Positions 1 through 64,000 of a stretch of 64,000 bases of DNA are shown here, one piece after another. Origin of the DNA: a virus; the IMG/VR virus record IMGVR_UViG_3300042197_003184, positions 1 to 64,000 of that record; one strand, given 5' to 3'. Position 1 is the stretch's first letter, and every line of letters starts with the position of its first letter. A program made the translations under genes and the position numbers. A model generated the notes under the pieces. The model ran no database searches. It saw only the letters and a list, made by a program, of their open reading frames with translations, and was not told the origin of the DNA.

Positions 1-10
1 ATTTTGTTCG

Positions 11-88
11 TAAGTCGTTGTGGCATAAGCACTTACGACGCGGCGGGCCGGCCACCCTCGCCCTAAGTCATTGGCAGTCAACAACTTA
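11..88. repeat. 78-bp double palindrome, copy 1
   Basis: First of eight copies of an element made of two 25-bp units, each TAAGT-N15-ACTTA. The unit starts are 53 bp apart and a 26-nt GC-rich linker follows the first ACTTACG. Here both units are complete (TAAGT at 11 and 64, ACTTA at 31 and 84) and the linker centre is GGCCGGCC, so the whole element is also one long imperfect palindrome. It lies 12 nt beyond the stop codon of the leftward gene ending at 101. It could act as DNA (paired operators) or as RNA (two hairpins). Confidence 0.85.
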
Positions 89-100
89 GAGCGATTGGCT

Positions 101-607
101 TTATTCGGCCTCAATAGGCTCATCTTCAGTAAAAAACTCACCCATATTATATTCATCCCACAAACGCTTAGGAATCATATCGTGATGGGTATACTCCACA
201 TAATGATCGTCACCATCCTGCCACAATCCACAATACGCCATTCCCGGTTCCCAGTATGTAGCCTCAACCTTGAATCCCAACTCTACCAATCGTTCATACA
301 ATCCAAGAGGAGGACTCCATGCACTATCAAAAGTCATAGTCGCCTGATTGTCCACAACGGTAGGATTCAATCCGTGGGCCTCATTATTATCACTACCTAC
401 GTCCCATTTTGTATTCCAATTATTTACGCACCAATTATACCAATAATCCGGATGGGTGGTATCAGTTATCAACTCACCATTACCGTCCCTAGGTACCGGT
501 AAATAATGGTCACAAACCTTACCTTCCTTATAGGCATGGACAAACTCCATAACCTTAGCCCTATCTTCATGCTCAATAGTCAGATTATTTTGACACCAAT
601 TAGGCAT
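101..607 (-). CDS. Api92-like ferredoxin-fold protein
   Basis: A 168-residue protein beginning MPNWCQNNLTI, the N-terminal signature of the phage/plasmid Api92-like (YubB, DUF1281-type) family, which has a ferredoxin-like domain. Typical family features follow: a Trp-rich middle with WYNWCVNNWNTKWD, and an aromatic/Gly-rich stretch around FDSAWSPP and YWEPGMAYCG. The start at 607 is chosen over an upstream in-frame ATG at 631 because MPNWC is the conserved beginning and AAGGG lies 7 nt before it. It overlaps the end of the upstream nuclease-like gene by 8 nt, so the two are probably translationally coupled. The molecular function of the family is unknown. The family call is from motif recognition only. 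Confidence 0.75.
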   Translation of the reverse strand: MPNWCQNNLTIEHEDRAKVMEFVHAYKEGKVCDHYLPVPRDGNGELITDTTHPDYWYNWCVNNWNTKWDVGSDNNEAHGLNPTVVDNQATMTFDSAWSPPLGLYERLVELGFKVEATYWEPGMAYCGLWQDGDDHYVEYTHHDMIPKRLWDEYNMGEFFTEDEPIEAE

Positions 608-1193
608 AAACAAACCCTTTCTTCTGCACAAGTATACCTTGTTGTTTCAGTTCTGTCAAGAGTCGCTTCCGAGCATACACATTTACAAAGCCATCAAAAG
701 TTTCATTATAGACCAGTTTTTTTGATCTCATATTAGAGTCAAAAGTAATTTGATAGCCGTGTTTTCCCCGTGTATACCCTTCCTTGGTCCACTCTGTTAT
801 CATTTCGCTATCAGTCCATTTGATCGTAATACCGTATGGATTGAGAAAAACGAAAAAGATTACATCAAAACACTCTGGTTTGATTTTATGAAACACATAT
901 TTTGTACGATTGCTTTTTTTATCATAAGGTTGCACAGTTCCCAGTTTTACCTCAACCCTAACATGATTCTCTACCAACAAATCATAATCCCCACTCTCAC
1001 CACAATGGATAACATCAAAACCACGCTCCATCAACTTTTTTTGCAATAACTTTTCAGTATATGTACCCCTATCATGGCTATTGCATAGATTCAGAGCATA
1101 GGCAAACTCATTTTTTTGTATGCTAAACAGGATAGCGTCCAGCATAGACCTTCCGTCCTGCCTAACACAATCAAGGTCTGCTATAGTGAACAT
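600..1193 (-). CDS. PD-(D/E)XK nuclease-like protein
   Basis: A 197-residue protein. Around residues 58-83 it has the layout of a restriction-endonuclease-fold active site: GFDVIHCGESGDYDLL followed about 10 residues later by RVEVKLG, giving the D...ExK triad. A basic C-terminus (ARKRLL, KQQG, KKG) would suit nucleic-acid binding. This suggests a small phage nuclease, but the specific role is not visible. Its promoter is so close (-10 box ending at 1200) that the predicted transcript would begin at or within a few bases of the ATG at 1193. A second ATG at 1145 preceded by GGAAGG could be the real start (181 residues). It is co-transcribed with the Api92-like gene. Confidence 0.55.
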   Translation of the reverse strand: MFTIADLDCVRQDGRSMLDAILFSIQKNEFAYALNLCNSHDRGTYTEKLLQKKLMERGFDVIHCGESGDYDLLVENHVRVEVKLGTVQPYDKKSNRTKYVFHKIKPECFDVIFFVFLNPYGITIKWTDSEMITEWTKEGYTRGKHGYQITFDSNMRSKKLVYNETFDGFVNVYARKRLLTELKQQGILVQKKGFVYA

Positions 1194-1199
1194 AGTGCT

Positions 1200-1227
1200 A
1201 TTCTATCACACTAAAATTTTTTGTCAA
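1200..1227 (-). promoter_or_regulatory. sigma-70-type promoter
   Basis: Leftward TTGACA (1222-1227), 16-bp spacer, TAGAAT (1200-1205). The predicted transcription start falls about at the ATG at 1193, so the mRNA may be leaderless, unlike the other promoters in this arm. Confidence 0.75.
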
Positions 1228-1236
1228 CAGAACCAC

Positions 1237-1282
1237 GCTGACTATTGCCCATCACCGCAAATCCGTAGGATTAGGAAAGACA
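1237..1282 (-). ncRNA. Gene-end hairpin motif, copy A
   Basis: Shares GCTGACTAT-GCCCAT and a 5-bp triloop hairpin with copies at 5472 and 6327. The hairpin at 1260-1272 is AATCC-GTA-GGATT, while the other copies have AAGCC/GGCTT, a compensatory change that supports base pairing. The TAA stop of the leftward gene at 1271 lies in the stem. The strand that acts is uncertain. No U-run follows, so it is not a standard terminator. Confidence 0.6.
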
Positions 1283-1450
1283 ACCAGACTCGCTACAGTC
1301 AATGACTACTTGACCCACCATGGTTCGCTCAAGGAAAATACGCTTTCCATATTCTTTCTCGGCTTTTTGCATAGCAGAGTATTCGGAATATGCTTTGACA
1401 TATCCAACGAGCCTACATTCTCTCCAGACTGCCCACAAGTATTCAGTCAT
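1271..1450 (-). CDS. Small hypothetical phage protein, 59 aa
   Basis: Reads MTEYLWAVWRECRLVGYVKAYSEYSAM and ends in GQVVIDCSESGCLS. Not recognised. It is aromatic-rich with a short strand-helix pattern (a possible 'W-A-V-W-R-E-C' beta strand then a YSEYSAMQKAEKEYGK helix). The start at 1450 is preferred to the upstream ATG at 1492 because it overlaps the stop of the preceding gene by 8 nt, the coupling arrangement used elsewhere in this arm. Its stop codon sits inside the gene-end hairpin. Confidence 0.6.
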   Translation of the reverse strand: MTEYLWAVWRECRLVGYVKAYSEYSAMQKAEKEYGKRIFLERTMVGQVVIDCSESGCLS

Positions 1451-1694
1451 CCTCAGTCTCCGCAAACATATCATCCCATGCCACACTGTCAATACCGGTC
1501 ATGCACACTTCACGCTCATCGGCACTCAGGTACGGAAATGCTACTTGAACCAACTCCCCATTGAGCCAACGATTCATGTCCGCTAACTTGACCTGAACAG
1601 TAAACGGACGACCATCCAAACTTTCGCCCGTCATGGTCAAATCCTGACCGTCTTCACTAACCGTTTTCGTACAGTTCGCCAGAGCATATCTCAT
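1443..1694 (-). CDS. Small hypothetical phage protein, 83 aa
   Basis: Not recognised. An 83-residue acidic protein (…ADEREVCMTGIDSVAWDDMFAETEDD) with an alternating beta-type N-terminal half (DLTMTGESLDGRPFTVQVKLADMNRWLNGE). GGAGA lies 6 nt before the ATG, and a strong promoter lies 24 nt upstream of it. First gene of a two-gene operon with the 59-residue gene. Confidence 0.7.
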   Translation of the reverse strand: MRYALANCTKTVSEDGQDLTMTGESLDGRPFTVQVKLADMNRWLNGELVQVAFPYLSADEREVCMTGIDSVAWDDMFAETEDD

Positions 1695-1717
1695 AGTTTT
1701 TCTCCTCTTATCCCCTC

Positions 1718-1746
1718 ATTCTACTGCTCTATTATCGGCTTGTCAA
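1718..1746 (-). promoter_or_regulatory. sigma-70-type promoter
   Basis: Leftward TTGACA (1741-1746), 17-bp spacer containing CCGATAATA, TAGAAT (1718-1723). Transcription would start about 16-18 nt before the ATG at 1694. Confidence 0.85.
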
Positions 1747-1777
1747 TAGAGAAAACTTTAGCAGAAAAGATTTGTTG

Positions 1778-1855
1778 TAAAGTGTTGGTGGGTAAAGACT
1801 TACGTCAAACGGGGCCGCGAGCCCTCGCCCTAAGTGCTGCCGTAGCAACAACTTA
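1778..1855. repeat. 78-bp double palindrome, copy 2
   Basis: Units at 1778-1802 (left arm degenerate, TAAAG) and 1831-1855 (perfect TAAGT/ACTTA, extended by CCC/GGG). The linker contains GGGGCCGCGAGCCCTC and is nearly identical to copy 3. It sits 25 nt beyond the stop of the membrane-protein gene. Confidence 0.85.
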
Positions 1856-1880
1856 GGGTTAGGGTTTCGAGAAAGAGAGA

Positions 1881-2294
1881 TCAGCAGAAGAAACTAGCCA
1901 CCTTCGGACTCTTGAACAGAGTACCAGCAAGGATAGGCTTTCGGCAATTCACTGCACGTTCACAGTAGAACTGTCGAATTTTACCATCCACAGTCTGACA
2001 CGTTACCAGATGATTAGTACGCTTGAACTGAGGATCGTTTCTACGATAGTTACTACGTCGGTTCATCAGTTTGATCCAAGTAGAATCCAGCGTAGCAACA
2101 GGCTCGATAACCTTAGCCAGATACCTTTCTGGCTCACCATTCAACGGTTGGAGATATTCAAAGTTGAAGACATCACCAACCTTAGCATTCGACAACGAAG
2201 TCCTAGAACCACCATAGATGGCATAGAACAGAAAGCCAGCAAAGCCAGCAGCAACAACAGCAAACAAACCACCAAGCACAATCCAATCAGTCAT
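1881..2294 (-). CDS. Small membrane-anchored protein
   Basis: 137 residues. Residues 4-27 (WIVLGGLFAVVAAGFAGFLF) form one clear N-terminal transmembrane helix. The rest is a soluble domain, beta-rich at first (KVGDVFNFEYLQPLNGEPERYLAKVIEPV) and then basic (MNRRSNYRRNDPQFKR). It probably sits in the inner membrane with the C-terminal domain in the cytoplasm (positive-inside tail). AAAGGG lies 6 nt before the ATG. Family not recognised. A role in the host envelope is possible but unsupported. Confidence 0.7.
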   Translation of the reverse strand: MTDWIVLGGLFAVVAAGFAGFLFYAIYGGSRTSLSNAKVGDVFNFEYLQPLNGEPERYLAKVIEPVATLDSTWIKLMNRRSNYRRNDPQFKRTNHLVTCQTVDGKIRQFYCERAVNCRKPILAGTLFKSPKVASFFC

Positions 2295-2332
2295 ACTAAA
2301 CCCTTTCGTTTGAAAATCCTAAATCTACAACC

Positions 2333-2360
2333 AGTCTACCACAATTTTTCTGTCTGTCAA
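2333..2360 (-). promoter_or_regulatory. sigma-70-type promoter inside upstream stop
   Basis: Leftward TTGACA (2355-2360), 16-bp spacer, TAGACT (2333-2338). The -35 box overlaps the TGA stop (2357-2359) of the preceding gene, so the promoter starts inside the neighbour's reading frame. Confidence 0.8.
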
Positions 2361-2683
2361 GGGGAGATCACCATTCCGCTATAGAACGGATATTCGTTAC
2401 GACTACCATGGGCGGTAGGCACCTGCACATACCATTCATGATTACGCTGGCGAACCTTGAACGGGCTATACTGGTTGATACGATCCTTAGTGGTGGCGGT
2501 CTGCCATCCCCCATTGCTCAGTGTATACGTACCATCCTCGTGGATGCGAACCACACACGTACTATGCAGAGTGATTCCGACCGAGCCATCTGGCAGGATT
2601 TCCGCATAGGTATTGTTTCCAACCTTGCGACGAGTACGATAAGAAATACCCTTAACCATCTTAACCGCTTCAGCGTGTGTCAT
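2357..2683 (-). CDS. Hypothetical phage protein, 108 aa
   Basis: 108 residues. A predominantly beta protein with a compact central segment VRIHEDGTYTLSNGGWQTATTKDRINQY, then W-Y-V-Q-V-P and PFYSGM. GWQT-TTKDRIN strings of this kind recur in small hypothetical proteins of large phages, and I know no function for them. AAAGGG lies 8 nt before the ATG, with a strong promoter at 2708-2736. It belongs to the same leftward series as the membrane-protein gene downstream, which has its own promoter. Confidence 0.7.
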   Translation of the reverse strand: MTHAEAVKMVKGISYRTRRKVGNNTYAEILPDGSVGITLHSTCVVRIHEDGTYTLSNGGWQTATTKDRINQYSPFKVRQRNHEWYVQVPTAHGSRNEYPFYSGMVISP

Positions 2684-2707
2684 ATTCTTTTCCCTTTCGT
2701 TTCACTA

Positions 2708-2736
2708 AGTCTACATCTATTATCGGCACCTGTCAA
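2708..2736 (-). promoter_or_regulatory. sigma-70-type promoter
   Basis: Leftward TTGACA (2731-2736), 17-bp spacer with GCCGATAATAGA, TAGACT (2708-2713). Confidence 0.85.
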
Positions 2737-2767
2737 GAGAAATCTTTAGAAAAATCTTTTTGTGTCG

Positions 2768-2845
2768 TAAAGTATTGAGGGATAAAGACTTACGTCAAAC
2801 GGGGCCGCGAGCCCTCACCCTAAGTGCTTTCGCACAAAGGGTTTA
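2768..2845. repeat. 78-bp double palindrome, copy 3
   Basis: Units at 2768-2792 and 2821-2845. The linker is almost the same as in copy 2. The right unit pairs TAAGT with GTTTA, allowing G-U pairs on the + strand only. It begins 9 nt beyond the stop of the gene ending at 2855. Confidence 0.85.
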
Positions 2846-2854
2846 GGGCAAGAT

Positions 2855-3085
2855 TCACTCAAAGTCTACAAACACCACCTGAGCATAGCCGCGAGGCTTT
2901 AGGGTCAAACTATCTCCCCAGTTCTCAGTTTCGCAACGAACCCCGGTCAATCCGGCCAGTTCCTTGGCACGACGCACAATGCTACGTTGAGATTCTGGAT
3001 TCTTTGGCAGAAACTCATAACGATTCACCCAGCCATAATTAGCCTCACCACCAAACGTATCAGTCTGAGTCACAACACACTTCAT
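2855..3085 (-). CDS. Small hypothetical phage protein, 76 aa
   Basis: Not recognised. 76 residues: a beta N-terminus (MKCVVTQTDTFGGEANYGWVNRYEFLP), a helix (SQRSIVRRAKELAGL) and a beta C-terminus ending in GYAQVVFVDFE. AAGGA lies 8 nt before the ATG. No promoter of the common type directly precedes it. It probably reads on from the two mini-genes upstream (3148-3343). Confidence 0.65.
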   Translation of the reverse strand: MKCVVTQTDTFGGEANYGWVNRYEFLPKNPESQRSIVRRAKELAGLTGVRCETENWGDSLTLKPRGYAQVVFVDFE

Positions 3086-3147
3086 CTTACTTTCCTTTCT
3101 TTTCGTTCATTTGAACCACAATTCGAACAATTCGAGGAATACAATCT

Positions 3148-3258
3148 TCAGTCTTCATCGTTCACCTCTTGGGTTGGAGCAAATACTAGGTCGCTTACCA
3201 GATACGATCCAATTATACCACAAACCACACCCAGAGTAAAGACCACATAAGGCTCCAT
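3148..3258 (-). CDS. 36-residue membrane mini-protein
   Basis: A short reading frame coding for 36 residues. Residues 4-28 (YVVFTLGVVCGIIGSYLVSD) form one transmembrane helix, followed by an acidic tail ending EVNDED. A strong AAGGAGG lies 5 nt upstream of the ATG at 3258. The stop of the preceding mini-gene overlaps this Shine-Dalgarno sequence (TAAGGAGG), so the two are coupled. Too small for family assignment. The strong ribosome site and helix make it credible. Confidence 0.55.
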   Translation of the reverse strand: MEPYVVFTLGVVCGIIGSYLVSDLVFAPTQEVNDED

Positions 3259-3268
3259 TTTTCCCTCC

Positions 3269-3343
3269 TTAGATCAGAATAGCCATCACACACCCAGCCA
3301 CAAAACAAACCCCAAATAAAATCATCTCCTTAGGCCCAATCAT
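3269..3343 (-). CDS. 24-residue hydrophobic peptide
   Basis: Reads MIGPKEMILFGVCFVAGCVMAILI, a single membrane-spanning helix. AAGGAG lies 7 nt before the ATG at 3343. The coding capacity is small and it is predicted only from the ribosome site, the coupled downstream mini-gene and its composition. A possible holin-like or small membrane-modulator peptide, but there is no direct evidence. Confidence 0.4.
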   Translation of the reverse strand: MIGPKEMILFGVCFVAGCVMAILI

Positions 3344-3424
3344 ATCCGATCTCCTTGTGGTTGTCAATCCCTATATCTATTATCGGCCAAATCCACCCAT
3401 AAGATCAAATAATTTTTCTTTCTG

Positions 3425-3502
3425 CAAAACGTTGTGAGATAAGGACTTAGGAACAATTTGTGCGGCCCGCCTCGCCCTAAGTTCTTTAGGGACAAGGCTT
3501 TA
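3425..3502. repeat. 78-bp double palindrome, copy 4
   Basis: Units at 3425-3449 (left arm decayed to CAAAA) and 3478-3502 (TAAGT with CTTTA). The 53-bp phase and the 26-nt linker (GCGGCCCGCC centre) are kept although the outer arms have drifted. It lies only 2 nt beyond the stop of the gene ending at 3505. Confidence 0.75.
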
Positions 3503-3504
3503 GG

Positions 3505-3711
3505 TTAAGAAAGTACGTTGTCTGTACTAAATGAACACACGTTCAGTCCACTAGCCGCAGTGATAATATCAAACATTTTTCCGATATGCTCCTGTCGTTC
3601 CAGCGGTGTGCTCATATCATGCTCAGGAATATCTAGTACATACTCTTGAGTCAGGGGAATTTCTTCGAACTTTTCATTCTCTACTTTGATGTCATAGAAT
3701 CGGTGCAACAT
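3505..3711 (-). CDS. Small hypothetical phage protein, 68 aa
   Basis: Not recognised. 68 residues, mainly helical (TPLERQEHIGKMFDIITAASGL), starting MLHRFYDIKVENEKFEEIP. Its ATG overlaps the TAA of the previous gene (TAATG), so it is coupled. Third gene of a three-gene operon headed by the very acidic protein at 4109. Confidence 0.65.
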   Translation of the reverse strand: MLHRFYDIKVENEKFEEIPLTQEYVLDIPEHDMSTPLERQEHIGKMFDIITAASGLNVCSFSTDNVLS

Positions 3712-4109
3712 TAGAAACTCTCCGTAAAGTCAGCACTAATACCCATCTGTTCCCGAACGTCCGGGTCAGTAAGTGTATCCTCATCCATCATAAAGTCAAG
3801 GTCATCGAAAAAGATTTCCAACTCAGGCTCACCCTCATAAATCATGATTTTTGCAAAATCGTACAACATGAAATATGTCGTAGCCTGCACCCACGACTGA
3901 ACCACATTAGAATGAAGTTCGATTGTGTGCCGATTATTATAGACATACTCTATAGCGGAGCACTTAGTATTATCGCTCATCGTGCTCCATACCGGAATAC
4001 GATCATTGTACTTATTCAGTTCATACGACAATTCATTATGGTTCTTCCAGTCTTTATAATTCTCATACGTTGCTTCGATCATACCCTGTGCTATATTACG
4101 ATAGTACAT
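3711..4109 (-). CDS. Hypothetical acidic phage protein, 132 aa
   Basis: 132 residues. A helical, aromatic-rich N-terminal half (AQGMIEATYENYKDWKNHNELSY) and an acidic C-terminal segment (EPELEIFFDDLDFMMDEDTLTDPD). Not recognised. The ATG overlaps the TGA of the preceding gene (TGATG). Its place between two acidic proteins in one transcript suggests that the three work together. Confidence 0.65.
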   Translation of the reverse strand: MYYRNIAQGMIEATYENYKDWKNHNELSYELNKYNDRIPVWSTMSDNTKCSAIEYVYNNRHTIELHSNVVQSWVQATTYFMLYDFAKIMIYEGEPELEIFFDDLDFMMDEDTLTDPDVREQMGISADFTESF

Positions 4110-4366
4110 CAGTAGTCCTCCCCATAGTAGCCGTAATCCTCATCGGTTCCAAATCCAGCATCTCGCATGGCACTGTCGAAATCCCCATCCATGCTATCAT
4201 CGACATCATTGTCCCAAACATCATCTTCCTCGTTTTCATCATAATCCTCATCCCAACTATCAAATTCATTCCAAGCGTTCTCGTCGTGGAAATCGTTGTA
4301 ATCGTCGTAGTTCATATCGTTTTCGTAAGAGTTATCGGGATCGAACAGGGGGTCAGGGTGACTCAT
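4109..4366 (-). CDS. Extremely acidic 85-aa protein, DNA-mimic candidate
   Basis: 85 residues with 25 Asp and 9 Glu (40 percent acidic), no Lys and one Arg, giving a net charge near -33. Aromatic residues (Y, F, W) are spread among the acidic runs, as in DNA-mimic proteins such as Ocr or ArdA, though no sequence kinship to these is claimed. First gene of its operon, with AAAGGA 7 nt before the ATG and a strong promoter at 4396-4423. An anti-restriction or transcription-factor-sequestering role is an inference from composition alone. It could also be a disordered chaperone-type protein. Confidence 0.7.
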   Translation of the reverse strand: MSHPDPLFDPDNSYENDMNYDDYNDFHDENAWNEFDSWDEDYDENEEDDVWDNDVDDSMDGDFDSAMRDAGFGTDEDYGYYGEDY

Positions 4367-4395
4367 GTGCTATTCCTTTCTCTAGTGTTATCGAC

Positions 4396-4423
4396 ATTCT
4401 ACACATAGAACTTGAGTTGTCAA
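4396..4423 (-). promoter_or_regulatory. sigma-70-type promoter
   Basis: Leftward TTGACA (4418-4423), 16-bp spacer, TAGAAT (4396-4401). It drives the three-gene acidic-protein operon. Confidence 0.85.
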
Positions 4424-4453
4424 GCAAAAAAACACAAAAATAATTTCGTTTCG

Positions 4454-4531
4454 TAAACTGTTGATACGTAACGACTTACGACGAGCCGGGCCGCGGCGCC
4501 TCGCTCTAAGTTCTTTAGTAGCAAGGCTTTG
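4454..4531. repeat. 78-bp double palindrome, copy 5
   Basis: Units at 4454-4478 (TAAAC/ACTTA) and 4507-4531 (TAAGT/CTTTG). The linker is strongly GC-rich (GAGCCGGGCCGCGGCGCCTC) and itself palindromic. It begins 3 nt beyond the stop of the gene ending at 4535. Confidence 0.8.
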
Positions 4532-4534
4532 CGT

Positions 4535-4834
4535 TCAATCTCCAAACGGGTTGTCGTCACCGTAACTTACGTATCCCACAGCCTCGTCCGCATGGAAGTC
4601 TTCGCGGTAATTATCTGACATAAAAACAACATCGGGTTCGATCTCGTCGCTCACCCCCACAACATCGGCCCAATCGTAGAAATCCGTTTGGATATTAGGA
4701 TCGTCAATCGGCTCGATCATGCCGTCGTCCACCATCTCGGCCAGAATCCGGTTAACATCATCAAAATCGTTCAGCATCATCTTCTCCTTGTGAAGTTCAC
4801 CAACGAACGCCATCATACTGGGAAAGTGATTCAT
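4535..4834 (-). CDS. Hypothetical acidic phage protein, 99 aa
   Basis: 99 residues from MNHFPSMMAFVGELHKEKMM, with an acidic C-terminal half (EPIDDPNIQTDFYDWADVVGVSDEIEPD and so on). Not recognised. The ATG at 4834 is chosen rather than an upstream in-frame TTG at 4858: it lies 8 nt past the stop of the preceding gene, and TTAGG precedes it. Co-transcribed with the 87-residue gene upstream. Confidence 0.6.
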   Translation of the reverse strand: MNHFPSMMAFVGELHKEKMMLNDFDDVNRILAEMVDDGMIEPIDDPNIQTDFYDWADVVGVSDEIEPDVVFMSDNYREDFHADEAVGYVSYGDDNPFGD

Positions 4835-4842
4835 GTCAACAC

Positions 4843-5106
4843 CTAAATTTGAGCCCAAGCCCTAAAACTTTGAGCAGAGGAACAGAACGCCATATCGTCC
4901 GAATCTCCACCGTAACCTTTGATTGTTTGAGCATACCAGATATATCCGCCCATCTCCCCCAACACTTCACGAAACCACCCGCTACCATCTTTTTTCGCGT
5001 AGGCTTCACCAACAAAAACCTTTGCTCTACTATTGAGCCAAATAATATCCCCGGTTTTCGTACCCAACATCGCCATAGCCTTTTGAACTTCCGATTTCGT
5101 AGACAT
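4843..5106 (-). CDS. Small hypothetical phage protein, 87 aa
   Basis: 87 residues: helix (TKSEVQKAMAMLG), then a beta-rich core (DIIWLNSRAKVFVGEAYAKKDGSGWFREV) with several Trp. Not recognised. AAGGAG lies 7 nt before the ATG. The promoter at 5127-5155 drives it together with the downstream 99-residue gene. Confidence 0.65.
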   Translation of the reverse strand: MSTKSEVQKAMAMLGTKTGDIIWLNSRAKVFVGEAYAKKDGSGWFREVLGEMGGYIWYAQTIKGYGGDSDDMAFCSSAQSFRAWAQI

Positions 5107-5126
5107 ACCTTGCTCCTTATATCGTC

Positions 5127-5155
5127 ATTCTACGCCTATAAAATCTACTTGTCAA
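5127..5155 (-). promoter_or_regulatory. sigma-70-type promoter inside upstream gene end
   Basis: Leftward TTGACA (5150-5155), 17-bp spacer, TAGAAT (5127-5132). The -35 box codes for the Ile-Asp-Lys end of the preceding 57-residue gene. The same overlap is seen at 2355-2360. Confidence 0.85.
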
Positions 5156-5318
5156 TAGTCTTTTGAAAAACAGTATCCAAATAAATCTCTCTATTCGTCA
5201 CAACCCACCCATATTCCGCTTCTGGAGTATAAACCCCAACATACAGTTTTCCACCATCCACACCCTCAAACCCCACACCATATCCTACCATACTAGCCAT
5301 CAAAAGTATACTGAACAT
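5145..5318 (-). CDS. Small hypothetical phage protein, 57 aa
   Basis: A short frame of 57 residues, MFSILLMASMVGYGVGFEGVDGG onward, ending DTVFQKTIDK. The hydrophobic N-terminus could be a signal or membrane segment. The rest is beta-like (KLYVGVYTPEAEYGWVVTNREIY). AAGGAG lies 8 nt before the ATG, and a TATAAT lies just upstream of this ribosome site. Its last codons contain the -35 box of the next operon. Not recognised, but the coding signals are good. Confidence 0.55.
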   Translation of the reverse strand: MFSILLMASMVGYGVGFEGVDGGKLYVGVYTPEAEYGWVVTNREIYLDTVFQKTIDK

Positions 5319-5384
5319 CCTTTTTCTCCTTAGATATTATATCGGCCAACCCCACCAATATCTTCACTTAAAAATCACAGAATA

Positions 5385-5462
5385 TAAACCCCTATCCTGC
5401 AACAACTTACGTTAAACGGGGCCGCGAGATTTTGACCTAAGTCCTTATGGGTCAATGACTTA
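5385..5462. repeat. 78-bp double palindrome, copy 6
   Basis: Units at 5385-5409 (outer arm decayed to TAAAC) and 5438-5462 (TAAGT/ACTTA intact). The linker shares TTAAACGGGGCCGCGAG with copies 2 and 3 but ends in ATTTTGACC. It is directly followed by gene-end hairpin copy B. Confidence 0.8.
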
Positions 5463-5471
5463 CGCTGACTA

Positions 5472-5510
5472 GCTGACTATCGCCATCAAGCCGGAGGCTT
5501 AGGTGAAACA
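5472..5510 (-). ncRNA. Gene-end hairpin motif, copy B
   Basis: GCTGACTAT-CGCCAT, then the hairpin AAGCC-GGA-GGCTT (5488-5500). GCTGACTA occurs twice here (5464 and 5472). It lies 4 nt beyond the TGA of the leftward gene ending at 5515 and abuts double palindrome copy 6. Confidence 0.6.
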
Positions 5511-5514
5511 ATGT

Positions 5515-5901
5515 TCATCCATCACCCCTCCATGAGAAGGGGCTGATCTCCTCGCCATGAGACATGATAGCGGCATACTGTTCGGCCAGAGCCTCGACAC
5601 GCTCACGACTACCCCGTTTCCCGACCTTGATAATCATCGTATCCTCACCCCCCACAATTCGGGGATCGGCCTTCTCTGCCTTGCTCTTGCCCAATCGCCG
5701 CAATGCCTTGCGATTGAACTTCATAACCTTTTCGGTTACAAGGTATCTCTTATGGCCATCCACCCCATAGACATAGAAAGCGTCTTCGCCTTCTATCGCC
5801 CTATCGTCCGGGATCTCAACCAGATCGACCGTCGCCATACCAAGGAAACACATACGGGCTTGAATCTTGGCGTTTTCGATGATAGCGTACTTGGTTTTCA
5901 T
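5515..5901 (-). CDS. Hypothetical basic phage protein, 128 aa
   Basis: 128 residues. A beta-rich N-terminal half (IIENAKIQARMCFLGMATVDLVEI…YLVTEKVMKF) followed by a Lys/Arg-rich middle (NRKALRRLGKSKAEK) and a C-terminal helix (SRERVEALAEQYAAIM). Not recognised. The basic stretch could bind nucleic acid. A purine-rich AAAGAGAGA, not a strict Shine-Dalgarno sequence, precedes the ATG, as for several genes in this half of the arm. Downstream gene of the operon starting at 6137. Confidence 0.65.
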   Translation of the reverse strand: MKTKYAIIENAKIQARMCFLGMATVDLVEIPDDRAIEGEDAFYVYGVDGHKRYLVTEKVMKFNRKALRRLGKSKAEKADPRIVGGEDTMIIKVGKRGSRERVEALAEQYAAIMSHGEEISPFSWRGDG

Positions 5902-5948
5902 AGTTCTCTCTTTCTGTGTGTCAAAGGATACCGGTTTCGGTCAGACTA

Positions 5949-6137
5949 TCAACCCCCACAATCGAGGGAGGACAGATACTCTTGATTGTAGAAAACTACA
6001 TCCTCAAGATCCTCAATCTGACGATAGATTTGCGACCTAACGCTAGACGGCATACCATCATCCAGCATATCACGAAGATCGGTAATCTTCCGCATAGCCC
6101 AACTCGTTTCGTTCATTACTTTCTGTCGCTCGGTCAT
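5949..6137 (-). CDS. Small helical phage protein, 62 aa
   Basis: 62 residues, almost entirely helical with heptad-like spacing (WAMRKITDLRDMLDDGM, SQIYRQIEDLEDVVFYNQEYL), so probably a coiled coil. Not recognised. An AAAGAGAGA leader precedes the ATG, and the promoter is at 6162-6189. Confidence 0.65.
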   Translation of the reverse strand: MTERQKVMNETSWAMRKITDLRDMLDDGMPSSVRSQIYRQIEDLEDVVFYNQEYLSSLDCGG

Positions 6138-6161
6138 CTTATTCTCTCTTTCTTTTCTCTT

Positions 6162-6189
6162 ATTCTACATATAGTTATCGTCGCGTCAA
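6162..6189 (-). promoter_or_regulatory. sigma-70-type promoter
   Basis: Leftward TTGACG (6184-6189), 16-bp spacer with GACGATAACTATATG, TAGAAT (6162-6167). An AT-rich tract upstream (6190-6221) could be an UP element. Confidence 0.8.
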
Positions 6190-6221
6190 TAAAAAAAAAT
6201 GAGGAAAAAGAAAAATATTTT

Positions 6222-6238
6222 TTGGTACAGTATTTGCT
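6222..6238 (+). promoter_or_regulatory. sigma-54-like -24/-12 motif, copy 1
   Basis: TTGGTACAGTATTTGCT, reading rightward. GG (6224-6225) and GC (6236-6237) are 12 bp apart, as in sigma-54 promoters. The predicted +1 is 6249, exactly the first base of double palindrome copy 7. It points away from the leftward genes. Confidence 0.45.
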
Positions 6239-6248
6239 ATGATCGTTG

Positions 6249-6326
6249 TAAGTTGTTGATACATAAGCACTTACGTCAAATTCGCGGGCGCCTTGTTGTT
6301 GTAAGTCTTTATGTAGTAAGGGTTTA
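6249..6326. repeat. 78-bp double palindrome, copy 7
   Basis: Units at 6249-6273 (TAAGT/ACTTA) and 6302-6326 (TAAGT/GTTTA). Linker TCAAATTCGCGGGCGCC is shared with copy 8. A sigma-54-like motif lies upstream on the + strand, and gene-end hairpin copy C follows directly. Confidence 0.85.
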
Positions 6327-6372
6327 CGCTGACTATGCCCATATTGCCAAGCCGTAGGCTTAGCTGATACAG
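6327..6372 (-). ncRNA. Gene-end hairpin motif, copy C
   Basis: CGCTGACTATGCCCAT, then the hairpin AAGCC-GTA-GGCTT (6349-6361). The TAA stop of the gene ending at 6360 lies in the stem, as in copy A. Confidence 0.6.
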
Positions 6373-6536
6373 TGTTTCCACCTGAACAGGAGTTCAGTAG
6401 CAGCAGCCCGTATGCCTTCCATCAGCATTTCACGAATAGCCCCCTCCGAAGTGGGGAGTCTCCATTGTGCTTCGTGCAACCATAGTTGAATTGTGCTAGT
6501 GTTCATTTGTTCAAATGTTGGAGAGTAATAGTTCAT
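6360..6536 (-). CDS. Small hypothetical phage protein, 58 aa
   Basis: 58 residues from MNYYSPTFEQMNTSTIQLWL. Mostly helical (AIREMLMEGIRAAATELLFRW). Not recognised. The start at 6536, with AAAGGT 5 nt before it, is preferred to the in-frame ATG at 6590, which would lie deep in the preceding gene. It follows the 66-residue gene after 10 nt and is co-transcribed with it. Confidence 0.6.
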   Translation of the reverse strand: MNYYSPTFEQMNTSTIQLWLHEAQWRLPTSEGAIREMLMEGIRAAATELLFRWKHCIS

Positions 6537-6546
6537 ACTTGACCTT

Positions 6547-6747
6547 TCAGTTAGCGGCTTCCATAACATCGAACGACACACACTTGTCAAGATAGATCGA
6601 CCTATACCCTTGCTCGCACTTGACAGTCAACAGGACACGCTCAGTCTCGTGACCTTCACCGGGAGGCATGGAGCGAACCTTGACCACTTCGCCATTCACG
6701 ATTTCGCCATTGTTGTATTCCGCAAACACAAAGTCACCAACATTCAT
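6547..6747 (-). CDS. Small beta-barrel-like phage protein, 66 aa
   Basis: 66 residues with the pattern of a small SH3-like or OB-like barrel: MNVGDFVFAEYNNGEIVNGEVVKVRSM…RVLLTVKCEQGYRSIYLDKCVSFDV. Such domains often bind nucleic acid or protein. The family is not recognised. Own promoter at 6773-6800 and an AAAGAGAGA-type leader. Confidence 0.65.
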   Translation of the reverse strand: MNVGDFVFAEYNNGEIVNGEVVKVRSMPPGEGHETERVLLTVKCEQGYRSIYLDKCVSFDVMEAAN

Positions 6748-6772
6748 TTTCTTTCTCTCTTTCTTTGCTCTT

Positions 6773-6800
6773 ATTCTACATATTCATATCGTCAAGTCAA
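6773..6800 (-). promoter_or_regulatory. sigma-70-type promoter
   Basis: Leftward TTGACT (6795-6800), 16-bp spacer with GACGATATGAATATG, TAGAAT (6773-6778). Confidence 0.8.
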
Positions 6801-6810
6801 CAAAAAAAAT

Positions 6811-7056
6811 TCAGTAGTACAACCAATCCTTCAGAATATTGCCATTAGCATCAACTTCGATATACTCGCCCTCATCCCCACAAGGGAAAAAGCCTTCAAT
6901 GTATCCGTTCAATCCCTTATGGGCAATGTCGTTTGCCAGAGCTTCGGCGAGCAACTCTCCACCGATGGTAGCAACCCCAACTAACGTATCGGGAGAAGTG
7001 CTATCCGCACCATACAGGAACTCGACCAATTCGTCTCGACTGTTTAGCGTAACCAT
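6811..7056 (-). CDS. Small hypothetical phage protein, 81 aa
   Basis: 81 residues: helix (SRDELVEFLYGADS), Gly-rich beta-alpha region (LVGVATIGGELLAEALANDIAHKGLNGYIEGF) and an acidic C-terminus. Not recognised. AGAAGGAT precedes the ATG. The stop is 11 bp upstream of the next operon's -35 box, so packing is very tight. Confidence 0.65.
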   Translation of the reverse strand: MVTLNSRDELVEFLYGADSTSPDTLVGVATIGGELLAEALANDIAHKGLNGYIEGFFPCGDEGEYIEVDANGNILKDWLYY

Positions 7057-7079
7057 TTTTCTTATCCTTCTTTTCTCTT

Positions 7080-7107
7080 AGTCTACATAATATTATCGGC
7101 TTGTCAA
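7080..7107 (-). promoter_or_regulatory. sigma-70-type promoter
   Basis: Leftward TTGACA (7102-7107), 16-bp spacer with AGCCGATAATATTATG, TAGACT (7080-7085). Confidence 0.85.
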
Positions 7108-7138
7108 ACAAAAAAAAATAGAAAAAAGAAAAATATTT

Positions 7139-7155
7139 TTGGCATAGTATTTGCT
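7139..7155 (+). promoter_or_regulatory. sigma-54-like -24/-12 motif, copy 2
   Basis: TTGGCATAGTATTTGCT with GG at 7141-7142 and GC at 7153-7154. The predicted +1 is 7166, the first base of double palindrome copy 8. A short GC hairpin and seven Ts (7211-7217) downstream could end an RNA of about 52 nt. Confidence 0.5.
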
Positions 7156-7165
7156 ATATGCGTCG

Positions 7166-7243
7166 TAAGTCGTTATATATCAAGTACTTACGTCAAATTC
7201 GCGGGCGCGATTTTTTTCTAACTCCTTATGCCACAAGGATTTA
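7166..7243. repeat. 78-bp double palindrome, copy 8
   Basis: Units at 7166-7190 (TAAGT/ACTTA) and 7219-7243 (TAACT/ATTTA). The linker has TCGCGGGCGCGA followed by TTTTTTT (7211-7217), terminator-like on the + strand. Geometry is identical to the other copies. Confidence 0.85.
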
Positions 7244-7260
7244 CGTATAGTAGTAGTTTA

Positions 7261-7281
7261 GGGGGGTGCGTCTAACCCCCC
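7261..7281. terminator. G6/C6 hairpin after small gene
   Basis: GGGGGG, 9-nt loop, CCCCCC: a strong 6-bp GC stem 35 nt beyond the stop at 7317, flanked by TTTAGG on both sides. There is no U-run on either strand. It may block polymerase or protect the mRNA 3' end. Not a canonical terminator. Confidence 0.4.
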
Positions 7282-7316
7282 GGTTTAGGTGGTACACCCC
7301 CACTCTAGGTAGTGTA

Positions 7317-7517
7317 CTAGCGTACCCTGTGCATGTATACCCTACTGATACCGCACGATGACACCCCCCAACCGGGGCAGTTCCAAATCCAATCCGGCAA
7401 CCCCTTGGATTGGGGGTGGAAGTATCCGTCAACGTGTAACGTATCGGGATGATTCGGAACCTTTTGAACGTTTAGATTGTATTTTTCCAACGCTACGATC
7501 ATTTGAGATACGCTCAT
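7317..7517 (-). CDS. Small hypothetical phage protein, 66 aa
   Basis: 66 residues: MSVSQMIVALEKYNLNVQKVPNHPDTLHVDGYF then a Trp/Cys/Gly-rich half (DWIWNCPGWGVSSCG). Not recognised. AGGAA lies 5 nt before the ATG. No promoter of the common type precedes it, so it is probably the second gene of the operon starting at 7781. An overlapping frame at 7241-7432 was rejected in its favour. Confidence 0.55.
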   Translation of the reverse strand: MSVSQMIVALEKYNLNVQKVPNHPDTLHVDGYFHPQSKGLPDWIWNCPGWGVSSCGISRVYMHRVR

Positions 7518-7574
7518 GATTTTCCTTTTTTTGATGAAAAACTTTTTTACCCTTGAATCGGCCGGTCTATCCCC

Positions 7575-7781
7575 TTACCGGGGGGTAGCCCCGTTTGCTT
7601 TTGCATACCGATACATGGCACGTTCATCTACCATAAACCTTCGAACACCGTTCAAATCCTTGAAATTCCAATGGTAGGTTAGAACGTCTGACTTGACCAT
7701 CCATCGGGCTTCAACGTCCGAAGTCTTTTTCAGCGTATAACCCATTTTATTCAACTCTTTTGCAATCGTTTGGCTGTTCAT
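7575..7781 (-). CDS. Small hypothetical phage protein, 68 aa
   Basis: 68 residues: MNSQTIAKELNKMGYTLKKT, then W-M-V-K and VLTYHWNFKDLNGVRRFMVDERAMYRYAKANG. A basic alpha/beta protein, not recognised. The frame stays open to 8021, but that extension is only a readthrough of the intergenic region. The start at 7781 lies just after the promoter at 7807-7834 with the usual AAAGAGAGA leader. Confidence 0.6.
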   Translation of the reverse strand: MNSQTIAKELNKMGYTLKKTSDVEARWMVKSDVLTYHWNFKDLNGVRRFMVDERAMYRYAKANGATPR

Positions 7782-7806
7782 TTCTTTTCTCTCTTTCTTT
7801 TCACTC

Positions 7807-7834
7807 ATTCTACATACTATATCGTCAACGTCAA
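7807..7834 (-). promoter_or_regulatory. sigma-70-type promoter
   Basis: Leftward TTGACG (7829-7834), 16-bp spacer with TTGACGATATAGTATG, TAGAAT (7807-7812). Confidence 0.8.
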
Positions 7835-7865
7835 GAAAAAAAATTAGGAAAAATCTTTTTCTTTT

Positions 7866-7882
7866 TTGGCATGGGTTTTGCT
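7866..7882 (+). promoter_or_regulatory. sigma-54-like -24/-12 motif, copy 3
   Basis: TTGGCATGGGTTTTGCT, GG 7868-7869 and GC 7880-7881. No double palindrome follows, but GGATTAGGTGAGACTTTCC just downstream resembles part of the gene-end hairpin family. Confidence 0.4.
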
Positions 7883-7917
7883 GCCCGAGGGGATTAGGTG
7901 AGACTTTCCTATTTTGC

Positions 7918-8121
7918 CTAAATCCTCCATTCGAGAAATTCGAGAGTAAACACCATTCCGGGATACTTATTTCCGATATACTTTTCCGCAGTAGACTTAC
8001 GATTATCGGTAGCCGAAACACACTGGACTACCTTACCATCGGAAATCACTTTCCAAATTCGACGACGACGAATCCGAGGAAGGCTACCGATGAAACTGTT
8101 TACGCTGATTGAAGGTTGCAT
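7918..8121 (-). CDS. Small hypothetical basic protein, 67 aa
   Basis: 67 residues starting MQPSISVNSFIGSLPRIRRRRIWKVISDGKVVQCVSATDNRKSTAEKYIGNKYPG. The RIRRRR cluster is followed by a beta-hairpin/helix pattern similar to small AP2-like or Arc-like DNA-binding folds, but no family can be named. Own promoter at 8161-8188 and a long purine leader. Confidence 0.6.
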   Translation of the reverse strand: MQPSISVNSFIGSLPRIRRRRIWKVISDGKVVQCVSATDNRKSTAEKYIGNKYPGMVFTLEFLEWRI

Positions 8122-8160
8122 TTTCTTTTTCTCTCTTTCTTTCTTACTCTTTATATCGAC

Positions 8161-8188
8161 ATTCTACATTCAAAACTTTACTTGTCAA
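8161..8188 (-). promoter_or_regulatory. sigma-70-type promoter
   Basis: Leftward TTGACA (8183-8188), 16-bp spacer, TAGAAT (8161-8166). Confidence 0.85.
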
Positions 8189-8204
8189 GAAAAGAAAATC
8201 AGAA

Positions 8205-8414
8205 TCATGAAACCCCCATCCAATCGGCATTTTCGATACAATAATCGTAAAACATATCGTTCAACACTTCAACATAGTTGGAATCCGTCAACCGACGACG
8301 CTGCATGGTGGATTCACACTCTGCAAAAAACTTTCCGTTTTCTTCCACAATCTTGCAATTGTGCCATTCGTCGCCGAAAATTTCCACCATCGTCAAATGA
8401 TACGGGCTAACCAT
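8205..8414 (-). CDS. Small hypothetical phage protein, 69 aa
   Basis: 69 residues: MVSPYHLTMVEIFGDEWHNCKIVEENGKFFAECESTMQRRRLTDSNY and an acidic helical end (VEVLNDMFYDYCIENADW). Not recognised. The frame is open back to 8648, but the start at 8414 is chosen because it follows the promoter at 8446-8473 and the purine-rich leader. The upstream part reads through repeated intergenic sequence. Confidence 0.6.
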   Translation of the reverse strand: MVSPYHLTMVEIFGDEWHNCKIVEENGKFFAECESTMQRRRLTDSNYVEVLNDMFYDYCIENADWMGVS

Positions 8415-8445
8415 TTTTCTACTCTCTCTTTCTTTCTTTTCAATC

Positions 8446-8473
8446 ATTCTACATATAGTATCGTCGGTTGCAA
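8446..8473 (-). promoter_or_regulatory. sigma-70-type promoter, weak -35
   Basis: Leftward TTGCAA (8468-8473), 16-bp spacer with CCGACGATACTATATG, TAGAAT (8446-8451). Confidence 0.7.
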
Positions 8474-8504
8474 GAAAAAAAATCAGAAAAAAAGAAAAAA
8501 TTTT

Positions 8505-8521
8505 TTGGCACAGGATTTGCT
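8505..8521 (+). promoter_or_regulatory. sigma-54-like -24/-12 motif, copy 4
   Basis: TTGGCACAGGATTTGCT, closest of the four to the sigma-54 consensus (TGGCAC…TTGCT). GG 8507-8508, GC 8519-8520. The predicted +1 (8532) falls inside a hairpin with a U-run, so an RNA from here would be tiny or the terminator serves other rightward transcription. Confidence 0.4.
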
Positions 8522-8529
8522 CAGGCTTT

Positions 8530-8552
8530 CCCCACCATAGGGGGGTTTTTTT
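8530..8552 (+). terminator. Rightward hairpin with T7 tract
   Basis: CCCC-ACCATA-GGGG followed by GG and seven Ts: intrinsic-terminator form on the + strand, although no + strand gene precedes it. It may stop rightward RNA from the sigma-54-like motif or protect the small-gene arm. Confidence 0.5.
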
Positions 8553-8656
8553 GTTTCTGAAATATCGTCCGAAAAAATGCCAGAAAGCCCGCGGTGGTGC
8601 ATACGCAATAGGCGCCCTCAGAAAATAATTGGCCAGTTTATTAGCCATTATCTTTA

Positions 8657-9079
8657 TTATGATTCCAGAACCATGCCGCTGCTGTCTGTTTTAAATCCAA
8701 AAGACTCATAGAATCCCACCAAATTCTTATTGCAATTCAACTTGATTTTGTAACAGTTGTTGCTCTTGGCCACATCGACACAATAATTTACTATTATTTT
8801 TCCATAGCCTTTACCTCTGCTGTTCTTACTAACCGCCACATCTTCTATATGACAGCATAATCTTTGGTATCTTAGTTTCTTTTCCATGATTATTGTTGCT
8901 GTTGATACTATCTTATTATTGTCTATACCCACAAACGTCAAAACATTGGACGGCCGAATACCCAGAGCCTCACTTATCTGCTCAACAGAACAAATATTAG
9001 ACCTTCCACTATTGAGTTCTGACACAACATCTAAATATTCTTCCAGATTATCGGAACATTCTAATAACTTAATAAACAT
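8657..9079 (-). CDS. GNA1-type glucosamine-6-phosphate N-acetyltransferase
   Basis: 140 residues, single GNAT domain. The segment CCHIEDVAVSKNSRGKGYGK matches the eukaryote-type GNA1 core (HIEDVVVS…RGKGIGK), with RGKGYGK as the acetyl-CoA pyrophosphate loop. It ends in CYKIKLNCNKNLVGFYESFGFK, the GNA1 substrate-side strand. GNA1 converts glucosamine-6-phosphate and acetyl-CoA to N-acetylglucosamine-6-phosphate. The gene follows the subtilase with a 1-nt gap, its AAGGAG lying in the last codons of that gene, and glmS lies just upstream in the same direction. The pairing supports the assignment over a generic acetyltransferase. Most bacteria use GlmU for this step, so the GNA1 type is notable. 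Confidence 0.75.
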   Translation of the reverse strand: MFIKLLECSDNLEEYLDVVSELNSGRSNICSVEQISEALGIRPSNVLTFVGIDNNKIVSTATIIMEKKLRYQRLCCHIEDVAVSKNSRGKGYGKIIVNYCVDVAKSNNCYKIKLNCNKNLVGFYESFGFKTDSSGMVLES

Positions 9080-9080
9080 T

Positions 9081-10688
9081 TTATCTCCTTACTATTCCAT
9101 TCCATCCTACGCTAGTTTGTCCAGAGATAGGATCGAATACTACTATTTGTATATTATTATTTCCTCTCTTAAGCCAATTACGATTCAAAGATATATTGAA
9201 TCCATGATACCCTGAACCAACTACAGGAACCAGGTTCTGTTTGTATTTATTAGCTAACTGCCCAGTTACCACCCTTCCGTTTATAACTACCCTCACTACC
9301 ACAGGCGAAGATCCCGATCTTTCGCTAAAGGCCCATCCGGACACCCTGTTTTTACTTAAAAACCCAACTCTTACCACAGGGGGTGCGATTTTGATAGTCG
9401 TAGTTCCTATGGTGTTCCACAACCCGCTCTGAAGGTCTCTGGCCTTAATTTCTATAATATGGTCGCCAATAACCAAACCTCCTAAATTAAACCTCCAAAC
9501 TCCGCCGACCCCAGTAACAAGATCCCCCTTTTCTGAGCCATTTATAATTAATTTTACGCTTATTGGACTATTACTAAAATCAGGATCATTAGCCCACCCA
9601 CCAACGGTTTTGAGATCTTGAAAAGTTATAGCTCCTATCGGAACGTGATTACTATCATAAGGTATATTCAAAACATTACAAACCGCTGCTGCTATATTCA
9701 GTTTGCCACCAGAAGCTACCTTACCAAATAATTCTGGTATTCTATCGACCGAAGAAAAAATAGCTTCTTTCACTTCTGATATAGATAGGCTCGGTTTAAT
9801 AGCTTTTAATAAAGCAACCGCCCCAGCAACCTGAGGCGCTGCCATACTAGTTCCGCTCATATATCCATAGTTGTTGTATGGGATCGTAGAGTATATTATG
9901 GATCCTGGAGCAGCTAAATCTACAGTAGTAGCCCCATAGTTAGAAAAACCCACCAAGCCATTAGAGTAACTACTCAAAGCTCCCACACTAATAATATTAG
10001 GACTATCATAACAGCTAGGATATCTTAAAGTAATATCATTATCGCTTCCATTATTACCCGCAGCTACGGTTAATATCACGCCATCATTATTTAATTGATT
10101 GATCGCTCCATACAACATATTACTAAAACCAGTCCCCCCACCCCAACTAGCATTTGCGACAACGACATTAACCCCATAAGTGTTTTTCATCATACTTATG
10201 TAACTCATAGCATTAGCAGCCGCCCCAGTATATCCCATCCCCTGTTCGTCTGTAAATTTTAATGTCATCAAACTAACATTCCAATTAATTCCCGCAACCC
10301 CCCAAGCATTGTTCCCTTCTGCTCCAATTACGCCAGCAATATGAGTGCCGTGTCCATATCTATCTTGAATATCATTATTGTTAGAATAAAAATTCCATCC
10401 ATGAATATCGTCTATATATCCATTGCCTTCATTGTCTATACCATCTCCGGCTATTTCTCCACTATTTGTCCATAGGTTACCTATCAGGTCCTGATGATTC
10501 AAATCTATCCCACTATCTATAATAGCGACAACAACATCTCTTGATCCCCTAGAATAATCCCAAGCCCCAAAAGCGCTCATATTACGAAGAGCCCATTGAT
10601 TATTAATTAGCGGATCATTAGGAGCTGTTGATAATAGTTTTTTATTTTCTAAATGTTCTATGCCTAACGAGAAAACTTTTTTGTTCAT
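9081..10688 (-). CDS. S8 subtilisin-like serine protease, exported
   Basis: 535 residues. The catalytic triad is complete: Asp58 (AIIDSG), His113 (YGHGTHIAG) and Ser281 (MSGTSMAAP), with the oxyanion Asn in AAGNNG near 212. The catalytic domain spans about 30-330, followed by roughly 190 residues in two beta domains (ITFQDLKTVGGWANDP… and VVRVGFLSKNRVSGWAF…) that look like related repeats. Residues 8-20 (LGIEHLENKKLLS) resemble the LExRxLLS N-terminal motif of planctomycete exported proteins. There is no obvious inhibitory propeptide. It may process virion or host-surface proteins, or help release. It shares an operon with the GNA1 gene. AAGGAA lies 7 nt before the ATG. Confidence 0.9.
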   Translation of the reverse strand: MNKKVFSLGIEHLENKKLLSTAPNDPLINNQWALRNMSAFGAWDYSRGSRDVVVAIIDSGIDLNHQDLIGNLWTNSGEIAGDGIDNEGNGYIDDIHGWNFYSNNNDIQDRYGHGTHIAGVIGAEGNNAWGVAGINWNVSLMTLKFTDEQGMGYTGAAANAMSYISMMKNTYGVNVVVANASWGGGTGFSNMLYGAINQLNNDGVILTVAAGNNGSDNDITLRYPSCYDSPNIISVGALSSYSNGLVGFSNYGATTVDLAAPGSIIYSTIPYNNYGYMSGTSMAAPQVAGAVALLKAIKPSLSISEVKEAIFSSVDRIPELFGKVASGGKLNIAAAVCNVLNIPYDSNHVPIGAITFQDLKTVGGWANDPDFSNSPISVKLIINGSEKGDLVTGVGGVWRFNLGGLVIGDHIIEIKARDLQSGLWNTIGTTTIKIAPPVVRVGFLSKNRVSGWAFSERSGSSPVVVRVVINGRVVTGQLANKYKQNLVPVVGSGYHGFNISLNRNWLKRGNNNIQIVVFDPISGQTSVGWNGIVRR

Positions 10689-10737
10689 ATCAGCTTCCTT
10701 GCTTTGATTTTATGACAGAATTTCAGACAACACCCTG

Positions 10738-10765
10738 AAACTATCAGAAAAATCTTAGAAGTCAA
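10738..10765 (-). promoter_or_regulatory. Probable promoter of protease operon
   Basis: Leftward TTGACT (10760-10765), 16-bp spacer, TAGTTT (10738-10743), the same spacing as the small-gene promoters but a weaker -10. It lies 50 nt before the protease ATG and just after glmS. Confidence 0.5.
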
Positions 10766-10773
10766 GAAACATC

Positions 10774-12585
10774 TTATTCGACTGTTACGCTTTTAGCTAA
10801 ATTTCTAGGCTTATCAACATTCTTATTTCTTAATATTGCAGAATAATACGAGAATAGCTGCAAAGGAACCACAGAAACCAAAGGACTCAAAGCATCGCAT
10901 ACACTAGGTACTCTTATTTTATAATCGCCCAGATCTCCATAATTGGAATATATTCCAATAACTTTGCCATCTCTGGCTTGAATCTCTTTTATATTATTGA
11001 TTATTTTATTATGATTCTCATAGTTATTAGCAACCACAACAACAGGCATGTTTCTATCTATCAAAGCAATAGGACCATGTTTCATTTCAGCAGCAGGATA
11101 TCCTTCAGCATGAACATAGCTAATTTCTTTTAGTTTAAGAGCCCCCTCTAAAGCCACAGGAAAATTATATCCACGCCCCAAGAACAAACAATTCGTCATA
11201 GAAACAAACTCTTCAGCCACAAACTCCACAACATCACAACATCCCAGAGTGTCTTGTAAAATATTTGGCAAATCACGCAAATCGTCCATAATAGCTTTTC
11301 TATAATCGACAGATATAACCCCATCTATCTGCTCAATCCACAAAGCCAACAACAACAGACAAATCACCTGATTAGTAAAAGTCTTGGTACTAGCCACACC
11401 AACCTCCACCCCGCTTCTTAAATGAATTCCACAGTTGGTTAGCTTGCTCATACTAGAACTCACAACATTACATATACCAACAGTAATTGCTCCATAAATC
11501 TTAGCAATCTCCAAAGCCCCCAGAGTATCAGCAGTTTCCCCACTCTGACTAACCCCTATGACAATATCCCCCTCGTTGATCACAGGCTTTCGATATCTAA
11601 ACTCACTAGCATACTCCACACTCACTTTTATCTTACAAAGCTCTTCAATATAATACTTAGCCAGTAAAGAAGCGTGCCAAGAAGACCCACAACTTACTAT
11701 AGTAATATGATTCGCTTTTTTAAATATATTCTCATATCCTATCAGTCCCCCTAATTTAACCCTGTACCCATCTAGTCGTCCACTCAAACAATCATGTACC
11801 GTTTTGGGTTGTTCGTATATCTCCTTTAGCATATAACTATCAAAATCACCCTTATTGATCTTTAATACTTTACTATAGACCTTTTCAATTTCATAGTCTA
11901 TTTCTATTCCTTTGCTCATATCAAACACTTCCAGTCTGTCTTTCACCTCAACAACAACATTATCTTCCAGATAAACCACACCCACACTAGCTCTATCACC
12001 AAAAGCCCCCACATCACTAGCTACCATAGTCTCATTCACCCCAAACCCAACAACCAAAGGACTTCCTTTTCTAGCAGCTATCATTTGGCCAGTTTCCCCA
12101 TCTAATATTACTATAGCATAGGCCCCTATTACTTTTTCTAAAGACGATTTGATACCATCAATTAATGACCCTTTAATTTTGGTTTGATGATATATTAGGT
12201 ACAACAATACTTCAGAATCAGTATCACTAACAAAACTATATTCGGATAGCTCTTTCTTTAGATCTTCGTAATTTTCGATAATACCATTATGTGCTATTGC
12301 TAGTTTATTATCGTTCGTAACATGAGGATGAGAATTTCTTTTACAAGGCTTACCATGAGTGGCCCATCTGGTGTGTCCAATAGCGCTATAGGTTTCTATA
12401 TCAGGATTTTTGATTTTTTGCCTTAGATCTTCAATACTACCGGTTTGTTTGGTAGTAATCATATTATTCCCAACTATATAGCTAATTCCGGCACTATCAT
12501 AGCCCCTATACTCTAAACTTTGCAAACCATCTAAAATAAAAGACAAGCATTTGCTTTGTCCCTTATAGGCCACTATCCCACACAT
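10774..12585 (-). CDS. glmS: Glutamine--fructose-6-phosphate aminotransferase
   Basis: 603 residues, full length for GlmS. It starts MCGIVAYKG, giving the N-terminal Cys nucleophile of class II glutamine amidotransferases. RWATHGKP and HNGIIENY mark the glutaminase domain. Two SIS sugar-isomerase domains follow (VSCGSSWHASLLAKYY, VSQSGETADT, GVASTKTFTNQ), and it ends in KPRNLAKSVTVE, the conserved C-terminus. It makes glucosamine-6-phosphate from fructose-6-phosphate and glutamine. There are no truncations or lost motifs, so it is probably active. With the GNA1 gene nearby it supplies GlcNAc-6-phosphate. An ATAGGA ribosome site lies 8 nt upstream of the ATG. Confidence 0.97.
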   Translation of the reverse strand: MCGIVAYKGQSKCLSFILDGLQSLEYRGYDSAGISYIVGNNMITTKQTGSIEDLRQKIKNPDIETYSAIGHTRWATHGKPCKRNSHPHVTNDNKLAIAHNGIIENYEDLKKELSEYSFVSDTDSEVLLYLIYHQTKIKGSLIDGIKSSLEKVIGAYAIVILDGETGQMIAARKGSPLVVGFGVNETMVASDVGAFGDRASVGVVYLEDNVVVEVKDRLEVFDMSKGIEIDYEIEKVYSKVLKINKGDFDSYMLKEIYEQPKTVHDCLSGRLDGYRVKLGGLIGYENIFKKANHITIVSCGSSWHASLLAKYYIEELCKIKVSVEYASEFRYRKPVINEGDIVIGVSQSGETADTLGALEIAKIYGAITVGICNVVSSSMSKLTNCGIHLRSGVEVGVASTKTFTNQVICLLLLALWIEQIDGVISVDYRKAIMDDLRDLPNILQDTLGCCDVVEFVAEEFVSMTNCLFLGRGYNFPVALEGALKLKEISYVHAEGYPAAEMKHGPIALIDRNMPVVVVANNYENHNKIINNIKEIQARDGKVIGIYSNYGDLGDYKIRVPSVCDALSPLVSVVPLQLFSYYSAILRNKNVDKPRNLAKSVTVE

Positions 12586-12616
12586 TATGCATTCCTATTT
12601 AATAAGAGTATTTTTA

Positions 12617-12657
12617 TAAAACAAAAATAAAGGGCAAACATTTCTGCTTGCCCCTTA
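12617..12657 (-). terminator. Intrinsic terminator of the 12662-13220 genes
   Basis: Leftward stem AAGGGGCAA/TTGCCCTT (12630-12656, one bulge) followed by a T-rich tract (TTATTTTTGTTTT), 5 nt beyond the stop at 12662. It separates the small exported-protein gene from glmS. Confidence 0.75.
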
Positions 12658-12661
12658 AATA

Positions 12662-12970
12662 TCAGTACCTATATACTGAAGCATATACTAGTGGACCAGT
12701 AGGAGGACCCACAGGAGCACTATTAATTATATATGATGGCCTATTACAAAATCCAAACCATGGTCTATACTGATAAACCACAGGATGATTAACAACACTA
12801 TAATGATGATAAATAACCACAGGATAGTGAGTTACCACAGGAACATAATGGGTAGTTGGCACATATACAACTTCTTGTTTAACAACAGGTACCCACACAC
12901 TATTATCTGCATAACTATAATTTGGCCATAAACATAATAACAGGCCAAAAATTACCGAAAAAGCTTTCAT
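12662..12970 (-). CDS. Small secreted Val/Tyr/Pro-rich protein
   Basis: 102 residues starting MKAFSVIFGLLLCLWPNYSYADN, a clear Sec signal peptide (Lys, hydrophobic core, cleavage near SYA-DN). The mature part is a chain of short V/Y/P/H strings (VPVVKQEVVYVPTTHYVPVVTHYPVVIYHH) then RPWFGFC and a Pro/Gly end. The repetition suggests an extended cell-envelope or matrix protein. No enzyme motif is seen. Similar small exported V-V-Y-V-P proteins occur in planctomycetes, so it may be a host-derived gene. The start at 12970 is preferred to 13027 because AAGGA precedes it and the signal peptide begins there. Confidence 0.6.
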   Translation of the reverse strand: MKAFSVIFGLLLCLWPNYSYADNSVWVPVVKQEVVYVPTTHYVPVVTHYPVVIYHHYSVVNHPVVYQYRPWFGFCNRPSYIINSAPVGPPTGPLVYASVYRY

Positions 12971-12983
12971 AAATAGTCCTTTA

Positions 12984-13220
12984 TTATTGTTGATTACTTT
13001 CCACACTAGATTCTGGATGACTAACAACTCTATTCTTAGGTCTTCGTCCTTTTGGCTTTCTAATTCCTAGTTTGCGTCTTTGACGTCTGATCATTGCTGT
13101 ACTAATAGTTTGGCCAGTCATTTGGCTTAATTTGGCACTTAGTTCCTCATCACTCAAAAGAACTTGATTATCCTCAATAAACTTTAATTCAGCATCAGTC
13201 CACTTTTTGTAATTAGCCAT
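12984..13220 (-). CDS. Small helix-turn-helix DNA-binding protein
   Basis: 78 residues. KKWTDAELKFIEDN is a SANT/Myb-like first helix, followed by LSDEELSAKLSQMTGQTISTAMIRRQRRKLGI, a recognition-helix arrangement, then a very basic tail (RKPKGRRPKNR). Probably a phage transcription regulator. It lies divergently to the late operon at 13312, so it could control the shared intergenic region (13221-13311). AAAGGAC lies 8 nt before the ATG. Confidence 0.65.
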   Translation of the reverse strand: MANYKKWTDAELKFIEDNQVLLSDEELSAKLSQMTGQTISTAMIRRQRRKLGIRKPKGRRPKNRVVSHPESSVESNQQ

Positions 13221-13234
13221 AAATTTTGTCCTTT

Positions 13235-13275
13235 GGTGTAAATATTGACTAGTCTAAGAAACTCTTTACTATAAT
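13235..13275 (+). promoter_or_regulatory. Late-operon promoter region
   Basis: GGTGTA (13235-13240) followed by TTGACT (13245-13250), a 19-bp gap and TATAAT (13270-13275), 37 nt before the first late gene. The GTGTA motif recurs in five other late gaps. The sigma-70 match is imperfect in spacing, so either motif could be the functional one. Confidence 0.45.
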
Positions 13276-13311
13276 ACAGTTTGACAAGTTTGATGCAAGG
13301 AGACATATCCG

Positions 13312-13503
13312 ATGAATCAAAATTTTAATATTGTAGATTCTATTTTGGAAGTTAAGGCTTGTGGATCAATTGCTGATATTTCGGCCGATTTATCCTTACA
13401 GTCCACCAAAACCATATCAGAGCTATTAGATGACCAAAAAGAACCAGAAACCAAAGAAGAAAATAGTCAAGAAGAAAACCAGGAAAACCTTAGATCAGAG
13501 TAA
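13312..13503 (+). CDS. Small acidic protein, 63 aa
   Basis: First frame of the rightward operon. AAGGAG lies 8 nt before the ATG. 63 residues: a helical N-terminal half (NIVDSILEVKACGSIADISADLSL) and a Glu/Gln-rich end (EPETKEENSQEENQENLRSE). It overlaps the putative sigma gene by 74 nt in another frame. Function unknown. The good ribosome site argues that it is real, possibly a leader that couples translation of the sigma gene, which itself has no strong ribosome site. Confidence 0.5.
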   Translation: MNQNFNIVDSILEVKACGSIADISADLSLQSTKTISELLDDQKEPETKEENSQEENQENLRSE

Positions 13504-14140
13504 TTTATACGGTGTATCAGAACAGGAATTTTTAAATGTTTTGGATAATATTAGCAAAAGATTAGCTAATCGTTTTAAATTTGGATACCACGATTTTGAT
13601 GATATGAAACAACAGGCCGCTATTTTTGCTCTGGAAGGACTAGAAAAATACGATCACAAAAGACCATTAGAAAATTTCTTATGGACCCACGTTCGTAATC
13701 GACTATTTAATTACAAAAGAAACAATTATCAAAGACCAGACAAGCCTTGTTTAACTTGTCCGTTTTTTGACAAAGGATATCGCTGTTCCAACAATCAGTG
13801 TTCCAAATTTACAGACAAACAACAGTGCGAACTATACGCATCGTGGGCTCAACGTAACGACTCTAAAAAGAATATCATGCAGCCTACTCATATAGGTGAT
13901 CAGGAGTATATTCATAATTCTTTGGTTAAAGACGGGTTTAGTAATGCTATACAAAACCAAGAGATTATTAATTTTTTAGACCAACACATTCAAGCAGAAT
14001 ACAGAGAAGCTTATCTCAAACTAAAACATGGCTCTAAAATACCCAAGCAGCAATTACAAAAATTACAAAATCATATTGCAGAATTATTAAGGAATAACGA
14101 ATGGGATCCGGAAAATTATCCAAAAAACGAGGACAATTAG
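13430..14140 (+). CDS. Putative phage RNA polymerase sigma factor
   Basis: 236 residues. After a Lys-rich N-terminus, residues 45-100 read like sigma-70 region 2: FGYHDFDDMKQQAAIFALEGLEKYD…RPLENFLWTHVRNRLFNYKRN, with the DxxQ helix and a basic aromatic -10-recognition helix. It is followed by PCLTCPF…CSNNQCSKF…QQCELY, a Cys cluster that may bind zinc. The C-terminal region (residues 170-230, EAYLKLKHGSKIPKQQLQKLQNHIAELL) could be a region-4-like helical domain. It would direct host polymerase to late genes. Its position at the head of the late operon fits. The assignment rests on pattern recognition, and a loader or packaging adaptor remains possible. Confidence 0.6.
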   Translation: MTKKNQKPKKKIVKKKTRKTLDQSNLYGVSEQEFLNVLDNISKRLANRFKFGYHDFDDMKQQAAIFALEGLEKYDHKRPLENFLWTHVRNRLFNYKRNNYQRPDKPCLTCPFFDKGYRCSNNQCSKFTDKQQCELYASWAQRNDSKKNIMQPTHIGDQEYIHNSLVKDGFSNAIQNQEIINFLDQHIQAEYREAYLKLKHGSKIPKQQLQKLQNHIAELLRNNEWDPENYPKNEDN

Positions 14141-14931
14141 CTCTTGAAGAAGAACAGTTTATCAGAGATAATTTTGGTAAATTGTCTATTGAAGAGATTG
14201 CCGATAGTTTAAATAGGCATACTGCTCCTATTCAAAGATATATTGATGAAAATAAATTAGTAGTATCTGATGACGAGAAAAACGATCACGCCACACTAAA
14301 AAGAAAATTACACGCTAAAACTTTCTGGAACGAAATAGAAAGACAGTTTGATAAGGAAAGTGGTGAATTGGAATATTTTGAGGACACATGGATAAGTCTG
14401 GTTAAGCAATTTAGAGAAGACGTTTTACCAGCAGAAGAACTTCAAATAAAGCAATTTATTACTATTGATATTTTAATTAATCGCAGTATGAAAGAGCGTA
14501 AACGTCACATATCAGAAACCGAAAAATTGCAAAAGGCAGTAGATAAGGAATACGAAAAACCAGAAGACCAAAGAGATATCCCAAAATTAGCTAATATGGA
14601 GACTCAATTAAGCTTTGCTCGTAATAGTATTGCTAATTATACTAATGAGTATACTAAGCTTTTGAATGAGCAACAAAAGATTAGCAAAGACTTAAAAGCC
14701 ACACGAGAACAAAGAATCAAAAGAATAGAAGACGGTAAAAGCTCTTGGGTAGGATTAATAAGAATGCTTGAAGACGAAGACGTGAGAGAAAAAGAAGGAC
14801 GCGAAATGGAAATATTGAGTATGGCTACAGAAAAATATAAACAACAACTCGAAGAACTTCATTTATACGAAGATAAAGTTCTTGATAAGCCATTCCTAAC
14901 TCCGGAGAGCATAGAGGCATCTGATGACTAA
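14101..14931 (+). CDS. Probable terminase small subunit
   Basis: 276 residues. The N-terminal HTH (EEEQFIRDNFGKLSIEEIADSLNRHTAPIQRYI) is followed by a long charged coiled-coil region (about 110-215: KERKRHISETEKLQKAVDKEYEK…LLNEQQKISKDLKATREQRIK), the layout of small terminases: DNA-recognition domain plus oligomerisation coils. It lies four genes upstream of the large subunit. AAGGA lies 7 nt before the ATG, and it overlaps the sigma gene by 40 nt. The call depends on architecture and position. A DNA-binding regulator is the alternative. Confidence 0.55.
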   Translation: MGSGKLSKKRGQLALEEEQFIRDNFGKLSIEEIADSLNRHTAPIQRYIDENKLVVSDDEKNDHATLKRKLHAKTFWNEIERQFDKESGELEYFEDTWISLVKQFREDVLPAEELQIKQFITIDILINRSMKERKRHISETEKLQKAVDKEYEKPEDQRDIPKLANMETQLSFARNSIANYTNEYTKLLNEQQKISKDLKATREQRIKRIEDGKSSWVGLIRMLEDEDVREKEGREMEILSMATEKYKQQLEELHLYEDKVLDKPFLTPESIEASDD

Positions 14932-15952
14932 AACAGCTATGATATCTGGCATTACTGGACAGGATGGTTCCTATCTGGCAGATTTATTGTTGTCATATAA
15001 TTATAGAGTTATTGGATTACATCGCAGAACTAGCCATAACAGCTTTATTAGGGTTAGACATCTATTAGATAATCCAAATTTTTTATTAGAAGAATTTGAT
15101 ATTACTGATCCCTCAGATTGCTTTAGAGTATTAGAAAACTTTAAGCCTGATGAGCTATACAACCTAGCGGCTCAGAGTCATGTTGGCACCAGTTTCAAGC
15201 AGCCTTCTACAACTTTTGAAATCAATACTTCTGGTGTTGTGAATTTACTGGAAGCTCTACGATCCAGAACTCCTTCTACTAGATTTTATCAGGCCAGTAC
15301 CAGTGAAATGTTTGGGTCCAATTATACAGAAGGTTTTTGTGATTCTTCTGGAACAATACAACAATATCAAAACGAGAATACCTCATTTGCTCCCCAAAGT
15401 CCTTATGCGGTATCAAAATTAGCAGCTCATAGATTAGTGCAAATTTATAGAGAATCATACAATCTGTATGCTTGTTGTGGTATATTATTTAATCACGAAA
15501 GTCCACGCAGAGGAGAAAATTTTGTTACACGCAAAATCACAAAATATCTAGGACTTTTAGCAAATAAATTTGTTTCCATCAATAATAATCAATTCTTAAG
15601 GCTTGGAAATATTTATGCTATCAGGGACTGGGGTCATGCAAAAGACTTTGTTAAAGCTATGCACATGATGTTGAACCAGGATACTCCTGATGACTTTGTT
15701 ATAGCAACCGGATCGTGTCATTCTGTTAAGGATTTTTTACAATATAGTTTCGGTTTATTTGATCTAAATTATGAAGACTATATTAAAATTGATTCAGACT
15801 TATATAGACCATGCGAGGTTAACTATCTCAAAGGGGACGCTACCAAAGCACACAATAAATTCGGCTGGCAACCAGAAATTTCTTTTGAAGACCTTATCAA
15901 AGACATGGTGTATAGCGATATAGAGGCCAATAAACAGATCAATTTGGTGTAA
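14924..15952 (+). CDS. gmd: GDP-mannose 4,6-dehydratase
   Basis: 342 residues, extended short-chain dehydrogenase. The NADP-binding loop GITGQDGSYLA is at 9-19, LYNLAAQSHVG at 79-88, TSEMFG at 126-131, and the catalytic YAVSK at 161-165. The segment GILFNHESPRRGENFVTRKIT is diagnostic for Gmd. It converts GDP-mannose to GDP-4-keto-6-deoxymannose, precursor of GDP-fucose, rhamnose or perosamine. All key residues are present. An insert near 138-152 (CDSSGTIQQYQNENT) makes the loop before the active site a little longer than usual. It overlaps the upstream gene by 8 nt and so is translated with the packaging genes, an unusual location for a sugar gene. No partner enzyme (fucose synthase or transferase) is seen here. 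Confidence 0.93.
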   Translation: MTKTAMISGITGQDGSYLADLLLSYNYRVIGLHRRTSHNSFIRVRHLLDNPNFLLEEFDITDPSDCFRVLENFKPDELYNLAAQSHVGTSFKQPSTTFEINTSGVVNLLEALRSRTPSTRFYQASTSEMFGSNYTEGFCDSSGTIQQYQNENTSFAPQSPYAVSKLAAHRLVQIYRESYNLYACCGILFNHESPRRGENFVTRKITKYLGLLANKFVSINNNQFLRLGNIYAIRDWGHAKDFVKAMHMMLNQDTPDDFVIATGSCHSVKDFLQYSFGLFDLNYEDYIKIDSDLYRPCEVNYLKGDATKAHNKFGWQPEISFEDLIKDMVYSDIEANKQINLV

Positions 15953-15954
15953 TT

Positions 15955-16230
15955 ATGTTTCGTAATTTTAATGATCCCCAATATAAAAAATGGAGATTAG
16001 CTGTCTATAAAAGAGATAAACATCAATGTAGATGGCCAAATTGCAATTCTAAAAAAAGATTGAATGCTCATCATATAAAAACTTGGGCACATTTTCCAGG
16101 ACTTAGATTTGATGTTAATAATGGAATCACGTTGTGCAAATACCATCATGATCTTATTAGAGGTATGGAAGAGGACTATAGTTATTCTTTACTTATGCTA
16201 CTGTTAAGAACCAAGGAGAATCCGAAATGA
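15955..16230 (+). CDS. HNH endonuclease
   Basis: 91 residues with a full HNH fold: Cys25 and Cys30 (CRWPNC), LNAHHIKTW (His39-His40), Asn56 (VNNGITLC), Cys61 and His64-His65 (CKYHH), i.e. two zinc knuckles around the beta-beta-alpha metal site. HNH proteins next to terminases are required for genome packaging cleavage in several siphophages. Its position between gmd and the terminase group, with a 2-nt gap and an overlap with the next gene, makes that role more likely than free homing. Confidence 0.9.
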   Translation: MFRNFNDPQYKKWRLAVYKRDKHQCRWPNCNSKKRLNAHHIKTWAHFPGLRFDVNNGITLCKYHHDLIRGMEEDYSYSLLMLLLRTKENPK

Positions 16231-16805
16231 AACTAGACGCACCAATTACTTTAAACCCACCACCATATACAGATAATAATAATAAAGTTATACATCCAGA
16301 CCCTATTGTTTTAAATGAATTAATTGTAACATACAGCGATACTCCGGCCCGTAAGGTACTAGCTGCAAATATCGAAAATGTTCCTAGTACTATTTATTTA
16401 TTTACTGGTCAGCAGTACGACATTATGGGGGATTGGACACAAGCTCAAGCAGAAGCAGCCCTAAAATCTAGACTAGGAGATAATATACAAGCAGGATTAC
16501 AGGCTTTGTTTCCTAAAACTCTAGAACAAAATCCTAATGGTCCAGGCAGCATTTTAACTGGAATGATTAGTACCCTTGGTATCAAGAGTAGCTCTAGCTG
16601 TTCGTGTCGCAGACATGCGCTAGAAATGAATGAAAAGGGACCAGATTGGTGTGATCAAAATATGGAAACCATATTGAGTTGGCTAAAAGAAGAAAGTCAG
16701 AAGCGAGGCTTGCCTTATGTTGAGATGGTGGCTAAGGCCATGGTACAGAGAGCAATCAATAAGTCTCGCAGATTGCTAGCCCAAGAGACTAAGGCTAATG
16801 AATAA
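16227..16805 (+). CDS. Conserved-type Cys-motif phage protein
   Basis: 192 residues. The N-terminal half contains LTGQQYDIMGDWTQAQAEAAL. The C-terminal half contains SCSCRRHALEMNEKGPDWCDQNMETILSWLKEES and RGLPYVEMVAKAMVQRAI. The C-x-C…MN-x2-GP-x2-C-x4-I-x-WL string is one I associate with phage and mobile-element hypothetical proteins and may bind a metal. No reaction is known. It sits between the HNH and ERCC4 nucleases with overlaps on both sides, so a packaging or DNA-end-processing role is plausible. Confidence 0.55.
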   Translation: MKLDAPITLNPPPYTDNNNKVIHPDPIVLNELIVTYSDTPARKVLAANIENVPSTIYLFTGQQYDIMGDWTQAQAEAALKSRLGDNIQAGLQALFPKTLEQNPNGPGSILTGMISTLGIKSSSSCSCRRHALEMNEKGPDWCDQNMETILSWLKEESQKRGLPYVEMVAKAMVQRAINKSRRLLAQETKANE

Positions 16806-17280
16806 GTATGATGACTTTACAATTATAATAGACACTAGAGAACAACAGCCCTGGACCTTTGAACACTATACTACCGCTAGCAAAAAACTAGACACCGGAG
16901 ACTATAGTATAGAAGGTCTGGAGGAATTGTTGTGTATAGAGCGTAAAAAAAGCATCAACGAAGTAGCCAATAACATTACTGAATCTAGATTCAAAGATGT
17001 TATCAACAGAATGAGTACTTTTAAGTATGCTTTTTTATTATTAGAATTTGATTTAGAAAATGTTCTTAGCTATCCTATAGGATCCAATCTTCCAAAAAGA
17101 CTATGGGATAAAATTAAAATTACTCCTCAATTTATTATGAAACATTTATTAGAGCTTCAAATTAATCATAATATTAAAGTATTATTTTGTGGCGACCAGT
17201 CTAATGCAGAGAAACTAGCCGAAGCCATTCTAAAAAAGGTTCATTATATTGAAAGAGTCCAAAAACAAAAAGACGTTTGA
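16798..17280 (+). CDS. ERCC4/XPF-type nuclease
   Basis: 160 residues with the ERCC4-domain signature: IIIDTREQQPW (Asp12, Arg14), LDTGDYSIEG (Gly34-Asp35) and ERKKS (48-52), corresponding to the GDX(n)ERKX(3)D nuclease motif. Helices follow, but no HhH DNA-binding domain is visible, so it would need a partner for structure recognition. Such nucleases cut branched DNA. Before packaging this would clear junctions. It overlaps both neighbours, and TerL starts inside its 3' end. Confidence 0.85.
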   Translation: MNKYDDFTIIIDTREQQPWTFEHYTTASKKLDTGDYSIEGLEELLCIERKKSINEVANNITESRFKDVINRMSTFKYAFLLLEFDLENVLSYPIGSNLPKRLWDKIKITPQFIMKHLLELQINHNIKVLFCGDQSNAEKLAEAILKKVHYIERVQKQKDV

Positions 17281-19282
17281 TGACGCATGGCTCGGCTTGG
17301 GGGATCTGAGCCAACTGTCGTTATCTGACAATCCAATGATCCATAGAAGCAAACAGGATATAGAAAATCCCGATTTGCATCTTATGAGATTATTAAGAAA
17401 TCCTAAGTATATAGGGGCTACATGCAAACTACTATTTAATATAGAGTTGCATCCTATTCAGATGGCTATTATTCAGGAGTTTTGGATCAGACCATTCCCT
17501 ATGTATATTGCTAGTCGAGGTTGGGGTAAATCTTTTTTATTGGCTCTGTATTGTATTTTGCGATGCACTTTTTTCCCTGGTACTAAAATAGTGGTTGTTG
17601 GTGCTGCTTTTCGACAGAGCAAAATCATTTTTGAATATATGGAAACCATATGGAGAAATAGCCCCATACTCAGAAGTATTTTTATGGGAAATGAAGACGG
17701 ACCAAGAAGAGACGTAGACAGATGTACTATGAGACTAGGAGACAGTTGGACAATAGCTATTCCCATGGGTGATGGTAGCAAAATCAGAGGTTTAAGAGCA
17801 CATATTATTATTGCTGACGAGTTTGCTTCTATTAGTCCAGACATTTATGAAACGGTAGTATCGGGGTTTGCCGCCGTATCCGCGACTCCTATCCAAAACG
17901 TCAAAGAACAAGCCAAGAGAGCAGCTATGACCGAAGCAGGTTTGTGGAATGAGGAATTGGAAACCCTTAATACTAAAATGGGTAACCAAGCTATCATATC
18001 TGGAACTGCCGATTACGCATTTAAGCATTTTGCTTCTTACTGGCGAAGATACAAGGGTATTATTGAAAGCAAAGGAGACAACTCTAAATTAGAAGAAATC
18101 TTTAAGGGAGAAGTTCCTAGTAATTTTAACTGGAGAGATTATAGCATTATCAGAATTCCTTATGAATTAATACCAAAAGGATTCATGGATGATAAACAGG
18201 TAAGTAGAGCCAAAGCCACCATTCATACTGGTATCTACAATATGGAATACGCTGCCTGTTTCGTTAACGATAGTGAAGGCTTTTTCAAAAGAAGCCTAAT
18301 AGAGAGCTGTGTTACTTCTCACACCAAACCTATCATGGTATCTGGGAAGAACATTACATTCGACGCGGTAACATCAGGTAATCCAAATCAGCAATACATA
18401 TACGGAATCGACCCAGCTAGCGAACAAGATAATTTTAGTATAGTTATATTAGAGCTACATCCGGACCACTCTAGAATAGTCTATTGTTGGACAACCAATA
18501 GAACAAACTTTAAAGATAGACAAAAAACAGGATTGATTACAGAGCACGATTTCTATGGTTTCTGTTCTCGTAAAATTAGAAATCTCATGAAAATTTTTCC
18601 ATGCTCTCGCATAGTACTTGACGCTCAAGGAGGAGGTGTTTCTATAGAGGAAGCATTACATGATCCGGCTAAATTAGAAGAAGGAGAACATCTCATTTGG
18701 CCTATTATAGACGTTAATAAAAACAAAGACACCGATGACCAAGCAGGATTACACCTTATAGAGCTGGTACAGTTCGCCAAAGCAGATTGGACGGCTCAGG
18801 CTAATCATGGACTAAGAAAAGACCTAGAAGATAAAGTGCTGTTATTTCCAACATTTGATAACCTTACTCTTGGATTAGCTTTGGATCAAGAAGGTAAAAG
18901 CATACTAGAGTCAGATCTTAATCCTATCTATGATAGCTTAAGTGAGTGTATCTTAGAAATAGAAGAATTGAAAAATGAACTTACAACGATTGTTATGACA
19001 CAAACTAGCACAGGACCAAACGCTAGAGACAGATGGGATACTCCAGAAATTAAGATGCCTAACGGTAAACGAGGAAGATTACGCAAAGACCGCTATAGTG
19101 CTTTATTAATGGCTAATATGGCAGCTCGTCAACAACAAAGAACCTTACAGCCAGTATCATACGATTTGATAGGAGACAACCTAAGAAACGTATCAAATAA
19201 TAATGGCCAATTATACAAAGGACCGGAATGGTTTACTTCGGCTGTAAATGAAGACATATATACAGGAATTTATAGACAATAG
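17249..19282 (+). CDS. Terminase large subunit
   Basis: 677 residues. ATPase domain: Walker A ASRGWGKS (88-95) and Walker B HIIIADE (185-191). RNase-H-fold nuclease: Asp388 in YGIDPASEQDN and Asp458 in IVLDAQGGG. It translocates genome DNA into the prohead and cuts it. No ATG is available before residue 30. TTG at 17249, preceded by AAAAAGGT, is taken as the start, overlapping the ERCC4 gene by 32 nt. ATG at 17336 is the alternative. About 160 residues longer than lambdoid-sized nuclease-ATPase modules, in keeping with large phages. Confidence 0.93.
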   Translation: MKESKNKKTFDDAWLGLGDLSQLSLSDNPMIHRSKQDIENPDLHLMRLLRNPKYIGATCKLLFNIELHPIQMAIIQEFWIRPFPMYIASRGWGKSFLLALYCILRCTFFPGTKIVVVGAAFRQSKIIFEYMETIWRNSPILRSIFMGNEDGPRRDVDRCTMRLGDSWTIAIPMGDGSKIRGLRAHIIIADEFASISPDIYETVVSGFAAVSATPIQNVKEQAKRAAMTEAGLWNEELETLNTKMGNQAIISGTADYAFKHFASYWRRYKGIIESKGDNSKLEEIFKGEVPSNFNWRDYSIIRIPYELIPKGFMDDKQVSRAKATIHTGIYNMEYAACFVNDSEGFFKRSLIESCVTSHTKPIMVSGKNITFDAVTSGNPNQQYIYGIDPASEQDNFSIVILELHPDHSRIVYCWTTNRTNFKDRQKTGLITEHDFYGFCSRKIRNLMKIFPCSRIVLDAQGGGVSIEEALHDPAKLEEGEHLIWPIIDVNKNKDTDDQAGLHLIELVQFAKADWTAQANHGLRKDLEDKVLLFPTFDNLTLGLALDQEGKSILESDLNPIYDSLSECILEIEELKNELTTIVMTQTSTGPNARDRWDTPEIKMPNGKRGRLRKDRYSALLMANMAARQQQRTLQPVSYDLIGDNLRNVSNNNGQLYKGPEWFTSAVNEDIYTGIYRQ

Positions 19283-19300
19283 TGTATCATATCTTATAAT
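19281..19300 (+). promoter_or_regulatory. Late promoter candidate before portal
   Basis: AGTGTA (19281-19286, overlapping the terminase stop) followed by TATAAT (19295-19300), 38 nt before the portal ATG. Shares GTGTA with five other late gaps. Confidence 0.4.
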
Positions 19301-19338
19301 ACTATTGTAATGCAATCACGATCACAATAAGGGATATT

Positions 19339-21540
19339 ATGGCCAAAAAAGAGATCCAAAATCCAGTTATTCAAGACTCTCAGCCAACCAACGAACAAGC
19401 TTACGTTACATGGGGTGACGACCTATCCAGTAAACAAGAAGCCCTGAAAACCTCTTCCGAATCTTTAGACGAATTTACAGTAGTACAAAGGGCACAAGCT
19501 GGTAGATTTTACAGAGTGGACTACTCTAATCTTGATGGTCGCACAGGGGGTCGTCCAGGATTAACTCGTAGCGATTACGACTACTTTCGACCAGACGAAG
19601 CAGTACCAAAACGTATCAAAGACATTATTCGTAGAGCAGACGAAATTTATCAAAAAGTAGGATTGGTTAAAAACGTTATCGACCTCATGGGAGACTTTGC
19701 TGCTCAGGGAATCAGAATTTGCCATAAGAATAAAAGAATAGAAAGATTTTATCGTCAATGGTTTAAAAAGATAAACGGAAAAGAAAGAAGCGAACGATTT
19801 CTTAATAATTTCTATAAAGCAGGCAATGTTGTTATTAATAGACAAACCGGCAAATTAAGCTTGAAGGTAGCAGATAGACTATATAGAGCTATTGGTTCTC
19901 CTGATCTTCAGGTGTCAGACCTTGATGGTACCCAGTATGAAAAAAGAGAAATTCCATGGAAGTATACTTTTATCGACCCAACATTCGTTGAGGTTGCTGC
20001 TGGACCTTTAGCTTCATTCGTATCAGATAAAAGATACGAACTAGAACTTCCAGCTATTCTTAGGAAGATGATCAACTCCCCAAAGTCTGATGCAGAGAAG
20101 GGCATTATCGCAAATTTACCTCCACAGATTATTGAAGCAGCAAAAACCAAGAAGCCGTATCCTCTGGATCCAAATAAAACCCTGGTATTTCACTATAAAA
20201 AGGATGATTGGCAGGCTTGGGCTTTTCCGATGGTTTATGCGATTATGGACGATATCACAGTAATAGAAAAACTTAAGTTAGCAGATATGGCAGCCCTAGA
20301 TGGAGCCATTTCAAATATTCGTATTTTTAAGTTGGGTAGTCTAGAACATAAAATTGCTCCAACAAAAGCAGCAACAGCCAAACTAGCACAAATCCTAGGA
20401 AATAATGTTGGTGGTGGCACTATGGATCTTGTATGGGGTCCAGACATTGAATTAATAGAATCCAAAACATCTGTTCATCAATTTTTGGGAGAAGGTAAAT
20501 ATATCCCGCATATGAATAATGTTTATGCTGGTCTAGGAATTCCTCCAACTTTAACAGGAACATTCGGAGCAGCAGGAACTACTAATAACTTCATATCCTT
20601 AAAAACTCTTACACAAAGATTACAATATGGAAGAGATATGCTGATCTCATTTTGGGAGAAAGAGATCGAGCTAGTACAAAAAGCTATGGGCTTTAAATAT
20701 GGAGCAAAGATAGAGTTTGATAGAATGGACCTAAGTAATGAAGACTCAGAGAAAGCCCTATTAATTCAGCTAGCAGACAGAAATGTTATTAGCGATGAGC
20801 TATTACAAACTCGATTTGGTATCGATCCAGATATGGAAAAGAGTAGACTCAACAGAGAGCAGAGAGAAAGGAAATCAGAAAGAATGGTACCAAAAGCAGG
20901 ACCATGGAATGATCCACAAATTGAGCACGCTCTTAAAAAGATAGCTTTACAAACGGGCATTGTCGCACCAAGCCAAGTAGGTCTAGATTTAGAAAAAAAG
21001 AAAAGCGGAGAGAAAACAGCTATGGAACAAAAGGTTCCTAAGCCTGGTTCTTCAACGAAGTTGGCAAATGATTCGTCAGAATCATTGCCAGGTGTTCCAG
21101 GTCAGGGAAGACCAAAACTCAGTAAGGATTCAGAACAAAGACAAACCAAAAAGTTTGCCCCCCAGACAGGAGCCAGTTTGATGCTTTGGGCAAACGAAGC
21201 ACAAGATAAAATAAACGAAATACTCAACCCAACACTGCTAGACTTTTTCAATAAGAAAAACTTAAGAAGTTTATCTAAAGCAGAAACTAAAGAAATAGAC
21301 GTAATGAAAACAAAGATCCTGTTCAGCCTGACCCCAAACACAGCTATTGACGAACCAACTCTGCAAAAAACCCTATCTGCTATCAACACACCCGAACATT
21401 CTACGGTATTAAATCACTACAATAACTGGCTAAAACCAATAAAAACAGAAATTAATCGAGATTTAGGGGTCGATGAGATTAAACAACTTAAGTCGTCTTT
21501 CTATTCTATGGTGTATAGTTCATTCATGGCCAACCCATAA
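19339..21540 (+). CDS. Portal protein
   Basis: 733 residues. Located directly after the large terminase and before the protease/scaffold. The core contains motifs typical of portal rings: KVGLVKNVIDLMGDFAAQGIRI, FYKAGNVVINRQTG, LGEGKYIPHMNNVYAGLGIPPTLTG and SFWEKEIELVQKAMG. It forms the dodecameric DNA channel at the unique head vertex. About 200 C-terminal residues (after KVPKPGSST) are Ser/Lys-rich and helical, longer than usual, and may extend into the head. AAGGG lies 8 nt before the ATG. Confidence 0.9.
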   Translation: MAKKEIQNPVIQDSQPTNEQAYVTWGDDLSSKQEALKTSSESLDEFTVVQRAQAGRFYRVDYSNLDGRTGGRPGLTRSDYDYFRPDEAVPKRIKDIIRRADEIYQKVGLVKNVIDLMGDFAAQGIRICHKNKRIERFYRQWFKKINGKERSERFLNNFYKAGNVVINRQTGKLSLKVADRLYRAIGSPDLQVSDLDGTQYEKREIPWKYTFIDPTFVEVAAGPLASFVSDKRYELELPAILRKMINSPKSDAEKGIIANLPPQIIEAAKTKKPYPLDPNKTLVFHYKKDDWQAWAFPMVYAIMDDITVIEKLKLADMAALDGAISNIRIFKLGSLEHKIAPTKAATAKLAQILGNNVGGGTMDLVWGPDIELIESKTSVHQFLGEGKYIPHMNNVYAGLGIPPTLTGTFGAAGTTNNFISLKTLTQRLQYGRDMLISFWEKEIELVQKAMGFKYGAKIEFDRMDLSNEDSEKALLIQLADRNVISDELLQTRFGIDPDMEKSRLNREQRERKSERMVPKAGPWNDPQIEHALKKIALQTGIVAPSQVGLDLEKKKSGEKTAMEQKVPKPGSSTKLANDSSESLPGVPGQGRPKLSKDSEQRQTKKFAPQTGASLMLWANEAQDKINEILNPTLLDFFNKKNLRSLSKAETKEIDVMKTKILFSLTPNTAIDEPTLQKTLSAINTPEHSTVLNHYNNWLKPIKTEINRDLGVDEIKQLKSSFYSMVYSSFMANP

Positions 21541-21542
21541 TA

Positions 21543-23135
21543 ATGAGGCATAAAATGCAAATTTTTGAACAAGAGATCAATGACGGACTAGAAGCCCAAC
21601 TACAATCATCTGCTTCAATCTCTTATGCTTGTGTTGCCGAGCCCTCTCATAAAACTAATCATAATGTTAAGCATATTAAAAGCTTAGCTTCTTTAAACGA
21701 TAGTGACTTATATTATGTTCAGTCTATTCTAGTCACATCTAGTTGGAATAAAAATGATGATATTTTTGATAAAAATGAGGTTTGGGCAGCAAAAAACACG
21801 CCAGAAGACAAACCCACAAATCTTGATCATGACGAAAAAACCATAGTTGGCCATATTACCTCTAGTTGGCCGATTACAGACGATGGAGTCCTTATAGATG
21901 AAAATACTCCTACAGAAAATTTGCCTGACAAATTCCATATCCTTACAGGGTCCGTAGTTTACAGAGGTTTTTCGTCACCAGACCTAATGGGTAGAGCTAA
22001 TAATCTTATCAATGAAATAGAAGCTGGTACAAAATATGTCAGTATGGAATGCTTTTTTAAGGGTTTTGATTATGGGTTAATTAATAAGTCTACCGGAGAA
22101 TTTAAAATTCTTAATCGTAATTCTGAAACAGCGTTTTTAACAAAATACTTGAGATCTTACGGAGGATTAGGAGAACACGATAACTATAAAATCGGAAGAG
22201 TATTAAGGAATATAACATTTTCAGGCAAAGGATTTGTTGACAAACCAGCTAATCCTGATAGTATAATCTTTACGAAAGATGGTTTTTCTAAAAGTTCTTT
22301 GATTAATTCAACAGAAAATTTTGTAAATTTATCAAATATAGGTGTATCAGATATTCAGTCAACCCCTAATGTGGAGAACAACACTATGAGTTTAAACGAA
22401 ACTAACACTGAAGCAGTCGCCGAAACAACAGAAGTAGTTGAAGCTACACAACCAACAGAGGCATCGGCCACTTCAGAATCAGCAACCACAGAAAATAACA
22501 CAGTAGACCTAGCCCAAAGAGTGGCTGAATTAGAGTCACAGGTTGCTGCTCAGCTAGACACCATCCAAACTCTTCAAACAGAAAAAGAAGAAGCTGCTAA
22601 GAAAGCCCAGAAGGACGAAGAAGAAGAAATGCAGAAGGAAGAAGCAGCCAAGAAGATGAAAGACGATATGTCTAAGAAAGACGAAGAAATGAAAAAAGTT
22701 AAGTCTGAACTCGATGCTGCTCTTGAAGCCATTGCTGGATACAAGATGAAAGAAGAAGAAATGGCTAAGAAAGAAAAGAAAATGAACAGAAAAGCTTCTT
22801 TGATCGAAAACGGAGTAGATGCTGATTCAGCTGATACCGTTGTTGAAAAATTTGAATCTATGGCTGACGACGCTTTTGAGGCTATGACCAGCTTATTCGC
22901 TGGTAAGATGCCACCATGGTTAGAGAAAGTTAAGAAAGACGAAGACAAAGAAGAAGATAAGAAAGCCAAAGAAAAAAAGAAAGCATCAGAAGCTTCTACT
23001 GATCCAGAAGTACTAGATTCAGTTGAAGTGATTGAAGAAGTTAATCTCGGTGTTGGGGGAGAAACCGAAAGTTCGGTAGATACCACCAGGGCCGCATTAG
23101 TCGAATTTGTTAGTAGCAGATTAGGTAAGAAATAA
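21543..23135 (+). CDS. Prohead protease-scaffold fusion
   Basis: 530 residues. Residues 1-250 resemble a herpes-type prohead protease: YVQSILVTSSWNKNDDIFDKNEVW, NLDHDEKTIVGHI (candidate catalytic His), KYVSMECFF (candidate Ser) and GKGFVDKPANPDS. Residues 282-530 are a scaffold: VAELESQVAAQLDTIQTLQTEKEE followed by an extremely Lys/Glu-rich coiled coil. An in-frame ATG at 22386 with GGAG 9 nt upstream could start a separate 249-residue scaffold, as with lambda C/Nu3. It lies just after the portal with a 2-nt gap and before the decoration and capsid genes. Catalytic residue choice is an inference. Confidence 0.7.
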   Translation: MRHKMQIFEQEINDGLEAQLQSSASISYACVAEPSHKTNHNVKHIKSLASLNDSDLYYVQSILVTSSWNKNDDIFDKNEVWAAKNTPEDKPTNLDHDEKTIVGHITSSWPITDDGVLIDENTPTENLPDKFHILTGSVVYRGFSSPDLMGRANNLINEIEAGTKYVSMECFFKGFDYGLINKSTGEFKILNRNSETAFLTKYLRSYGGLGEHDNYKIGRVLRNITFSGKGFVDKPANPDSIIFTKDGFSKSSLINSTENFVNLSNIGVSDIQSTPNVENNTMSLNETNTEAVAETTEVVEATQPTEASATSESATTENNTVDLAQRVAELESQVAAQLDTIQTLQTEKEEAAKKAQKDEEEEMQKEEAAKKMKDDMSKKDEEMKKVKSELDAALEAIAGYKMKEEEMAKKEKKMNRKASLIENGVDADSADTVVEKFESMADDAFEAMTSLFAGKMPPWLEKVKKDEDKEEDKKAKEKKKASEASTDPEVLDSVEVIEEVNLGVGGETESSVDTTRAALVEFVSSRLGKK

Positions 23136-23158
23136 CAACCTTATAGGGAGAAATTGAA

Positions 23159-23614
23159 ATGGCTCTAAAACCAGATCGTATCGAAGCTCGTACAGATATT
23201 TCATTTTTCATGAACACGGTTGCAGAAAGAGGCGGCGTAGCTTCTGTTGTAACAGGTGGTGCCGGAGTTGCTATGGATGATGCTAGTGCCGTTGTAGGCT
23301 ATGCAGCTGCCGTATCCGGTGCTGTGCCAGTTGGCATTCTGTTAAATGATGTTGTAAACATTGATTTAACCAGACAGCATATCAATTGGTATAAAGACGA
23401 AGTACAGGTTGGTGGCAAGGTAACATTGCTCCGTCAGGGACAGGTTACTACCAACATGCTTGTATCAGGTAATACTCCATCAGCAGGTGCTCCTGCTTAC
23501 GTAGGCGCCAATGGCTTACTAAGCACAGCCAGCACAAATGCTGCTAGAGTTGGTACATTCTTAAGTAGTAAAGATGCCGACGGTTATGTCAAAGTAGACG
23601 TAAACATTGTTTGA
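23159..23614 (+). CDS. Head decoration/stabilisation protein
   Basis: 151 residues of small, Gly/Ala/Val-rich beta protein (GGVASVVTGGAGVAMDDASAVVGYAAAV, then VQVGGKVTLLRQGQVTTN and ATNAARVGTFLSSKDADGYVKVDVNIV). Size and position immediately before the major capsid gene match phage decoration proteins (gpD or parallel-beta cement type). GGGAGA lies 7 nt before the ATG. The assignment rests on position and composition. Confidence 0.65.
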   Translation: MALKPDRIEARTDISFFMNTVAERGGVASVVTGGAGVAMDDASAVVGYAAAVSGAVPVGILLNDVVNIDLTRQHINWYKDEVQVGGKVTLLRQGQVTTNMLVSGNTPSAGAPAYVGANGLLSTASTNAARVGTFLSSKDADGYVKVDVNIV

Positions 23615-23641
23615 TAAAACTTAACACGGAGAGCAAAAAAC

Positions 23642-24652
23642 ATGTCAGCTAACACAAGTAAATTTCAACCAACACCAGAAGTTACAGAACTATTGATTCG
23701 TTCTGGTTCTGCCGATAGAGAAGTAGCTTTAGCAGCTAATAGAGAATTTGCTAAGGCTCTTGAGTTACCACTTCGTCAAGGTCTACTCAGCGGGAATATC
23801 CTTGACAATATTTTCGAACCCATCCAATTAGCTCAGAGTGCCACTCCAGAGTTTCCATTGGACTTCATCGCCCCAGGTACAGAAAAGGACTTCGTTGCCT
23901 ATACTGTACCAAATCATGGATATATTCCAGAGCGTCATGTTGAGAGCGATTATGTCATGGTTCCAACCTATGATATTGGCGCCTCAATTGACTATCTCCT
24001 AAAGTATGCTCGTGATGCTCGCTGGGACGTTGTTGGTCGCGCAATGGAAGTTCTAGAGGCTTCTTTTGTTAAGAAGATGAATGATGATGGTTGGCACACC
24101 CTATTAGCGGCTGCTGCTGATCGTAACATTGTAGTGTTCGATAGCGATGCCAACGCTAATCAGTTTACAAAGAGATTGGTCAGTCTGATGAAGACAGTAA
24201 TGCGTCGAAACGGTGGTGGTAATTCTGCCAGTACCAATCGAGGCATTCTAACTGACCTCTATGTTTCACCAGAGGCTATGGAAGATATCCGTAACTGGGG
24301 AGTAGATATTGTTGACGAAATTACTCGTCGTGAAATCTACACCGCTGCTGACGGTACTCTTAATAGAATCTTCGGCGTTAATCTTCATGATCGTGACGAA
24401 CTCGGTGTTGGTCAAGAATATCAATTATTCTACTCCAGCACTCTCAATGGAGCACTACCATCCGGTAAGGCCGAAGTTGTTGTTGGTCTCGATCTCAGAA
24501 AGAGAGACAGCTTTATAATGCCAGTACGTCAAGAAGTTCAAATCTTCGAGGACGAGACACTACATCGTCAGAAGAGAGCAGGCTTCTACGGATGGGCCGA
24601 ACAAGGCTTTGCCGTACTAGACAATCGTAGAGTTCTCCTTGGTGCTCTATAA
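23642..24652 (+). CDS. Major capsid protein, HK97 fold
   Basis: 336 residues. Features of HK97-type capsids: a long helical N-arm, LLKYARDARWDVVGRAMEVLEASFVKKMNDDGW as the spine helix, GILTDLYVSPEAMEDIRNW and DRDELG…YQLFYSS in the P-domain, and RKRDSFIMPVRQEVQIFEDETLHRQKRAGFYGWAEQGFAVLDNRRV at the C-terminus. It lies directly after the decoration gene and is followed by a strong terminator. Its codons look more C/G-ending than those of neighbours, consistent with high expression. GGAGA lies 10 nt before the ATG. Confidence 0.9.
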   Translation: MSANTSKFQPTPEVTELLIRSGSADREVALAANREFAKALELPLRQGLLSGNILDNIFEPIQLAQSATPEFPLDFIAPGTEKDFVAYTVPNHGYIPERHVESDYVMVPTYDIGASIDYLLKYARDARWDVVGRAMEVLEASFVKKMNDDGWHTLLAAAADRNIVVFDSDANANQFTKRLVSLMKTVMRRNGGGNSASTNRGILTDLYVSPEAMEDIRNWGVDIVDEITRREIYTAADGTLNRIFGVNLHDRDELGVGQEYQLFYSSTLNGALPSGKAEVVVGLDLRKRDSFIMPVRQEVQIFEDETLHRQKRAGFYGWAEQGFAVLDNRRVLLGAL

Positions 24653-24688
24653 TAAAGTTGTTACCTAATCAGCTATAAAAACGAAAGT

Positions 24689-24725
24689 AAGGGCTGGGCC
24701 TCAAAACCTAGCCCTTCTTTTGTTT
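24689..24725 (+). terminator. Intrinsic terminator after capsid gene
   Basis: Stem AAGGGCTGGG/CCTAGCCCTT (24689-24716, loop CCTCAAAA, one G-U pair) followed by CTTTTGTTT. It ends the head-gene transcript. A GGTGTA motif follows at 24727. Confidence 0.85.
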
Positions 24726-24726
24726 C

Positions 24727-24741
24727 GGTGTATAGTATTAA
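24727..24741 (+). promoter_or_regulatory. Late promoter candidate after terminator
   Basis: GGTGTA (24727-24732) with TATTAA at 24736, directly after the capsid terminator and 48 nt before the next ATG. Confidence 0.35.
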
Positions 24742-24779
24742 TAAAGCAAGCTATTAAATACATTCTGGTGGAATAAAAT

Positions 24780-25295
24780 ATGAGCTGGAATATCGAAATA
24801 CCCATTATGGTTAGAACATTAATTAATGATACAGCTAACCCTCCTGCTTATAGTGACGAAAGATTGTTACAGGTTATTGCTGTAGCAGCCCGGTATGTTC
24901 AATTCGATGTTGTTTTGGATCATACATATAATATTAATGTGGCCAATCCAGCCATATCCCCGGATCCTACAGAAGATAACGATAGTATTTTTATTAGTCT
25001 GGTTAGTCTAAAGGCAGCCTGCATTATTGATCAAAGTGTGTTACGTACCAAAGCCGCGATGGAAGGCATTAGAGCCGCTTTAGGACCAGCACAATTAAGT
25101 GTGGCAGGTAGTCTCTCGGGATTAAAACTAATTATAGAAGAAGGTCCATGCGCAGCCTATGATGAGCTGGTATCTCACTGGGATGTTAAAGAGGCTACGG
25201 CTATCAGGGCTGTTCTCAGTCCCTTTGTTGGTAATAAGTTTGACCCCAATTCCATTAGGTATAGTTCAGACAGATCTAGGGATTTTTATTCTTAA
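24780..25295 (+). CDS. Head-tail connector (adaptor) protein
   Basis: 171 residues, largely helical: MVRTLINDTANPPAYSDERLLQVIAVAARYVQFDV, SLVSLKAACIIDQSVLRTKAAMEGIRA and CAAYDELVSHW. The beginning 'IPIMVRTLIND…YSDERLLQVI…A' is the pattern of gp6-type connector proteins that extend the portal. First gene after the capsid. GGTGG lies 8 nt upstream of the ATG. Assigned from helix pattern and position. Confidence 0.6.
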   Translation: MSWNIEIPIMVRTLINDTANPPAYSDERLLQVIAVAARYVQFDVVLDHTYNINVANPAISPDPTEDNDSIFISLVSLKAACIIDQSVLRTKAAMEGIRAALGPAQLSVAGSLSGLKLIIEEGPCAAYDELVSHWDVKEATAIRAVLSPFVGNKFDPNSIRYSSDRSRDFYS

Positions 25296-25322
25296 CTTCA
25301 GAATATATAAAGCATATGGTTT

Positions 25323-25340
25323 AGTGTATATTTTTATATA
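25323..25340 (+). promoter_or_regulatory. Late promoter candidate
   Basis: AGTGTA (25323-25328) followed by TATATA (25335-25340), 25 nt before the P-domain gene's ATG. Confidence 0.35.
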
Positions 25341-25365
25341 TCACTAATCGCAATAAGGAACTCAT

Positions 25366-26313
25366 ATGTCAGCAGCCACCCATAACTTTTCTATAGAGCA
25401 AGGGTCCGACAACCAAATTATTTTTGAATATTTTGACGAAAATAATCTGCCTGTAGATTTGCGTAATTATCATTTAGTTTTAAATTGTCTTACCAATGCT
25501 GGTCTAACAATATCTTTTAATAACTTTACTAAAACCACATCATACTCTTTTGTTGGCACCAAGGACGGCAGGATGATATTAGATCTGCCAGCCAAAACCA
25601 CAAATCAATATGTTTTCAATAATGCGGTATATGATTTAGATGTTCAGGAGCCGAACGAACAATTTCCAGGTAGTGGATTTAAAAGATATAGATTTTCTCA
25701 AGGCACTATTAATATTATTAAGCGAAATACCACGATTCAAGAATTTGATATTATCGCCCCTATAGCTGATCATATAGATAGATGTCAAATAGACTGTTCT
25801 TCCTTAGATACTATGATATACGACGGTCCTAGGGTTTCTATTTTAGACAACAATAAAACTTCAAGTTCTATTCAGGTATCAGATTCTAGACCAATTAAGT
25901 CGGTGGACGTTGCAATAAACGGACTCTATCACTCTAGTCCGCAGGATCTAACAGTGTTTTTGGTTCCACCATCAGGCAATAAGGTTTTATTGATGGCTCA
26001 TAATAAAATTTCTAATTATAAACCAGGATTTAGTTTTATGTTCTCTGATAGAGCGCCCAACGATATTTATCTCAATAATGTTATGAATGGCGGACTTTGC
26101 CGTATCCTAAACAAAACAAACAGCGTTAGGTACGATGATGGGTCCGGTACTTCCAATAGCACAAATAATGAAACACTGGCTAGTTCCTTTAGTCATTTGT
26201 CCGGATATGTACCTGTTGATGGTAATTGGTCTCTGGATGTTTATGACAACGATACCGGATCGGCTGGGGTGATAGATTCCTGGAATCTGGTTATTACGTA
26301 CCAAGAAGAATAA
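25366..26313 (+). CDS. Virion protein with C-terminal P-domain
   Basis: 315 residues. Residues 1-130 form a beta domain (FSIEQGSDNQIIFEYFDENNLPVDLRNYHLVL) like phage neck/stopper adapters. Residues 165-313 match the proprotein convertase P-domain (P/Homo B): IKSVDVAINGLYHSSPQDLTVFLVPPSGNKVLLM, then SGYVPVDGNWSLDVYDNDTGSAGVIDSWNLVI, with the characteristic W-x-L-x-V-x-D…W-x-L end. P-domains usually stabilise subtilase-type proteases or bind calcium and ligands. Here there is no protease domain, so it is likely a surface decoration at the head-tail joint. AAGGA lies 7 nt before the ATG. Confidence 0.75.
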   Translation: MSAATHNFSIEQGSDNQIIFEYFDENNLPVDLRNYHLVLNCLTNAGLTISFNNFTKTTSYSFVGTKDGRMILDLPAKTTNQYVFNNAVYDLDVQEPNEQFPGSGFKRYRFSQGTINIIKRNTTIQEFDIIAPIADHIDRCQIDCSSLDTMIYDGPRVSILDNNKTSSSIQVSDSRPIKSVDVAINGLYHSSPQDLTVFLVPPSGNKVLLMAHNKISNYKPGFSFMFSDRAPNDIYLNNVMNGGLCRILNKTNSVRYDDGSGTSNSTNNETLASSFSHLSGYVPVDGNWSLDVYDNDTGSAGVIDSWNLVITYQEE

Positions 26314-26315
26314 TT

Positions 26316-26537
26316 ATGGATTTTATCATTACTAAAAATAATCTTAAATCAAAAAAATCAACCTTATATTCTACTATGGATTTTGGTATTACTTCGTTCT
26401 CTAGTTTGGCAGGGCTAGAAACCAGAACAGAAAAAGTAGCTATACAAAGATTTACATATAGACAGCCTTCCATCAGAGAAGGAGATAGTAATATTACCAT
26501 TAATATGGTTAGGCCAGTACGCAGGATCATATACTAA
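26316..26537 (+). CDS. Small neck-region protein, 73 aa
   Basis: 73 residues, not recognised. Hydrophilic, with a basic C-terminus (NMVRPVRRIIY). Its stop (TAATG) overlaps the next gene's ATG, so it is coupled to it. Located among connector genes. A structural role is likely. Confidence 0.6.
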   Translation: MDFIITKNNLKSKKSTLYSTMDFGITSFSSLAGLETRTEKVAIQRFTYRQPSIREGDSNITINMVRPVRRIIY

Positions 26538-27064
26538 TGAACCCCTTCGCCAATATTATTAATACTGAATTTAAAAACACATTTAACAACGCTATAGACG
26601 CACTATTAGCAGATAATTCTTTAACCGTGCCATGTCTGATAAAGTATGGATTATCAGAACCTACTCTTTGTAATAATTGTATATATGATCCAATTTCTAA
26701 ACTATCTTCTAATAGATATAACGGAAACGGTCCAGCTCCATTTCCAGAGAATCAAATATGTCCGGTTTGCGTAGGTAAAGGCACCCTTGTTTCAGATAAT
26801 CAGGAAACACTATACTTGGCTGTTATATTTGATAGCAAGTATTGGTTAAATTGGGGGTCAGATACTCTTGGGGTACCAGACGGACAAGTCCAGACTCTGT
26901 GCTCAATAGACTACCTACCCAAAATTATTAACGCTCAGGAGATTATATTCGATACTAATATCTCTTCTAGGTTCGGAGAAAAACCATACCAAAGAAACGG
27001 AGAACCTAGATTTTATGGTTTAGGAAACAATAGATATATATCTACTATGTGGAAACTCAAATGA
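26537..27064 (+). CDS. Neck protein with zinc-ribbon-like Cys pairs
   Basis: 175 residues. CNNC (near 45-48) and CPVC (near 74-77), about 30 residues apart, look like a zinc ribbon inserted in an otherwise beta protein (ETLYLAVIFDSKYWLNW, INAQEIIFDTNISSRF). No family is named. Position after the connector suggests a head-closure or neck component. It overlaps the next gene by 4 nt (ATGA). Confidence 0.55.
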   Translation: MNPFANIINTEFKNTFNNAIDALLADNSLTVPCLIKYGLSEPTLCNNCIYDPISKLSSNRYNGNGPAPFPENQICPVCVGKGTLVSDNQETLYLAVIFDSKYWLNWGSDTLGVPDGQVQTLCSIDYLPKIINAQEIIFDTNISSRFGEKPYQRNGEPRFYGLGNNRYISTMWKLK

Positions 27065-27705
27065 AATTTTCTATAACACTAACGGATAGTGCTGGTGATA
27101 TTAGATCAAAAATATTAGAATCTATCAGAGAACACTTAGACAAAGCATTTAGTGCTGCTATACCTAAAATATCTATCAGACTACAAAACGCCGTATCTTC
27201 TGCTCTTAAAGCAGAGCCGGAATATATGGCTTTAACGGCAGGACAACTGAGATATGAGTTTGGTATACCAGACCCTATTCAGGTTGATATGGTTATAGAT
27301 GGCATGGTGGATACCTTAGACATTAAAAAAATACCTTTACAGACCAATAATTTTGGCTTGTCCGGAGGCATAGAATTATCTATGATGCCCACCAGGGATA
27401 TGGGCGGAGTTACTGATACAGATGCTGCTTTCGTTATAGATGAAGCCAGAGGGCATAAATTACCATGGTTACAATGGCTGTTATACGAAGGTAATGCTCC
27501 TATTGTGAGGCAGTATAGGGTTCAGATAGGGCCAAGCAGAGCCTCCAGAACCGGTATGGCTATTATGAAAGAAGCTAATACTAATTGGAAAGTACCATCA
27601 GAATACTCCGGTACCGTATCCAATAACTGGACCACAAGAGCTATCGACAGAATAGAAAACGACATATCGGGAATTTTGCAAAACGAGATAGAAAAATATT
27701 TATGA
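27061..27705 (+). CDS. Tail-completion-like protein
   Basis: 214 residues from MKFSITLTDSAGDIRSKILESIREHLDKAF, a beta strand plus helix pattern like HK97 gp10-type tail-completion proteins, then ISIRLQNAVSSALKAEPEYMALTAGQLRYEFGIPDP. The start at 27061 (ATGA overlap) is preferred to the GTG at 27049. Fold assignment is tentative. The order connector, closure, completion, tail fits. Confidence 0.5.
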   Translation: MKFSITLTDSAGDIRSKILESIREHLDKAFSAAIPKISIRLQNAVSSALKAEPEYMALTAGQLRYEFGIPDPIQVDMVIDGMVDTLDIKKIPLQTNNFGLSGGIELSMMPTRDMGGVTDTDAAFVIDEARGHKLPWLQWLLYEGNAPIVRQYRVQIGPSRASRTGMAIMKEANTNWKVPSEYSGTVSNNWTTRAIDRIENDISGILQNEIEKYL

Positions 27706-28649
27706 CGCAAGACTATACAAAATTTAATCATATCACCAATATACATCAAAAATACGCTGTATCTCAGTTAGAAGATAATATTAAGTCTTTTTTAGATTGG
27801 GCATTTTTACAAATTGATGGATATGTTAACGTGCAGATGAACACAGGACTGCCTACTCTCTATACTATGAAACCTTCTGTTAATCCCAACCCAACATCTA
27901 CAACTTCGAGTTCTTCTATCTGGGAAACGCCAGTAAAGGATTGGGTTTGGGAATCCTGTGGTCAAGATACTCCCAGCGGACTACTACCAATATCAGGAGT
28001 ACAAGTTAGTGGTAATTTTTTACCAGCACCAACCGGAAGCGGTAACATGGGTTATTATATTAACTATCCTTTGGGTAGAATAGTTTTTGATAATCCTATC
28101 AACAATAACAGTCCTGTTTTAATCTCTTATGCTTATAGATATGTTCAAATATATAAAGCTAATGAGTCTAATTGGTGGAAACAGCTTAGTTCAGTATCTT
28201 ATCAGGCTAATTCTAATTCAAATTATGCTACTTTATTATCCGAGAATAAGGTTAATTTACCCTTTATTATGGTGGAAACAATCGCCAGAAATCAACAAAT
28301 ACCGCACGAACTAGGAACCTCCGAAAACAGAATAGTGCAGGATTTACTATTACATATTTTTACAGATAATCCCGTACAAAGATCAACACTATCAGATATA
28401 ATATTGGCCCAAAAAGACAAAGGTCTTATAATATATGACATCAATAAACTGGTCAAAAACGATAAAAATCCTCTTAATTATCGTGGAGAAAAGAACCCCA
28501 ACGGCCTTAATTATTGCCAAATAGTATCTGATTCGGCTTATCAATACAAATACAGCTTTATTAAAAACGCGAATACAGTAGAAACTAATAACTTTAGTGC
28601 CTCTTTATTTAACAGTATTATCAGATGGAGTATAGAAATTTTCCCGTGA
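27702..28649 (+). CDS. Neck or tail-terminator region protein
   Basis: 315 residues, unrecognised. A beta-rich middle (TGSGNMGYYINYPLGRIVFDNPINNNSPVLISYAYRYVQIY) and a C-terminal IIRWSIEIFP. Located immediately before the major tail protein and overlapping the previous gene by 4 nt, where tail-terminator or neck proteins usually lie. Confidence 0.5.
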   Translation: MTQDYTKFNHITNIHQKYAVSQLEDNIKSFLDWAFLQIDGYVNVQMNTGLPTLYTMKPSVNPNPTSTTSSSSIWETPVKDWVWESCGQDTPSGLLPISGVQVSGNFLPAPTGSGNMGYYINYPLGRIVFDNPINNNSPVLISYAYRYVQIYKANESNWWKQLSSVSYQANSNSNYATLLSENKVNLPFIMVETIARNQQIPHELGTSENRIVQDLLLHIFTDNPVQRSTLSDIILAQKDKGLIIYDINKLVKNDKNPLNYRGEKNPNGLNYCQIVSDSAYQYKYSFIKNANTVETNNFSASLFNSIIRWSIEIFP

Positions 28650-28661
28650 ATACTTTTTTTT

Positions 28662-28667
28662 GGTGTA
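28662..28667 (+). promoter_or_regulatory. GGTGTA motif before major tail gene
   Basis: GGTGTA in the 107-nt gap before the major tail gene, 89 nt from the ATG. No clear TATA follows. The rest of the gap (28650-28756) holds nothing else recognisable. Confidence 0.3.
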
Positions 28668-28756
28668 ATCTACTGATGTGTTCAATACTAGAAAAAACAA
28701 GTCAATATTCGATTAGTCCATAACTTCCTAACTTCATAATTCTGGAGATCCTAACT

Positions 28757-29797
28757 ATGGCCAACAAGAGAGTTTATTACGCCACACAAATCGTACAACT
28801 TCAGCCAGTAAAAGCTGAGACAACTAGTGATTCATTTACGCCAGATACTGGAGGTTACGTTACTCCTCAAGGTTTACAAAGTGTTGGTATGACAACCAAT
28901 TTTAATCTTGAAACATTGTTTCAGTTGGGCCAGCAGGATCTATATGATCTAGTAGAAGGTATTCCAGAGATAGAAGTTACTCTACAAAAGACTCTTGATG
29001 GTAGTCGTCCATTATATCTATTATGCATGGGTGGCACTACATCCGGTGGTAGTAACGAGAATATCGGCACATTAGCAAATAACAGAGTTAACTTTAAGCT
29101 AGGTGTTTACAAAGACACCCAAACTGCCGCAGAAGGAAATTCTGAAACCGCTGTGTTATGCACGGGTATGTATTTGTCTAGTATCGCTTATAACCTACCC
29201 TTAGACGGTTTTGCTACAGAAGACGTTACCCTTGTTGGTAATCATAAAGTCTGGAGCGGAGAAAGCACATCCACCAGTTGGACCGAAGCTAGCCCCAAAA
29301 CAGCAAAACACGCTGTTCGTAGAATTAACGTTGATATCTCGGGTAGTGATGCTATTCCGACCACAATCCCAGGAGGTAAGAGCGCCCACTTTCAGAGCAT
29401 TAGCGTAAATGCTAATCTTGGAAGAGAAGCCATCAACGAGTTAGGTAGAATGGCCCCATATGCTCGTTACGTTAAGTTCCCATTAGAAGTAACATCAGAG
29501 TTCGTAGTTACTGCTACAGCAGTTGACAAGATCAAAGCTGACGACTTTTTAAGTAATACAGCCTCTTGCCAACTTAGCAAAAATCTAACCGATGAGCCAA
29601 TCAACGTTAGAATTTGTGGAACCGGAGCTAACGACTGGATGAAAATTGATCTTGGAGGCAAGAACAAACTTACCAGCGTTAATTATACTGGTGGAGGTAC
29701 TGGTGGTGACAATGCTACTATTACCTATAGTTATCAAACATATAACTATCTGAAGGTACAGGTTAACGGAAGTTTTGCTAACGTTAATCCTACCTGA
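28757..29797 (+). CDS. Major tail (tube) protein
   Basis: 346 residues. ANKRVYYATQIVQLQPVK… and LQSVGMTTNFNLETLFQLGQQDLYDLVEGIPEIEVTLQKTLDG resemble tail tube proteins of large siphophages, with a Gly/Thr-rich C-terminal beta region (GGGTGGDNATITYSYQTY). Position upstream of tail-assembly genes and the tape measure agrees. Its own ribosome site (GGAG) and promoter gap suggest strong expression. Polymerises into the DNA-conducting tail tube. Confidence 0.7.
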   Translation: MANKRVYYATQIVQLQPVKAETTSDSFTPDTGGYVTPQGLQSVGMTTNFNLETLFQLGQQDLYDLVEGIPEIEVTLQKTLDGSRPLYLLCMGGTTSGGSNENIGTLANNRVNFKLGVYKDTQTAAEGNSETAVLCTGMYLSSIAYNLPLDGFATEDVTLVGNHKVWSGESTSTSWTEASPKTAKHAVRRINVDISGSDAIPTTIPGGKSAHFQSISVNANLGREAINELGRMAPYARYVKFPLEVTSEFVVTATAVDKIKADDFLSNTASCQLSKNLTDEPINVRICGTGANDWMKIDLGGKNKLTSVNYTGGGTGGDNATITYSYQTYNYLKVQVNGSFANVNPT

Positions 29798-29832
29798 TAT
29801 AGTTAATTAGTAATAAGACTAGGTTCGAGGAC

Positions 29833-29991
29833 ATGAACGACAACAATATTGATGAATTACTGAATATAATAGGAAGACTGTATGTAGATGTCTATAACTG
29901 TCGCAAGGTTATAGACATTCTACAGCAGCAATTACAGTTTAAGGACAAGGAAATTCTAGAGCTAAAGAAGCCTAGAGAAACAGATGAATGA
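29833..29991 (+). CDS. 52-residue coiled-coil protein
   Basis: A short frame starting MNDNNIDELLNIIGRLYVDVYNC and continuing as a helix with heptads (VIDILQQQLQFKDKEILELKK). The ATG follows GAGGAC. Its stop overlaps the next gene's start by 8 nt (ATGAATGA), the coupling seen throughout. Unrecognised. Position between tube and tape-measure genes suggests a tail-assembly factor. Confidence 0.55.
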   Translation: MNDNNIDELLNIIGRLYVDVYNCRKVIDILQQQLQFKDKEILELKKPRETDE

Positions 29992-31015
29992 TGCGGATAT
30001 TGATTTCTATCTTAGTAGAATTCTTTCTGGATATTTATTATTCTTTCATAAGAACGAGAGATATGAGCTTAGGTATCCGTCTCTTCCTTTAAAATATGAG
30101 GCTAATTTAATATACAATAATATTATTAATGACGAAAAATATAATGATTGGATACGAGAAGAAAATGCCATTAAGGCAATGATTTTTTTAGGATTATGGA
30201 CAGACGAAACAGAGATTATGATACAAAAATTAGACAAAACTATAGATAATCTAAAAGTTGAGCTATATAATAATTTTCTTAACAAGTCTAAACATCCAAA
30301 GATCAGAGAGTCCATACGATCATACGAATCTCAAAAGGATAGACTGCTAGGGGTTAAGCAAGACTTTGTTGCTCACACATTAGAGGGCTACGCCGCTTCT
30401 GTTAAAAATGAGTACATTATCTCTCAAACATTATATAAGGATTCCAAACTAGTTTTTAAAGACATTTCTGGTTCTGATGCTAATTCTTATCAGTATTTTA
30501 ATTCTTTAGTACAAGAGATTAATAGTAATATCATATCCGTTCCAATTTTTAAATCAATATCTAGAAGCGGATTATGGAGATCTTATTGGAATGCCAATAA
30601 AAACAATATTCTCAAAGATTCTGTTATTAATTGGACAGATGAACAAAGAAGCCTAATTAATATTACTAAAATGTATGATAGTGTATATGAACATCCTGAA
30701 TGTCCAGATGATAAAGTTATAGAAGATGACGATATGCTAGATGGTTGGATGATAGTACAAAAACGTAAGATTAATAAGCAAAAAAAAGAAGCCACATTAG
30801 AAAAAGCAGATCCCAGATTAAGAAATGCTCAAGAAGTTTTTATTATTGCTGATGGTACAGAAGAAGCAGAGGAAATTCTTGAGATGAATAGTCTCGAAGC
30901 TAAGATGAGGCTAAAAGAAAAATTTGCATTTATTGACCAACAACAAGGGCCTATTGATGAATTACAGTTACCAGATGTTAGACGAGATGCTTTAGCATCG
31001 TTACATAAAAAATAG
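29984..31015 (+). CDS. Tail-assembly region protein, 343 aa
   Basis: 343 residues, almost all helical and charged (IMIQKLDKTIDNLKVELYNNFL, KIRESIRSYESQKDRLLGVKQDF, LEMNSLEAKMRLKEKFAF). Not recognised. Located where tail-assembly chaperones occur in long-tailed phages. It contains no signal or catalytic motif. It is probably cytoplasmic, acting on the tape measure or tube. Confidence 0.5.
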   Translation: MNDADIDFYLSRILSGYLLFFHKNERYELRYPSLPLKYEANLIYNNIINDEKYNDWIREENAIKAMIFLGLWTDETEIMIQKLDKTIDNLKVELYNNFLNKSKHPKIRESIRSYESQKDRLLGVKQDFVAHTLEGYAASVKNEYIISQTLYKDSKLVFKDISGSDANSYQYFNSLVQEINSNIISVPIFKSISRSGLWRSYWNANKNNILKDSVINWTDEQRSLINITKMYDSVYEHPECPDDKVIEDDDMLDGWMIVQKRKINKQKKEATLEKADPRLRNAQEVFIIADGTEEAEEILEMNSLEAKMRLKEKFAFIDQQQGPIDELQLPDVRRDALASLHKK

Positions 31016-31023
31016 GATATTAT

Positions 31024-31329
31024 ATGAATCATAATGAAATTTTAGATAATATTGAAACCAGATTTAAAACCACCATGATAGGATCATTAGCTAAATTTGA
31101 AGAATATTTTGGACACTTATGGGAAGATAATAATAAAAACAGATTAGAATACGAGAAGTTGTGGGAACAGGCTCGCAATGCTATATTAAATAATGGTAAC
31201 CATCAAATGAGATTAGCTTTGGACGAGCTATTTGATTATTTGGAATACAAACAGTCCGGACGTAATAATAAAACATTTAAGGAAAAGTATCGATACAAAT
31301 TTTATTTCAATAACGGAGATCATCAATGA
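31024..31329 (+). CDS. Small tail-assembly region protein, 101 aa
   Basis: 101 residues, helical (NIETRFKTTMIGSLAKFEEYFGHLWED…LALDELFDYLEYKQ). Not recognised. It overlaps the next gene by 4 nt. Likely part of the tail-assembly set. Confidence 0.55.
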   Translation: MNHNEILDNIETRFKTTMIGSLAKFEEYFGHLWEDNNKNRLEYEKLWEQARNAILNNGNHQMRLALDELFDYLEYKQSGRNNKTFKEKYRYKFYFNNGDHQ

Positions 31330-32204
31330 AAACTAAGACTTTTAAAGCCACAGTGGACGGAGTAGAGAAAGAATTTTTAGTCAGGACACCATCATTACAG
31401 GATCAGAGAGAAGGACAAAAGGTTTACAACCAAGCCTTCACAGATGCCGTAAAGTCTAAGAGTGTAGTTAGAGCTAAGCTTGATGATCTACTAAAGGACC
31501 AGGGTTTGTGGGACAATGACAAACAGGCCAAGTTTACTGCCCTACAGAGAGAATTACTCGAAGGAGAAAAAAGATTAGCCAAGGGCGGTTTTGGTCTGAA
31601 CGAGGCTAAGGATCTGGCTGTTAATATGAGACGAGTAAGGGCCGAAATTAGAGATCTGATTAGTGTTAGAACTTCTTTAGATAACCATAGCGCCGAAGGT
31701 CAAGCAGATAATGCTAGATTTAATTATCTTGTATCCGTATGTTTGGTGTATAATGATACGAAACAGCCTTATTTTGCTAACATGGAAGATTATCTAAACC
31801 GTGCTGGCGAAGAGGTTGGTTTATTGGGTGCTCAACATTTGGCCAATATGCTTTATGGTCTAGACAACGACTACGAAAGCACTTTGCCAGAGAACAAATT
31901 TTTGAAAAAGTATAAGTTTGTTGACGACAAGCTTCGTTTGGTGGATAAAAAAGGAAGGCTCATTGACAGTGAAGGAAGACTGGTTGATGAAAGCGGCAGA
32001 TATATAGATGATCAGGGTAATTTTATTGATAAGTTTGGTAATAGAGTAGACGAATCGGGAGACTATGTTGTTGATCCACAACCATTTCTTGATGACGACG
32101 GAAAACCAGTTGTTGTTGAGGACGAAACCGAAAATGCTGTCGCGGAAACACCAGATGAACCAACCAAAACAAACACCTCAACCGGAGCCAAGAAATCCAG
32201 TTAA
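31326..32204 (+). CDS. Tail-assembly chaperone-like protein with 7-residue repeats
   Basis: 292 residues directly upstream of the tape measure, the usual place of the tail-assembly chaperone. The N-terminal 170 residues are a beta start (KTFKATVDGVEKEFLVRTPSL) plus helices. Residues 198-247 form at least six 7-residue repeats of the type [LFYR][VI]DxxG[RND] (LVDKKGR, LIDSEGR, LVDESGR, YIDDQGN, FIDKFGN, RVDESGD). The end is acidic and Thr/Pro-rich. The repeat could make a short solenoid and might bind ions through its Asp residues. No clear frameshift site was found. Confidence 0.55.
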   Translation: MKTKTFKATVDGVEKEFLVRTPSLQDQREGQKVYNQAFTDAVKSKSVVRAKLDDLLKDQGLWDNDKQAKFTALQRELLEGEKRLAKGGFGLNEAKDLAVNMRRVRAEIRDLISVRTSLDNHSAEGQADNARFNYLVSVCLVYNDTKQPYFANMEDYLNRAGEEVGLLGAQHLANMLYGLDNDYESTLPENKFLKKYKFVDDKLRLVDKKGRLIDSEGRLVDESGRYIDDQGNFIDKFGNRVDESGDYVVDPQPFLDDDGKPVVVEDETENAVAETPDEPTKTNTSTGAKKSS

Positions 32205-32249
32205 TGGTCTTTTCCTATTAGGTTTAGTTTTTTCTAGATGTCTACCAGA

Positions 32250-32276
32250 AATCCTCGTTAGTCGCGAGGATTTTTT
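32250..32276 (+). terminator. Intrinsic terminator before tape measure
   Basis: Stem AATCCTCG/CGAGGATT (32250-32257, 32265-32272) with a 7-nt loop and TTTTTT. It lies 25 nt before the tape-measure ATG, so it would limit readthrough into a 17-kb gene or act as an attenuator. Confidence 0.8.
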
Positions 32277-32300
32277 GGTTTTGATAAGGAGCATTAGCTA

Positions 32301-35300
32301 ATGGCTGGTTTTAATCTAACGGCTCAACTTAATCTACAAGGACCCTCGAATGTCAGAAAAATAGTTTCTGATATTCAGAGACAATTAGGTACTATCAAAG
32401 GCACAATAGATTTCACTCTCAATCCGGGTACCGCCAGAAATGTTACTCAATTAAATTCTGCACTCAAAACACTAAACACCACTTTTACTACAACCAACAG
32501 AACAGCAGTGTCTGCTGCTAATGCTATATCTCAATTTAATGCTGCCGTTAGCGGTATTAACACCAGATCCTTGACCACGAACATTGCCAGCTCTGCAACA
32601 GCCACACAAAAACTGACATCGCAACAAAGACAAGCATCCAAAGCTATTGATGAGTCAGCTTATAGTATGCAGGAGTTTGGTAAGCAGTCTCAATTGGCTA
32701 TCAAAAGATTTATTGCCTATAGCGCTGCTGCTGGTCCTATTTTAGCAGTAGCTAATGCTGCTCGTAAGGGTATTAGCGCATTTATAGAGTTTGACTCAGA
32801 AGTTGTTAAATTACAACAGGTGACTGGCGAATCAGCAGGAGGACTAAAGGAACTAACTAATACTATCACGTCATTATCTAGTGGGTTGGGCGTTTCATCT
32901 AGCGAATTGGTTAATGTTTCGTCCACATTAGCCCAGGCAGGCTTGAGTGCTAGAGATACAGAAAAAGCACTGAAAGCTTTGGCTCTTAGTTCTTTGGCTC
33001 CGTCATTCGATAATATGAATCAGACGGTAGAAGGTAGTATCGCTCTTATGAGACAGTTCGGTATTCAGGCCGGTTCTCTTGAGGGAGCATTGGGGTCGGT
33101 TAATGCCGTGGCTGCTAGATTTGCCGTAGAAGCTAGCGACATTATTGCCGCTATTCAGCGTACTGGTGGTGTGTTTGCCAGTGCCAGTAAGGGGGTTAGC
33201 GAAGGTACAGATGCTCTTAATGAATTTATTGCTGTGTTTACCAGCATTAGAGCGACTACTCGTGAAAGCGCAGAAACTATTGCTACAGGCTTGCGTACTA
33301 TTTTTACAAGAATACAAAGAGGCGGAACAATAGACGCTCTAAAGGAATATGGGGTTAACCTAACGGATTTAGACGGAAAGTTCGTTGGTGCCTACAAAGC
33401 GGTCGAGTTGCTGTCAAAAGGTTTGAATCAGCTTGACCCTAGAGATATTAGATTCTCCAAAATCGTAGAAGAGCTTGGTGGATTTAGACAGATCGGTAAG
33501 GTTATTCCTCTTATCCAGCAGTTTGCTACGGCACAGGAGGCACTCGCTGTTGCTCAACAAGGACAAGGCTCCTTAACAGAAGATGCTGCTGTAGCACAGC
33601 TTGCACTAGCAAATCAGATCTCCAAAGTTCGAGAAGAATTTTTAGCTTTATTTAGAGATATAGGAGCATCTGACACATTTCAAACATTAGCTAAGGGAGC
33701 GCTACAATTAACCAGCGCTATTATTGGCGTTGCTGATTCTGTGAAGGGGGTATTGCCAGTTTTGGCACTAATAGGTTCTATCAAGGGTACACAAGCCTTG
33801 TTGGAGTTCGGCTATGGTTTTACTGGGAGATCATCATCTGGAAGCAATAGAAAAAATACTCGTAATTTTGCTACTGGCGGTTATGTCCCCGGTGTTGGTG
33901 ATACAGATAGCATACCAGCCAATCTAACCCCGGGCGAGTATGTTATGAGTAAAAGGGCTGTTAGATCTATCGGTGTTGGAAATTTAAATAAAATGAACAA
34001 AGCTGGTGGTGGTAAAATATCAGATTATGGCGGAGCGCCTGCTGGTACAACCATCAACAACAGAGAAAATAAACCTGTTGGTATATCTAATGATACCTTT
34101 AGTTATTCAGGATTTTTTAATCCCCAAGGGATTTCTGTCACGATATCTTACGACAAAAAAAATAAAAGATATACAGCTCAAGCCCCAGCCGGATCCAAGG
34201 TTTCTTTAACCAAAAACGATATCAAAACCCTATTCAAAAACAATAAAGCTTCAGCGACAAGATTCGAAGAAATTAGTAGGGGTACTCTGGGAGGAACATT
34301 AGCCAATACCACAGACCCTAATTATCCTATCGATATTATTGATGGACAAAAACTATACGACACAAAGCTTTCTGTACCAGGAAACTATAAAGAAAAAGAA
34401 GCGGTACTAAAGGTTTTAAACTATAAACTAGATAAAGCCAATATAGGATATCAATATAACCAAGGCTCACAAGCGATCAAATTGTCTAGACCATCACCTA
34501 GACTACTAGGAGCTAATCTGACGCCAGCTTCTGATCCATTAAAAGCCCGAGAGTCTTTTTCTTTCGTATATCCAAAATTTGAAAATATACAAACCAAAGA
34601 TATCCAGGATCTACAGACCGATTTACAAAACAGATACGAGACATTCTCTGGTCTTAGTAGTCAACAGAATAGTGGTAAAAATTTATCTGATGCTGCCAAT
34701 AGGCTCAAAAACTTATCACAATCAGCCATAGAAACCTATCAATCCGATGCCAGAGGCATGAGTGCTATTGATGAAATTTCAGGCGATAAAAATATAATAA
34801 ACCTACTAAGAAATTATTCTTCTAGATCTTCTGGTGGCATAATTCAGAAATTTGCTACAGCCGGGGTGGTTAAAGAGCCCCAAAACATACCGGATAAAGT
34901 CGCTGAACTAGCTGCCAAAAAACAGCTATCTATACAGGACGTTATATTGTCTGAGTTCCAAGCTATTACAGGAGCTAGACTAAAGAGAGATCTTGGTATT
35001 CCAAACGCCGTTAGTTTACCCAGGGTTCCAGATTTACGCGCCGGTGTTGGTGTTGATAAAATCAAAGAGTTGGTCAATCGATATCTGCATATGAAAGGTA
35101 TAGAGAGCGCAGCAAAAGCAGAACAGATTGCTAAGATGAGAAAAGTAGCAATCGCAGGATTATTTCCGTTAGATTACTCTAAGGATTTTGATGACTGGAC
35201 TCTAGAAGATGGTAGACAAATCTATGGTATGGTTAGAGGATTTGGGAGTGAGTTCTTAGATGATATTCAACTAATGCAGCAGCGCACCATGGCCGCTCGC

Positions 35301-38300
35301 GACGAGTTTGCCATTAATGTACAAAACCGAAAAGCTTTGGGGTTATTGGCTGGCTCTTCAGTTCAGGGGCCTATTCAGCCTCTGGCGATAGATTTTGATG
35401 AAACACTAGCTCTTGGCACAAAAATGGTTGATGCTCAAGGAGAAGAAGACTTAGCGGCATATCGAGACCCAACAAAAGTTGCCGATAGCTTAGCCAAAGC
35501 TCGCCCAACAACTTTGGCCCAGCGCATGGCTGAGATAGAGAAAAGCAATCCAGGAGTTCTAAGAAAATACTCTAGAATCCTAACCGCCAGACCACAAGAA
35601 ACAGCCAGCATCATTGCTGCTACACTAAATAGATTTGGTTTACCATATCTAGAAAGTGACATCACTGGCCTAGCAAAAGGTCTTGGTACCAATATTCCAC
35701 TAGCAAAAGCCAATGATTTAGGTATCTTTGAAAAACTTATCGACGATAGCGAAGCTAATGTCAAAGCCGTGAGATCGTCGGGGAAAAATGCTTTTCAATA
35801 CGGAGAAGTCGAACCTCTTACCTCCGCAGCTGCTGGAAAAATCGGACAGTCAAATGTTGAAGCTAGTATTTTAGAAGGAGCTATAGGACAACAACTAGGA
35901 TACCCTATAGATATTGCGGCTCTGGAAAGAAATAGAGCAGTAGACTTTCCCCAAGGTCTTGGTAGAGCTGCCCAATATTTTGGCATACCTCCAAATATAG
36001 AAACAGAGATCAAAAGAACATTAGATGGAGACGCTTTTTTTAAAGCCAGAGGAGAGTTCAGTAGGTATTTTACAGAAAATCCTTCTTTGTTTAGCAACGG
36101 AGGTCTGGTTCAGTTTTTTGCAGATGCTGGGGAGATCAAAGATAGATCTACTAAGAATAGAAGAAGAGGAGCTTATGGAGCAAGAGGTTTTGTTCCGTTA
36201 AATAGTAGAGAATACGAAGCCTTTGCTGATAAAGCTTATGCCGAGGCCGGTCCGTATGGTGGTCCTGGATGGGGAAAATCAGCGGGCGTACCAATGCCAA
36301 AAGTTTTGGCGGATTATGCTGAAAAAATAAATAGATATGTTTTTGAAACTGGTGGTGCTGGATTATCTATAGGTAAGAAATTAGTTAGGATTCCAGACAA
36401 TATTGAGCCAGAAGCACTGGAAGCGTTAAAAGAAGACTTGATTAGACAGTATGACGGATGGTATGCTGAGATAGAAGAGGTGATGCCGTTTGGTAAGGCT
36501 ATTAACACATCAAATCCAATAACTGTCGCCAAAAATGCCAGGATGCAAGCTGCCGCTATGGCCGAGGCTGGAAATGCAGCCTATACACAAGCCGAGGATG
36601 CTATATCTGGTTTCAAGAAAACAGGAATCCTTGCTGGTTTTGATCCGTCAATAGAGAGCCATATCAAAACTTCTTTCCCAGCATATATTAAAGAGCTAGA
36701 GTCTTCTTTGAGATCCGAGACAGACCCTGATGAAAAATCTTCTATACAAAGAAAACTCAAAAAGGCTCAGGCAGCATGGCCAGATTATCAATCTTTGTTA
36801 TCTGGTACTCCGGTAGCTAATCAGGGTAGAATTACTGGGCTTTCAGAAACTCTCAATACCCTATTGGAAAGATATGGTAGTCCGGTATCTTTTGGCGAAA
36901 TAGATAATATTATCAAAGCTATGGGCTCTAAATTGCTTGGCAAAGCCTCTGGTGGTCTCATATCTTCTTTTGCTAGTGGTGGCAAAATTGGATTAGATGA
37001 TATTCGCAAAACCATAGAGGATAAATATCCCGATTATAAGTTTAGAATTAATCCAAAATCTAGTGGTTTTGGCTATAGAATGTTAGTAAGACCAGCTTCC
37101 AAAGATGCTCCTGAATCTTTGATGGCTTTTGATCTGGTGTCCAGACTATCTGATGCTCCAGCATTGGCAGAAAAACTCATAGGCAGAATACAAGAACAAC
37201 AAGGTGCTCAAAAATTTGCTTCTGGTGGTTATATTCCTGCTATGGTCAGTAATGGAGAAGCATTTGTACCCCCCGAAACCGCACAGAAGATAGGCTTTCA
37301 TACTCTAAACAGAATGAATCAAGCTGATCGTAATGGTATGGGTCAATTTGCTGGTGGAGGAGATATTAGTTTATTTAAAGGACCAGGTAGTGGGACCAGC
37401 GATAGTATAGGGCCTATTCCTTTGCCTGTTGGTGGTTTTGTTATTCGTGAAGCGGCTACCAGAGCTTTGGGTTTATCTAGAAAAGGTGGTGGTCCTATAG
37501 GACAAATCAGGTCTTTTGCTGTCGGAGGAAATAAAGGAGTTCCTGTATTGGGGACTAATAGACCCGATATTGTAAGTAGGTCAACCGTTGCCGTGTCTCC
37601 AGACACTATTCAGGGCGTTGCCACCTTGATCGATATTCTAGGAGAACTCGGTAGTGTAGCAAAAAATTCCGCAGATCTCATTAAAACCAATGGAGAGATT
37701 AGTTATAAGGTAGTAGAAAAAGCATTGGTTAAAGACATAGAAAGATTAAAAATATCTGGAGCAGGAATAGATAAAATTGCAATTGCTGAAAAATTATTAT
37801 CTGAGACTAGAAATAAAGGTAAAGCAGAAGTAGATAAACAAAAAAACCTACAAGGATTATCCTCTTTGAGAGGTAGTTCTACCACAGCCATACTTGGTGG
37901 ACAAACCGTAGGTAATCTACAAGCAGGAGCTGGCGCTGGTCAGCAAGCCATTGAAACACAAGCTCAGATGATAATAGAAGAAAAGATCAAAGCTCGTGGA
38001 GGGAAGGTATCAGATAAGCAAAGAGCTAAGATAGTTGAGTCGTCGTATGTTGATGCTGCATCTCAAATAACTGGAGTTAATAAAAAAGATTTTAAGGCTG
38101 CTGGTATAGGAGGATCAGATATACAGCAATATATTGCTGAATCGATGAGAGATCGTAAGACCCTATCCCAAATGGATAAACAGCTTATTGCCATAAAGCA
38201 AGAAGAAGTCCGTAGATCTGCAAATTTTTCTAGTTTGTCCAGAACAGAACAACAGAGGCTGTTACAACAAGCCAAACAAACAGCCGAACAAGAAATTAAA

Positions 38301-41300
38301 ACCAGAAGAGAAATCGTTAATCAATTAGCAGCCGAACAGGGTCGAGCAGGTGTGGGCGATGGTTCCGGTTCTATGGCTAGCGGACTATTTAGAAGACTAG
38401 AGAATCCTTTGGTTGCTCTTGGTCTTAGTAGTATGGGATCATTATTGGGATCCGGCACTCCTGGCAGTTCCAGCGAAGCTTCTCAAAACGCAGGTATTCA
38501 ATCTGGCATATCTACACTTAGTCAAGGATTATTTTTATCAGGACAAGTAGCTAGTATATTAGGTCCGGTAGCCGGTGGTGCTACTTTAGCAGCTTCGGCT
38601 TTGGCTTCGATAGCCAGCGCTTTCAAAGATGGGCGCAACGCATTTATAGAATTTGAGAAAAACCTAAGATCACAAAGGTTACAGAATACGCTTGAGGCAT
38701 TAGGTAACACATTTGCCCAACTAGAGAAAGACGTTAAAAATTTAGATCTACAAAATCAGGTATCTTCTCAACTAGTATCTGCTGGGTCAGAAGCGCAATC
38801 TTTAAACGATATTGTTACAGAAATACCTAAAGCGTTTTGGGTCAATATGTTTGATGCTGCTTTTAGCAGCAATCAGAGAGAAGCTTCGGATAGATCAAGA
38901 ATACTTGAAAAATTTGGAATATCAGCATATTTGTCTTCTACTTCCGCTTTTGGTTCAGAAGATAACAGAAGATTTTTCAACAGACAACTAATACCAGAAC
39001 AAGCACTAGCCAATGCAAGAAGTTTTTCTGAGGTAGGATTAAATACTCGTAGATTCATAGAAAATAGGGCAGATGCTGGAGCTAGCCTCAACGAAATAAT
39101 GAACTCGGCCGACTTTGCTCAGTTTGCTCGAAACATAGCTTTATCTAATGTTGAAGTTCAGAAACAAATATTGGCTATACAAAACTCAACATCTGCCAAT
39201 AAAGAAGCCGAACAACAGGCTATTATCACCAGATATGCAGAATCAGAAACCATAAAAATCGCACAAGCAGCTTCTAGACGTAGAAATTCCGAAGGATTAG
39301 ACAGAGAAACCAGATCATTCTCTGTTAGTATACAAAGAATTTCTCAAAATATGCAGGACGTAATTTCTGTCATAAATAGTAATCTTACTAGATTTAATGA
39401 AAAAATAGAGTACACCGTAGCAGCCATGTCTGGACAAGCCAGATCTGGACAGGTGTCTTTTGGTACTCTAGACGTTTTAAGGTCACCAAACGCCTTTTCT
39501 GGTTTCGACAGACAATCAGCCGCCGACAGAGCAGGATCTTTATTTGGTGGCGACCAAAAACTCATCAGCTCCCTCCTTGTGCTAAACAAGAACCTAGAAG
39601 AAAATATTATGAGAGCTATAGATTCTACTATAGCTAATAATCCATCTTCTAGCGATACAAAAATAGGTTTAAGTATAGACCAAGCTGTTCAAAACACTAT
39701 TAATCAATTAAACCTACCAGACGCTATAACCAAACAACTTAGCAGAGAAATAGGATTGGCCGTTGATAGACTGAGACAAAGCGGTAAAGAAAAGATAGAT
39801 TTTGAAGCATTAAAAAACGAGGTGCCTCAGCTAGAAAATATTATATCTAGCACTAGAGTTGCCCAGGAAGGGGCGATAAAGGCTTTGGAAAACTGGCAAA
39901 ATCAATTAAATGAGTTGACTCAGGCCATGAATAAAAGCTCGGATCTACAAATTTCTGCTGCTGATCGTAGAAACCAAGCCGAAGATATCGTAATTAATAG
40001 CAGTATAGAACTAGCTAAAGCGCTAGGTAGGAATTTCTCTGCTGGCTTTGGTAATAACTTAAGAGATAGACGTACCGCACGATTAACGGGAGGAGCTACT
40101 TCCCCAGAGGATATTTCAAACAGGTTAAGGAATTTAACACAACTCGGGGAAAGTCAATCAGCCAGCCTAGCTGCTCAATCAGAAAGAAGTGTTGGAGATA
40201 CCGGATCTTTGGATTCTATTGTGGCTAATCAAAGAGCTTTGAGACAAACGAATAACGAACTCAGACAAACACAACAGGCTTTGAAAAATTTAGCAGAAAA
40301 TTCCGAGGCGGCATCTCTGGCCTTATCTTCTATCCAAGAAACACAACAAAGACAGCAAGGCCGGGTTGCCTTAATAGAAAAACTAGTATCTAGTACGCCA
40401 GAAGAACTGTATAAATTCAGTGCCGCAGCAGACAGGCTTCAAAAAATAGCCAGAGGACAACCGGTTAATCAAACCTCTGACGAAAGAAGAGAAACATTAT
40501 CTGTATTTAATGATATAGCTCCTATGTTGGGTTCTTCTTTAGAAGCCAATAATATGAGAGCCAATATGCTTGAATCAATGCTTAGTGAATCTGGTGTTGG
40601 TTTAACTCCTCAGTTTCAGGCTATATTAAATGCTCTCAGAGATCCCCAAACCGACCCAGCCACACAAAAGGCGATAGAAGAATATTCTAAAGCTATTGAT
40701 ATACAATCTAGAGCTAATATAGAATTAGCAAAAATTAATACAGACCTAGCAGACCAAATAGCAGATGCTTCGGCTCGTGCCCTAAAGGATGCTTTAACAA
40801 ATCAGGTAGTTAAGTTTGAAAGCACTCAACTGGCAGATATTGCCAGAGGACTAAGATCATTAACCACCACAACACAAAACCAAGCAGCACCCCCCGTAGC
40901 CAGAGCAGATGGTGGTATAATCTATGCTGCTACAGGAACTAACGTACCAGATTTTGCTCCGAGAGGAACAGATACGGTACCTGCTATGTTGACACCAGGA
41001 GAATTTGTAGTTAATCGTTCGGCAACACAAAAAAATCTGCCACTACTTAATGCTATAAACAATGGCTATAGTAAAGGAGGCAGGGTTTCTTATTATCAAG
41101 ACGGAGGTTATGTTAGCAGTACGCTGAGAGAAGAATATCAAAACAGAGAACCATTTAAGGAATCTAAAGGCTCCTATATGGTATTGCCAGAAAATATAGG
41201 AGAGCCAGAAGATTTATATACTTGGAACAAAGTTCGCAGTGTTGCTGTTCCGTCAACAGATAATGTTGAAAAAATTAATATAAACTCTAAACCCAATGAT

Positions 41301-44300
41301 CAGCTATATATAAAAGCCAATAGACAACTAGGTTATGGTTATACGGGATTTAGGGCTCAATATGATACTTCTGCCGGAGAGTATAGTTTTTGGAGATTCA
41401 ACCCAGAGGGGTCTTTATCTCCGAGTATACTAAAGCCTTTAGGTCGCTATTATTTAAGCCCAAGACTTCTTGAGCTTGGTTCAGGTTCAGAAAAACAAAA
41501 GCTGGTCGATCAAACCGGCATACCAAACCGAACAGAAATCGAGGATTATACAGCAAGACTAAATAATATTTTGAAACATCTACCGTCAAAAGCATCCAGA
41601 TCTGCTGGACAAGGAACTATTGAAATTGATGGCTCTAAAATCATAGTAGAAGATCAAAAGTTTGCTGGTAGCACCGGACAACTAACTGCTTATACCAAAA
41701 ACCAAGAAGTTGTTGTAAAAAATCTAGCCAAGTCTCTTGATAGCAACTTAAATTATGGATTATATACATCGTCTCCTATGGTTGGTTTGACCCATAGTCT
41801 TGATTCTATAATGGATTTTTCTGGAGATCATTGGGGTCGTTTTTTCTTTGGTAGTGCTGCTCAAACCCGCAAAGAATCCTCTGGTAGTTCTGAGTCTTTA
41901 TTACGAAGCACTAGTGGCGGTAAATATGCTTTAACGTATAATCCAAAATTAGATAGCTTATTTGATCCTGATAAATTACCAGACATTATTAGTGCATTGA
42001 AATCGTCTCAGGAAGCACTAGCTAATGAGGAATTTGCAACATCAGATAAGAATACTGGTATAGACAAACAGAATACAGCACTTAGAGAGTTATATATTGG
42101 CACCATAGCTAAACAAATATTGGAGGGTAGAGCATCCTCAAATCAACAAGATGGGCAATCAACAGACAAAGAATATGCTTATAAGTTTGGACCAGAATTT
42201 GCTAATGCATCTAAATTAACAGTTTATGGTGTGACAACTGACGAATGGACTAAATCCAGAGATGGCTCTGCTTCTTATCTACAAAGATTTCAAAGCATTA
42301 TCGGCAAACAAAAAGAAGCTAAATACTGGGATCCTGATGGGACGTACAAAACTCCGTTCGATATTGCTCCTAGAAGCGATTTGAATAGTAAGAAATTTTT
42401 CCCTTGGGTAGCTGGTGACGCTCCGGATCTGGCCGTTTTGGATGCTGAATTAAAAGAACGAGCAGATGCCACCCAGGCAGAAACGTATGGTAAACAAGGA
42501 GACACTATCCTAAAAAGCGGCAGATTCAAATTTAATGAGCTGCCATTTACTGTGCCATACGCTATGTCTTATGTGTCTTTAGAAAAGCCCAAAAAATATG
42601 ACGCAGCTACGGGGACTTATACAGACGAGAACCTACTGCCCAATGGGCTACAAAAAGCAGATATTATTAGTTCAGATAACTTATTTAGGAAAGCTAAGGA
42701 TGATTTTCCTAGTGTAACGGCAATTACGGATGCTACCGGCTCCAATGATAGCTCTGGTTCGTTAGGCTATGTTGCCGGTTTGATACAGAACTTTGTGAAT
42801 CAGTCTGATAGGTTCAAAAAATATTTTGGACTAATCAAAACGTCCTACTCAGAAGATCAGCCATCTGTTGAATTACAAAAGTTAAAATCGCAATTAAAAT
42901 ATTCTACTATTAATTTGGCTGGTAGTCAAAGTCCTTTCTTTGGCTTCTTAACGGGCTCAAATAAACAGTATACAGGTTATGATTCGCTAACCAGACCACT
43001 AACTATTGGCGATGTATTATTGGACCTAATAGACAGAGAAGCCAAGAATAAAACCTCAACTTTATCTGCTATAAAAAATCAAAGATATTCGTCTAAACCA
43101 GAAGACTCTGACAACAAAACCAACTTCAAACTATCCCAGTATCCTGCACTGGCTCAGGGGTTAATATACTCAGCATATGACCTATTTGGTTCTGGTAAGA
43201 CATACGAAATGCCTAATAGTTTGGGTCGTGGCTGGTTTAGTCCTCGAATGAGCCAAAGATATAATAGTATTTTTGAGATTCAGCCTGAACTTATTCAGGA
43301 TTATATGAAACAGCTATCTATTATTTTTGGAAATCAATATGCTAATCTAGAATCGAACTTATCTAGATTTGTTGGAACACCAGAATATGACAAAGCTATA
43401 GAGACCATGAGCTACTTACAAGGTGCTCAAAAGGCTTTCTTTATGATTGGTGATCCGGCGACTGGTACGTCGGTACTAGGAGGCTTGCTGGATAGATCAA
43501 TGTTTGATGATAGGGTTTTTGACCAAGCCGAAAAAGAAGCAATAACCAATGTTTTCAAATCGTTAGGCGCTTCTGGTAAAGACTCCAGAATTCGCAGTCG
43601 TTTATTGGATACTATATCGGAGGATGAGAAAGTAGATTGGGAAAGACAATTAACTGGGTCTAGAATTAATGATCCCAAAACAAAAAACTCAGCAACACAA
43701 GAATTTGGCGAAGTGAATGTTCCACAAACATTCAATGATCTTTTTGATTTAGGTATTAATCCATATAATCAATTTACTAATCGAAATATTAGAAAATCTA
43801 TTTTTGATAGATTTTTAAGCAATATTGCAACAGCTCAAGACAGAAGAGGCAGACCACTATTCTCTACTAGTGGCGGTAAAGAGTTTGGAGATGCTTTAAG
43901 CAATCTGCGTTTGTGGTATGGTGGAAATGACGAAGATTGGCAGGGCTTAGATTATTTATATGATAAAAACATCAAACCCATAGAGAATACCGATACTGTC
44001 CCATCATATAATGATAGATGGAACGAACTCAATAGCTTTAATAGAAAAGATAATCTCTATAAAGATGCTGAAACCTCTCACTCATTAGTGGGCGGTAGAG
44101 AAAAATTTGGAGAGCTTCCTCCATTAGATTTTTATAAAGACAGAGGAGACGAGATCCAATATCGACGTACTGGTGGTATTATTTATGCTTCTCAAGGATC
44201 ATTAGTTAACTTTGAGCCTAGAGGCACAGATACTGTTCCTGCGATGTTGACTCCAGGAGAATTTGTCGTAAATCGATCTGCTACGCAAAAACACTTGCCG

Positions 44301-47300
44301 CTATTGAGAGCGATCAACGACGGAGCAAAGGGTTATAGTAGCGGCGGTGTGGTATACCTCAGTAGCGGAGGTTTAACACCAGCACAAGAAACTAGATTTA
44401 ATGAACTTAGTGGTATGTCTTCTAGAAATAGAGAAGAAGAAAATGAGTACATTGATCTGAAAAATAAAAGAATGTCTGGAGGGGCACAATCGAGTTCTAC
44501 AACAACGCAATCTAATATTCAACAGTCACGCAGAACCGCTGTAAGAGAGCGTAATCAGAGAATGGCGCTAATGGCCATACCTCCCAACGAAAGAACTCCA
44601 GAGCAGCAAGAAAGATATAATGCTCTGATAGCTAAGAGAGATAAAGATAGACCAGAAATAGCTAAACGCAATGCTAATTATAGAGCTTCACAAGCTTATA
44701 ATGCAGAAGCTGAAAGACGCAGTAACGAAAGACTAGTGAATCAATATGCCGATGAATACAGATCGTCTGGTAGCGAATTATCCCCAGAAGAGTGGGCAGC
44801 ACAAAACAAACCAGGAATGAGGGGTCAGAGACTGGACGGCTTCTTAGCTAGAGTATCTGGTTCAGACTATGATTATGGTCGTAAAATGACTGACCAGGAA
44901 TTTGCTGACGCTGGTACAGCTAATAGAGCAAGGCTAGATGCTTCAACACAACAAAAGGCTCAACAATACACCTCAGGGTCTTCACCTGCTCAACAGCCAG
45001 CCGCACAAACCGGCTCCAAACCAATGTTACCGCCTAGTGAGCAAGAACAAGAACCAGCAGATTCCACAGTCCCTTCTATACCTGCGCCTCCGGCACCGGC
45101 GGCAGAACCACCAAAACCAGCGCCAGCACCAGCGGTTGAGCCACCCAAACCAGCGCCAGCACCAGCGGTTGAGCCACCCAAACCAGCGCCAGCACCAGCA
45201 CCAGCACCAGCGGTTGAGCCACCCAAACCAGCTACAGTACCAGCACCAGTTTGGGCAAGAGGAGGAACAGACGAGGATCCGTTTGCTGAACGAGCCAAAC
45301 CATCACCAGCAGACGCCGCTAAAACAAGAGCAGAAGAAAGAAGAACAGCTTCTGAGGAGCAACAAACAGAAGCAAGAAAAGAAAGAAGAGAGCTAAGACG
45401 AGCAGCTGCTCAACAAAGAGAAGATATTATAGCAGAAACTCGTAGACGACTAGAAATGACTATTAGTCGTGAAGAAGCAACAATTAAAGATAAAGCCAAG
45501 AACAGAGAAGAGTCCGGTTGGTGGGCTGCGTCTATGAGAGGTATGGGATTAATGTCTGATCCTTACGAAGCAGAAATGGCCGCTTCTCGACAAAGAATCA
45601 CAGCAGCTAGAATGGGTTTGTCAGAATTAAAGACTGCTACTGTAGACGTTTCTCCGTCAGGATATGTGCGAGATACGTTCAAAGTTGAAAACTTTAATGC
45701 TGCTAGAAGATTAGCTGGATTAGACGAGGTAACTACCGGAGTTGACTCTGCTGGAAATATGACAGTATCTCGCGTGGAAAAAGATGAGACAGAAAAAGCT
45801 AATGATGCTGCAAGAAGAGCTGCTGATACGGCCTATAGCAGACAGTTGATGGATAATGAGCAGTCACAGATTACAGCAGCTAGAGACATTAGTATAGATA
45901 GTGTTTTGGCTGTTGGTGGAGTAGCTACAGGAGTTGCTGGTATGGCTACTCGTGGTGGCACAATGGCTCTTCAACAAGCAGGCAAAATAGGACTTAGACA
46001 AGTAGCTAAAACAGCAGCCTTGGAAGGCGCTGCTGAAGGTTTAGCTGGAGGAACCACAAGAGCAATTGATGACGTAACTAGAGGAGCTAAAACAACTCAA
46101 GAAGGCATATCTTCCGCACTATTAGAATCTACTATAGGAGGTGTTGCAGGTAGTGTGTTGGGTCCTGCTTTTTCTGTAGGAATACCGGCTGCTGGCAGAG
46201 TATTAAGTGGTATGGGTTCGTTTGTTGGAGATATGGCGAGTCCTATTACCAAGCCAATAGGCGACTTAATGTCATCTACATATGATTCAATTTCTCGCGG
46301 CTTATCAGGAATGTCAGATTATTTGGATTTACCCACCCAGTCCAGATACTCAGCATTACTACCGTCCGATCCTAAGCAAGCAAAACAATACAGGGCTCTT
46401 GTGTCTGCTGGCCGTGGACCTAGAGAAGCTATCGAAGAACTAGATGAAATCCTAAGAACCGGCTCTAACAGGTTTGACAAACAAGAAGAAGCTTTCGCCC
46501 AATGGACATCTAAGAATCTCTTTGATTTTGTTGGTATGCAGCCCGGTAGTTTGGTAAGTAGACTACGAAGCAATCCTCTCGACGGGTTATTTGATAATAT
46601 TAACTCGGGACCAGGAATAGGCAGACCAAGAGGGTCTTTATCGGAAATTGCTGGGGTAGATAAGTATAGAATACCCAATTTATCAGACGAAGCTGCCCGA
46701 CCAGTACAGAAAATGAAAGTAACAGCAGCTCAAGTCACAGAATATCAAAAATTAATAGATTCTGGAATGAACCCGGCATCGGCTCAACAACAGGCACTAA
46801 GACAAACTTCAACAACAGAAACAGCGCCCGCCACGGCCGCTCAAATCTATAGACAAAATTTACCAAGAGCGATAGACGATCCATCTCGTATGGAACAGGG
46901 TTTGTATAGAACGCAAGTGCGTAAGGGCTCATATGACAATCCCGATAATATGAACAGGTGGTTTTATCCAAAAAATCCTGGTATAGATATGATCGGAGAC
47001 TCTATAAATACCGGATATAAACCCAGATTTGCTGTAAAAGAAGGTAAAATGAACGAAATGATTGAGCGCATGGCAGCCGACGAACGGTTGTCTTGGATGC
47101 TTGGTCCGAGCGGTTTTAAACAGCAGCCGTTTGGAGAAGAGGTATTATCAGGTAGAGACAACAGATTTTTAGTTCTGTATAGCAGTAGAGGTACGTCCGA
47201 CGAAGCTTTAGCTATCACTCAACGTATGGAAGAGATTGGAGAAGATCTTCTTTTTGCAGGAGGGGCGAAGGATTATGGCGACAGAATGGCGCTAGGAAAA

Positions 47301-49502
47301 TTCGGCAGTACCAGATATGATCCAGATCTCACAACGCTTACCAATCCCCCAGGACTACAAAAAACACTATTAGACTTAAGACAAAGATGGCTGTCAGAGC
47401 GTGGCTCTTCTTCATACGATCCTGATTTCGCTGCTTTTGACCAAGCATTAGTCAAACAACAAGACTACAGACTAGCTCTTTATGAGGCCGGTAAAAGAGC
47501 ACCAGGCACAATGATGGATAAATTTTATAAGGATTATCCCGACTTATTCCCGAGTTATGCTGGAGATATCAGCTACTCACCAGCCTCTACTTCGGCACTA
47601 TCGGATGCTGTACCAGTAGCAGCTAAACAACCTAACACATCAACGTCTACTGCTCCGACTGACAAGATTACAATAACCCCTCCCAATGACATAGCACAAC
47701 CAACCGCGATTTTCAACAGAATAAGAGCAACAAGACAACTACAGTCTTCAGCAGAAAATTCAGCTGGTATCAATCTATCAGCACCTGAACAATTGTCTTT
47801 GACAGAAGATGCTTTGTCCAGACTACAAGAAATTCAACTAGATAGCGACTACGTCAGCAATCGCGCCCTTGGTAATTTTCGCGGTGATATCAAACAGGGT
47901 GAATCCAAAACAGGATTGTTTAGTGGTACTATACAGATTGGAAAAAAGAGCATAGGCAATCTAGAAGTTTTAGGACACGAGAGACTACACGCCGCATCCT
48001 TTATCATGCAACAATTAGATAATATTACTGGAGGAAATATAGCTCCAGAAGTTTTAGATTTAATGGCGAACAAATTAAATTTAAATTTAAAATCGGTAGA
48101 GATAATAAGATCTGGCGCTGGTAAAAGAAGTCTAAATTTTGCAAAAAACACAACCGATCCAGAAAAGCTTTCCGCTTTACAAAACATGGATATTTTACCA
48201 GCATCACTACCGGATCAAAAAATACTAAAAGCCTCCGTTCTTGCAGAAAGATTCCTAGAAGAGTACCAGGTTGCTCAAGCATTAAAATTTGGAGAAAATA
48301 TATCTAATATAAATTTACGTAGTGTTGATACTACAAGAAAAGCCCTTCTAAAAGAACTATCACAATTTACAACAGCAGACAGTATAGCTCCAATTAAAAA
48401 GAGACTGTCAGAAGTTATTCCAACAAACAAATTAGATACACTACTTGATTCTGGTGCTGGTCCTTTTACTCCTAAAGATATATACCCACTTCCCACCAAT
48501 AAATCAGGAATACTAGATAATATCTTGTCTATTATACAGTCTCCTGGAAATCTGAGTGAAAATCTAGGTTCCAAACTAATGCAACAACCTGGCCTAAAAG
48601 ACTTTATCGACAAGATAGCGTCTGATAATCCTCAGGTAGCAAGCCTAGCAAAATCAGCTAAAACCCCATTAAAATTCTTAACTAATCTATCAACATTTGG
48701 ATTGGGGTTCTCTGCTGCTGGCATTGCTCTAAGAAATCTAATGTCAACAGATCCCAATCGGCCGAATGTTGTAGAGGCTCGAACCAGATCTTTGATGCCC
48801 GGAGAAAATCCAGAAGACCCAAATACTAAACCCTTAAGATCTTATTATTCTGACGGTACCCCAGTACCAGAAGACGAACAACCCAAAGAAACAAAAAGAA
48901 TGAGCACCGGAGGTATTGTTTATGCCAATAATGGTGCTTTTATAGCTGCTACCAGAGGATCTGACAGTGTTCCGGCAATGCTAACTCCGGGCGAGTTTGT
49001 GGTAAATAGACAAGCAGCAGCTAATAATATGACATTATTACATGCTATTAATAGTGGTCATTATACTCACGGAGGATTAGTTAAATATTTAGCTAATGGC
49101 GGGGTGGTACAGCCCAAATATTTGGAGTATGGCTCTCAAAACCCAGTAAATTCTATTAACAATCAGGCTGCTAATAGTGGTGTATTATCTAGTAGAGTTA
49201 GCCAGAATATGGTATCGCAACAGGTTCAGGCACCATCTTTTGACTACTCAAAAATGGAGCAATTATTTAATAGGTTTGAACAAGCTATGGATAGGAGCGC
49301 CAGCGCCATTAAAGACGGAGGCACAATCGAACACAAACTCACAGGAGAAGTCAAAACAGCATACGACCAGAAATCTATCCAAGATATTATTGGTAGATCT
49401 GTTGGTATCAGTAATTCCAACACTAACGCCCAAGTCAATAATGCTCAAGCAAATACAAATAGAACATTATTCAACAATACTGACGGAGCAATAGACCCCT
49501 AG
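32301..49502 (+). CDS. Giant tape measure protein, 5733 aa
   Basis: One uninterrupted frame. Residues about 130-480 match the phage tail tape-measure core (FIEFDSEVVKLQQVTGES, LSSGLGVSSSELVNVSSTLAQAGLS, ETIATGLRTIFTRIQRGG). The motif GGxxPG…DTVPAMLTPGEFVVN recurs near 526, 2870, 3960 and 5540, with degenerate forms near 1640 and 1700. A HAD-phosphatase-like domain lies at about 1020-1165 (DFDET at 1031-1035, LTAR at 1094-1097, DDS at 1148-1150). HERLH at 5226-5230 is an HExxH zinc-site pattern. Pro/Ala-rich repeats lie near 4261-4314 and membrane-like helices near 2030-2115 and 4533-4560. It sets tail length, chaperones tube assembly and may enter the host with DNA. AAGGAG precedes the ATG. 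Confidence 0.95.
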   Translation: MAGFNLTAQLNLQGPSNVRKIVSDIQRQLGTIKGTIDFTLNPGTARNVTQLNSALKTLNTTFTTTNRTAVSAANAISQFNAAVSGINTRSLTTNIASSATATQKLTSQQRQASKAIDESAYSMQEFGKQSQLAIKRFIAYSAAAGPILAVANAARKGISAFIEFDSEVVKLQQVTGESAGGLKELTNTITSLSSGLGVSSSELVNVSSTLAQAGLSARDTEKALKALALSSLAPSFDNMNQTVEGSIALMRQFGIQAGSLEGALGSVNAVAARFAVEASDIIAAIQRTGGVFASASKGVSEGTDALNEFIAVFTSIRATTRESAETIATGLRTIFTRIQRGGTIDALKEYGVNLTDLDGKFVGAYKAVELLSKGLNQLDPRDIRFSKIVEELGGFRQIGKVIPLIQQFATAQEALAVAQQGQGSLTEDAAVAQLALANQISKVREEFLALFRDIGASDTFQTLAKGALQLTSAIIGVADSVKGVLPVLALIGSIKGTQALLEFGYGFTGRSSSGSNRKNTRNFATGGYVPGVGDTDSIPANLTPGEYVMSKRAVRSIGVGNLNKMNKAGGGKISDYGGAPAGTTINNRENKPVGISNDTFSYSGFFNPQGISVTISYDKKNKRYTAQAPAGSKVSLTKNDIKTLFKNNKASATRFEEISRGTLGGTLANTTDPNYPIDIIDGQKLYDTKLSVPGNYKEKEAVLKVLNYKLDKANIGYQYNQGSQAIKLSRPSPRLLGANLTPASDPLKARESFSFVYPKFENIQTKDIQDLQTDLQNRYETFSGLSSQQNSGKNLSDAANRLKNLSQSAIETYQSDARGMSAIDEISGDKNIINLLRNYSSRSSGGIIQKFATAGVVKEPQNIPDKVAELAAKKQLSIQDVILSEFQAITGARLKRDLGIPNAVSLPRVPDLRAGVGVDKIKELVNRYLHMKGIESAAKAEQIAKMRKVAIAGLFPLDYSKDFDDWTLEDGRQIYGMVRGFGSEFLDDIQLMQQRTMAARDEFAINVQNRKALGLLAGSSVQGPIQPLAIDFDETLALGTKMVDAQGEEDLAAYRDPTKVADSLAKARPTTLAQRMAEIEKSNPGVLRKYSRILTARPQETASIIAATLNRFGLPYLESDITGLAKGLGTNIPLAKANDLGIFEKLIDDSEANVKAVRSSGKNAFQYGEVEPLTSAAAGKIGQSNVEASILEGAIGQQLGYPIDIAALERNRAVDFPQGLGRAAQYFGIPPNIETEIKRTLDGDAFFKARGEFSRYFTENPSLFSNGGLVQFFADAGEIKDRSTKNRRRGAYGARGFVPLNSREYEAFADKAYAEAGPYGGPGWGKSAGVPMPKVLADYAEKINRYVFETGGAGLSIGKKLVRIPDNIEPEALEALKEDLIRQYDGWYAEIEEVMPFGKAINTSNPITVAKNARMQAAAMAEAGNAAYTQAEDAISGFKKTGILAGFDPSIESHIKTSFPAYIKELESSLRSETDPDEKSSIQRKLKKAQAAWPDYQSLLSGTPVANQGRITGLSETLNTLLERYGSPVSFGEIDNIIKAMGSKLLGKASGGLISSFASGGKIGLDDIRKTIEDKYPDYKFRINPKSSGFGYRMLVRPASKDAPESLMAFDLVSRLSDAPALAEKLIGRIQEQQGAQKFASGGYIPAMVSNGEAFVPPETAQKIGFHTLNRMNQADRNGMGQFAGGGDISLFKGPGSGTSDSIGPIPLPVGGFVIREAATRALGLSRKGGGPIGQIRSFAVGGNKGVPVLGTNRPDIVSRSTVAVSPDTIQGVATLIDILGELGSVAKNSADLIKTNGEISYKVVEKALVKDIERLKISGAGIDKIAIAEKLLSETRNKGKAEVDKQKNLQGLSSLRGSSTTAILGGQTVGNLQAGAGAGQQAIETQAQMIIEEKIKARGGKVSDKQRAKIVESSYVDAASQITGVNKKDFKAAGIGGSDIQQYIAESMRDRKTLSQMDKQLIAIKQEEVRRSANFSSLSRTEQQRLLQQAKQTAEQEIKTRREIVNQLAAEQGRAGVGDGSGSMASGLFRRLENPLVALGLSSMGSLLGSGTPGSSSEASQNAGIQSGISTLSQGLFLSGQVASILGPVAGGATLAASALASIASAFKDGRNAFIEFEKNLRSQRLQNTLEALGNTFAQLEKDVKNLDLQNQVSSQLVSAGSEAQSLNDIVTEIPKAFWVNMFDAAFSSNQREASDRSRILEKFGISAYLSSTSAFGSEDNRRFFNRQLIPEQALANARSFSEVGLNTRRFIENRADAGASLNEIMNSADFAQFARNIALSNVEVQKQILAIQNSTSANKEAEQQAIITRYAESETIKIAQAASRRRNSEGLDRETRSFSVSIQRISQNMQDVISVINSNLTRFNEKIEYTVAAMSGQARSGQVSFGTLDVLRSPNAFSGFDRQSAADRAGSLFGGDQKLISSLLVLNKNLEENIMRAIDSTIANNPSSSDTKIGLSIDQAVQNTINQLNLPDAITKQLSREIGLAVDRLRQSGKEKIDFEALKNEVPQLENIISSTRVAQEGAIKALENWQNQLNELTQAMNKSSDLQISAADRRNQAEDIVINSSIELAKALGRNFSAGFGNNLRDRRTARLTGGATSPEDISNRLRNLTQLGESQSASLAAQSERSVGDTGSLDSIVANQRALRQTNNELRQTQQALKNLAENSEAASLALSSIQETQQRQQGRVALIEKLVSSTPEELYKFSAAADRLQKIARGQPVNQTSDERRETLSVFNDIAPMLGSSLEANNMRANMLESMLSESGVGLTPQFQAILNALRDPQTDPATQKAIEEYSKAIDIQSRANIELAKINTDLADQIADASARALKDALTNQVVKFESTQLADIARGLRSLTTTTQNQAAPPVARADGGIIYAATGTNVPDFAPRGTDTVPAMLTPGEFVVNRSATQKNLPLLNAINNGYSKGGRVSYYQDGGYVSSTLREEYQNREPFKESKGSYMVLPENIGEPEDLYTWNKVRSVAVPSTDNVEKININSKPNDQLYIKANRQLGYGYTGFRAQYDTSAGEYSFWRFNPEGSLSPSILKPLGRYYLSPRLLELGSGSEKQKLVDQTGIPNRTEIEDYTARLNNILKHLPSKASRSAGQGTIEIDGSKIIVEDQKFAGSTGQLTAYTKNQEVVVKNLAKSLDSNLNYGLYTSSPMVGLTHSLDSIMDFSGDHWGRFFFGSAAQTRKESSGSSESLLRSTSGGKYALTYNPKLDSLFDPDKLPDIISALKSSQEALANEEFATSDKNTGIDKQNTALRELYIGTIAKQILEGRASSNQQDGQSTDKEYAYKFGPEFANASKLTVYGVTTDEWTKSRDGSASYLQRFQSIIGKQKEAKYWDPDGTYKTPFDIAPRSDLNSKKFFPWVAGDAPDLAVLDAELKERADATQAETYGKQGDTILKSGRFKFNELPFTVPYAMSYVSLEKPKKYDAATGTYTDENLLPNGLQKADIISSDNLFRKAKDDFPSVTAITDATGSNDSSGSLGYVAGLIQNFVNQSDRFKKYFGLIKTSYSEDQPSVELQKLKSQLKYSTINLAGSQSPFFGFLTGSNKQYTGYDSLTRPLTIGDVLLDLIDREAKNKTSTLSAIKNQRYSSKPEDSDNKTNFKLSQYPALAQGLIYSAYDLFGSGKTYEMPNSLGRGWFSPRMSQRYNSIFEIQPELIQDYMKQLSIIFGNQYANLESNLSRFVGTPEYDKAIETMSYLQGAQKAFFMIGDPATGTSVLGGLLDRSMFDDRVFDQAEKEAITNVFKSLGASGKDSRIRSRLLDTISEDEKVDWERQLTGSRINDPKTKNSATQEFGEVNVPQTFNDLFDLGINPYNQFTNRNIRKSIFDRFLSNIATAQDRRGRPLFSTSGGKEFGDALSNLRLWYGGNDEDWQGLDYLYDKNIKPIENTDTVPSYNDRWNELNSFNRKDNLYKDAETSHSLVGGREKFGELPPLDFYKDRGDEIQYRRTGGIIYASQGSLVNFEPRGTDTVPAMLTPGEFVVNRSATQKHLPLLRAINDGAKGYSSGGVVYLSSGGLTPAQETRFNELSGMSSRNREEENEYIDLKNKRMSGGAQSSSTTTQSNIQQSRRTAVRERNQRMALMAIPPNERTPEQQERYNALIAKRDKDRPEIAKRNANYRASQAYNAEAERRSNERLVNQYADEYRSSGSELSPEEWAAQNKPGMRGQRLDGFLARVSGSDYDYGRKMTDQEFADAGTANRARLDASTQQKAQQYTSGSSPAQQPAAQTGSKPMLPPSEQEQEPADSTVPSIPAPPAPAAEPPKPAPAPAVEPPKPAPAPAVEPPKPAPAPAPAPAVEPPKPATVPAPVWARGGTDEDPFAERAKPSPADAAKTRAEERRTASEEQQTEARKERRELRRAAAQQREDIIAETRRRLEMTISREEATIKDKAKNREESGWWAASMRGMGLMSDPYEAEMAASRQRITAARMGLSELKTATVDVSPSGYVRDTFKVENFNAARRLAGLDEVTTGVDSAGNMTVSRVEKDETEKANDAARRAADTAYSRQLMDNEQSQITAARDISIDSVLAVGGVATGVAGMATRGGTMALQQAGKIGLRQVAKTAALEGAAEGLAGGTTRAIDDVTRGAKTTQEGISSALLESTIGGVAGSVLGPAFSVGIPAAGRVLSGMGSFVGDMASPITKPIGDLMSSTYDSISRGLSGMSDYLDLPTQSRYSALLPSDPKQAKQYRALVSAGRGPREAIEELDEILRTGSNRFDKQEEAFAQWTSKNLFDFVGMQPGSLVSRLRSNPLDGLFDNINSGPGIGRPRGSLSEIAGVDKYRIPNLSDEAARPVQKMKVTAAQVTEYQKLIDSGMNPASAQQQALRQTSTTETAPATAAQIYRQNLPRAIDDPSRMEQGLYRTQVRKGSYDNPDNMNRWFYPKNPGIDMIGDSINTGYKPRFAVKEGKMNEMIERMAADERLSWMLGPSGFKQQPFGEEVLSGRDNRFLVLYSSRGTSDEALAITQRMEEIGEDLLFAGGAKDYGDRMALGKFGSTRYDPDLTTLTNPPGLQKTLLDLRQRWLSERGSSSYDPDFAAFDQALVKQQDYRLALYEAGKRAPGTMMDKFYKDYPDLFPSYAGDISYSPASTSALSDAVPVAAKQPNTSTSTAPTDKITITPPNDIAQPTAIFNRIRATRQLQSSAENSAGINLSAPEQLSLTEDALSRLQEIQLDSDYVSNRALGNFRGDIKQGESKTGLFSGTIQIGKKSIGNLEVLGHERLHAASFIMQQLDNITGGNIAPEVLDLMANKLNLNLKSVEIIRSGAGKRSLNFAKNTTDPEKLSALQNMDILPASLPDQKILKASVLAERFLEEYQVAQALKFGENISNINLRSVDTTRKALLKELSQFTTADSIAPIKKRLSEVIPTNKLDTLLDSGAGPFTPKDIYPLPTNKSGILDNILSIIQSPGNLSENLGSKLMQQPGLKDFIDKIASDNPQVASLAKSAKTPLKFLTNLSTFGLGFSAAGIALRNLMSTDPNRPNVVEARTRSLMPGENPEDPNTKPLRSYYSDGTPVPEDEQPKETKRMSTGGIVYANNGAFIAATRGSDSVPAMLTPGEFVVNRQAAANNMTLLHAINSGHYTHGGLVKYLANGGVVQPKYLEYGSQNPVNSINNQAANSGVLSSRVSQNMVSQQVQAPSFDYSKMEQLFNRFEQAMDRSASAIKDGGTIEHKLTGEVKTAYDQKSIQDIIGRSVGISNSNTNAQVNNAQANTNRTLFNNTDGAIDP
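45081..45240 (+). repeat. PAPAVEPPK repeats in tape measure
   Basis: Near-identical tandem DNA units (about 45 bp, CCACCCAAACCAGCGCCAGC and so on) coding PPKPAPAPAVE, three to four times. A flexible linker between the fourth motif region and a helical region. Prone to unequal recombination. Confidence 0.8.
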
Positions 49503-49532
49503 AAGCAATTCTTAAACACATAGAGATTAATT

Positions 49533-51215
49533 ATGATAAATAAATCAATAAAAATTATCGACGGAGTTTGCTGTTCTTTTGCCATAAAGGATGGAATGTT
49601 AGCTCTGGGGCCTTCTGTATCTGGGTTTAAAACCCTAAGTATACATGATGAAAGTAAAATAATTCCTTATTTATGTCGAAACACTATCAGCACAGGAGTC
49701 GAATGGGAGGTTGGAATTGGCGAAGTTGTAGTGGTTGACGGGGTGGTTTGTGTAAGCAGAATTAGAGTGCTGTCTTCTTCTAATAATAATAACGTAGTAT
49801 CATTTACTGACCTTAAAGATCCAACATTTTTTATTGTGGCTAATGAGTACAGCTTTGATACCGCATTCAATAATTTGGTTAGTAAAAATACTGATTTTAA
49901 TGTTGATAATGTTAGAACCACTTATTTCGTAGACTCATCCAACCGAACGGTGACAGCAACACTTCCATCTGCTAAGAATAATCCCAATTTAGTTGTTGAG
50001 TTTAAATTATCTACTAGCAATAATTATTGTTATATTGTAACTAGTAACAAAGAATCCATAGATGGATTATCTACTGTAGTTCTAGATGGTAATAAAAAAT
50101 ATACCAAATTAATATCAACGGGTTATGATTGGACAGAACTTGTTAACCATATGATTGTTCCGCCAATGATAGCATCATTGCCTGAGCCAGAACTTTCTAC
50201 GCAGAACTTTGCTATGCTATCCTCCGTACCCGGTTCTGGTTTACCAAACGGACCACTAAACTCCGTACAGTTCAATAACAACGGACTATTCGATGGCGCA
50301 GACATCTATACTGCTCCAGGTTTTGTCTACTTTGGTGGTTCCGGTAGTACAGACTCTCACGCACAAATTGCCACTACCGGTAATCAACCAAATATTTTTA
50401 ATACTAAGTATACCGTATCAGATTTTATTGTAAGAGGCAGTTCTGTTCATAAGAATTTAATTTTTACTCACGACGGTAAACTTGGTATTAATATGCCATC
50501 CGGACTCAAGCCTAATACAGCTTTACATATTAATAACAATGGTTGTATAGACGGTATACGTTTAGAGAACAACAACAACTGCCACCCAGCATCACTGACC
50601 CTATATCATAAACCATCCACTGTTCCGCCAACAGGCACCATTGCTGCTCAAATCAATCTATCTGGTAAAAACAGTAATAACTACCAAACCAATTATGTAC
50701 AGTTAAAATCTAGAATTCTTAATAATATACTGGGAAGTACCGCTGGTGAATTCGTTTTATCTGTTGATAATTCTGGATCCATGAGAGACGTTTTGGTTGC
50801 CAATAAAGACTTTATGAGCATTAACTACGGCAATAATTCTATTAGAGTATCGACTTCCGGCACATTCATATCCGGACCAGTAGATATTTCTACTTTTAAT
50901 ATCGATGGTGGTGTGGTTGTATTTGGGGGTTTGTCTTCTGACAATAGTCCAAGTACAACGGTCACGCCGACCCCAACAGCTACCGAAACTCCTACTCCCA
51001 CACCGAGCGTTACTCCATTTAATACTCCAACAAATACCACAACTCCCACACCAACACCGACCCCAACGGCGACCCCAACCGAAACACCAACTAATACTCC
51101 ATCAGTAACCCCAACTGAAACTCCCACAGTAACGCCGACCGAAACACCAACGGTTACCCCAACTGAAACCCCAACACCGACCCCAACAGCAACTCCAATA
51201 GAAACTTCAGAATAA
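49533..51215 (+). CDS. Tail-tip/fibre protein with Thr-Pro stalk
   Basis: 560 residues. The N-terminal part is beta-rich ([31 protein letters not shown]). Residues 225-470 resemble phage fibre/appendage segments ([65 protein letters not shown]). Residues about 475-560 are Thr-Pro repeats ([15 protein letters not shown]…) forming an extended stalk with no terminal domain. First gene after the tape measure, where tail-tip proteins begin. It could be glycosylated on Thr. Function as fibre is inferred. Confidence 0.7.
50959..51211 (+). repeat. Thr-Pro coding repeat tract 1
   Basis: Degenerate 6- and 12-bp repeats (ACNCCNACN, GAAACNCCN) coding TPT, TET and TNT units. Codon choice varies between units, so protein sequence rather than DNA sequence has been kept. 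Confidence 0.9.
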
Positions 51216-51231
51216 ACATCGGAGCTAAACA

Positions 51232-51732
51232 ATGAGCTTTATATTCAAAAGAGATTTAACTACTACAAATGCACCGCTAGATAGTCAATTAGATATTGGT
51301 GAGTTTGGCTTTAATGCCAAAACAGGTATTCTATATGGTAGAAGATTAGACGGTAAGATTATTAAGTTTATGTCCGTAGCTATAGATGATACTTCGCCAG
51401 CTAGTGATATGTTGCGATTTGTTCCTATCATAAAGTTTTCGGATGTTTCCGGCTTCTGTTGTAATGGAGATTCTGTTATTGTAACAGTAGACAATCTTTT
51501 GGTTAACGAGTCGTACACTTATTTGGTTACAGACATGGTAGCCGGTTCAACAAGTTATCTTAGCGTTAGTAGTGGTATTATGAGTCCTATCACAAGCTCT
51601 CGAAGAGAAGTATCTATTAATATAGGTATTAGTAATATTCAAAACAATGCTCTAATCAAGTTTAGTGTGCTAAAAGATGGCGTAATCTTATCAGAAAATA
51701 TTCTCCCAATTTGTTGCACCACCTGCTCATAG
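51232..51732 (+). CDS. Virion Ig-like protein, 166 aa
   Basis: 166 residues. The N-terminus [31 protein letters not shown] is like fibre or baseplate-bound segments. Residues 65-166 form an Ig-like beta sandwich that ends [10 protein letters not shown], comparable with the first domains of the next two adhesins, which end in CGSLCD and CGDLCS. Likely a tail-tip component sharing one domain family with them. GGAG lies 8 nt before the ATG. Confidence 0.6.
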
Positions 51733-51745
51733 GATATCCAATCAA

Positions 51746-54019
51746 ATGCCAAAAACGTTTAAGGTTCAGTATCCTGCTAATGTTTGCGAAAGCGGAGCAT
51801 TAATATCTTTTACCGGTATTAATGTTTTAAAACCTAACAATAATTATTTAATTTTCTTTTACCAGGTTAATAGCATACCTTTCGGATATGTACAATTCAA
51901 TCCATCATATTACTACCTGAAGCCTATCAACGAAGACCCTGTATCAATCCATACTTATGCTAAAATTTTAACAAATAACAGTCCAAATAATTCTAGTAGT
52001 AGCATTATTGAATTATCTATTTGGGATGCCAATACAAAATTAGTTTTTGATGACAATGACACCCCCGTTTATAGAGAAAGATGTAATATCAAATGCGGTA
52101 GTTTATGTGATCCCAGCGGCGTACCTGTCTATTCCTCAGAAGTTGCTGCTAGACTGCCGTCTCCTACGCCCACATTAACCGCTACCATAACCCCCACTAT
52201 TAGTATAACCCCAACCGTTAGTTCTAGTCCCACCCAAACACCAACCAACACTCCCACACCGACACTGACTCCCACAGTAACTCCTACTGTTACCGAGACA
52301 CCAACCAATACCCCGACATCTTCACCAACCAATACTCCCAGTATTACTCCTAGCGTTACTCCGACCATTACACCAACCATTACCGAAACCCCAACTCATA
52401 CACCCACACCAACAGAAACTCCCACCAACACACCCACTCCAACCGAAACCCCGACTAACACTCCGACTCCAACAGAAACCCCAACCAATACTCCGACACC
52501 CACAGAAACCCCCACCAATACCCCTACTCCTAGTATAACCCCCACAGAGACGCCTACTGTAACACCAACAGAAACACCTACGCCTACTGTAACTATAACA
52601 CCTACCGAAACACCTACGGTTACTCCTACTGACACTCCTACGCCAACACCAACCGAGACGCCAACCAACACACCTACTGAGACACCAACGGTAACACCTA
52701 CTGAAACGCCTACACCAACACCAACGGTGACTCCGACAGAAACACCAACACTCACTCCTACTGAAACTCCCACAGAAACACCAACCAATACTCCGTCGGT
52801 TACCCCAACCGAAACACCAACGGTCACCCCAACCGAAACACCAACAGCTACCCCAACCGAAACACCAACTTCTACACCAACCGAAACCCCAACCAATACC
52901 CCGACCTCTACGCCAACACCTACTGTTACTCCAACAGTGACCGAAACTCCAACCAACACCCCTACTCCTTCTAATATAGCATTAGACTGGAAGCTTCTTG
53001 GTTCTTATTATTGGCCCAGAACGAAACTAAGTATTGATCAAACTATCAGCACTGCCAGTGTCAATAATGTTTCTACTAATGTTAGTGGTTTTAATGGAGG
53101 ATTTATAGGCGGAGTCTTGCTCGAAGACGGTAGAGTGTTTTGTGTTCCTTCCGACGGTACCGTTGCAAATATTTATAATCCCAACACAAATAGTATTACC
53201 GTTCCCAATGGCAGCTATGCTGGTAACAACGCCTATAGAGGCGGAGTATTAATGCATGACGGCAGAGTATTTATGGTCCCACACAATAGTACATCTGCCC
53301 TGATATATAATTCCTCAACTAACACCACTAGTACACCTATTGGTACATATCCAGGAAATGCGGCATTTTTTGGTGGAGTGGTTTTACCGGACGGTAGAGT
53401 ATTCTGCATTCCACACAACAGCACTTCTGCAATAATTTACAATCCAATTACTAATACAACCTCAAATGCTATCGGATCATTCCCTGGTGCAGAAGGCTTT
53501 GCCGGAGGAGTATTAATGTCTGACGGCAGGGTATTCTGCGTACCATATTCTTCCTCGACAGCTAGAATATATGATCCAAATACCAATGCTGTTACTGTAG
53601 CAGGTGGGACTTATTCTGGTAAATATAATGGCGGAGTTTTATTGCCAGACGGTAAGATTTTCTGTGTACCATATGGCGCTACCCAAGCAGTAGTATATAA
53701 TCCTTCTAATAATACTGTATCTACTGTAGGCGGTATATCATATACAGGAGCTAGTTCAGCTCACTTTGGGGGAGTTTTATTACCAGACGGTAGGGTATTA
53801 TGTGTGCCGTTTGGTTCTAGTAATTTGCGCATATATAATCCTGCCAATAATACTACACTAGAGTTGTCAGGCTATTCCACATATGCATATTCCGGTGCTG
53901 TTGTGATGTTGGATGGTAGGGTATTATTAATACCAAAAACCAGTAATGGTCGCTTATACGGAGGAAATACTGGTTTTGATAGAAATGTTAGCTTGTCTTC
54001 TTACTATAATAAATTATAA
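51746..54019 (+). CDS. Adhesin: Ig-like base, Thr-Pro stalk, beta-propeller head
   Basis: 757 residues. Residues 1-130: Ig-like domain ending [14 protein letters not shown]. Residues 137-410: Thr-Pro stalk of TPT, TET and TNT units. Residues 430-757: seven repeats of about 43 residues with [28 protein letters not shown], the pattern of Kelch-like beta-propeller blades, making a seven-bladed disc. This arrangement fits a receptor-binding or glycan-binding tail fibre. Repeats carry conserved VFCVP Cys and IYNP. No signal peptide. No ribosome site stronger than ATCCAATCAA was seen. Calls rest on repeat structure. Confidence 0.75.
52156..52970 (+). repeat. Thr-Pro coding repeat tract 2
   Basis: About 815 bp of degenerate repeats coding Thr-Pro stalk ([20 protein letters not shown] and so on). 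The opposite strand shows long open frames of Val-Gly repeats that are by-products of this composition. Confidence 0.9.
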
Positions 54020-54030
54020 GGAATAGAGTA

Positions 54031-54255
54031 ATGATTGTTTATGAAAAAGATAATCAAATTGCATTGGTAACATTAATACACGACAATGGCTATATTGTTT
54101 CGGTATATAATTCTTTCGAGGATTTTGTGTCTGGATCTTCTCCTACTCAAAGCTATGAATTAAATGGCACTGTTAATCAGGATAATATCCTAACTATTTT
54201 ACCAAACTGGCAAATATCTCATAGAGATGATAATACATGGGAAAAAATTAATTAG
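54031..54255 (+). CDS. Small virion-region protein, 74 aa
   Basis: 74 residues, beta-type (MIVYEKDNQIALVTLIHDNGYIVSVYNSFEDF, ENNTWEKIN-like end). Not recognised. AAGGA lies 8 nt before the ATG. Sits between two adhesin genes. Possibly a chaperone or minor fibre part. Confidence 0.55.
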   Translation: MIVYEKDNQIALVTLIHDNGYIVSVYNSFEDFVSGSSPTQSYELNGTVNQDNILTILPNWQISHRDDNTWEKIN

Positions 54256-54282
54256 ATAATTTAATATAAGGAATTTGCTAGT

Positions 54283-57200
54283 ATGCCGTTTAAGAAAGTA
54301 GTAGACCCATCAGTAGCATACAAAGGATTTACTCTTAGTTTTTTAAAACTACCAGTAGAAACGGGTAAAAACTATCAGGTAGTAGTTACAGAAATATCTA
54401 AGATACCTAAGCGTACTACCGTAGCTATTAATCCTAGAAATCAAACAATCATGTCTGATGATGAATTTCTAGATATTAGTATATTTGTTAGAATACGTAC
54501 TAATTATACATTAGATAATTCTAGTGAGTGTATTTTTGGTATAACATTAATAGATATAGATACAGAAACAGAGGTTTATACAGACTATGCTGTGGTTCAG
54601 TGTGGGGATTTGTGTTCCGTCGATGGACAGCCTAGAGTCTCCGCTGTGCCAACAAAAACTCCTACTCCAACACCCACTCAGACACCAACAGCTACGCTAG
54701 TTATATATGGTATAACCAAGGATTCTATTACTCTTGTTGATGGTGGTCAAAACTATAAAGTTGGTGATACTTTTAATGTTTCTGATAATCAAGGAGGTAG
54801 TGGTGGGCAAATTACGGTTACACAGGTTGATCAAAATGGGAAGATTTTAGATTTTACCGTCTCCAATCAGGGTTCTAATTTTAAGGACACTCCTCAAGTA
54901 ACAGATGGGAATTTGCAGAACAACGGGTCTGGGGCTGTTTTTCAAGGGAATACCGGTAATTTTGCTCCCGTTGGCGGAGGCGGTGCTCCTCCGGGACCGC
55001 CACCCGGACCACCGCCCCCACCTCCTCCGGGACCACCACCTGGACCTCCTCCGGGACCACCACCTGGACCTCCTCCGCCCGGACCTCCTCCGGGACCACC
55101 ACCCGGACCTCCTCCGGGACCGCCGCCCGGCCCTCCTCCTCCTCCGCCTGGCCCACCTCCTCCACCCGGACCTCCGCCTGGCCCACCTCCTCCTCCACCC
55201 GGACCACCACCCGGACCTCCACCCGGACCACCACCCGGACCTCCTCCGGGACCACCACCCGGCCCACCTCCGGGACCGCCACCCGGCCCACCTCCGGGAC
55301 CGCCACCCGGCCCACCTCCGGGACCGCCACCCGGCCCACCTCCGGGACCGCCACCCGGCCCACCGCCCCCACCTCCTCCGGGACAACAAGACCTTACTCA
55401 GTCTATTCTGTTGTATGCTTGTGAAATCCCCAACACATACAATGCCACCACAAGAAGGAAAAAGGGACGCCTACATTGGACCAATGTTCCTGGAGGATTT
55501 ACATACATAGTCATCGAAGCCAGCTATGATAATGGTGCTTATAGTAGACTATCTAGCTTTAGAGCAACCGGCTCCGGATTTATTATTGTAGATTTATTTG
55601 CTAGATATGGTAGTCAACAATACAAAATTTATTTAGAAAATAGAAGCACTAACAATTATTCTAAATCAGAAATATACGCACTATCTAATATCGTGTCATT
55701 CTCTAAGGGACCCATCTGTCCTGCTAAACTACCTTGGGAAACCGGGTCTGGCGGACCACCTCCGCCGCCACCAGGACCACCTGGACCACCGCCCGGACCA
55801 CCGCCCGGACCATCATCTGAGGATTCAGATTGGCCTTGGGAAGCATTACCTCCTCCACCAAGACAACCTAATACCCCAACGCCTACCAAAACACCCACCG
55901 TTACTCCAACCAATACCACTACGCCTACTACTACGCCAACAAATAGTCCGTCTCCTTCTATCACTCCGACGGAAACACCAACCAATACCCCCACTACTTC
56001 TGAGACACCAACTAACACACCAACGAACAGTCAGACACCAACGCCGACTGTAACTTTCGGTTTTGTGCCATCACCAACACCTACGCCTACGGAAACCCCA
56101 ACCAATACTCCAACCCCAGACACCCCAACTCCAACACCAACAGAAAGTCTTACGCCAACCCCCACGGTTTCTCCCTCAGAAACTCCTACAAACACCCCTT
56201 CCAATACCTGTACGCCATCTATCACCCCCTCTATTACTCCAACGATTTCTCTCACCCCAACTAACACCCCAACCGTTACTCCAACAGCGAGCGTACCGTG
56301 CTGTAATTTCCAGTGCTACTATTCTTTAGTTGCTCCATCGAATTGGTCTGTTACCAATGAAAACACCAACGGATATCTTCAATTACAGGATGAATTCGGG
56401 GACAATACATTGCCTTGGGAGTGTCGTCTATATGGTGGTAATGACGAGCAATATACTGATCAGTATGGTATTACTAAACTTTCTATCAAAATACCAGAAG
56501 ATACCTATCTTTTCTTTTCGTGGGCCTATATCACACAAGACGCAGCTAGATGGGATGCTTGTGGATATTTTATTAATGAAGAATATACAGAATTAGACAA
56601 CGGAGACCCTTACGAAACACTACCTCATTCTGGTAGTATTCAGATGATTAGGGTTTATCCGGATGATATATTTGGTTTTTACATATCTACTGAAGATAAT
56701 TCCAATGGTAGGGGTATTTTAAAGATCAGAGACTTCAATACATACGCTTGCGATCTTATAAATCCCAATAGAGAGACTGTTGGGGGTGAAGGTGCGGGGC
56801 CAGGACCGGGGCCAGGACCGGGGCCAGGACCGGGGCCAGGACCGGGACCAGGACCAGGACCGGGGCCAGGACCGGGGCCAGGACCAGGACCGGGGCCAGG
56901 ACCGGGGCCAGGACCGGGTGGTAGACCACTATCTCCATTTGAAGACGATTTCTCTGGACAGGTTATTTGTTTAGCAGAAAATATCAATGTTTCTGTGTCT
57001 AGTGATAGTCAGTATTATTTATTTGAGATGGTCGATTCTCATCAGGTGTTTGATCCTACTGACTCCAATCAAAAATTAGGATTTAGCACTGGGGTATATA
57101 TTTTTAATAATATTCCAGCCAGTTTCCCGATGGCTATATTGAACGGGAATGAAGCCTTTAATTACTTTGTAGAGTATACAGGAACAAACGTAGTAAATGC

Positions 57201-59538
57201 AACAACAGAGGACGGAGATTATGCCTTCTATCATGGACAGTTAACAATGACTGTTTATGGATATGATTATATCTTTGACGAGAATGGTAATCCTCCAGCC
57301 ACTGTCTTTAGTTATAGTTCTTCTAACAACGGCTACATGGGAGGTTTACAGAGATTGGTTTATCGTCCAGAACACTGTAACTGGCCGACCCCAACACCTA
57401 CGCAAACAAATATAGACTGGAACAGTCCAACTCCAACTACGACACTAACTCCGACGCCGACAGTAACTTTTGGCTATGACCCAACGCCAACAGCTACACG
57501 TACTCAGCCACCCACTAGGACACCAACTAAGACTCCTACCAACACCCCAACACCGGGCTTATCCCCCACCCTAACATCTACTCCAACACCAACGCCAGTT
57601 ACCCCAACACCCACAAAAACACCAACAAGAACCCCGACCGTTACACCAACTAAGGGACTAACACAAACCCCCACCACTACGCCTACAACTACTCCAACGT
57701 CTTCGATAACGAGAACGGTTACTCCCTCCATAACCCCAACTCAAACTGTTACCCCGACCGTAACTAAATCTCAAACCCCAACACCCACGGTTACTGCTAC
57801 CAACACCCCGACCCCAAGTATTACGCCTACCACCAGCAGAATACCCAACAATTTATTATCTACTTATTTAAGTGATGAGGTTTTTGGTACAGACACGGGT
57901 TCGTACGTTATAAATAACTATTTAGAACAGCACTCTTTATTTATTAATAATTATGGTCAGTTGTTAAATAATTATCTGGTCCCCGAAGCCCTAAACATTA
58001 CCAACGTTTCATCTGTTTTAAATACATATCTAGACTTTGATACCCTATCGGTGAGAACCGCCCCATATGAGTATTTCAGATTTTCTTCTGTACGTAGCGA
58101 AACTTTGGTAGAGAAAATAGACACCCCGTCCGACGTTATACTCTCAGAGGCTGATCAACAACCCTTTAGATTAAAGTTGTCTGATACAGATATAGTGTCA
58201 TCGTTATCAGACCAACAACCGTTCAATCTCAGGGTGTTGGATACGGACGTATTGGTTGGACAATCTATCGCCCACGCCTTGGATGCGAAAATTAATGAAA
58301 CAACAGTTATTCAGGGTGCGATAGACGATGCGGTTGTTTATATTAGAGATAATCCCGAAAATATTGTTAATCAAAGTATTATTAATACGGAAATAGCTTT
58401 TAATAGAATAATTTTTGATTATTTAACTATCTATGACCATATAAGTTCGGAAGTGTTTTACAATAAGCCAACTGTTGGTACCAAAGACAATTTATTAACA
58501 TCAATAGTAAGCGATGAAGCTATGCTGCTGCGTAACAGCGTTTTGAACTTCTTTATTGGTGATCATATTAGTCACGAGCTACTATTTAGTAGAAATACTA
58601 GTGAAATACAACTAGTGGATGAAAATCTAAACATAGAGATTCCACGATACTTATTAATCACTAATGACTACATTCATATCGATCATACATCATGTGAAAT
58701 CGTTAATATATACAAAACATCATCAGAAAAGGCTATGTCTAGTAGCTCTTTTGGTTTTGATGTTATTTCTAAGTTACAGAACACCGATATAGAGTACGAC
58801 AGTATAAGGTTCTCTAAAAACTCCAGCATAGTATTGAGACAAAAGATATCTGATGAGCAATTTATATCTCAATATCACCACCAAGAGGTTTTAAATATTG
58901 CAGAACCCGACGCTCTTATAGGATCTAATCAGGACCAACAAGTACTGGTAATAATACCCACACCAGAAATTTCTATCATAGATCAGTCTTCGGATCAATT
59001 AGCTACTCTATTGTATTTACAAAACGTATCCGTTATGTTGTCTGTAACGGCACAGGTTACTTTTGACCAGGCTTTGTCGTATCAGTGGCAAAAACTAATC
59101 AATAATGAATATCAAGATATTATTGGTGCCATCAATAATACGTTATTAATTAGTAATTTAGTTTTATCTGATAATAATAGTAGATACAGAGTAAGAATTG
59201 ACGCAACCGGAGGTGCAACGTCTATCTATAGCAATAGTATATTGTTAACTGTTGATCCTATGACGCCTACACCAACCCCAACAGTTACCGCTACCGTCAC
59301 CCCAACTCCTTCTTTCACCCCAACACCTAATAGAATATCTGAGCCTGATGCTCCTAGGAACCTTGTGGCATATGGAGCGAACGAACAGATAGTTATGTTC
59401 TGGTCACCTCCGGCTTACGATGGTCGTCGAGAAATTATAGACCACATTATTGAATATACTCCAGTACCCAGTCAAACCCCCACGGAAACACCCACTAACA
59501 CACCAACACCCACACCCTCAGTAACGCCTTCTTTATGA
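54283..59538 (+). CDS. Giant mosaic adhesin, 1751 aa
   Basis: Domains in order: Ig-like base (1-125, ending CGDLCS); short TP linker; Gly-rich beta domain (145-230, [25 protein letters not shown]); PPG/PPPG tract (about 235-367); FnIII-like domain (368-480); short PPG and TP stalk; a Cys-rich beta domain (672-830, [10 protein letters not shown]…); a Gly-Pro tract (835-880); a further beta domain (881-1035); TP stalk; a repeat-like beta region (1185-1585) with recurring 'S-E-x-L/F' turns; an Ig-like domain (1585-1660); a truncated FnIII (about 1687-1725) ending in TP. Likely a long tail appendage. No enzyme motif. AAGGA lies 11 nt before the ATG. Confidence 0.75.
54985..55385 (+). repeat. PPG/PPPG coding tract
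   Basis: About 400 bp of C/G-rich repeats coding (PPG)n and PPPG. Several 24-bp units (CACCTCCGGGACCGCCACCC type) are identical in tandem near 55260-55370, showing recent expansion. Much richer in G and C than neighbours. Confidence 0.9.
56787..56920 (+). repeat. Gly-Pro microsatellite tract
   Basis: Twelve-base units (GGACCGGGGCCA and the variant GGACCAGGACCG) coding (GP)n for about 45 residues. Almost perfect, so copy number likely varies by slippage. Confidence 0.9.
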
Positions 59539-59567
59539 AAAATTGGTTATATTTTTTAGTATAAGTT

Positions 59568-59584
59568 GGTGTATTGCTTATATA
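59568..59584 (+). promoter_or_regulatory. Late promoter candidate
   Basis: GGTGTA (59568-59573) followed by TATATA (59579-59584) in the 108-nt gap before the next gene. Same motif as in five other late gaps. Confidence 0.35.
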
Positions 59585-59646
59585 GGAAATCTAGACTATA
59601 ATCAATTAGACCCTCAATTTATCTCTTAATAGGAGTTAACATACAC

Positions 59647-61296
59647 ATGGTATCTACAATCTTTTTTGATGGTTTCGGACCCCACGGCGGCGAGCACATA
59701 GGACAGATTGACCCTGTGTATTGGAATTATAATAGTGGAGCTTCTCTAAGCGGTTATCGTAATGATAGAGCCCAAAGCACAATAAACGGAACATCTAATG
59801 GTCTTGACTTTATGGGACACACATTTGGTTCTGTGGTTAGGCTTGATAACCATGTTGCAACAAGTAATAGGTCCTACCTTAAGGCGTCTAATTTTCCAGC
59901 AGTATTTTCTGCACAAGACACAGCCTTTGGTATGGGTTTCTTTATCAATAAAATAGCTACGGACTCTGTAGCCAGACCAGACTCCACAAGCGGAACCAAT
60001 TATGCATCTGCTTTATTGAACTTAATTAATAGAGATAATAGTGTTGATAATAATATTCTAAAACTAGAGGCTGTTCATTTGGGATCGCTTGGCTATCCCA
60101 ACAACAACCCCAAAATGGGACTGAAGGTATATCAAACGGTTGATGGTTTGGATGAGGCGATGGGGACCTTTACTTTTGATGTTTGGGGTGCTCCATGGTA
60201 TACAGAACAAAATCCTAATAATGTATCCACTAATTATCAACGCACAATAGGTGCCTATAATTATAAGTATGGTGGTTTGTATACAGAAATTTGTGTGATG
60301 AAAGACGCTAGTACGGTTGCCGATGTGACGGCCACAGTAAGCGGTTCGGTTTCATCTGGATCGACTGTTGTGGTATTGAATTCTGTGACGGGCTTATCTG
60401 TTGGTATGGCTGTTGTATCAGGAACTTCTGGAATTCCCAACAATACCTCCATCCAGTCAATAGACACCAACAATGTCTCTATAACCCTCAGTTCTGCTAC
60501 AACATCAACACTAGCCGATGCTTCTTCGCTAGGCTTTACTAAAAAAACATACTCTTTGCAAATCAAAGTTAACGGTATGAATTTATTGGTTGATGGAACC
60601 ACCAATGACAAAAAGATTTATCTCAAAAATAACTGGAGTACTTTTTCTAATAAGTATTTCAACAGTTGCGTGTTTTATGGAGCAAGAGTTCCGACGGACC
60701 CCAATGGAGGCACCCCTAATCCATTGGCTTATTCTTATATTCATAACGGACAAGTAATTAATCAAGGATATATGTACGAAACATATATTGATAATATCTA
60801 TATTGTTGGTGGTCTGAACGATCAAGACTGCTTCTTAGGTCCTACCACCAAGGTATTCAATATTGCACCAGTTGCTGGATCAACAGTTAATACCAACAAC
60901 GAATGGCAAGCCTTTAATCTGCAATGGGATACCAATACCAGTATCGAAGAAAATCTTAAAGATAGCAATGGTGATAGGTCATATGTTTATACAGAGATTA
61001 ACGGAGCAGTATTGGCTATGGACATGGCAAATATTCCTGATAATCCTAATTATGCTGTTGGGGGTATTAAAATCACTAATAGTGTAAGAAAGTCCAACAA
61101 AGACACATCATTCACGAATGTTTGGGGATCTGGTAATACTCTAGCAGATATTACTCCTATTGGTACTAATTTTGCGGTTAACAACAATCATTACGAATAC
61201 AAAAACCAGTATTTCTTAAATAATCCAGTAACCAATCAACCATGGACATTTACTGATATCAATGGGGGTAAATTTGGTATTAAGAAAACACAGTAA
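59647..61296 (+). CDS. Tail/baseplate structural protein, 549 aa
   Basis: 549 residues, beta-rich, starting MVSTIFFDGFGPHGGEHIGQIDPVYWNYNSG. A surface segment (TATVSGSVSSGSTVVVLNSVTGLSVGMAVVSGTSG) has the beta-turn pattern of an inserted Ig-like loop. Around residues 55-80 there is GHTFGSVVRLDNH. No family is recognised. Position in the tail-tip module and lack of catalytic motifs suggest a structural or receptor-binding role. GGAG lies 12 nt before the ATG. Confidence 0.6.
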   Translation: MVSTIFFDGFGPHGGEHIGQIDPVYWNYNSGASLSGYRNDRAQSTINGTSNGLDFMGHTFGSVVRLDNHVATSNRSYLKASNFPAVFSAQDTAFGMGFFINKIATDSVARPDSTSGTNYASALLNLINRDNSVDNNILKLEAVHLGSLGYPNNNPKMGLKVYQTVDGLDEAMGTFTFDVWGAPWYTEQNPNNVSTNYQRTIGAYNYKYGGLYTEICVMKDASTVADVTATVSGSVSSGSTVVVLNSVTGLSVGMAVVSGTSGIPNNTSIQSIDTNNVSITLSSATTSTLADASSLGFTKKTYSLQIKVNGMNLLVDGTTNDKKIYLKNNWSTFSNKYFNSCVFYGARVPTDPNGGTPNPLAYSYIHNGQVINQGYMYETYIDNIYIVGGLNDQDCFLGPTTKVFNIAPVAGSTVNTNNEWQAFNLQWDTNTSIEENLKDSNGDRSYVYTEINGAVLAMDMANIPDNPNYAVGGIKITNSVRKSNKDTSFTNVWGSGNTLADITPIGTNFAVNNNHYEYKNQYFLNNPVTNQPWTFTDINGGKFGIKKTQ

Positions 61297-61327
61297 GTTT
61301 TAATTTTTATCAAGGACATACGATACC

Positions 61328-63184
61328 ATGGTGTATTCTGGACCATTTATTAATTCTATCTTTCAGATAGGAGAGGATAATCAAGAGCCTGTCTCCGTTC
61401 AGTCCGGCTCTGTACCTGTTACTGTGACCTACAATGGCACATCAATAGGCTCAATTGTTGGGGCCACACCCCTAGTGGTGCTTTCTCATCAGTTTAATAG
61501 AGCCGATAACGGTATTCTTAATAGTATTACAAATAGAATTTCTTTAACTGGGAAAATATATGACCGATCAGCTACTGCCACAGATATACAAAATATATTA
61601 TCTAAAGAGGTTCAACTAAAAGATTTATTTAAGAATTGCCCAATAGGCAAACTAGAAATCAAATGTGGCTCTACTGTAGCTCTAGCTGCGACAGGTGTTA
61701 AGTTACTATCTTATACTACTGATCCTAGTCCGGACTTTCTAACCAGGAGCTTGGGTTACAATATAGATTTAGAATACCACGAGAAACAGAGTAGTAATTC
61801 TCATATGGTGGTTAGTACCTCCGATTCTTGGAGTATAGAACCAATAGAAGAATATACCTACGAAGACTTTACTACAAGTATAGCAGCACGTACAGAAAAC
61901 GACAACCCTAATGATGGAAGCGCATCAACAGGCAGCATAACAACAAGAACCATTCCTCAGTTTAGGGTTTCTCACAGGGTATCAGCAAAAGGAGCTATGC
62001 CTAACGAAGATTGCAATAATAAAGACGCTTATTTTGCGGCATATAGAGAGGCACAAAAATGGGTTAAAGATAGATTAGATGTACCATGGGCTAATACTAC
62101 CAATGAAAAAGGACCATTTGTGGGATCTTACAACGTTCCTCCAAATGCGGGTTTGTGGTTATTTAACCATGTGAGATCCACCAATTTTAGTATTACTGAT
62201 GCGACATACGAGGTTGTGGATACCTGGCTCGCTATGCCCAGTGGTGTTTCTTATGTGGAAGATTATACTATAGAAATTAGTGGTGATGAAAAAAATATTA
62301 AAAGCATTAAAGTACAGGGTACTATCAAAGGCTTAGATATTAAAGCAGACTCTTTGATTAAGGGAGATTCTAGCCTAGTTCCGGACACAGTTGGAAAAAT
62401 AGACCTAGCCTCGACCTTAACTTCCAACAAGTCTGGTGGCTCTGTTTCTTTTCCCGACACCAATAATACCTCATCAGTTCAGCCCAATAAATATACCAAT
62501 GCTCTTAATGCTTGGCATAGTGGAGTTAAACCACTATTATACAGACGAGCTAGTGCTGGTCTAAACAGAATCAGATATACTGGCGCTATTAATCCTAAAA
62601 ATTATTTAAGAGAAAGTCCACCAGAGCAGCCCATTTATAGGATGGATTCATTCCTTAACATAAACCCAGTCTCATCATCAGAGAGCCACGACCCAAAAAG
62701 AGGCGTGATTACATACGGTTATGAATTTAATAATAAATATACGGTATTGAGTGGGGTCTTATCTGAAAGCGTTTCGATCAACGATACCGGACCGGCCGAT
62801 GTTGTGGCAGAAATTTTTGTATTAGGACGTAAATTAGGGCCGGTGTTACAGTCTTTAGGAGCGAAAACATCCTCCAAGAAAGAAATAAATATAGAGGTTA
62901 CAGTTATACCGCCAACGTCCATAGCACAGTACCACATGAACTCTGCTGAATGCCCACTATATTTTAAAGGCACCATTTATTCTCAGATAGACTCATTGGT
63001 AGAGGGGTTGAAACCCTTTGGAATTAACGATACCTCTGTGGTAGTAGCTGCTGGGCCAACGCAGGGACAAGTTTATGTGGAAAGAGATAGTCAATCATGG
63101 AACCCCGTGGAAGGAAGATATACCAGAAGCGTAGCCTGGGTATACCAACACTGCAATAATAATAATTTCTATTTAGACCACTAG
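61328..63184 (+). CDS. Tail/baseplate structural protein, 618 aa
   Basis: 618 residues. Two halves each have jelly-roll-like beta patterns: N-terminal (LVVLSHQFNRADNGILNSITNRISLTGKIY, then FRVSHRVSAKGAMPNEDCNN) and C-terminal (GVITYGYEFNNKYTVLSGVLSESVSIND…ADVVAEIFVLGRKLGPVLQSLG). The N-terminal section resembles baseplate hub or distal-tail proteins in style but no family was matched. AAGGA lies 11 nt before the ATG. It follows the 549-residue gene and is probably part of the same tail-tip unit. Confidence 0.6.
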   Translation: MVYSGPFINSIFQIGEDNQEPVSVQSGSVPVTVTYNGTSIGSIVGATPLVVLSHQFNRADNGILNSITNRISLTGKIYDRSATATDIQNILSKEVQLKDLFKNCPIGKLEIKCGSTVALAATGVKLLSYTTDPSPDFLTRSLGYNIDLEYHEKQSSNSHMVVSTSDSWSIEPIEEYTYEDFTTSIAARTENDNPNDGSASTGSITTRTIPQFRVSHRVSAKGAMPNEDCNNKDAYFAAYREAQKWVKDRLDVPWANTTNEKGPFVGSYNVPPNAGLWLFNHVRSTNFSITDATYEVVDTWLAMPSGVSYVEDYTIEISGDEKNIKSIKVQGTIKGLDIKADSLIKGDSSLVPDTVGKIDLASTLTSNKSGGSVSFPDTNNTSSVQPNKYTNALNAWHSGVKPLLYRRASAGLNRIRYTGAINPKNYLRESPPEQPIYRMDSFLNINPVSSSESHDPKRGVITYGYEFNNKYTVLSGVLSESVSINDTGPADVVAEIFVLGRKLGPVLQSLGAKTSSKKEINIEVTVIPPTSIAQYHMNSAECPLYFKGTIYSQIDSLVEGLKPFGINDTSVVVAAGPTQGQVYVERDSQSWNPVEGRYTRSVAWVYQHCNNNNFYLDH

Positions 63185-63185
63185 T

Positions 63186-64000
63186 ATGAATACTTGTACA
63201 ACTAATACTAAAGACATTGCACAAACATTGTTTCTAGGAGCTAGTGTAACTAGCTTTTTTTCTAATATGGGATGGTCAGGACAGCCGTCTCAGTTAACGG
63301 TTAATCTGGTTACAGATCAGACCCCGACCGTTTTTTGCTCTAACGACAATCAGTTTGTTGCTCCTGCTGGTTATGATGCGGACAACTATTACTATACGTG
63401 TTCTGGAGACGCTTGTTACGTGGATAGAGATGGTTCCACATGGAACAGTAGTGCCGCTAGTCGAGCACAACTCAGAGCTGATGGTACTACTATTCGTATG
63501 GATGACAAAATGATCCCTGGTAAATTAAGATATAAATTTGTTACCACGAACGGTATTGATCCTTTTGTTTCCAACTATTGGTACAGACAAGATCCTGGTT
63601 TCTTGGGTAGTCCCAATCTAATAAATACTGCTGGTTCTGTGATAGCAACTAAAAATAGTGGCTATGATATTATTGGCACTCCTGTATTTTTTAAAATGGG
63701 CAACTTTTCTTTTGGTGGAATTGTTCAGTCATGGGAGGAAAATCTTGGTAGTGGAGGCAATCAATATAAGGTCGTGATTGATGGTATGCACAGCGTATTG
63801 AGTAGTTGTTATTTGATTGTAGGAAACTATTCCGGAACCATTTTTAGTAAGCTCAATAGTGGTTCGGCATACGGATCTCCCAGAAATTATGTTGGTACAG
63901 GTAATGTTCATGCCGGTTCCATATCTCAGGGTAATATTCCTAATTTATTTAATGTTTATGGTTTTTTAGAGGCTTGTGGTCCAGAGAATTTTGGTGGGTC
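63186..64000 (+). CDS. Tail structural protein, partial (window edge)
   Basis: Open from ATG at 63186 to the window end, at least 271 residues, incomplete at the C-terminus. MNTCTTNTKDIAQTLFLGASVTSFFSNMGW, then a beta-rich Ser/Asn/Gly protein with repeated Cys (FCSNDNQ, YYYTCSGDACYVD). Begins 1 nt after the stop of the previous gene with no strong ribosome site, so translation is probably coupled. Function unknown. Context indicates a tail-tip or baseplate component. Confidence 0.7.
   Translation, partial: MNTCTTNTKDIAQTLFLGASVTSFFSNMGWSGQPSQLTVNLVTDQTPTVFCSNDNQFVAPAGYDADNYYYTCSGDACYVDRDGSTWNSSAASRAQLRADGTTIRMDDKMIPGKLRYKFVTTNGIDPFVSNYWYRQDPGFLGSPNLINTAGSVIATKNSGYDIIGTPVFFKMGNFSFGGIVQSWEENLGSGGNQYKVVIDGMHSVLSSCYLIVGNYSGTIFSKLNSGSAYGSPRNYVGTGNVHAGSISQGNIPNLFNVYGFLEACGPENFGG

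Follow-up and report, generated by a model that had tools for sequence, protein, structure and literature searches.

Integron attC sites carry four arms as nested dyads around a central spacer, lie on the 3' side of genes and have the outer boxes RYYYAAC/GTTRRRY. T4-type PeSL cassettes reportedly combine a promoter with a stem-loop. In phage phi29, each region bound by protein p4 contains two adjacent imperfect inverted repeats (CTTTTT-15-AAAATG); p4 dimers sit on one helix face, and p4 acts via the alpha subunit of RNA polymerase with a sign that depends on the promoter (PMC3100819). A monomeric repressor binds the L5-type stoperators of mycobacteriophages, each of which is a single asymmetric 13-mer (PMC9283540). 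SPBRE of phage SPbeta is a single 15-bp motif whose repressor, MrpR, has a tyrosine-recombinase fold, and the excerpt of that report used here describes neither a double geometry nor promoter phasing (PMC10516654).

Here we describe a repeated 78-bp double palindrome in a window of 64,000 nucleotides, the whole stretch of DNA analysed (positions 1 to 64,000 of IMG/VR record IMGVR_UViG_3300042197_003184). As in the p4 regions, two neighbouring inverted repeats share one face of the helix and precede a promoter, with arms 15 bp apart (here TAAGT-15-ACTTA). The p4 regions are a close geometric analogue; an earlier note on this DNA had known of no described phage element with such a geometry. The two differ in that the four sites of phi29 lie in a single control region, whereas the present arrays hold 6-18 copies each, with unrelated arms (TAAGT/ACTTA), a GC-only core and units at exactly 53 bp; the element does not match the p4 consensus. 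With stoperators it shares many copies in short intergenic regions, an orientation locked to transcription and a regulator that would be phage-specific, but it is a 78-bp double dyad fixed in phase to a promoter. SPBRE, too, is an operator found in many intergenic copies in a large phage and was first noticed in silico as a repeat, but motif length and layout differ, and integrase-like matches were weak (2/20 genomes). PeSL cassettes are also said to be repeated, promoter-linked palindromic intergenic modules of a hyper-variable early region with small-gene shuffling. Here promoter association is present and a half-element is linked with the upstream gene, but the double site is rigid and lies upstream of the promoter, and neither a stem-loop nor selection for a hairpin is supported. 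The four nested-dyad arms around a central spacer and the position 3' of genes recall attC, but the element profile does not match the attC outer boxes, its spacing is fixed, several genes lie in each interval, and no integrase passed the cut-off in the 20 genomes searched.

No DNA similarity to isolated phages was found for positions 1-7300, and the best terminase match in the phage collection searched had about 24% identity. The phage belongs to a large uncultured family that, judged by these comparisons, has no close isolated relative in that collection.

Results

All eight copies lie within the first 7.2 kb of the 140-kb phage contig, with none elsewhere in it, and the eight start positions proposed earlier were all correct (Table 1). 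The start of contig G012 is identical in sequence to copy 1. The 53-bp spacing of unit starts, also proposed earlier, is exact in 8/8 copies. The layout TAAGT-N15-ACTTA, given earlier for every unit, is perfect in just 6 of 16, and ACTTACG-N22-32-TAAGT occurs six times versus 0.10 expected in shuffles. The inner arms are conserved and the outer arms drift, as claimed, with deviating inner arms in copies 4 and 8. The gaps from copies 1-8 to the gene 3' end are 12, 25, 9, 2, 3, 52, about 33 and 73 nt. The proposed placement 2-75 nt 3' of a leftward gene thus holds for most copies, but the gene adjoining copy 7 is an uncertain call.

Table 1. Features of the element array in the window.
Feature	Position	Strand	Remarks
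Element copy 1	11..88	-	Units 11-35 and 64-88; GC core about 46-53
Element copy 2	1778..1855	-	-35 box of next leftward promoter 31 nt downstream
Element copy 3	2768..2845	-	31 nt upstream of -35 box
Element copy 4	3425..3502	-	Inner arm ACTTAGG
Element copy 5	4454..4531	-	30 nt upstream of -35 box
Element copy 6	5385..5462	.	Left outer arm degenerate; sequence alone orients the copy the opposite way
Element copy 7	6249..6326	-	-35 box 59 nt downstream; extra GCAAAT-N-TGCCAA-like motif between
Element copy 8	7166..7243	-	Array end; right linker atypical, AT-rich; inner arm TAACT; -35 box 58 nt downstream, extra motif between
Promoter TTGACA-N17-TAGAAT	1718..1746	-	Served by copy 2
Promoter TTGACA-N17-TAGACT	2708..2736	-	Served by copy 3
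Promoter-like TTGACA-N17-TATGAT	3339..3367	-	Left of copy 4; weaker match
Promoter TTGACA-N16-TAGAAT	4396..4423	-	Served by copy 5
Promoter TTGACG-N16-TAGAAT	6162..6189	-	Served by copy 7
Promoter TTGACA-N16-TAGACT	7080..7107	-	Served by copy 8
Array of small leftward genes	101..8410	-	Mostly 50-200 aa, function unassigned; punctuated by elements

In relatives the spacing is equally rigid across 398 distinct copies, which form arrays of 6-18. The search of relatives gave 327 copies against 0 matches on reversed sequence. The gap from arms to core, counted in loci fetched solely via the terminase gene, is 24 nt in 30 copies and 25 nt in 3, with no other value across 10-44. The element profile is strong, and its information sits in the arms and the GC core. 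Each dyad has an arm of about 11 bp, a 5-bp spacer that varies between copies, and a second 11-bp arm; the two dyads are placed head to head on either side of a GC-only octamer, at a distance of five helical turns. Of the earlier description of the linker as GC-rich and palindromic only the first half stands, with all eight core bases G/C in 205/327 relatives' copies and self-complementary cores in 40/327. The inner arms follow a dialect, ACTTA versus GTTTA/CTTTA, that is common to all copies of one phage. Two copies from one phage resemble each other no more than copies from different phages do, and an origin as recent duplicates was rejected for this reason.

In the sense of the genes, the stop codon is followed by the element (median 17 nt) and then by the next promoter. 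Placement directly after stop codons would equally suit a terminator or a roadblock. The elements are confined to the small-gene block, of which each phage has one, and the intervals between them contain several genes. Element orientation is consistent within loci in 256/269 copies and is tied to gene direction in 13 arrays. The promoters are of the TTGACA/TAGAAT type plus an UP element, and a UP-element-like logo lies between element and promoter. Of the 270 non-redundant copies, 148 have a promoter on the B side and 2 have one on the A side; about 45% lack a match to the strict pattern within 130 nt. On the left side of copy 6, no promoter match was found.

The distance from element to -35 box peaks at 19-21, 27-33 and 39-44 (about 20, 30.5 and 41 bp) with near-empty gaps, a quantisation reached by 0/5000 smoothed nulls. 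Between orthologous promoters, this distance differs by 0-3 bp in 174 pairs, by 8-11 bp in 17 and by 4-7 bp in none. Therefore, helical phase is under selection. The phasing could in part reflect whole-subsite changes in the UP element. An extra motif is present in 14/36 elements with a distance >47 bp versus 0/112 at shorter distances. Beside some elements there is also TTGGCAY-N5-TTGC, whose GG-N10-GC spacing fits a sigma-54 promoter; however, it also turns up as two inverted copies and in place of a half-site, so this promoter reading is tentative.

Relatives keep the layout and the genes yet can carry a wholly different palindrome at these places. At equivalent places, and for the most part before the same genes, phage G009 has 17 unrelated modules CTGCCAAAATGGCAG-N14-CTGCCAAAATGGCAG (CTGCC modules), the majority of which lie about 24 bp from the -35 box. 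In G011 and G017, one half of the element is replaceable by other palindromes, and in G011 C-rich/G-rich hairpins also occur as the replacement half. Some phages carry hybrid modules.

The binder would be expected to occur in TAAGT phages only, and none of the genes in the eight genomes compared is distributed in this way. The genes that all TAAGT phages share and G009 lacks were limited to ORFs that are short, spurious or fast-evolving and to an acidic protein of 85-96 aa, which occurs in G011 too. The HTH protein at 12984, earlier proposed as a binder, is conserved regardless of palindrome type, including in phages without the TAAGT palindrome, and hence is no obvious partner. The D5-like protein at 14101 is conserved in the same way and was likewise rejected as specificity factor. 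A tyrosine recombinase was over the cut-off in 0/20 genomes, with two weak matches, and is unsupported as the element's partner. No member of the p4 family was found among the proteins scanned, which were part of the gene set.

Discussion

The repeats are most likely docking sites for a gene-control protein, set at fixed helical turns before early promoters. We hold it to be fairly probable that the element is a double-stranded regulatory site before a strong early promoter, predicted to be occupied on one helix face by a dimer-of-dimers protein that acts on RNA polymerase. The earlier proposal of a same-face site for such a protein gains support from the rigid spacing in hundreds of copies, from arm variation like that of DNA-binding motifs and from the phase-locked promoter distance. 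That proposal did not include the promoters, the fixed orientation, the phasing or the exchange of palindrome type among relatives. Both dyads would be bound by a protein that recognises their sequence, probably as a dimer of dimers. From one constant face of the helix it would act on the polymerase at the promoter that follows. The most likely route would be the alpha-CTD on the intervening UP element, a contact to which the position of the UP element and the phasing point. On the model of phi29 p4, damping or switching off the near-consensus promoters after takeover seems slightly more likely than activation, which would be surprising because the promoters already look strong. In build the module resembles a p4 region of phi29 and in its repetition the stoperators of mycobacteriophages, and it probably controls early transcription. 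By filling the space behind each gene, the element would also keep neighbouring transcription units apart.

A boundary element, either a stoperator-like protein-bound roadblock or a bidirectional terminator, would block readthrough out of a strong transcription unit into the promoter that follows. The position after the stop codon, the orientation locked to transcription and the replacement of one half in G011 and G017 agree with this, but a pure terminator does not need helical phase with the downstream promoter, and the TAAGT units have no directly following U-tract and show absent or negative covariation. We consider such an element an unlikely explanation. A roadblock and promoter control could both hold at once. 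The earlier note also suggested alternative folds, namely two hairpins or one long hairpin, in RNA or single-stranded DNA. Such folds fit the palindromic units and a GC core that could seed them, but among 211 divergent copies clear co-variation is seen only at the long-hairpin pairs 3-76, 21-58 and 22-57, and the last two are phage-wide dialect positions. Outside the dialect positions, covariation of paired bases is lacking or negative. Several stem positions pair below expectation, among them 6-20 and 10-16 (z -5.0 and -5.7), and the highest mutual information is between neighbouring bases. Compensatory base-pair changes in the stem, as for an intrinsic terminator or structured RNA, were not found, and no Rfam family matched above the gathering score. 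The evidence favours a double-stranded protein-binding site, and a hairpin element is highly improbable.

The elements could also be sites of site-specific recombination, resembling integron attC or Xer/dif pairs, that would shuffle gene cassettes. In their arms of about 11 bp and their variable 5-bp centre they are similar to the sites of tyrosine recombinases, and the A half of the element travels with the upstream gene, similarity dropping in mid-element (family-mean excess 0.111 vs 0.044; 95% CI of the difference 0.009-0.13). The recombinase search, the several genes between elements, the spacer that differs from copy to copy and the lack of greater likeness within a phage all argue against this, and promoter phase-locking would be left unexplained; we give it very little credence. 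The palindrome types might instead be sites of host regulators borrowed by the phage, each type corresponding to a different host. This is the protein-site reading with a host binder, and its probability overlaps with the one given for that reading. No phage gene tracks the palindrome type, which fits such an origin, but hybrids in one phage would require several host factors, and a scan of 84,980 species genomes, with a pattern that catches part of the copies and hosts that may be unsampled, found no multi-copy set in a chromosome. Multi-copy matches there were limited to short contigs (L213, L217, L227), probably misbinned phage. A host binder seems unlikely.

Returning to a regulatory site read by a protein, we tentatively suggest that the module may be a regulatory chassis with exchangeable specificity, made of a palindrome, a GC-only octamer, a palindrome and a phase-locked promoter. 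The geometry would be kept while the palindrome, and presumably the regulator too, is replaced at nearly all sites, and the GC core would be a shared structural or joining element for half swaps. If this possible, though doubtful, reading is true, it would give phages a new route to another regulatory identity with their genes unaltered.

The array would represent an apparently undescribed system of early-gene control in a large phage group. Its promoter phasing allows polymerase contact to be inferred purely from the sequence. The swap from TAAGT to CTGCC at the same genes is a natural experiment on replacing the operator of a whole regulon. The many tiny genes that it contains are candidate early host-takeover genes, which can be found through their common control site.

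Occurrence and orientation of the element

The eight copies of the 78-bp double palindrome (two TAAGT-N15-ACTTA units 53 bp apart) reported in the earlier note are present in the window at the positions claimed. ACTTACG-N22-32-TAAGT occurs 6 times against 0.10 expected, far above chance. The source virus record is 139,964 bp long, the window being its first 64 kb, and its remaining 76 kb contain no copies. Pattern scanning found several copies per contig in many viral contigs, among the matches listed; in cellular species genomes, multi-copy matches were limited to three short contigs that had been placed in proteobacterial MAGs; we read these contigs as misbinned phage. An unbiased locus set, retrieved by the terminase gene alone, gave an inner-arm-to-inner-arm gap of 24 nt in 30 copies and 25 nt in 3, with no other size between 10 and 44 nt. 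A symmetric weight matrix recovered 327 distinct copies from the loci then in the set and 0 matches on reversed sequence; adding array regions from a further twelve phages brought the total to 398. Each array of small genes carries 6-18 copies, always within one block, and no element lies outside the array in phage genomes G012, G013, G005 and G018. The window contig and G012, whose terminases are ~80% identical, start with an identical 120 bp that includes copy 1 (positions 1-120 of the window and of locus L262), which probably reflects a break in assembly within a cassette that has recently been exchanged.

Once the copies are oriented, their profile reads CGTAAGTCGTTG-N5-ATAAGNACTTACGTCAAA-N3-GGCCGGCC-N3-CTNGCCCTAAGTCCTTA-N5-CAAGGNTTTACG (spacers simplified), with conservation highest in the inner arms. 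The linker had been called GC-rich and palindromic. The central eight bases are all G/C in 205/327 copies, against 0.05% by chance, whereas just 40/327 are self-complementary; composition of the core, not palindromy, is therefore maintained, and only the first part of that description holds. The two sides are dissimilar, with ACTTACGTCAAA on the B side and CCCTAAGT on the A side, so the element has a direction. This tracks gene direction in 13 arrays, with genes called by a simple codon-usage script rather than a published gene finder. Read in gene sense, a stop codon is followed by the A side, the B side, a promoter and the next gene, with a median of 17 nt from stop codon to element. TTGAC-N16-18-TANNNT promoters lie <=130 nt from the B side in 148/270 non-redundant copies and from the A side in 2. 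The logo of the stretch between element and -35 is AT-rich and resembles a UP element.

Helical phasing

Element-to--35 distances peak at 19-21, 27-33 and 39-44 bp, and the gaps between are near-empty. At 10.5 bp the Rayleigh p is ~1e-15, and 0/5000 smoothed nulls reached the observed value. The best single period across all distances, ~11.4 bp, is slightly above this because a broad tail of distances pulls the fit. Between phages, the distances at promoters of orthologues differ by 0-3 bp in 174 pairs, 8-11 bp in 17 and 4-7 bp in 0; pairs in these phasing tests are not fully independent, and the gaps were judged too clean for this to have much effect. The off-phase class (54-60 bp and beyond) is partly accounted for by an inserted GCAA...RTRCCA motif, present in 14/36 copies with a distance >47 bp vs 0/112 below.

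Exchange of modules among relatives

Phage G009 lacks the TAAGT element and carries CTGCCAAAATGGCAG-N14-CTGCCAAAATGGCAG with a GC-only core at its positions. The linker is 14 nt in 18/21 copies across several contigs. In G009, most of the 17 modules keep a distance of 22-25 bp to the -35 box; for the most part they precede genes whose orthologues elsewhere have TAAGT elements. Two CTGCC-N5-GGCAG units joined by a 14-nt GC-rich linker form a second rigid double palindrome, which takes the place of the TAAGT element before early promoters; its A-rich loop mostly keeps the same orientation relative to genes. In hybrids, carried by G011 and G017, the GC core lies between a single TAAGT unit and a different palindrome. 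Where element pairs share only the upstream gene, the A half is similar and similarity is much lower past the core, which suggests that halves are exchanged in the middle of the element.

Other features of the region

The TTTGGYAYNNNNNTTGC motif adjoins array-end elements and also occurs in two gaps without an element. Its GG-N10-GC spacing resembles sigma-54 promoters, yet it occurs as inverted pairs too; it stands beside 60/270 relatives (one motif count per hit), its end often 14-15 nt from the element. The GCTGACTA...TAGG motif, in gene sense CCTAATCC-TNC-GGATT...TAGTCAGC, is placed at 3' ends of other small-gene units. A very acidic protein, found in 12/13 arrays compared, is reminiscent of DNA-mimic inhibitors. 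The subtilisin-like protease has an N-terminal LEHLENKKLLS stretch that may resemble planctomycete secreted proteins; with the adjoining phage-borne glmS it is a possible host hint. A single open frame in the structural region is very large for a phage protein.

Features in the window and in loci of relatives
Feature	Window position	Relatives
HTH protein	12984	
Sigma-like protein	13430	
D5-like protein	14101	
CTGCC double palindrome		L301, L302 (phage G009), L082, L081, L044, L039
TTTGGYAYNNNNNTTGC motif	6221-6237, 7138-7154, 7865-7881, 8504-8520	
GCTGACTA...TAGG repeated intergenic motif	1237-1275, 5464-5503	similar sequence in L301, L082
Acidic protein, 85 aa	4109-4366	
Subtilisin-like protease	9081-10688	
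glmS	10774-12585	
Open frame, 5,733 codons	32301-49502	

Protein site or fold

Two hairpins or one long hairpin had also been proposed. Pairing was compared with a column-shuffled expectation in 211 copies of <75% identity. Local stem pairs 6-20 and 10-16 are paired significantly more rarely than chance. For the long hairpin, co-variation is clear at 3-76, 21-58 and 22-57. Positions 21/22 and 57/58 define inner-arm dialects common to all copies in a phage (GTTTA/CTTTA in loci L032, L051, L054, L063, L065, L066 and L076), and co-variation there is therefore a phage-level switch, not stem repair. These results speak against the hairpin folds, and the pattern suits a trans-acting DNA-binding factor.

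The p4 region of phi29, where two inverted repeats with arms 15 bp apart adjoin each other and promoters are acted on through the alpha subunit (PMC3100819), is the nearest working analogue; the nearest distributional analogue is the intergenic, orientation-locked set of mycobacteriophage stoperators (PMC9283540). SPBRE/MrpR of SPbeta (PMC10516654) is another multi-copy operator system. The element shares layout features of p4 regions and stoperators but not their sequence- or protein-defining features, and is therefore assigned to neither. Judged by its sequence, the element may activate or repress promoters, and may insulate as a side effect.

Among eight genomes compared, no gene combined presence in TAAGT phages with absence from G009 in the manner expected of a regulator. 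Array gene families were also tabulated by occurrence in G009, G011 and G017. The conserved DNA-binding candidates (sigma-like, D5-like and HTH proteins) are the same in TAAGT and G009-type phages. The putative binding factor may evolve rapidly, or the host may supply it.

Follow-up and report, generated by a model that had tools for sequence, protein, structure and literature searches.

We identified a 17.2 kb gene for a tape measure protein (TMP) of 5733 residues and read it as the ruler of a siphophage tail that would be ~810–945 nm long, with a tube of the P74-26/T5 class, and that owes its giant size to modules gained, lost and swapped in frame. We put the probability of this reading as a whole at roughly two in three. 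Tape measures are the textbook rulers of phage tails.

A giant frame in an uncultured clade

The stretch analysed here (the window) comprises the first 64 kb of the 139,964-base IMG/VR virus record IMGVR_UViG_3300042197_003184 (features in Table 1). Its TMP gene has 5733 codons, starts with ATG behind an AAGGAG at 32286–32291 and contains no internal stop; the length of this open frame is far above chance expectation. The TMP N-terminus, which is kept in homologues when frames are compared across other records, matched PF10145 (76.9 bits versus a cut-off of 33.2, E=2.6e-21) and phrog_28 (E=1.1e-28), and phrog_4211 and phrog_1533 matched as well. That is, frame, PF10145 and phrog_28 agree with an earlier, sequence-only reading of this stretch as one 5733-residue tape measure.

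The phage belongs to an uncultured clade that is common in IMG/VR, where a terminase scan gave at least 596 confirmed relatives. Searching the clade records with the conserved N-terminal block of the TMP (N-block) yielded open frames of 2961–7795 aa, a few of which are cut by contig ends. 60 frames are complete, the window's and 59 from other records, although they do not equal 60 independent phages, since some records are near duplicates (two carry an identical 7794-aa TMP). These frames span 2539–7794 aa with a median of ~5120; 19 of the 60, the window's counted, have at least 5733 aa and 33 are longer than the TMP of Thermus phage P74-26. Beyond what had been read from the sequence, the TMP is modular, and its 5733 aa are mid-range for a clade that reaches 7794 aa.

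Hairpins of ≤ -9 kcal/mol within 105 nt 5' of the TMP start were detected in 22 of 26 genomes, with differing stem sequences (shuffled sequences gave such a hairpin in 0.5% of cases, stretches taken at random in 0.8%). The hairpin likely lowers transcription into the TMP gene, the product of which would be needed in few copies per virion.

Elsewhere in the window, genes for a subtilase-family protease, a glutamine amidotransferase and SIS-domain protein (GlmS-like) and a GDP-mannose 4,6-dehydratase were found (9081–10688 (-), 10774–12585 (-) and 14924–15952 (+), respectively), which suggests that the phage carries genes of sugar metabolism. The gene for DNA polymerase III alpha is divided between two ORFs (L207:4380-8736, record 88380-92736) with a 231-aa ORF between them (L207:5998-6693), and the sole tRNA found in the record is a tRNA-Pro with anticodon agg (L206:14894-14974).

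Table 1. Features of the tape measure gene and its neighbourhood in the window; residues (res) are those of the TMP.
Feature	Position (nt)	Strand	Basis and remarks
Tail tube protein, 346 aa, two tube domains	28757..29797	+	AF2 model vs P74-26 tube 8ed0
Conserved tail-module protein, 343 aa	29984..31015	+	Probable paralogue of 31326-32204; putative chaperone or tail-completion role
Small conserved protein, 101 aa	31024..31329	+	Frame overlaps next gene
Conserved tail-module protein, 292 aa	31326..32204	+	Directly 5' of TMP; putative assembly chaperone
Terminator-like hairpin and T run	32248..32276	+	Between 292-aa gene and TMP; -13.9 kcal/mol; putative attenuator
Tape measure protein (TMP) gene	32301..49502	+	Single open frame, 5733 aa; PF10145 and phrog_28/4211/1533 at N-terminus; full-length homologous frames elsewhere
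Conserved N-block, res 1-520	32301..33860	+	PhageMin_Tail domain res 188-381; hydrophobic stretch res 470-494
Motif copy 1, res 521-576, GDTDSIPANLTPGEYVMSK	33861..34028	+	Motif HMM
Embedded HAD-phosphatase-like domain, ~res 1029-1277	35385..36131	+	Motifs DFDET (1031-1035), LTARP, K1136, DD (1148-1149)
Motif copies 2 and 3, doublet, res 1640-1687 and 1695-1727	37218..37481	+	Motif HMM
Core rod candidate, res 1760-2870	37578..40910	+	Pro+Gly content 8%; nearly all relatives align here
Motif copy 4, res 2871-2936, GTDTVPAMLTPGEFVVNRSAT	40911..41108	+	Motif HMM
Variable module, res 2937-3957	41109..44171	+	Most of module in only 2-6/22 relatives
Motif copy 5, res 3958-4024	44172..44372	+	Motif HMM
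Variable module, res 4025-5536	44373..48908	+	Pro-Ala repeats nt 45078-45244; HExxH res 5226 (nt 47976-47990)
Motif copy 6, res 5537-5602	48909..49106	+	Motif HMM; then C-terminal segment to 49499
560-aa gene 3' of TMP	49533..51215	+	Part common to longer proteins in relatives; putative tail-tip role from position

Modules and their exchange

For block conservation, we aligned the window TMP to 22 relatives. The N-block is present in 21–22 of them at 54% mean identity (conservation extends to ~residue 600), the core (~residues 1640–2930) is common to nearly all, and the region of motif copy 6 (~residues 5530–5600) aligned in 21. Poorly shared segments separate these conserved blocks. Residues ~3000–3750 and 4600–5400 have few or no counterparts among the first 22 TMPs compared, and for residues 4601–5400 of the second variable module relatives are absent among the 22. 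By these alignments, much of the 5733-aa protein consists of exchangeable modules.

A TPGEFVVN motif recurs along the TMP. Using an HMM of 66 positions, we found six copies in the window TMP, 2–11 per clade TMP and none in P74-26. Copy number grows with TMP length (Spearman 0.69 across 27 TMPs, kinship ignored). The core spacing between copies is nearly constant in most TMPs, whereas other modules vary. The motif region is already known, as judged from its matches to PHROGs and to some cyanophage proteins. Pfam searches with all variable modules gave only marginal or EF-hand matches and one SHD1, so that most modules are unnamed; from NTP_transf_6 at residues 1404–1495 (E=0.11) we make no claim.

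Module exchange was analysed in 13 TMP pairs with 80–92% identical N-block DNA, some members of which occur in several pairs. Here, 54 segments of at least 100 residues break the shared DNA blocks, being replaced, inserted or too diverged for alignment. For 42 of the 108 block ends, a motif copy is no more than 25 residues away, versus 14.4 expected (0 of 5000 simulations reached 42). This enrichment suggests that the motifs are recombination seams, although a slowly evolving motif also ends alignments nearby and the pairs share members. Two in-frame insertions are clean: 424 residues (852–1276) of G053 are absent from G054, with flanks 83% and 89% identical, and 206 residues of G031 are absent from G096. 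Even TMPs with 90% identical N-blocks can lie more than 1500 residues apart (3490 in G074 versus 5022 in G076). When mosaicism of phage proteins was surveyed, no recent tape measure case could be confirmed (PMC10684548); the alignments of clade relatives show clean, recent in-frame module exchange in TMPs.

Some modules look like enzymes. Of 14 aligned TMPs, 13 retain the motifs of a HAD phosphatase (DFDxT, T/S-A-R, Lys, Asp-Asp), and the D, D, T, K, D and D columns are invariant in a 12-sequence alignment. AF2 modelled residues 1029–1169 with a pLDDT of ~80–94 but was poor elsewhere (mean 50.8), and the best structure match of the model in the PDB was the 3'-phosphatase of T4 Pnkp (Z 11.4 across 126 residues), with other HAD phosphatases close behind. 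We therefore call residues ~1029–1277 HAD-phosphatase-like: the model has a HAD (Rossmann-like) fold with conserved catalytic motifs, and phosphatase activity is putative. Parts of the domain occur in altered order in relatives G033 and G035, and no relatives of it were found in isolated phages. HExxH sites, 19 in 11 of 26 TMPs (0.12 expected from shuffles), fall into several unrelated families and include the window's own (Table 1). These modules may be zincin-like; Pfam peptidase families did not match them, and PDB sequence searches with the HAD region and with the HExxH region returned nothing useful.

Predicted tail length and tail type

Tail length scales with TMP size in several siphophages. 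In TP901-1, the 118 nm tail corresponds to 0.145 nm/aa and its length tracks TMP deletions (PMC5099701). Tsamsa has a TMP of 3123 aa and a 440 nm tail (0.141 nm/aa; PMC3903500), Katyusha a TMP gene of 9084 bp with putative lytic transglycosylase domains and a tail of ~500 nm (0.165 nm/aa; PMC4919401) and Hotorobo a TMP gene of 9984 bp and a tail of ~540 nm (0.162 nm/aa; PMC4982279). The tail of P74-26 is over 800 nm long (PMC9022992), and its record lists a TMP of 5006 aa with an annotated metallopeptidase domain. Applied to 5733 aa, 0.141–0.165 nm/residue predicts a flexible tail of ~810–945 nm; on the 7794-aa clade TMPs the same scaling predicts ~1.1–1.3 micrometres. The sequence-only reading had put the tail at 860 nm, and its arithmetic (0.15 nm × 5733) is correct, as is its figure of ~5000 residues for the TMP of P74-26. 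A tail of ~810–945 nm would, as a sound prediction, rank among the longest known phage tails.

In the mechanism that we propose, chaperones encoded upstream would coat a few TMP copies, two-domain tube subunits would polymerise along the coated TMP, and the TMP would fix the final tail length at ~0.14–0.165 nm per residue. Giant TMPs would arise by in-frame gain, loss and swap of modules, often bounded by the 66-aa TPGEFVVN motif, and some modules would be enzyme-like (HAD phosphatase, zincin-like). We take the whole TMP to count towards length mainly because two calibrators carry embedded enzyme domains.

Not every residue needs to be measured, however. In a rather unlikely reading, which we nevertheless take seriously, the N-block, core and C-terminus alone form the ruler (~1900 aa, ~270 nm), and the variable modules are length-neutral: enzymes that are carried or processed, and linkers. 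The near-constant core spacing amid varying modules fits this, as do the threefold span of TMP length within one clade and the position of the HAD fold and the HExxH sites in variable modules. Low Pro+Gly is also concentrated mainly in the core, where it drops to 4–9% per 100 residues over most of the length. Pro+Gly-poor windows cover ~1047 of 5733 residues here versus 1512 of 5006 in P74-26, so less of the window TMP looks rod-like. As a rod test, we rejected Pro+Gly content as non-discriminating, P74-26 being mixed as well, and signals of 11/18-residue or heptad periodicity in the TMP were weak and inconsistent. Against length-neutral modules, Katyusha and P74-26 still reach ~0.16 nm/aa or more with embedded enzyme domains, and TP901-1 tails shorten on deletions in the TMP repeat region and in a hydrophobic region alike (PMC5099701). 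Moreover, a TMP that fills the lumen leaves folded domains that add no length without obvious room.

The reading of the whole TMP as ruler has its own difficulties. Gaps of more than 1500 residues at 90% N-block identity would mean either that tail length is very labile or that modules are length-neutral, and folded HAD domains, several abreast, would be unlikely to fit a ~4-nm lumen. In addition, the mean pLDDT of the tube model is only 69.7, and the tail itself is seen here through its genes. We tentatively consider, as a possible but doubtful extension, that the TMP is a modular carriage: a ruler lengthened by exchangeable enzyme modules (a Pnkp-like phosphatase and several zincin-like ones) that are recombined at TPGEFVVN seams, travel in the tail and pass into the host before the DNA. 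Tail length would then drift with the cargo, to >1.1 micrometres at 7794 aa.

Turning to tail type, the AF2 model of the tube protein (28757 gene) was built with 15 relatives and has a pTM of 0.76. Its best structural match was the P74-26 tube 8ed0 (Z 17.9, rmsd 4.8 over 289 residues), followed by SH-Ab15497 (Z 16.8) and T5 (Z 16.7), with the DT57C tube also matching; after eight siphophage-tube entries, scores fell to Z 8.7. The P74-26 tail is made of trimeric, pseudo-hexameric rings of two-domain subunits, and T5 subunits are two-domain with similar pseudosymmetry (PMC10034513). The sheath families PF04984 (Phage_sheath_1) and PF17482 (Phage_sheath_1C) were found in 0 of 23 records with control genomes positive, a search that a diverged sheath or a missing contig part could escape. 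The phage is best read as a siphophage of the same tube class as P74-26, which has the longest tail known, and the tube model supports the siphophage-type tail assumed at the outset. A myophage TMP in a contractile, sheathed tail, to which the TPGEFVV motif region in some cyanophage proteins (35–61% identity) might point, is disfavoured by the tube class and the absent Pfam sheath and is very improbable.

The order of tube, chaperone-like genes, TMP and tail-tip candidates is kept in 23 records, with chaperone and tip roles suggested by position; on the same basis, the genes between tube and TMP would encode chaperones. The 292-aa protein is 65–81% identical in 21 of 22 relatives and 35% in G004. 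A weak relative of its gene (29%) lies at L124:8944-9489, on a contig assigned by binning to Candidatus Lokiarchaeota. A scan of genome contigs gave two matches, one of them on a 5.3-kb contig that belongs to an alphaproteobacterial MAG and is possibly a binned phage contig. In relatives G026, G035 and G039 the tube gene is tandem-duplicated (~410 and 370 aa), which suggests two tube-type subunits. 3' of the TMP, 51746–54019 and 54283–59538 both encode long low-complexity stretches with TPTxTPT repeats, and the 1751-aa protein of the latter has PPG/GP runs too; both products are probably tail-fibre or adhesin-like.

Finally, the least probable account is an assembly artefact that wrongly joins two or more genes, an error the sequence-only reading had itself raised and of which we saw no sign: short-peptide scans found no relatives of residues ~3001–3833 and 4601–5433, but the 17.2 kb are stop-free, an identical 7794-aa frame came from two records, and fusion is rejected on the 59 other complete homologous frames, with giant frames in separate records having the same block order wherever compared. 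These frames speak less directly to a local misjoin inside the unique modules of the window's TMP.

Known systems compared

It is hard to test whether a TMP measures with each of its residues, those in embedded folded domains among them. The clade relatives are a natural experiment, with clean in-frame modules on 80–92% identical backgrounds, and threefold ruler variation within one clade makes what a TMP measures testable. If the ruler holds, the tails of longer clade members would exceed 1 micrometre and be the longest known for any virus.

Among isolated phages, neither DNA searches nor tube-protein searches found a relative. The YomI-type TMPs of SPbeta rank among the isolated-phage relatives that cover the N-block best (~27% over residues 240–493), but they are distant and no similarity was seen beyond the N-block. 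The 3'-phosphatase domain of T4 Pnkp shares catalytic motifs and HAD fold with the embedded module; unlike in T4 Pnkp, the module here is part of a structural tail protein with no kinase domain seen, and its activity is putative.

Bacillus phage Tsamsa is likewise a giant siphophage in which tail and giant TMP fit each other, but its TMP is smaller and it is absent from the relatives found. The same absence holds for the Gordonia phages, whose TMPs are about half as large. GMA7, Katyusha and Hotorobo nevertheless pair long siphophage tails of 500–540 nm with TMP genes of 9.1–10 kb, and the TMPs of Katyusha and Benczkowski14 carry putative lytic transglycosylase domains, comparable to the enzyme-like modules described here.

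A close parallel is found in the Thermus phages P74-26 and P23-45 (Oshimavirus). Their TMP is shorter, lacks TPGEFVVN copies and, like their tube, has no sequence similarity by tblastn; a tblastn search with the tube protein returned no phage record at E≤1, and the N-block matches, tallied by organism, included no Thermus phage. However, both systems combine a giant TMP (5006 aa in theirs) with a two-domain tube, theirs being the closest fold found, and both carry a metallopeptidase-like feature in the TMP (an annotated domain there, a putative zincin-like HExxH site here) together with a very long non-contractile tail, predicted in our case.
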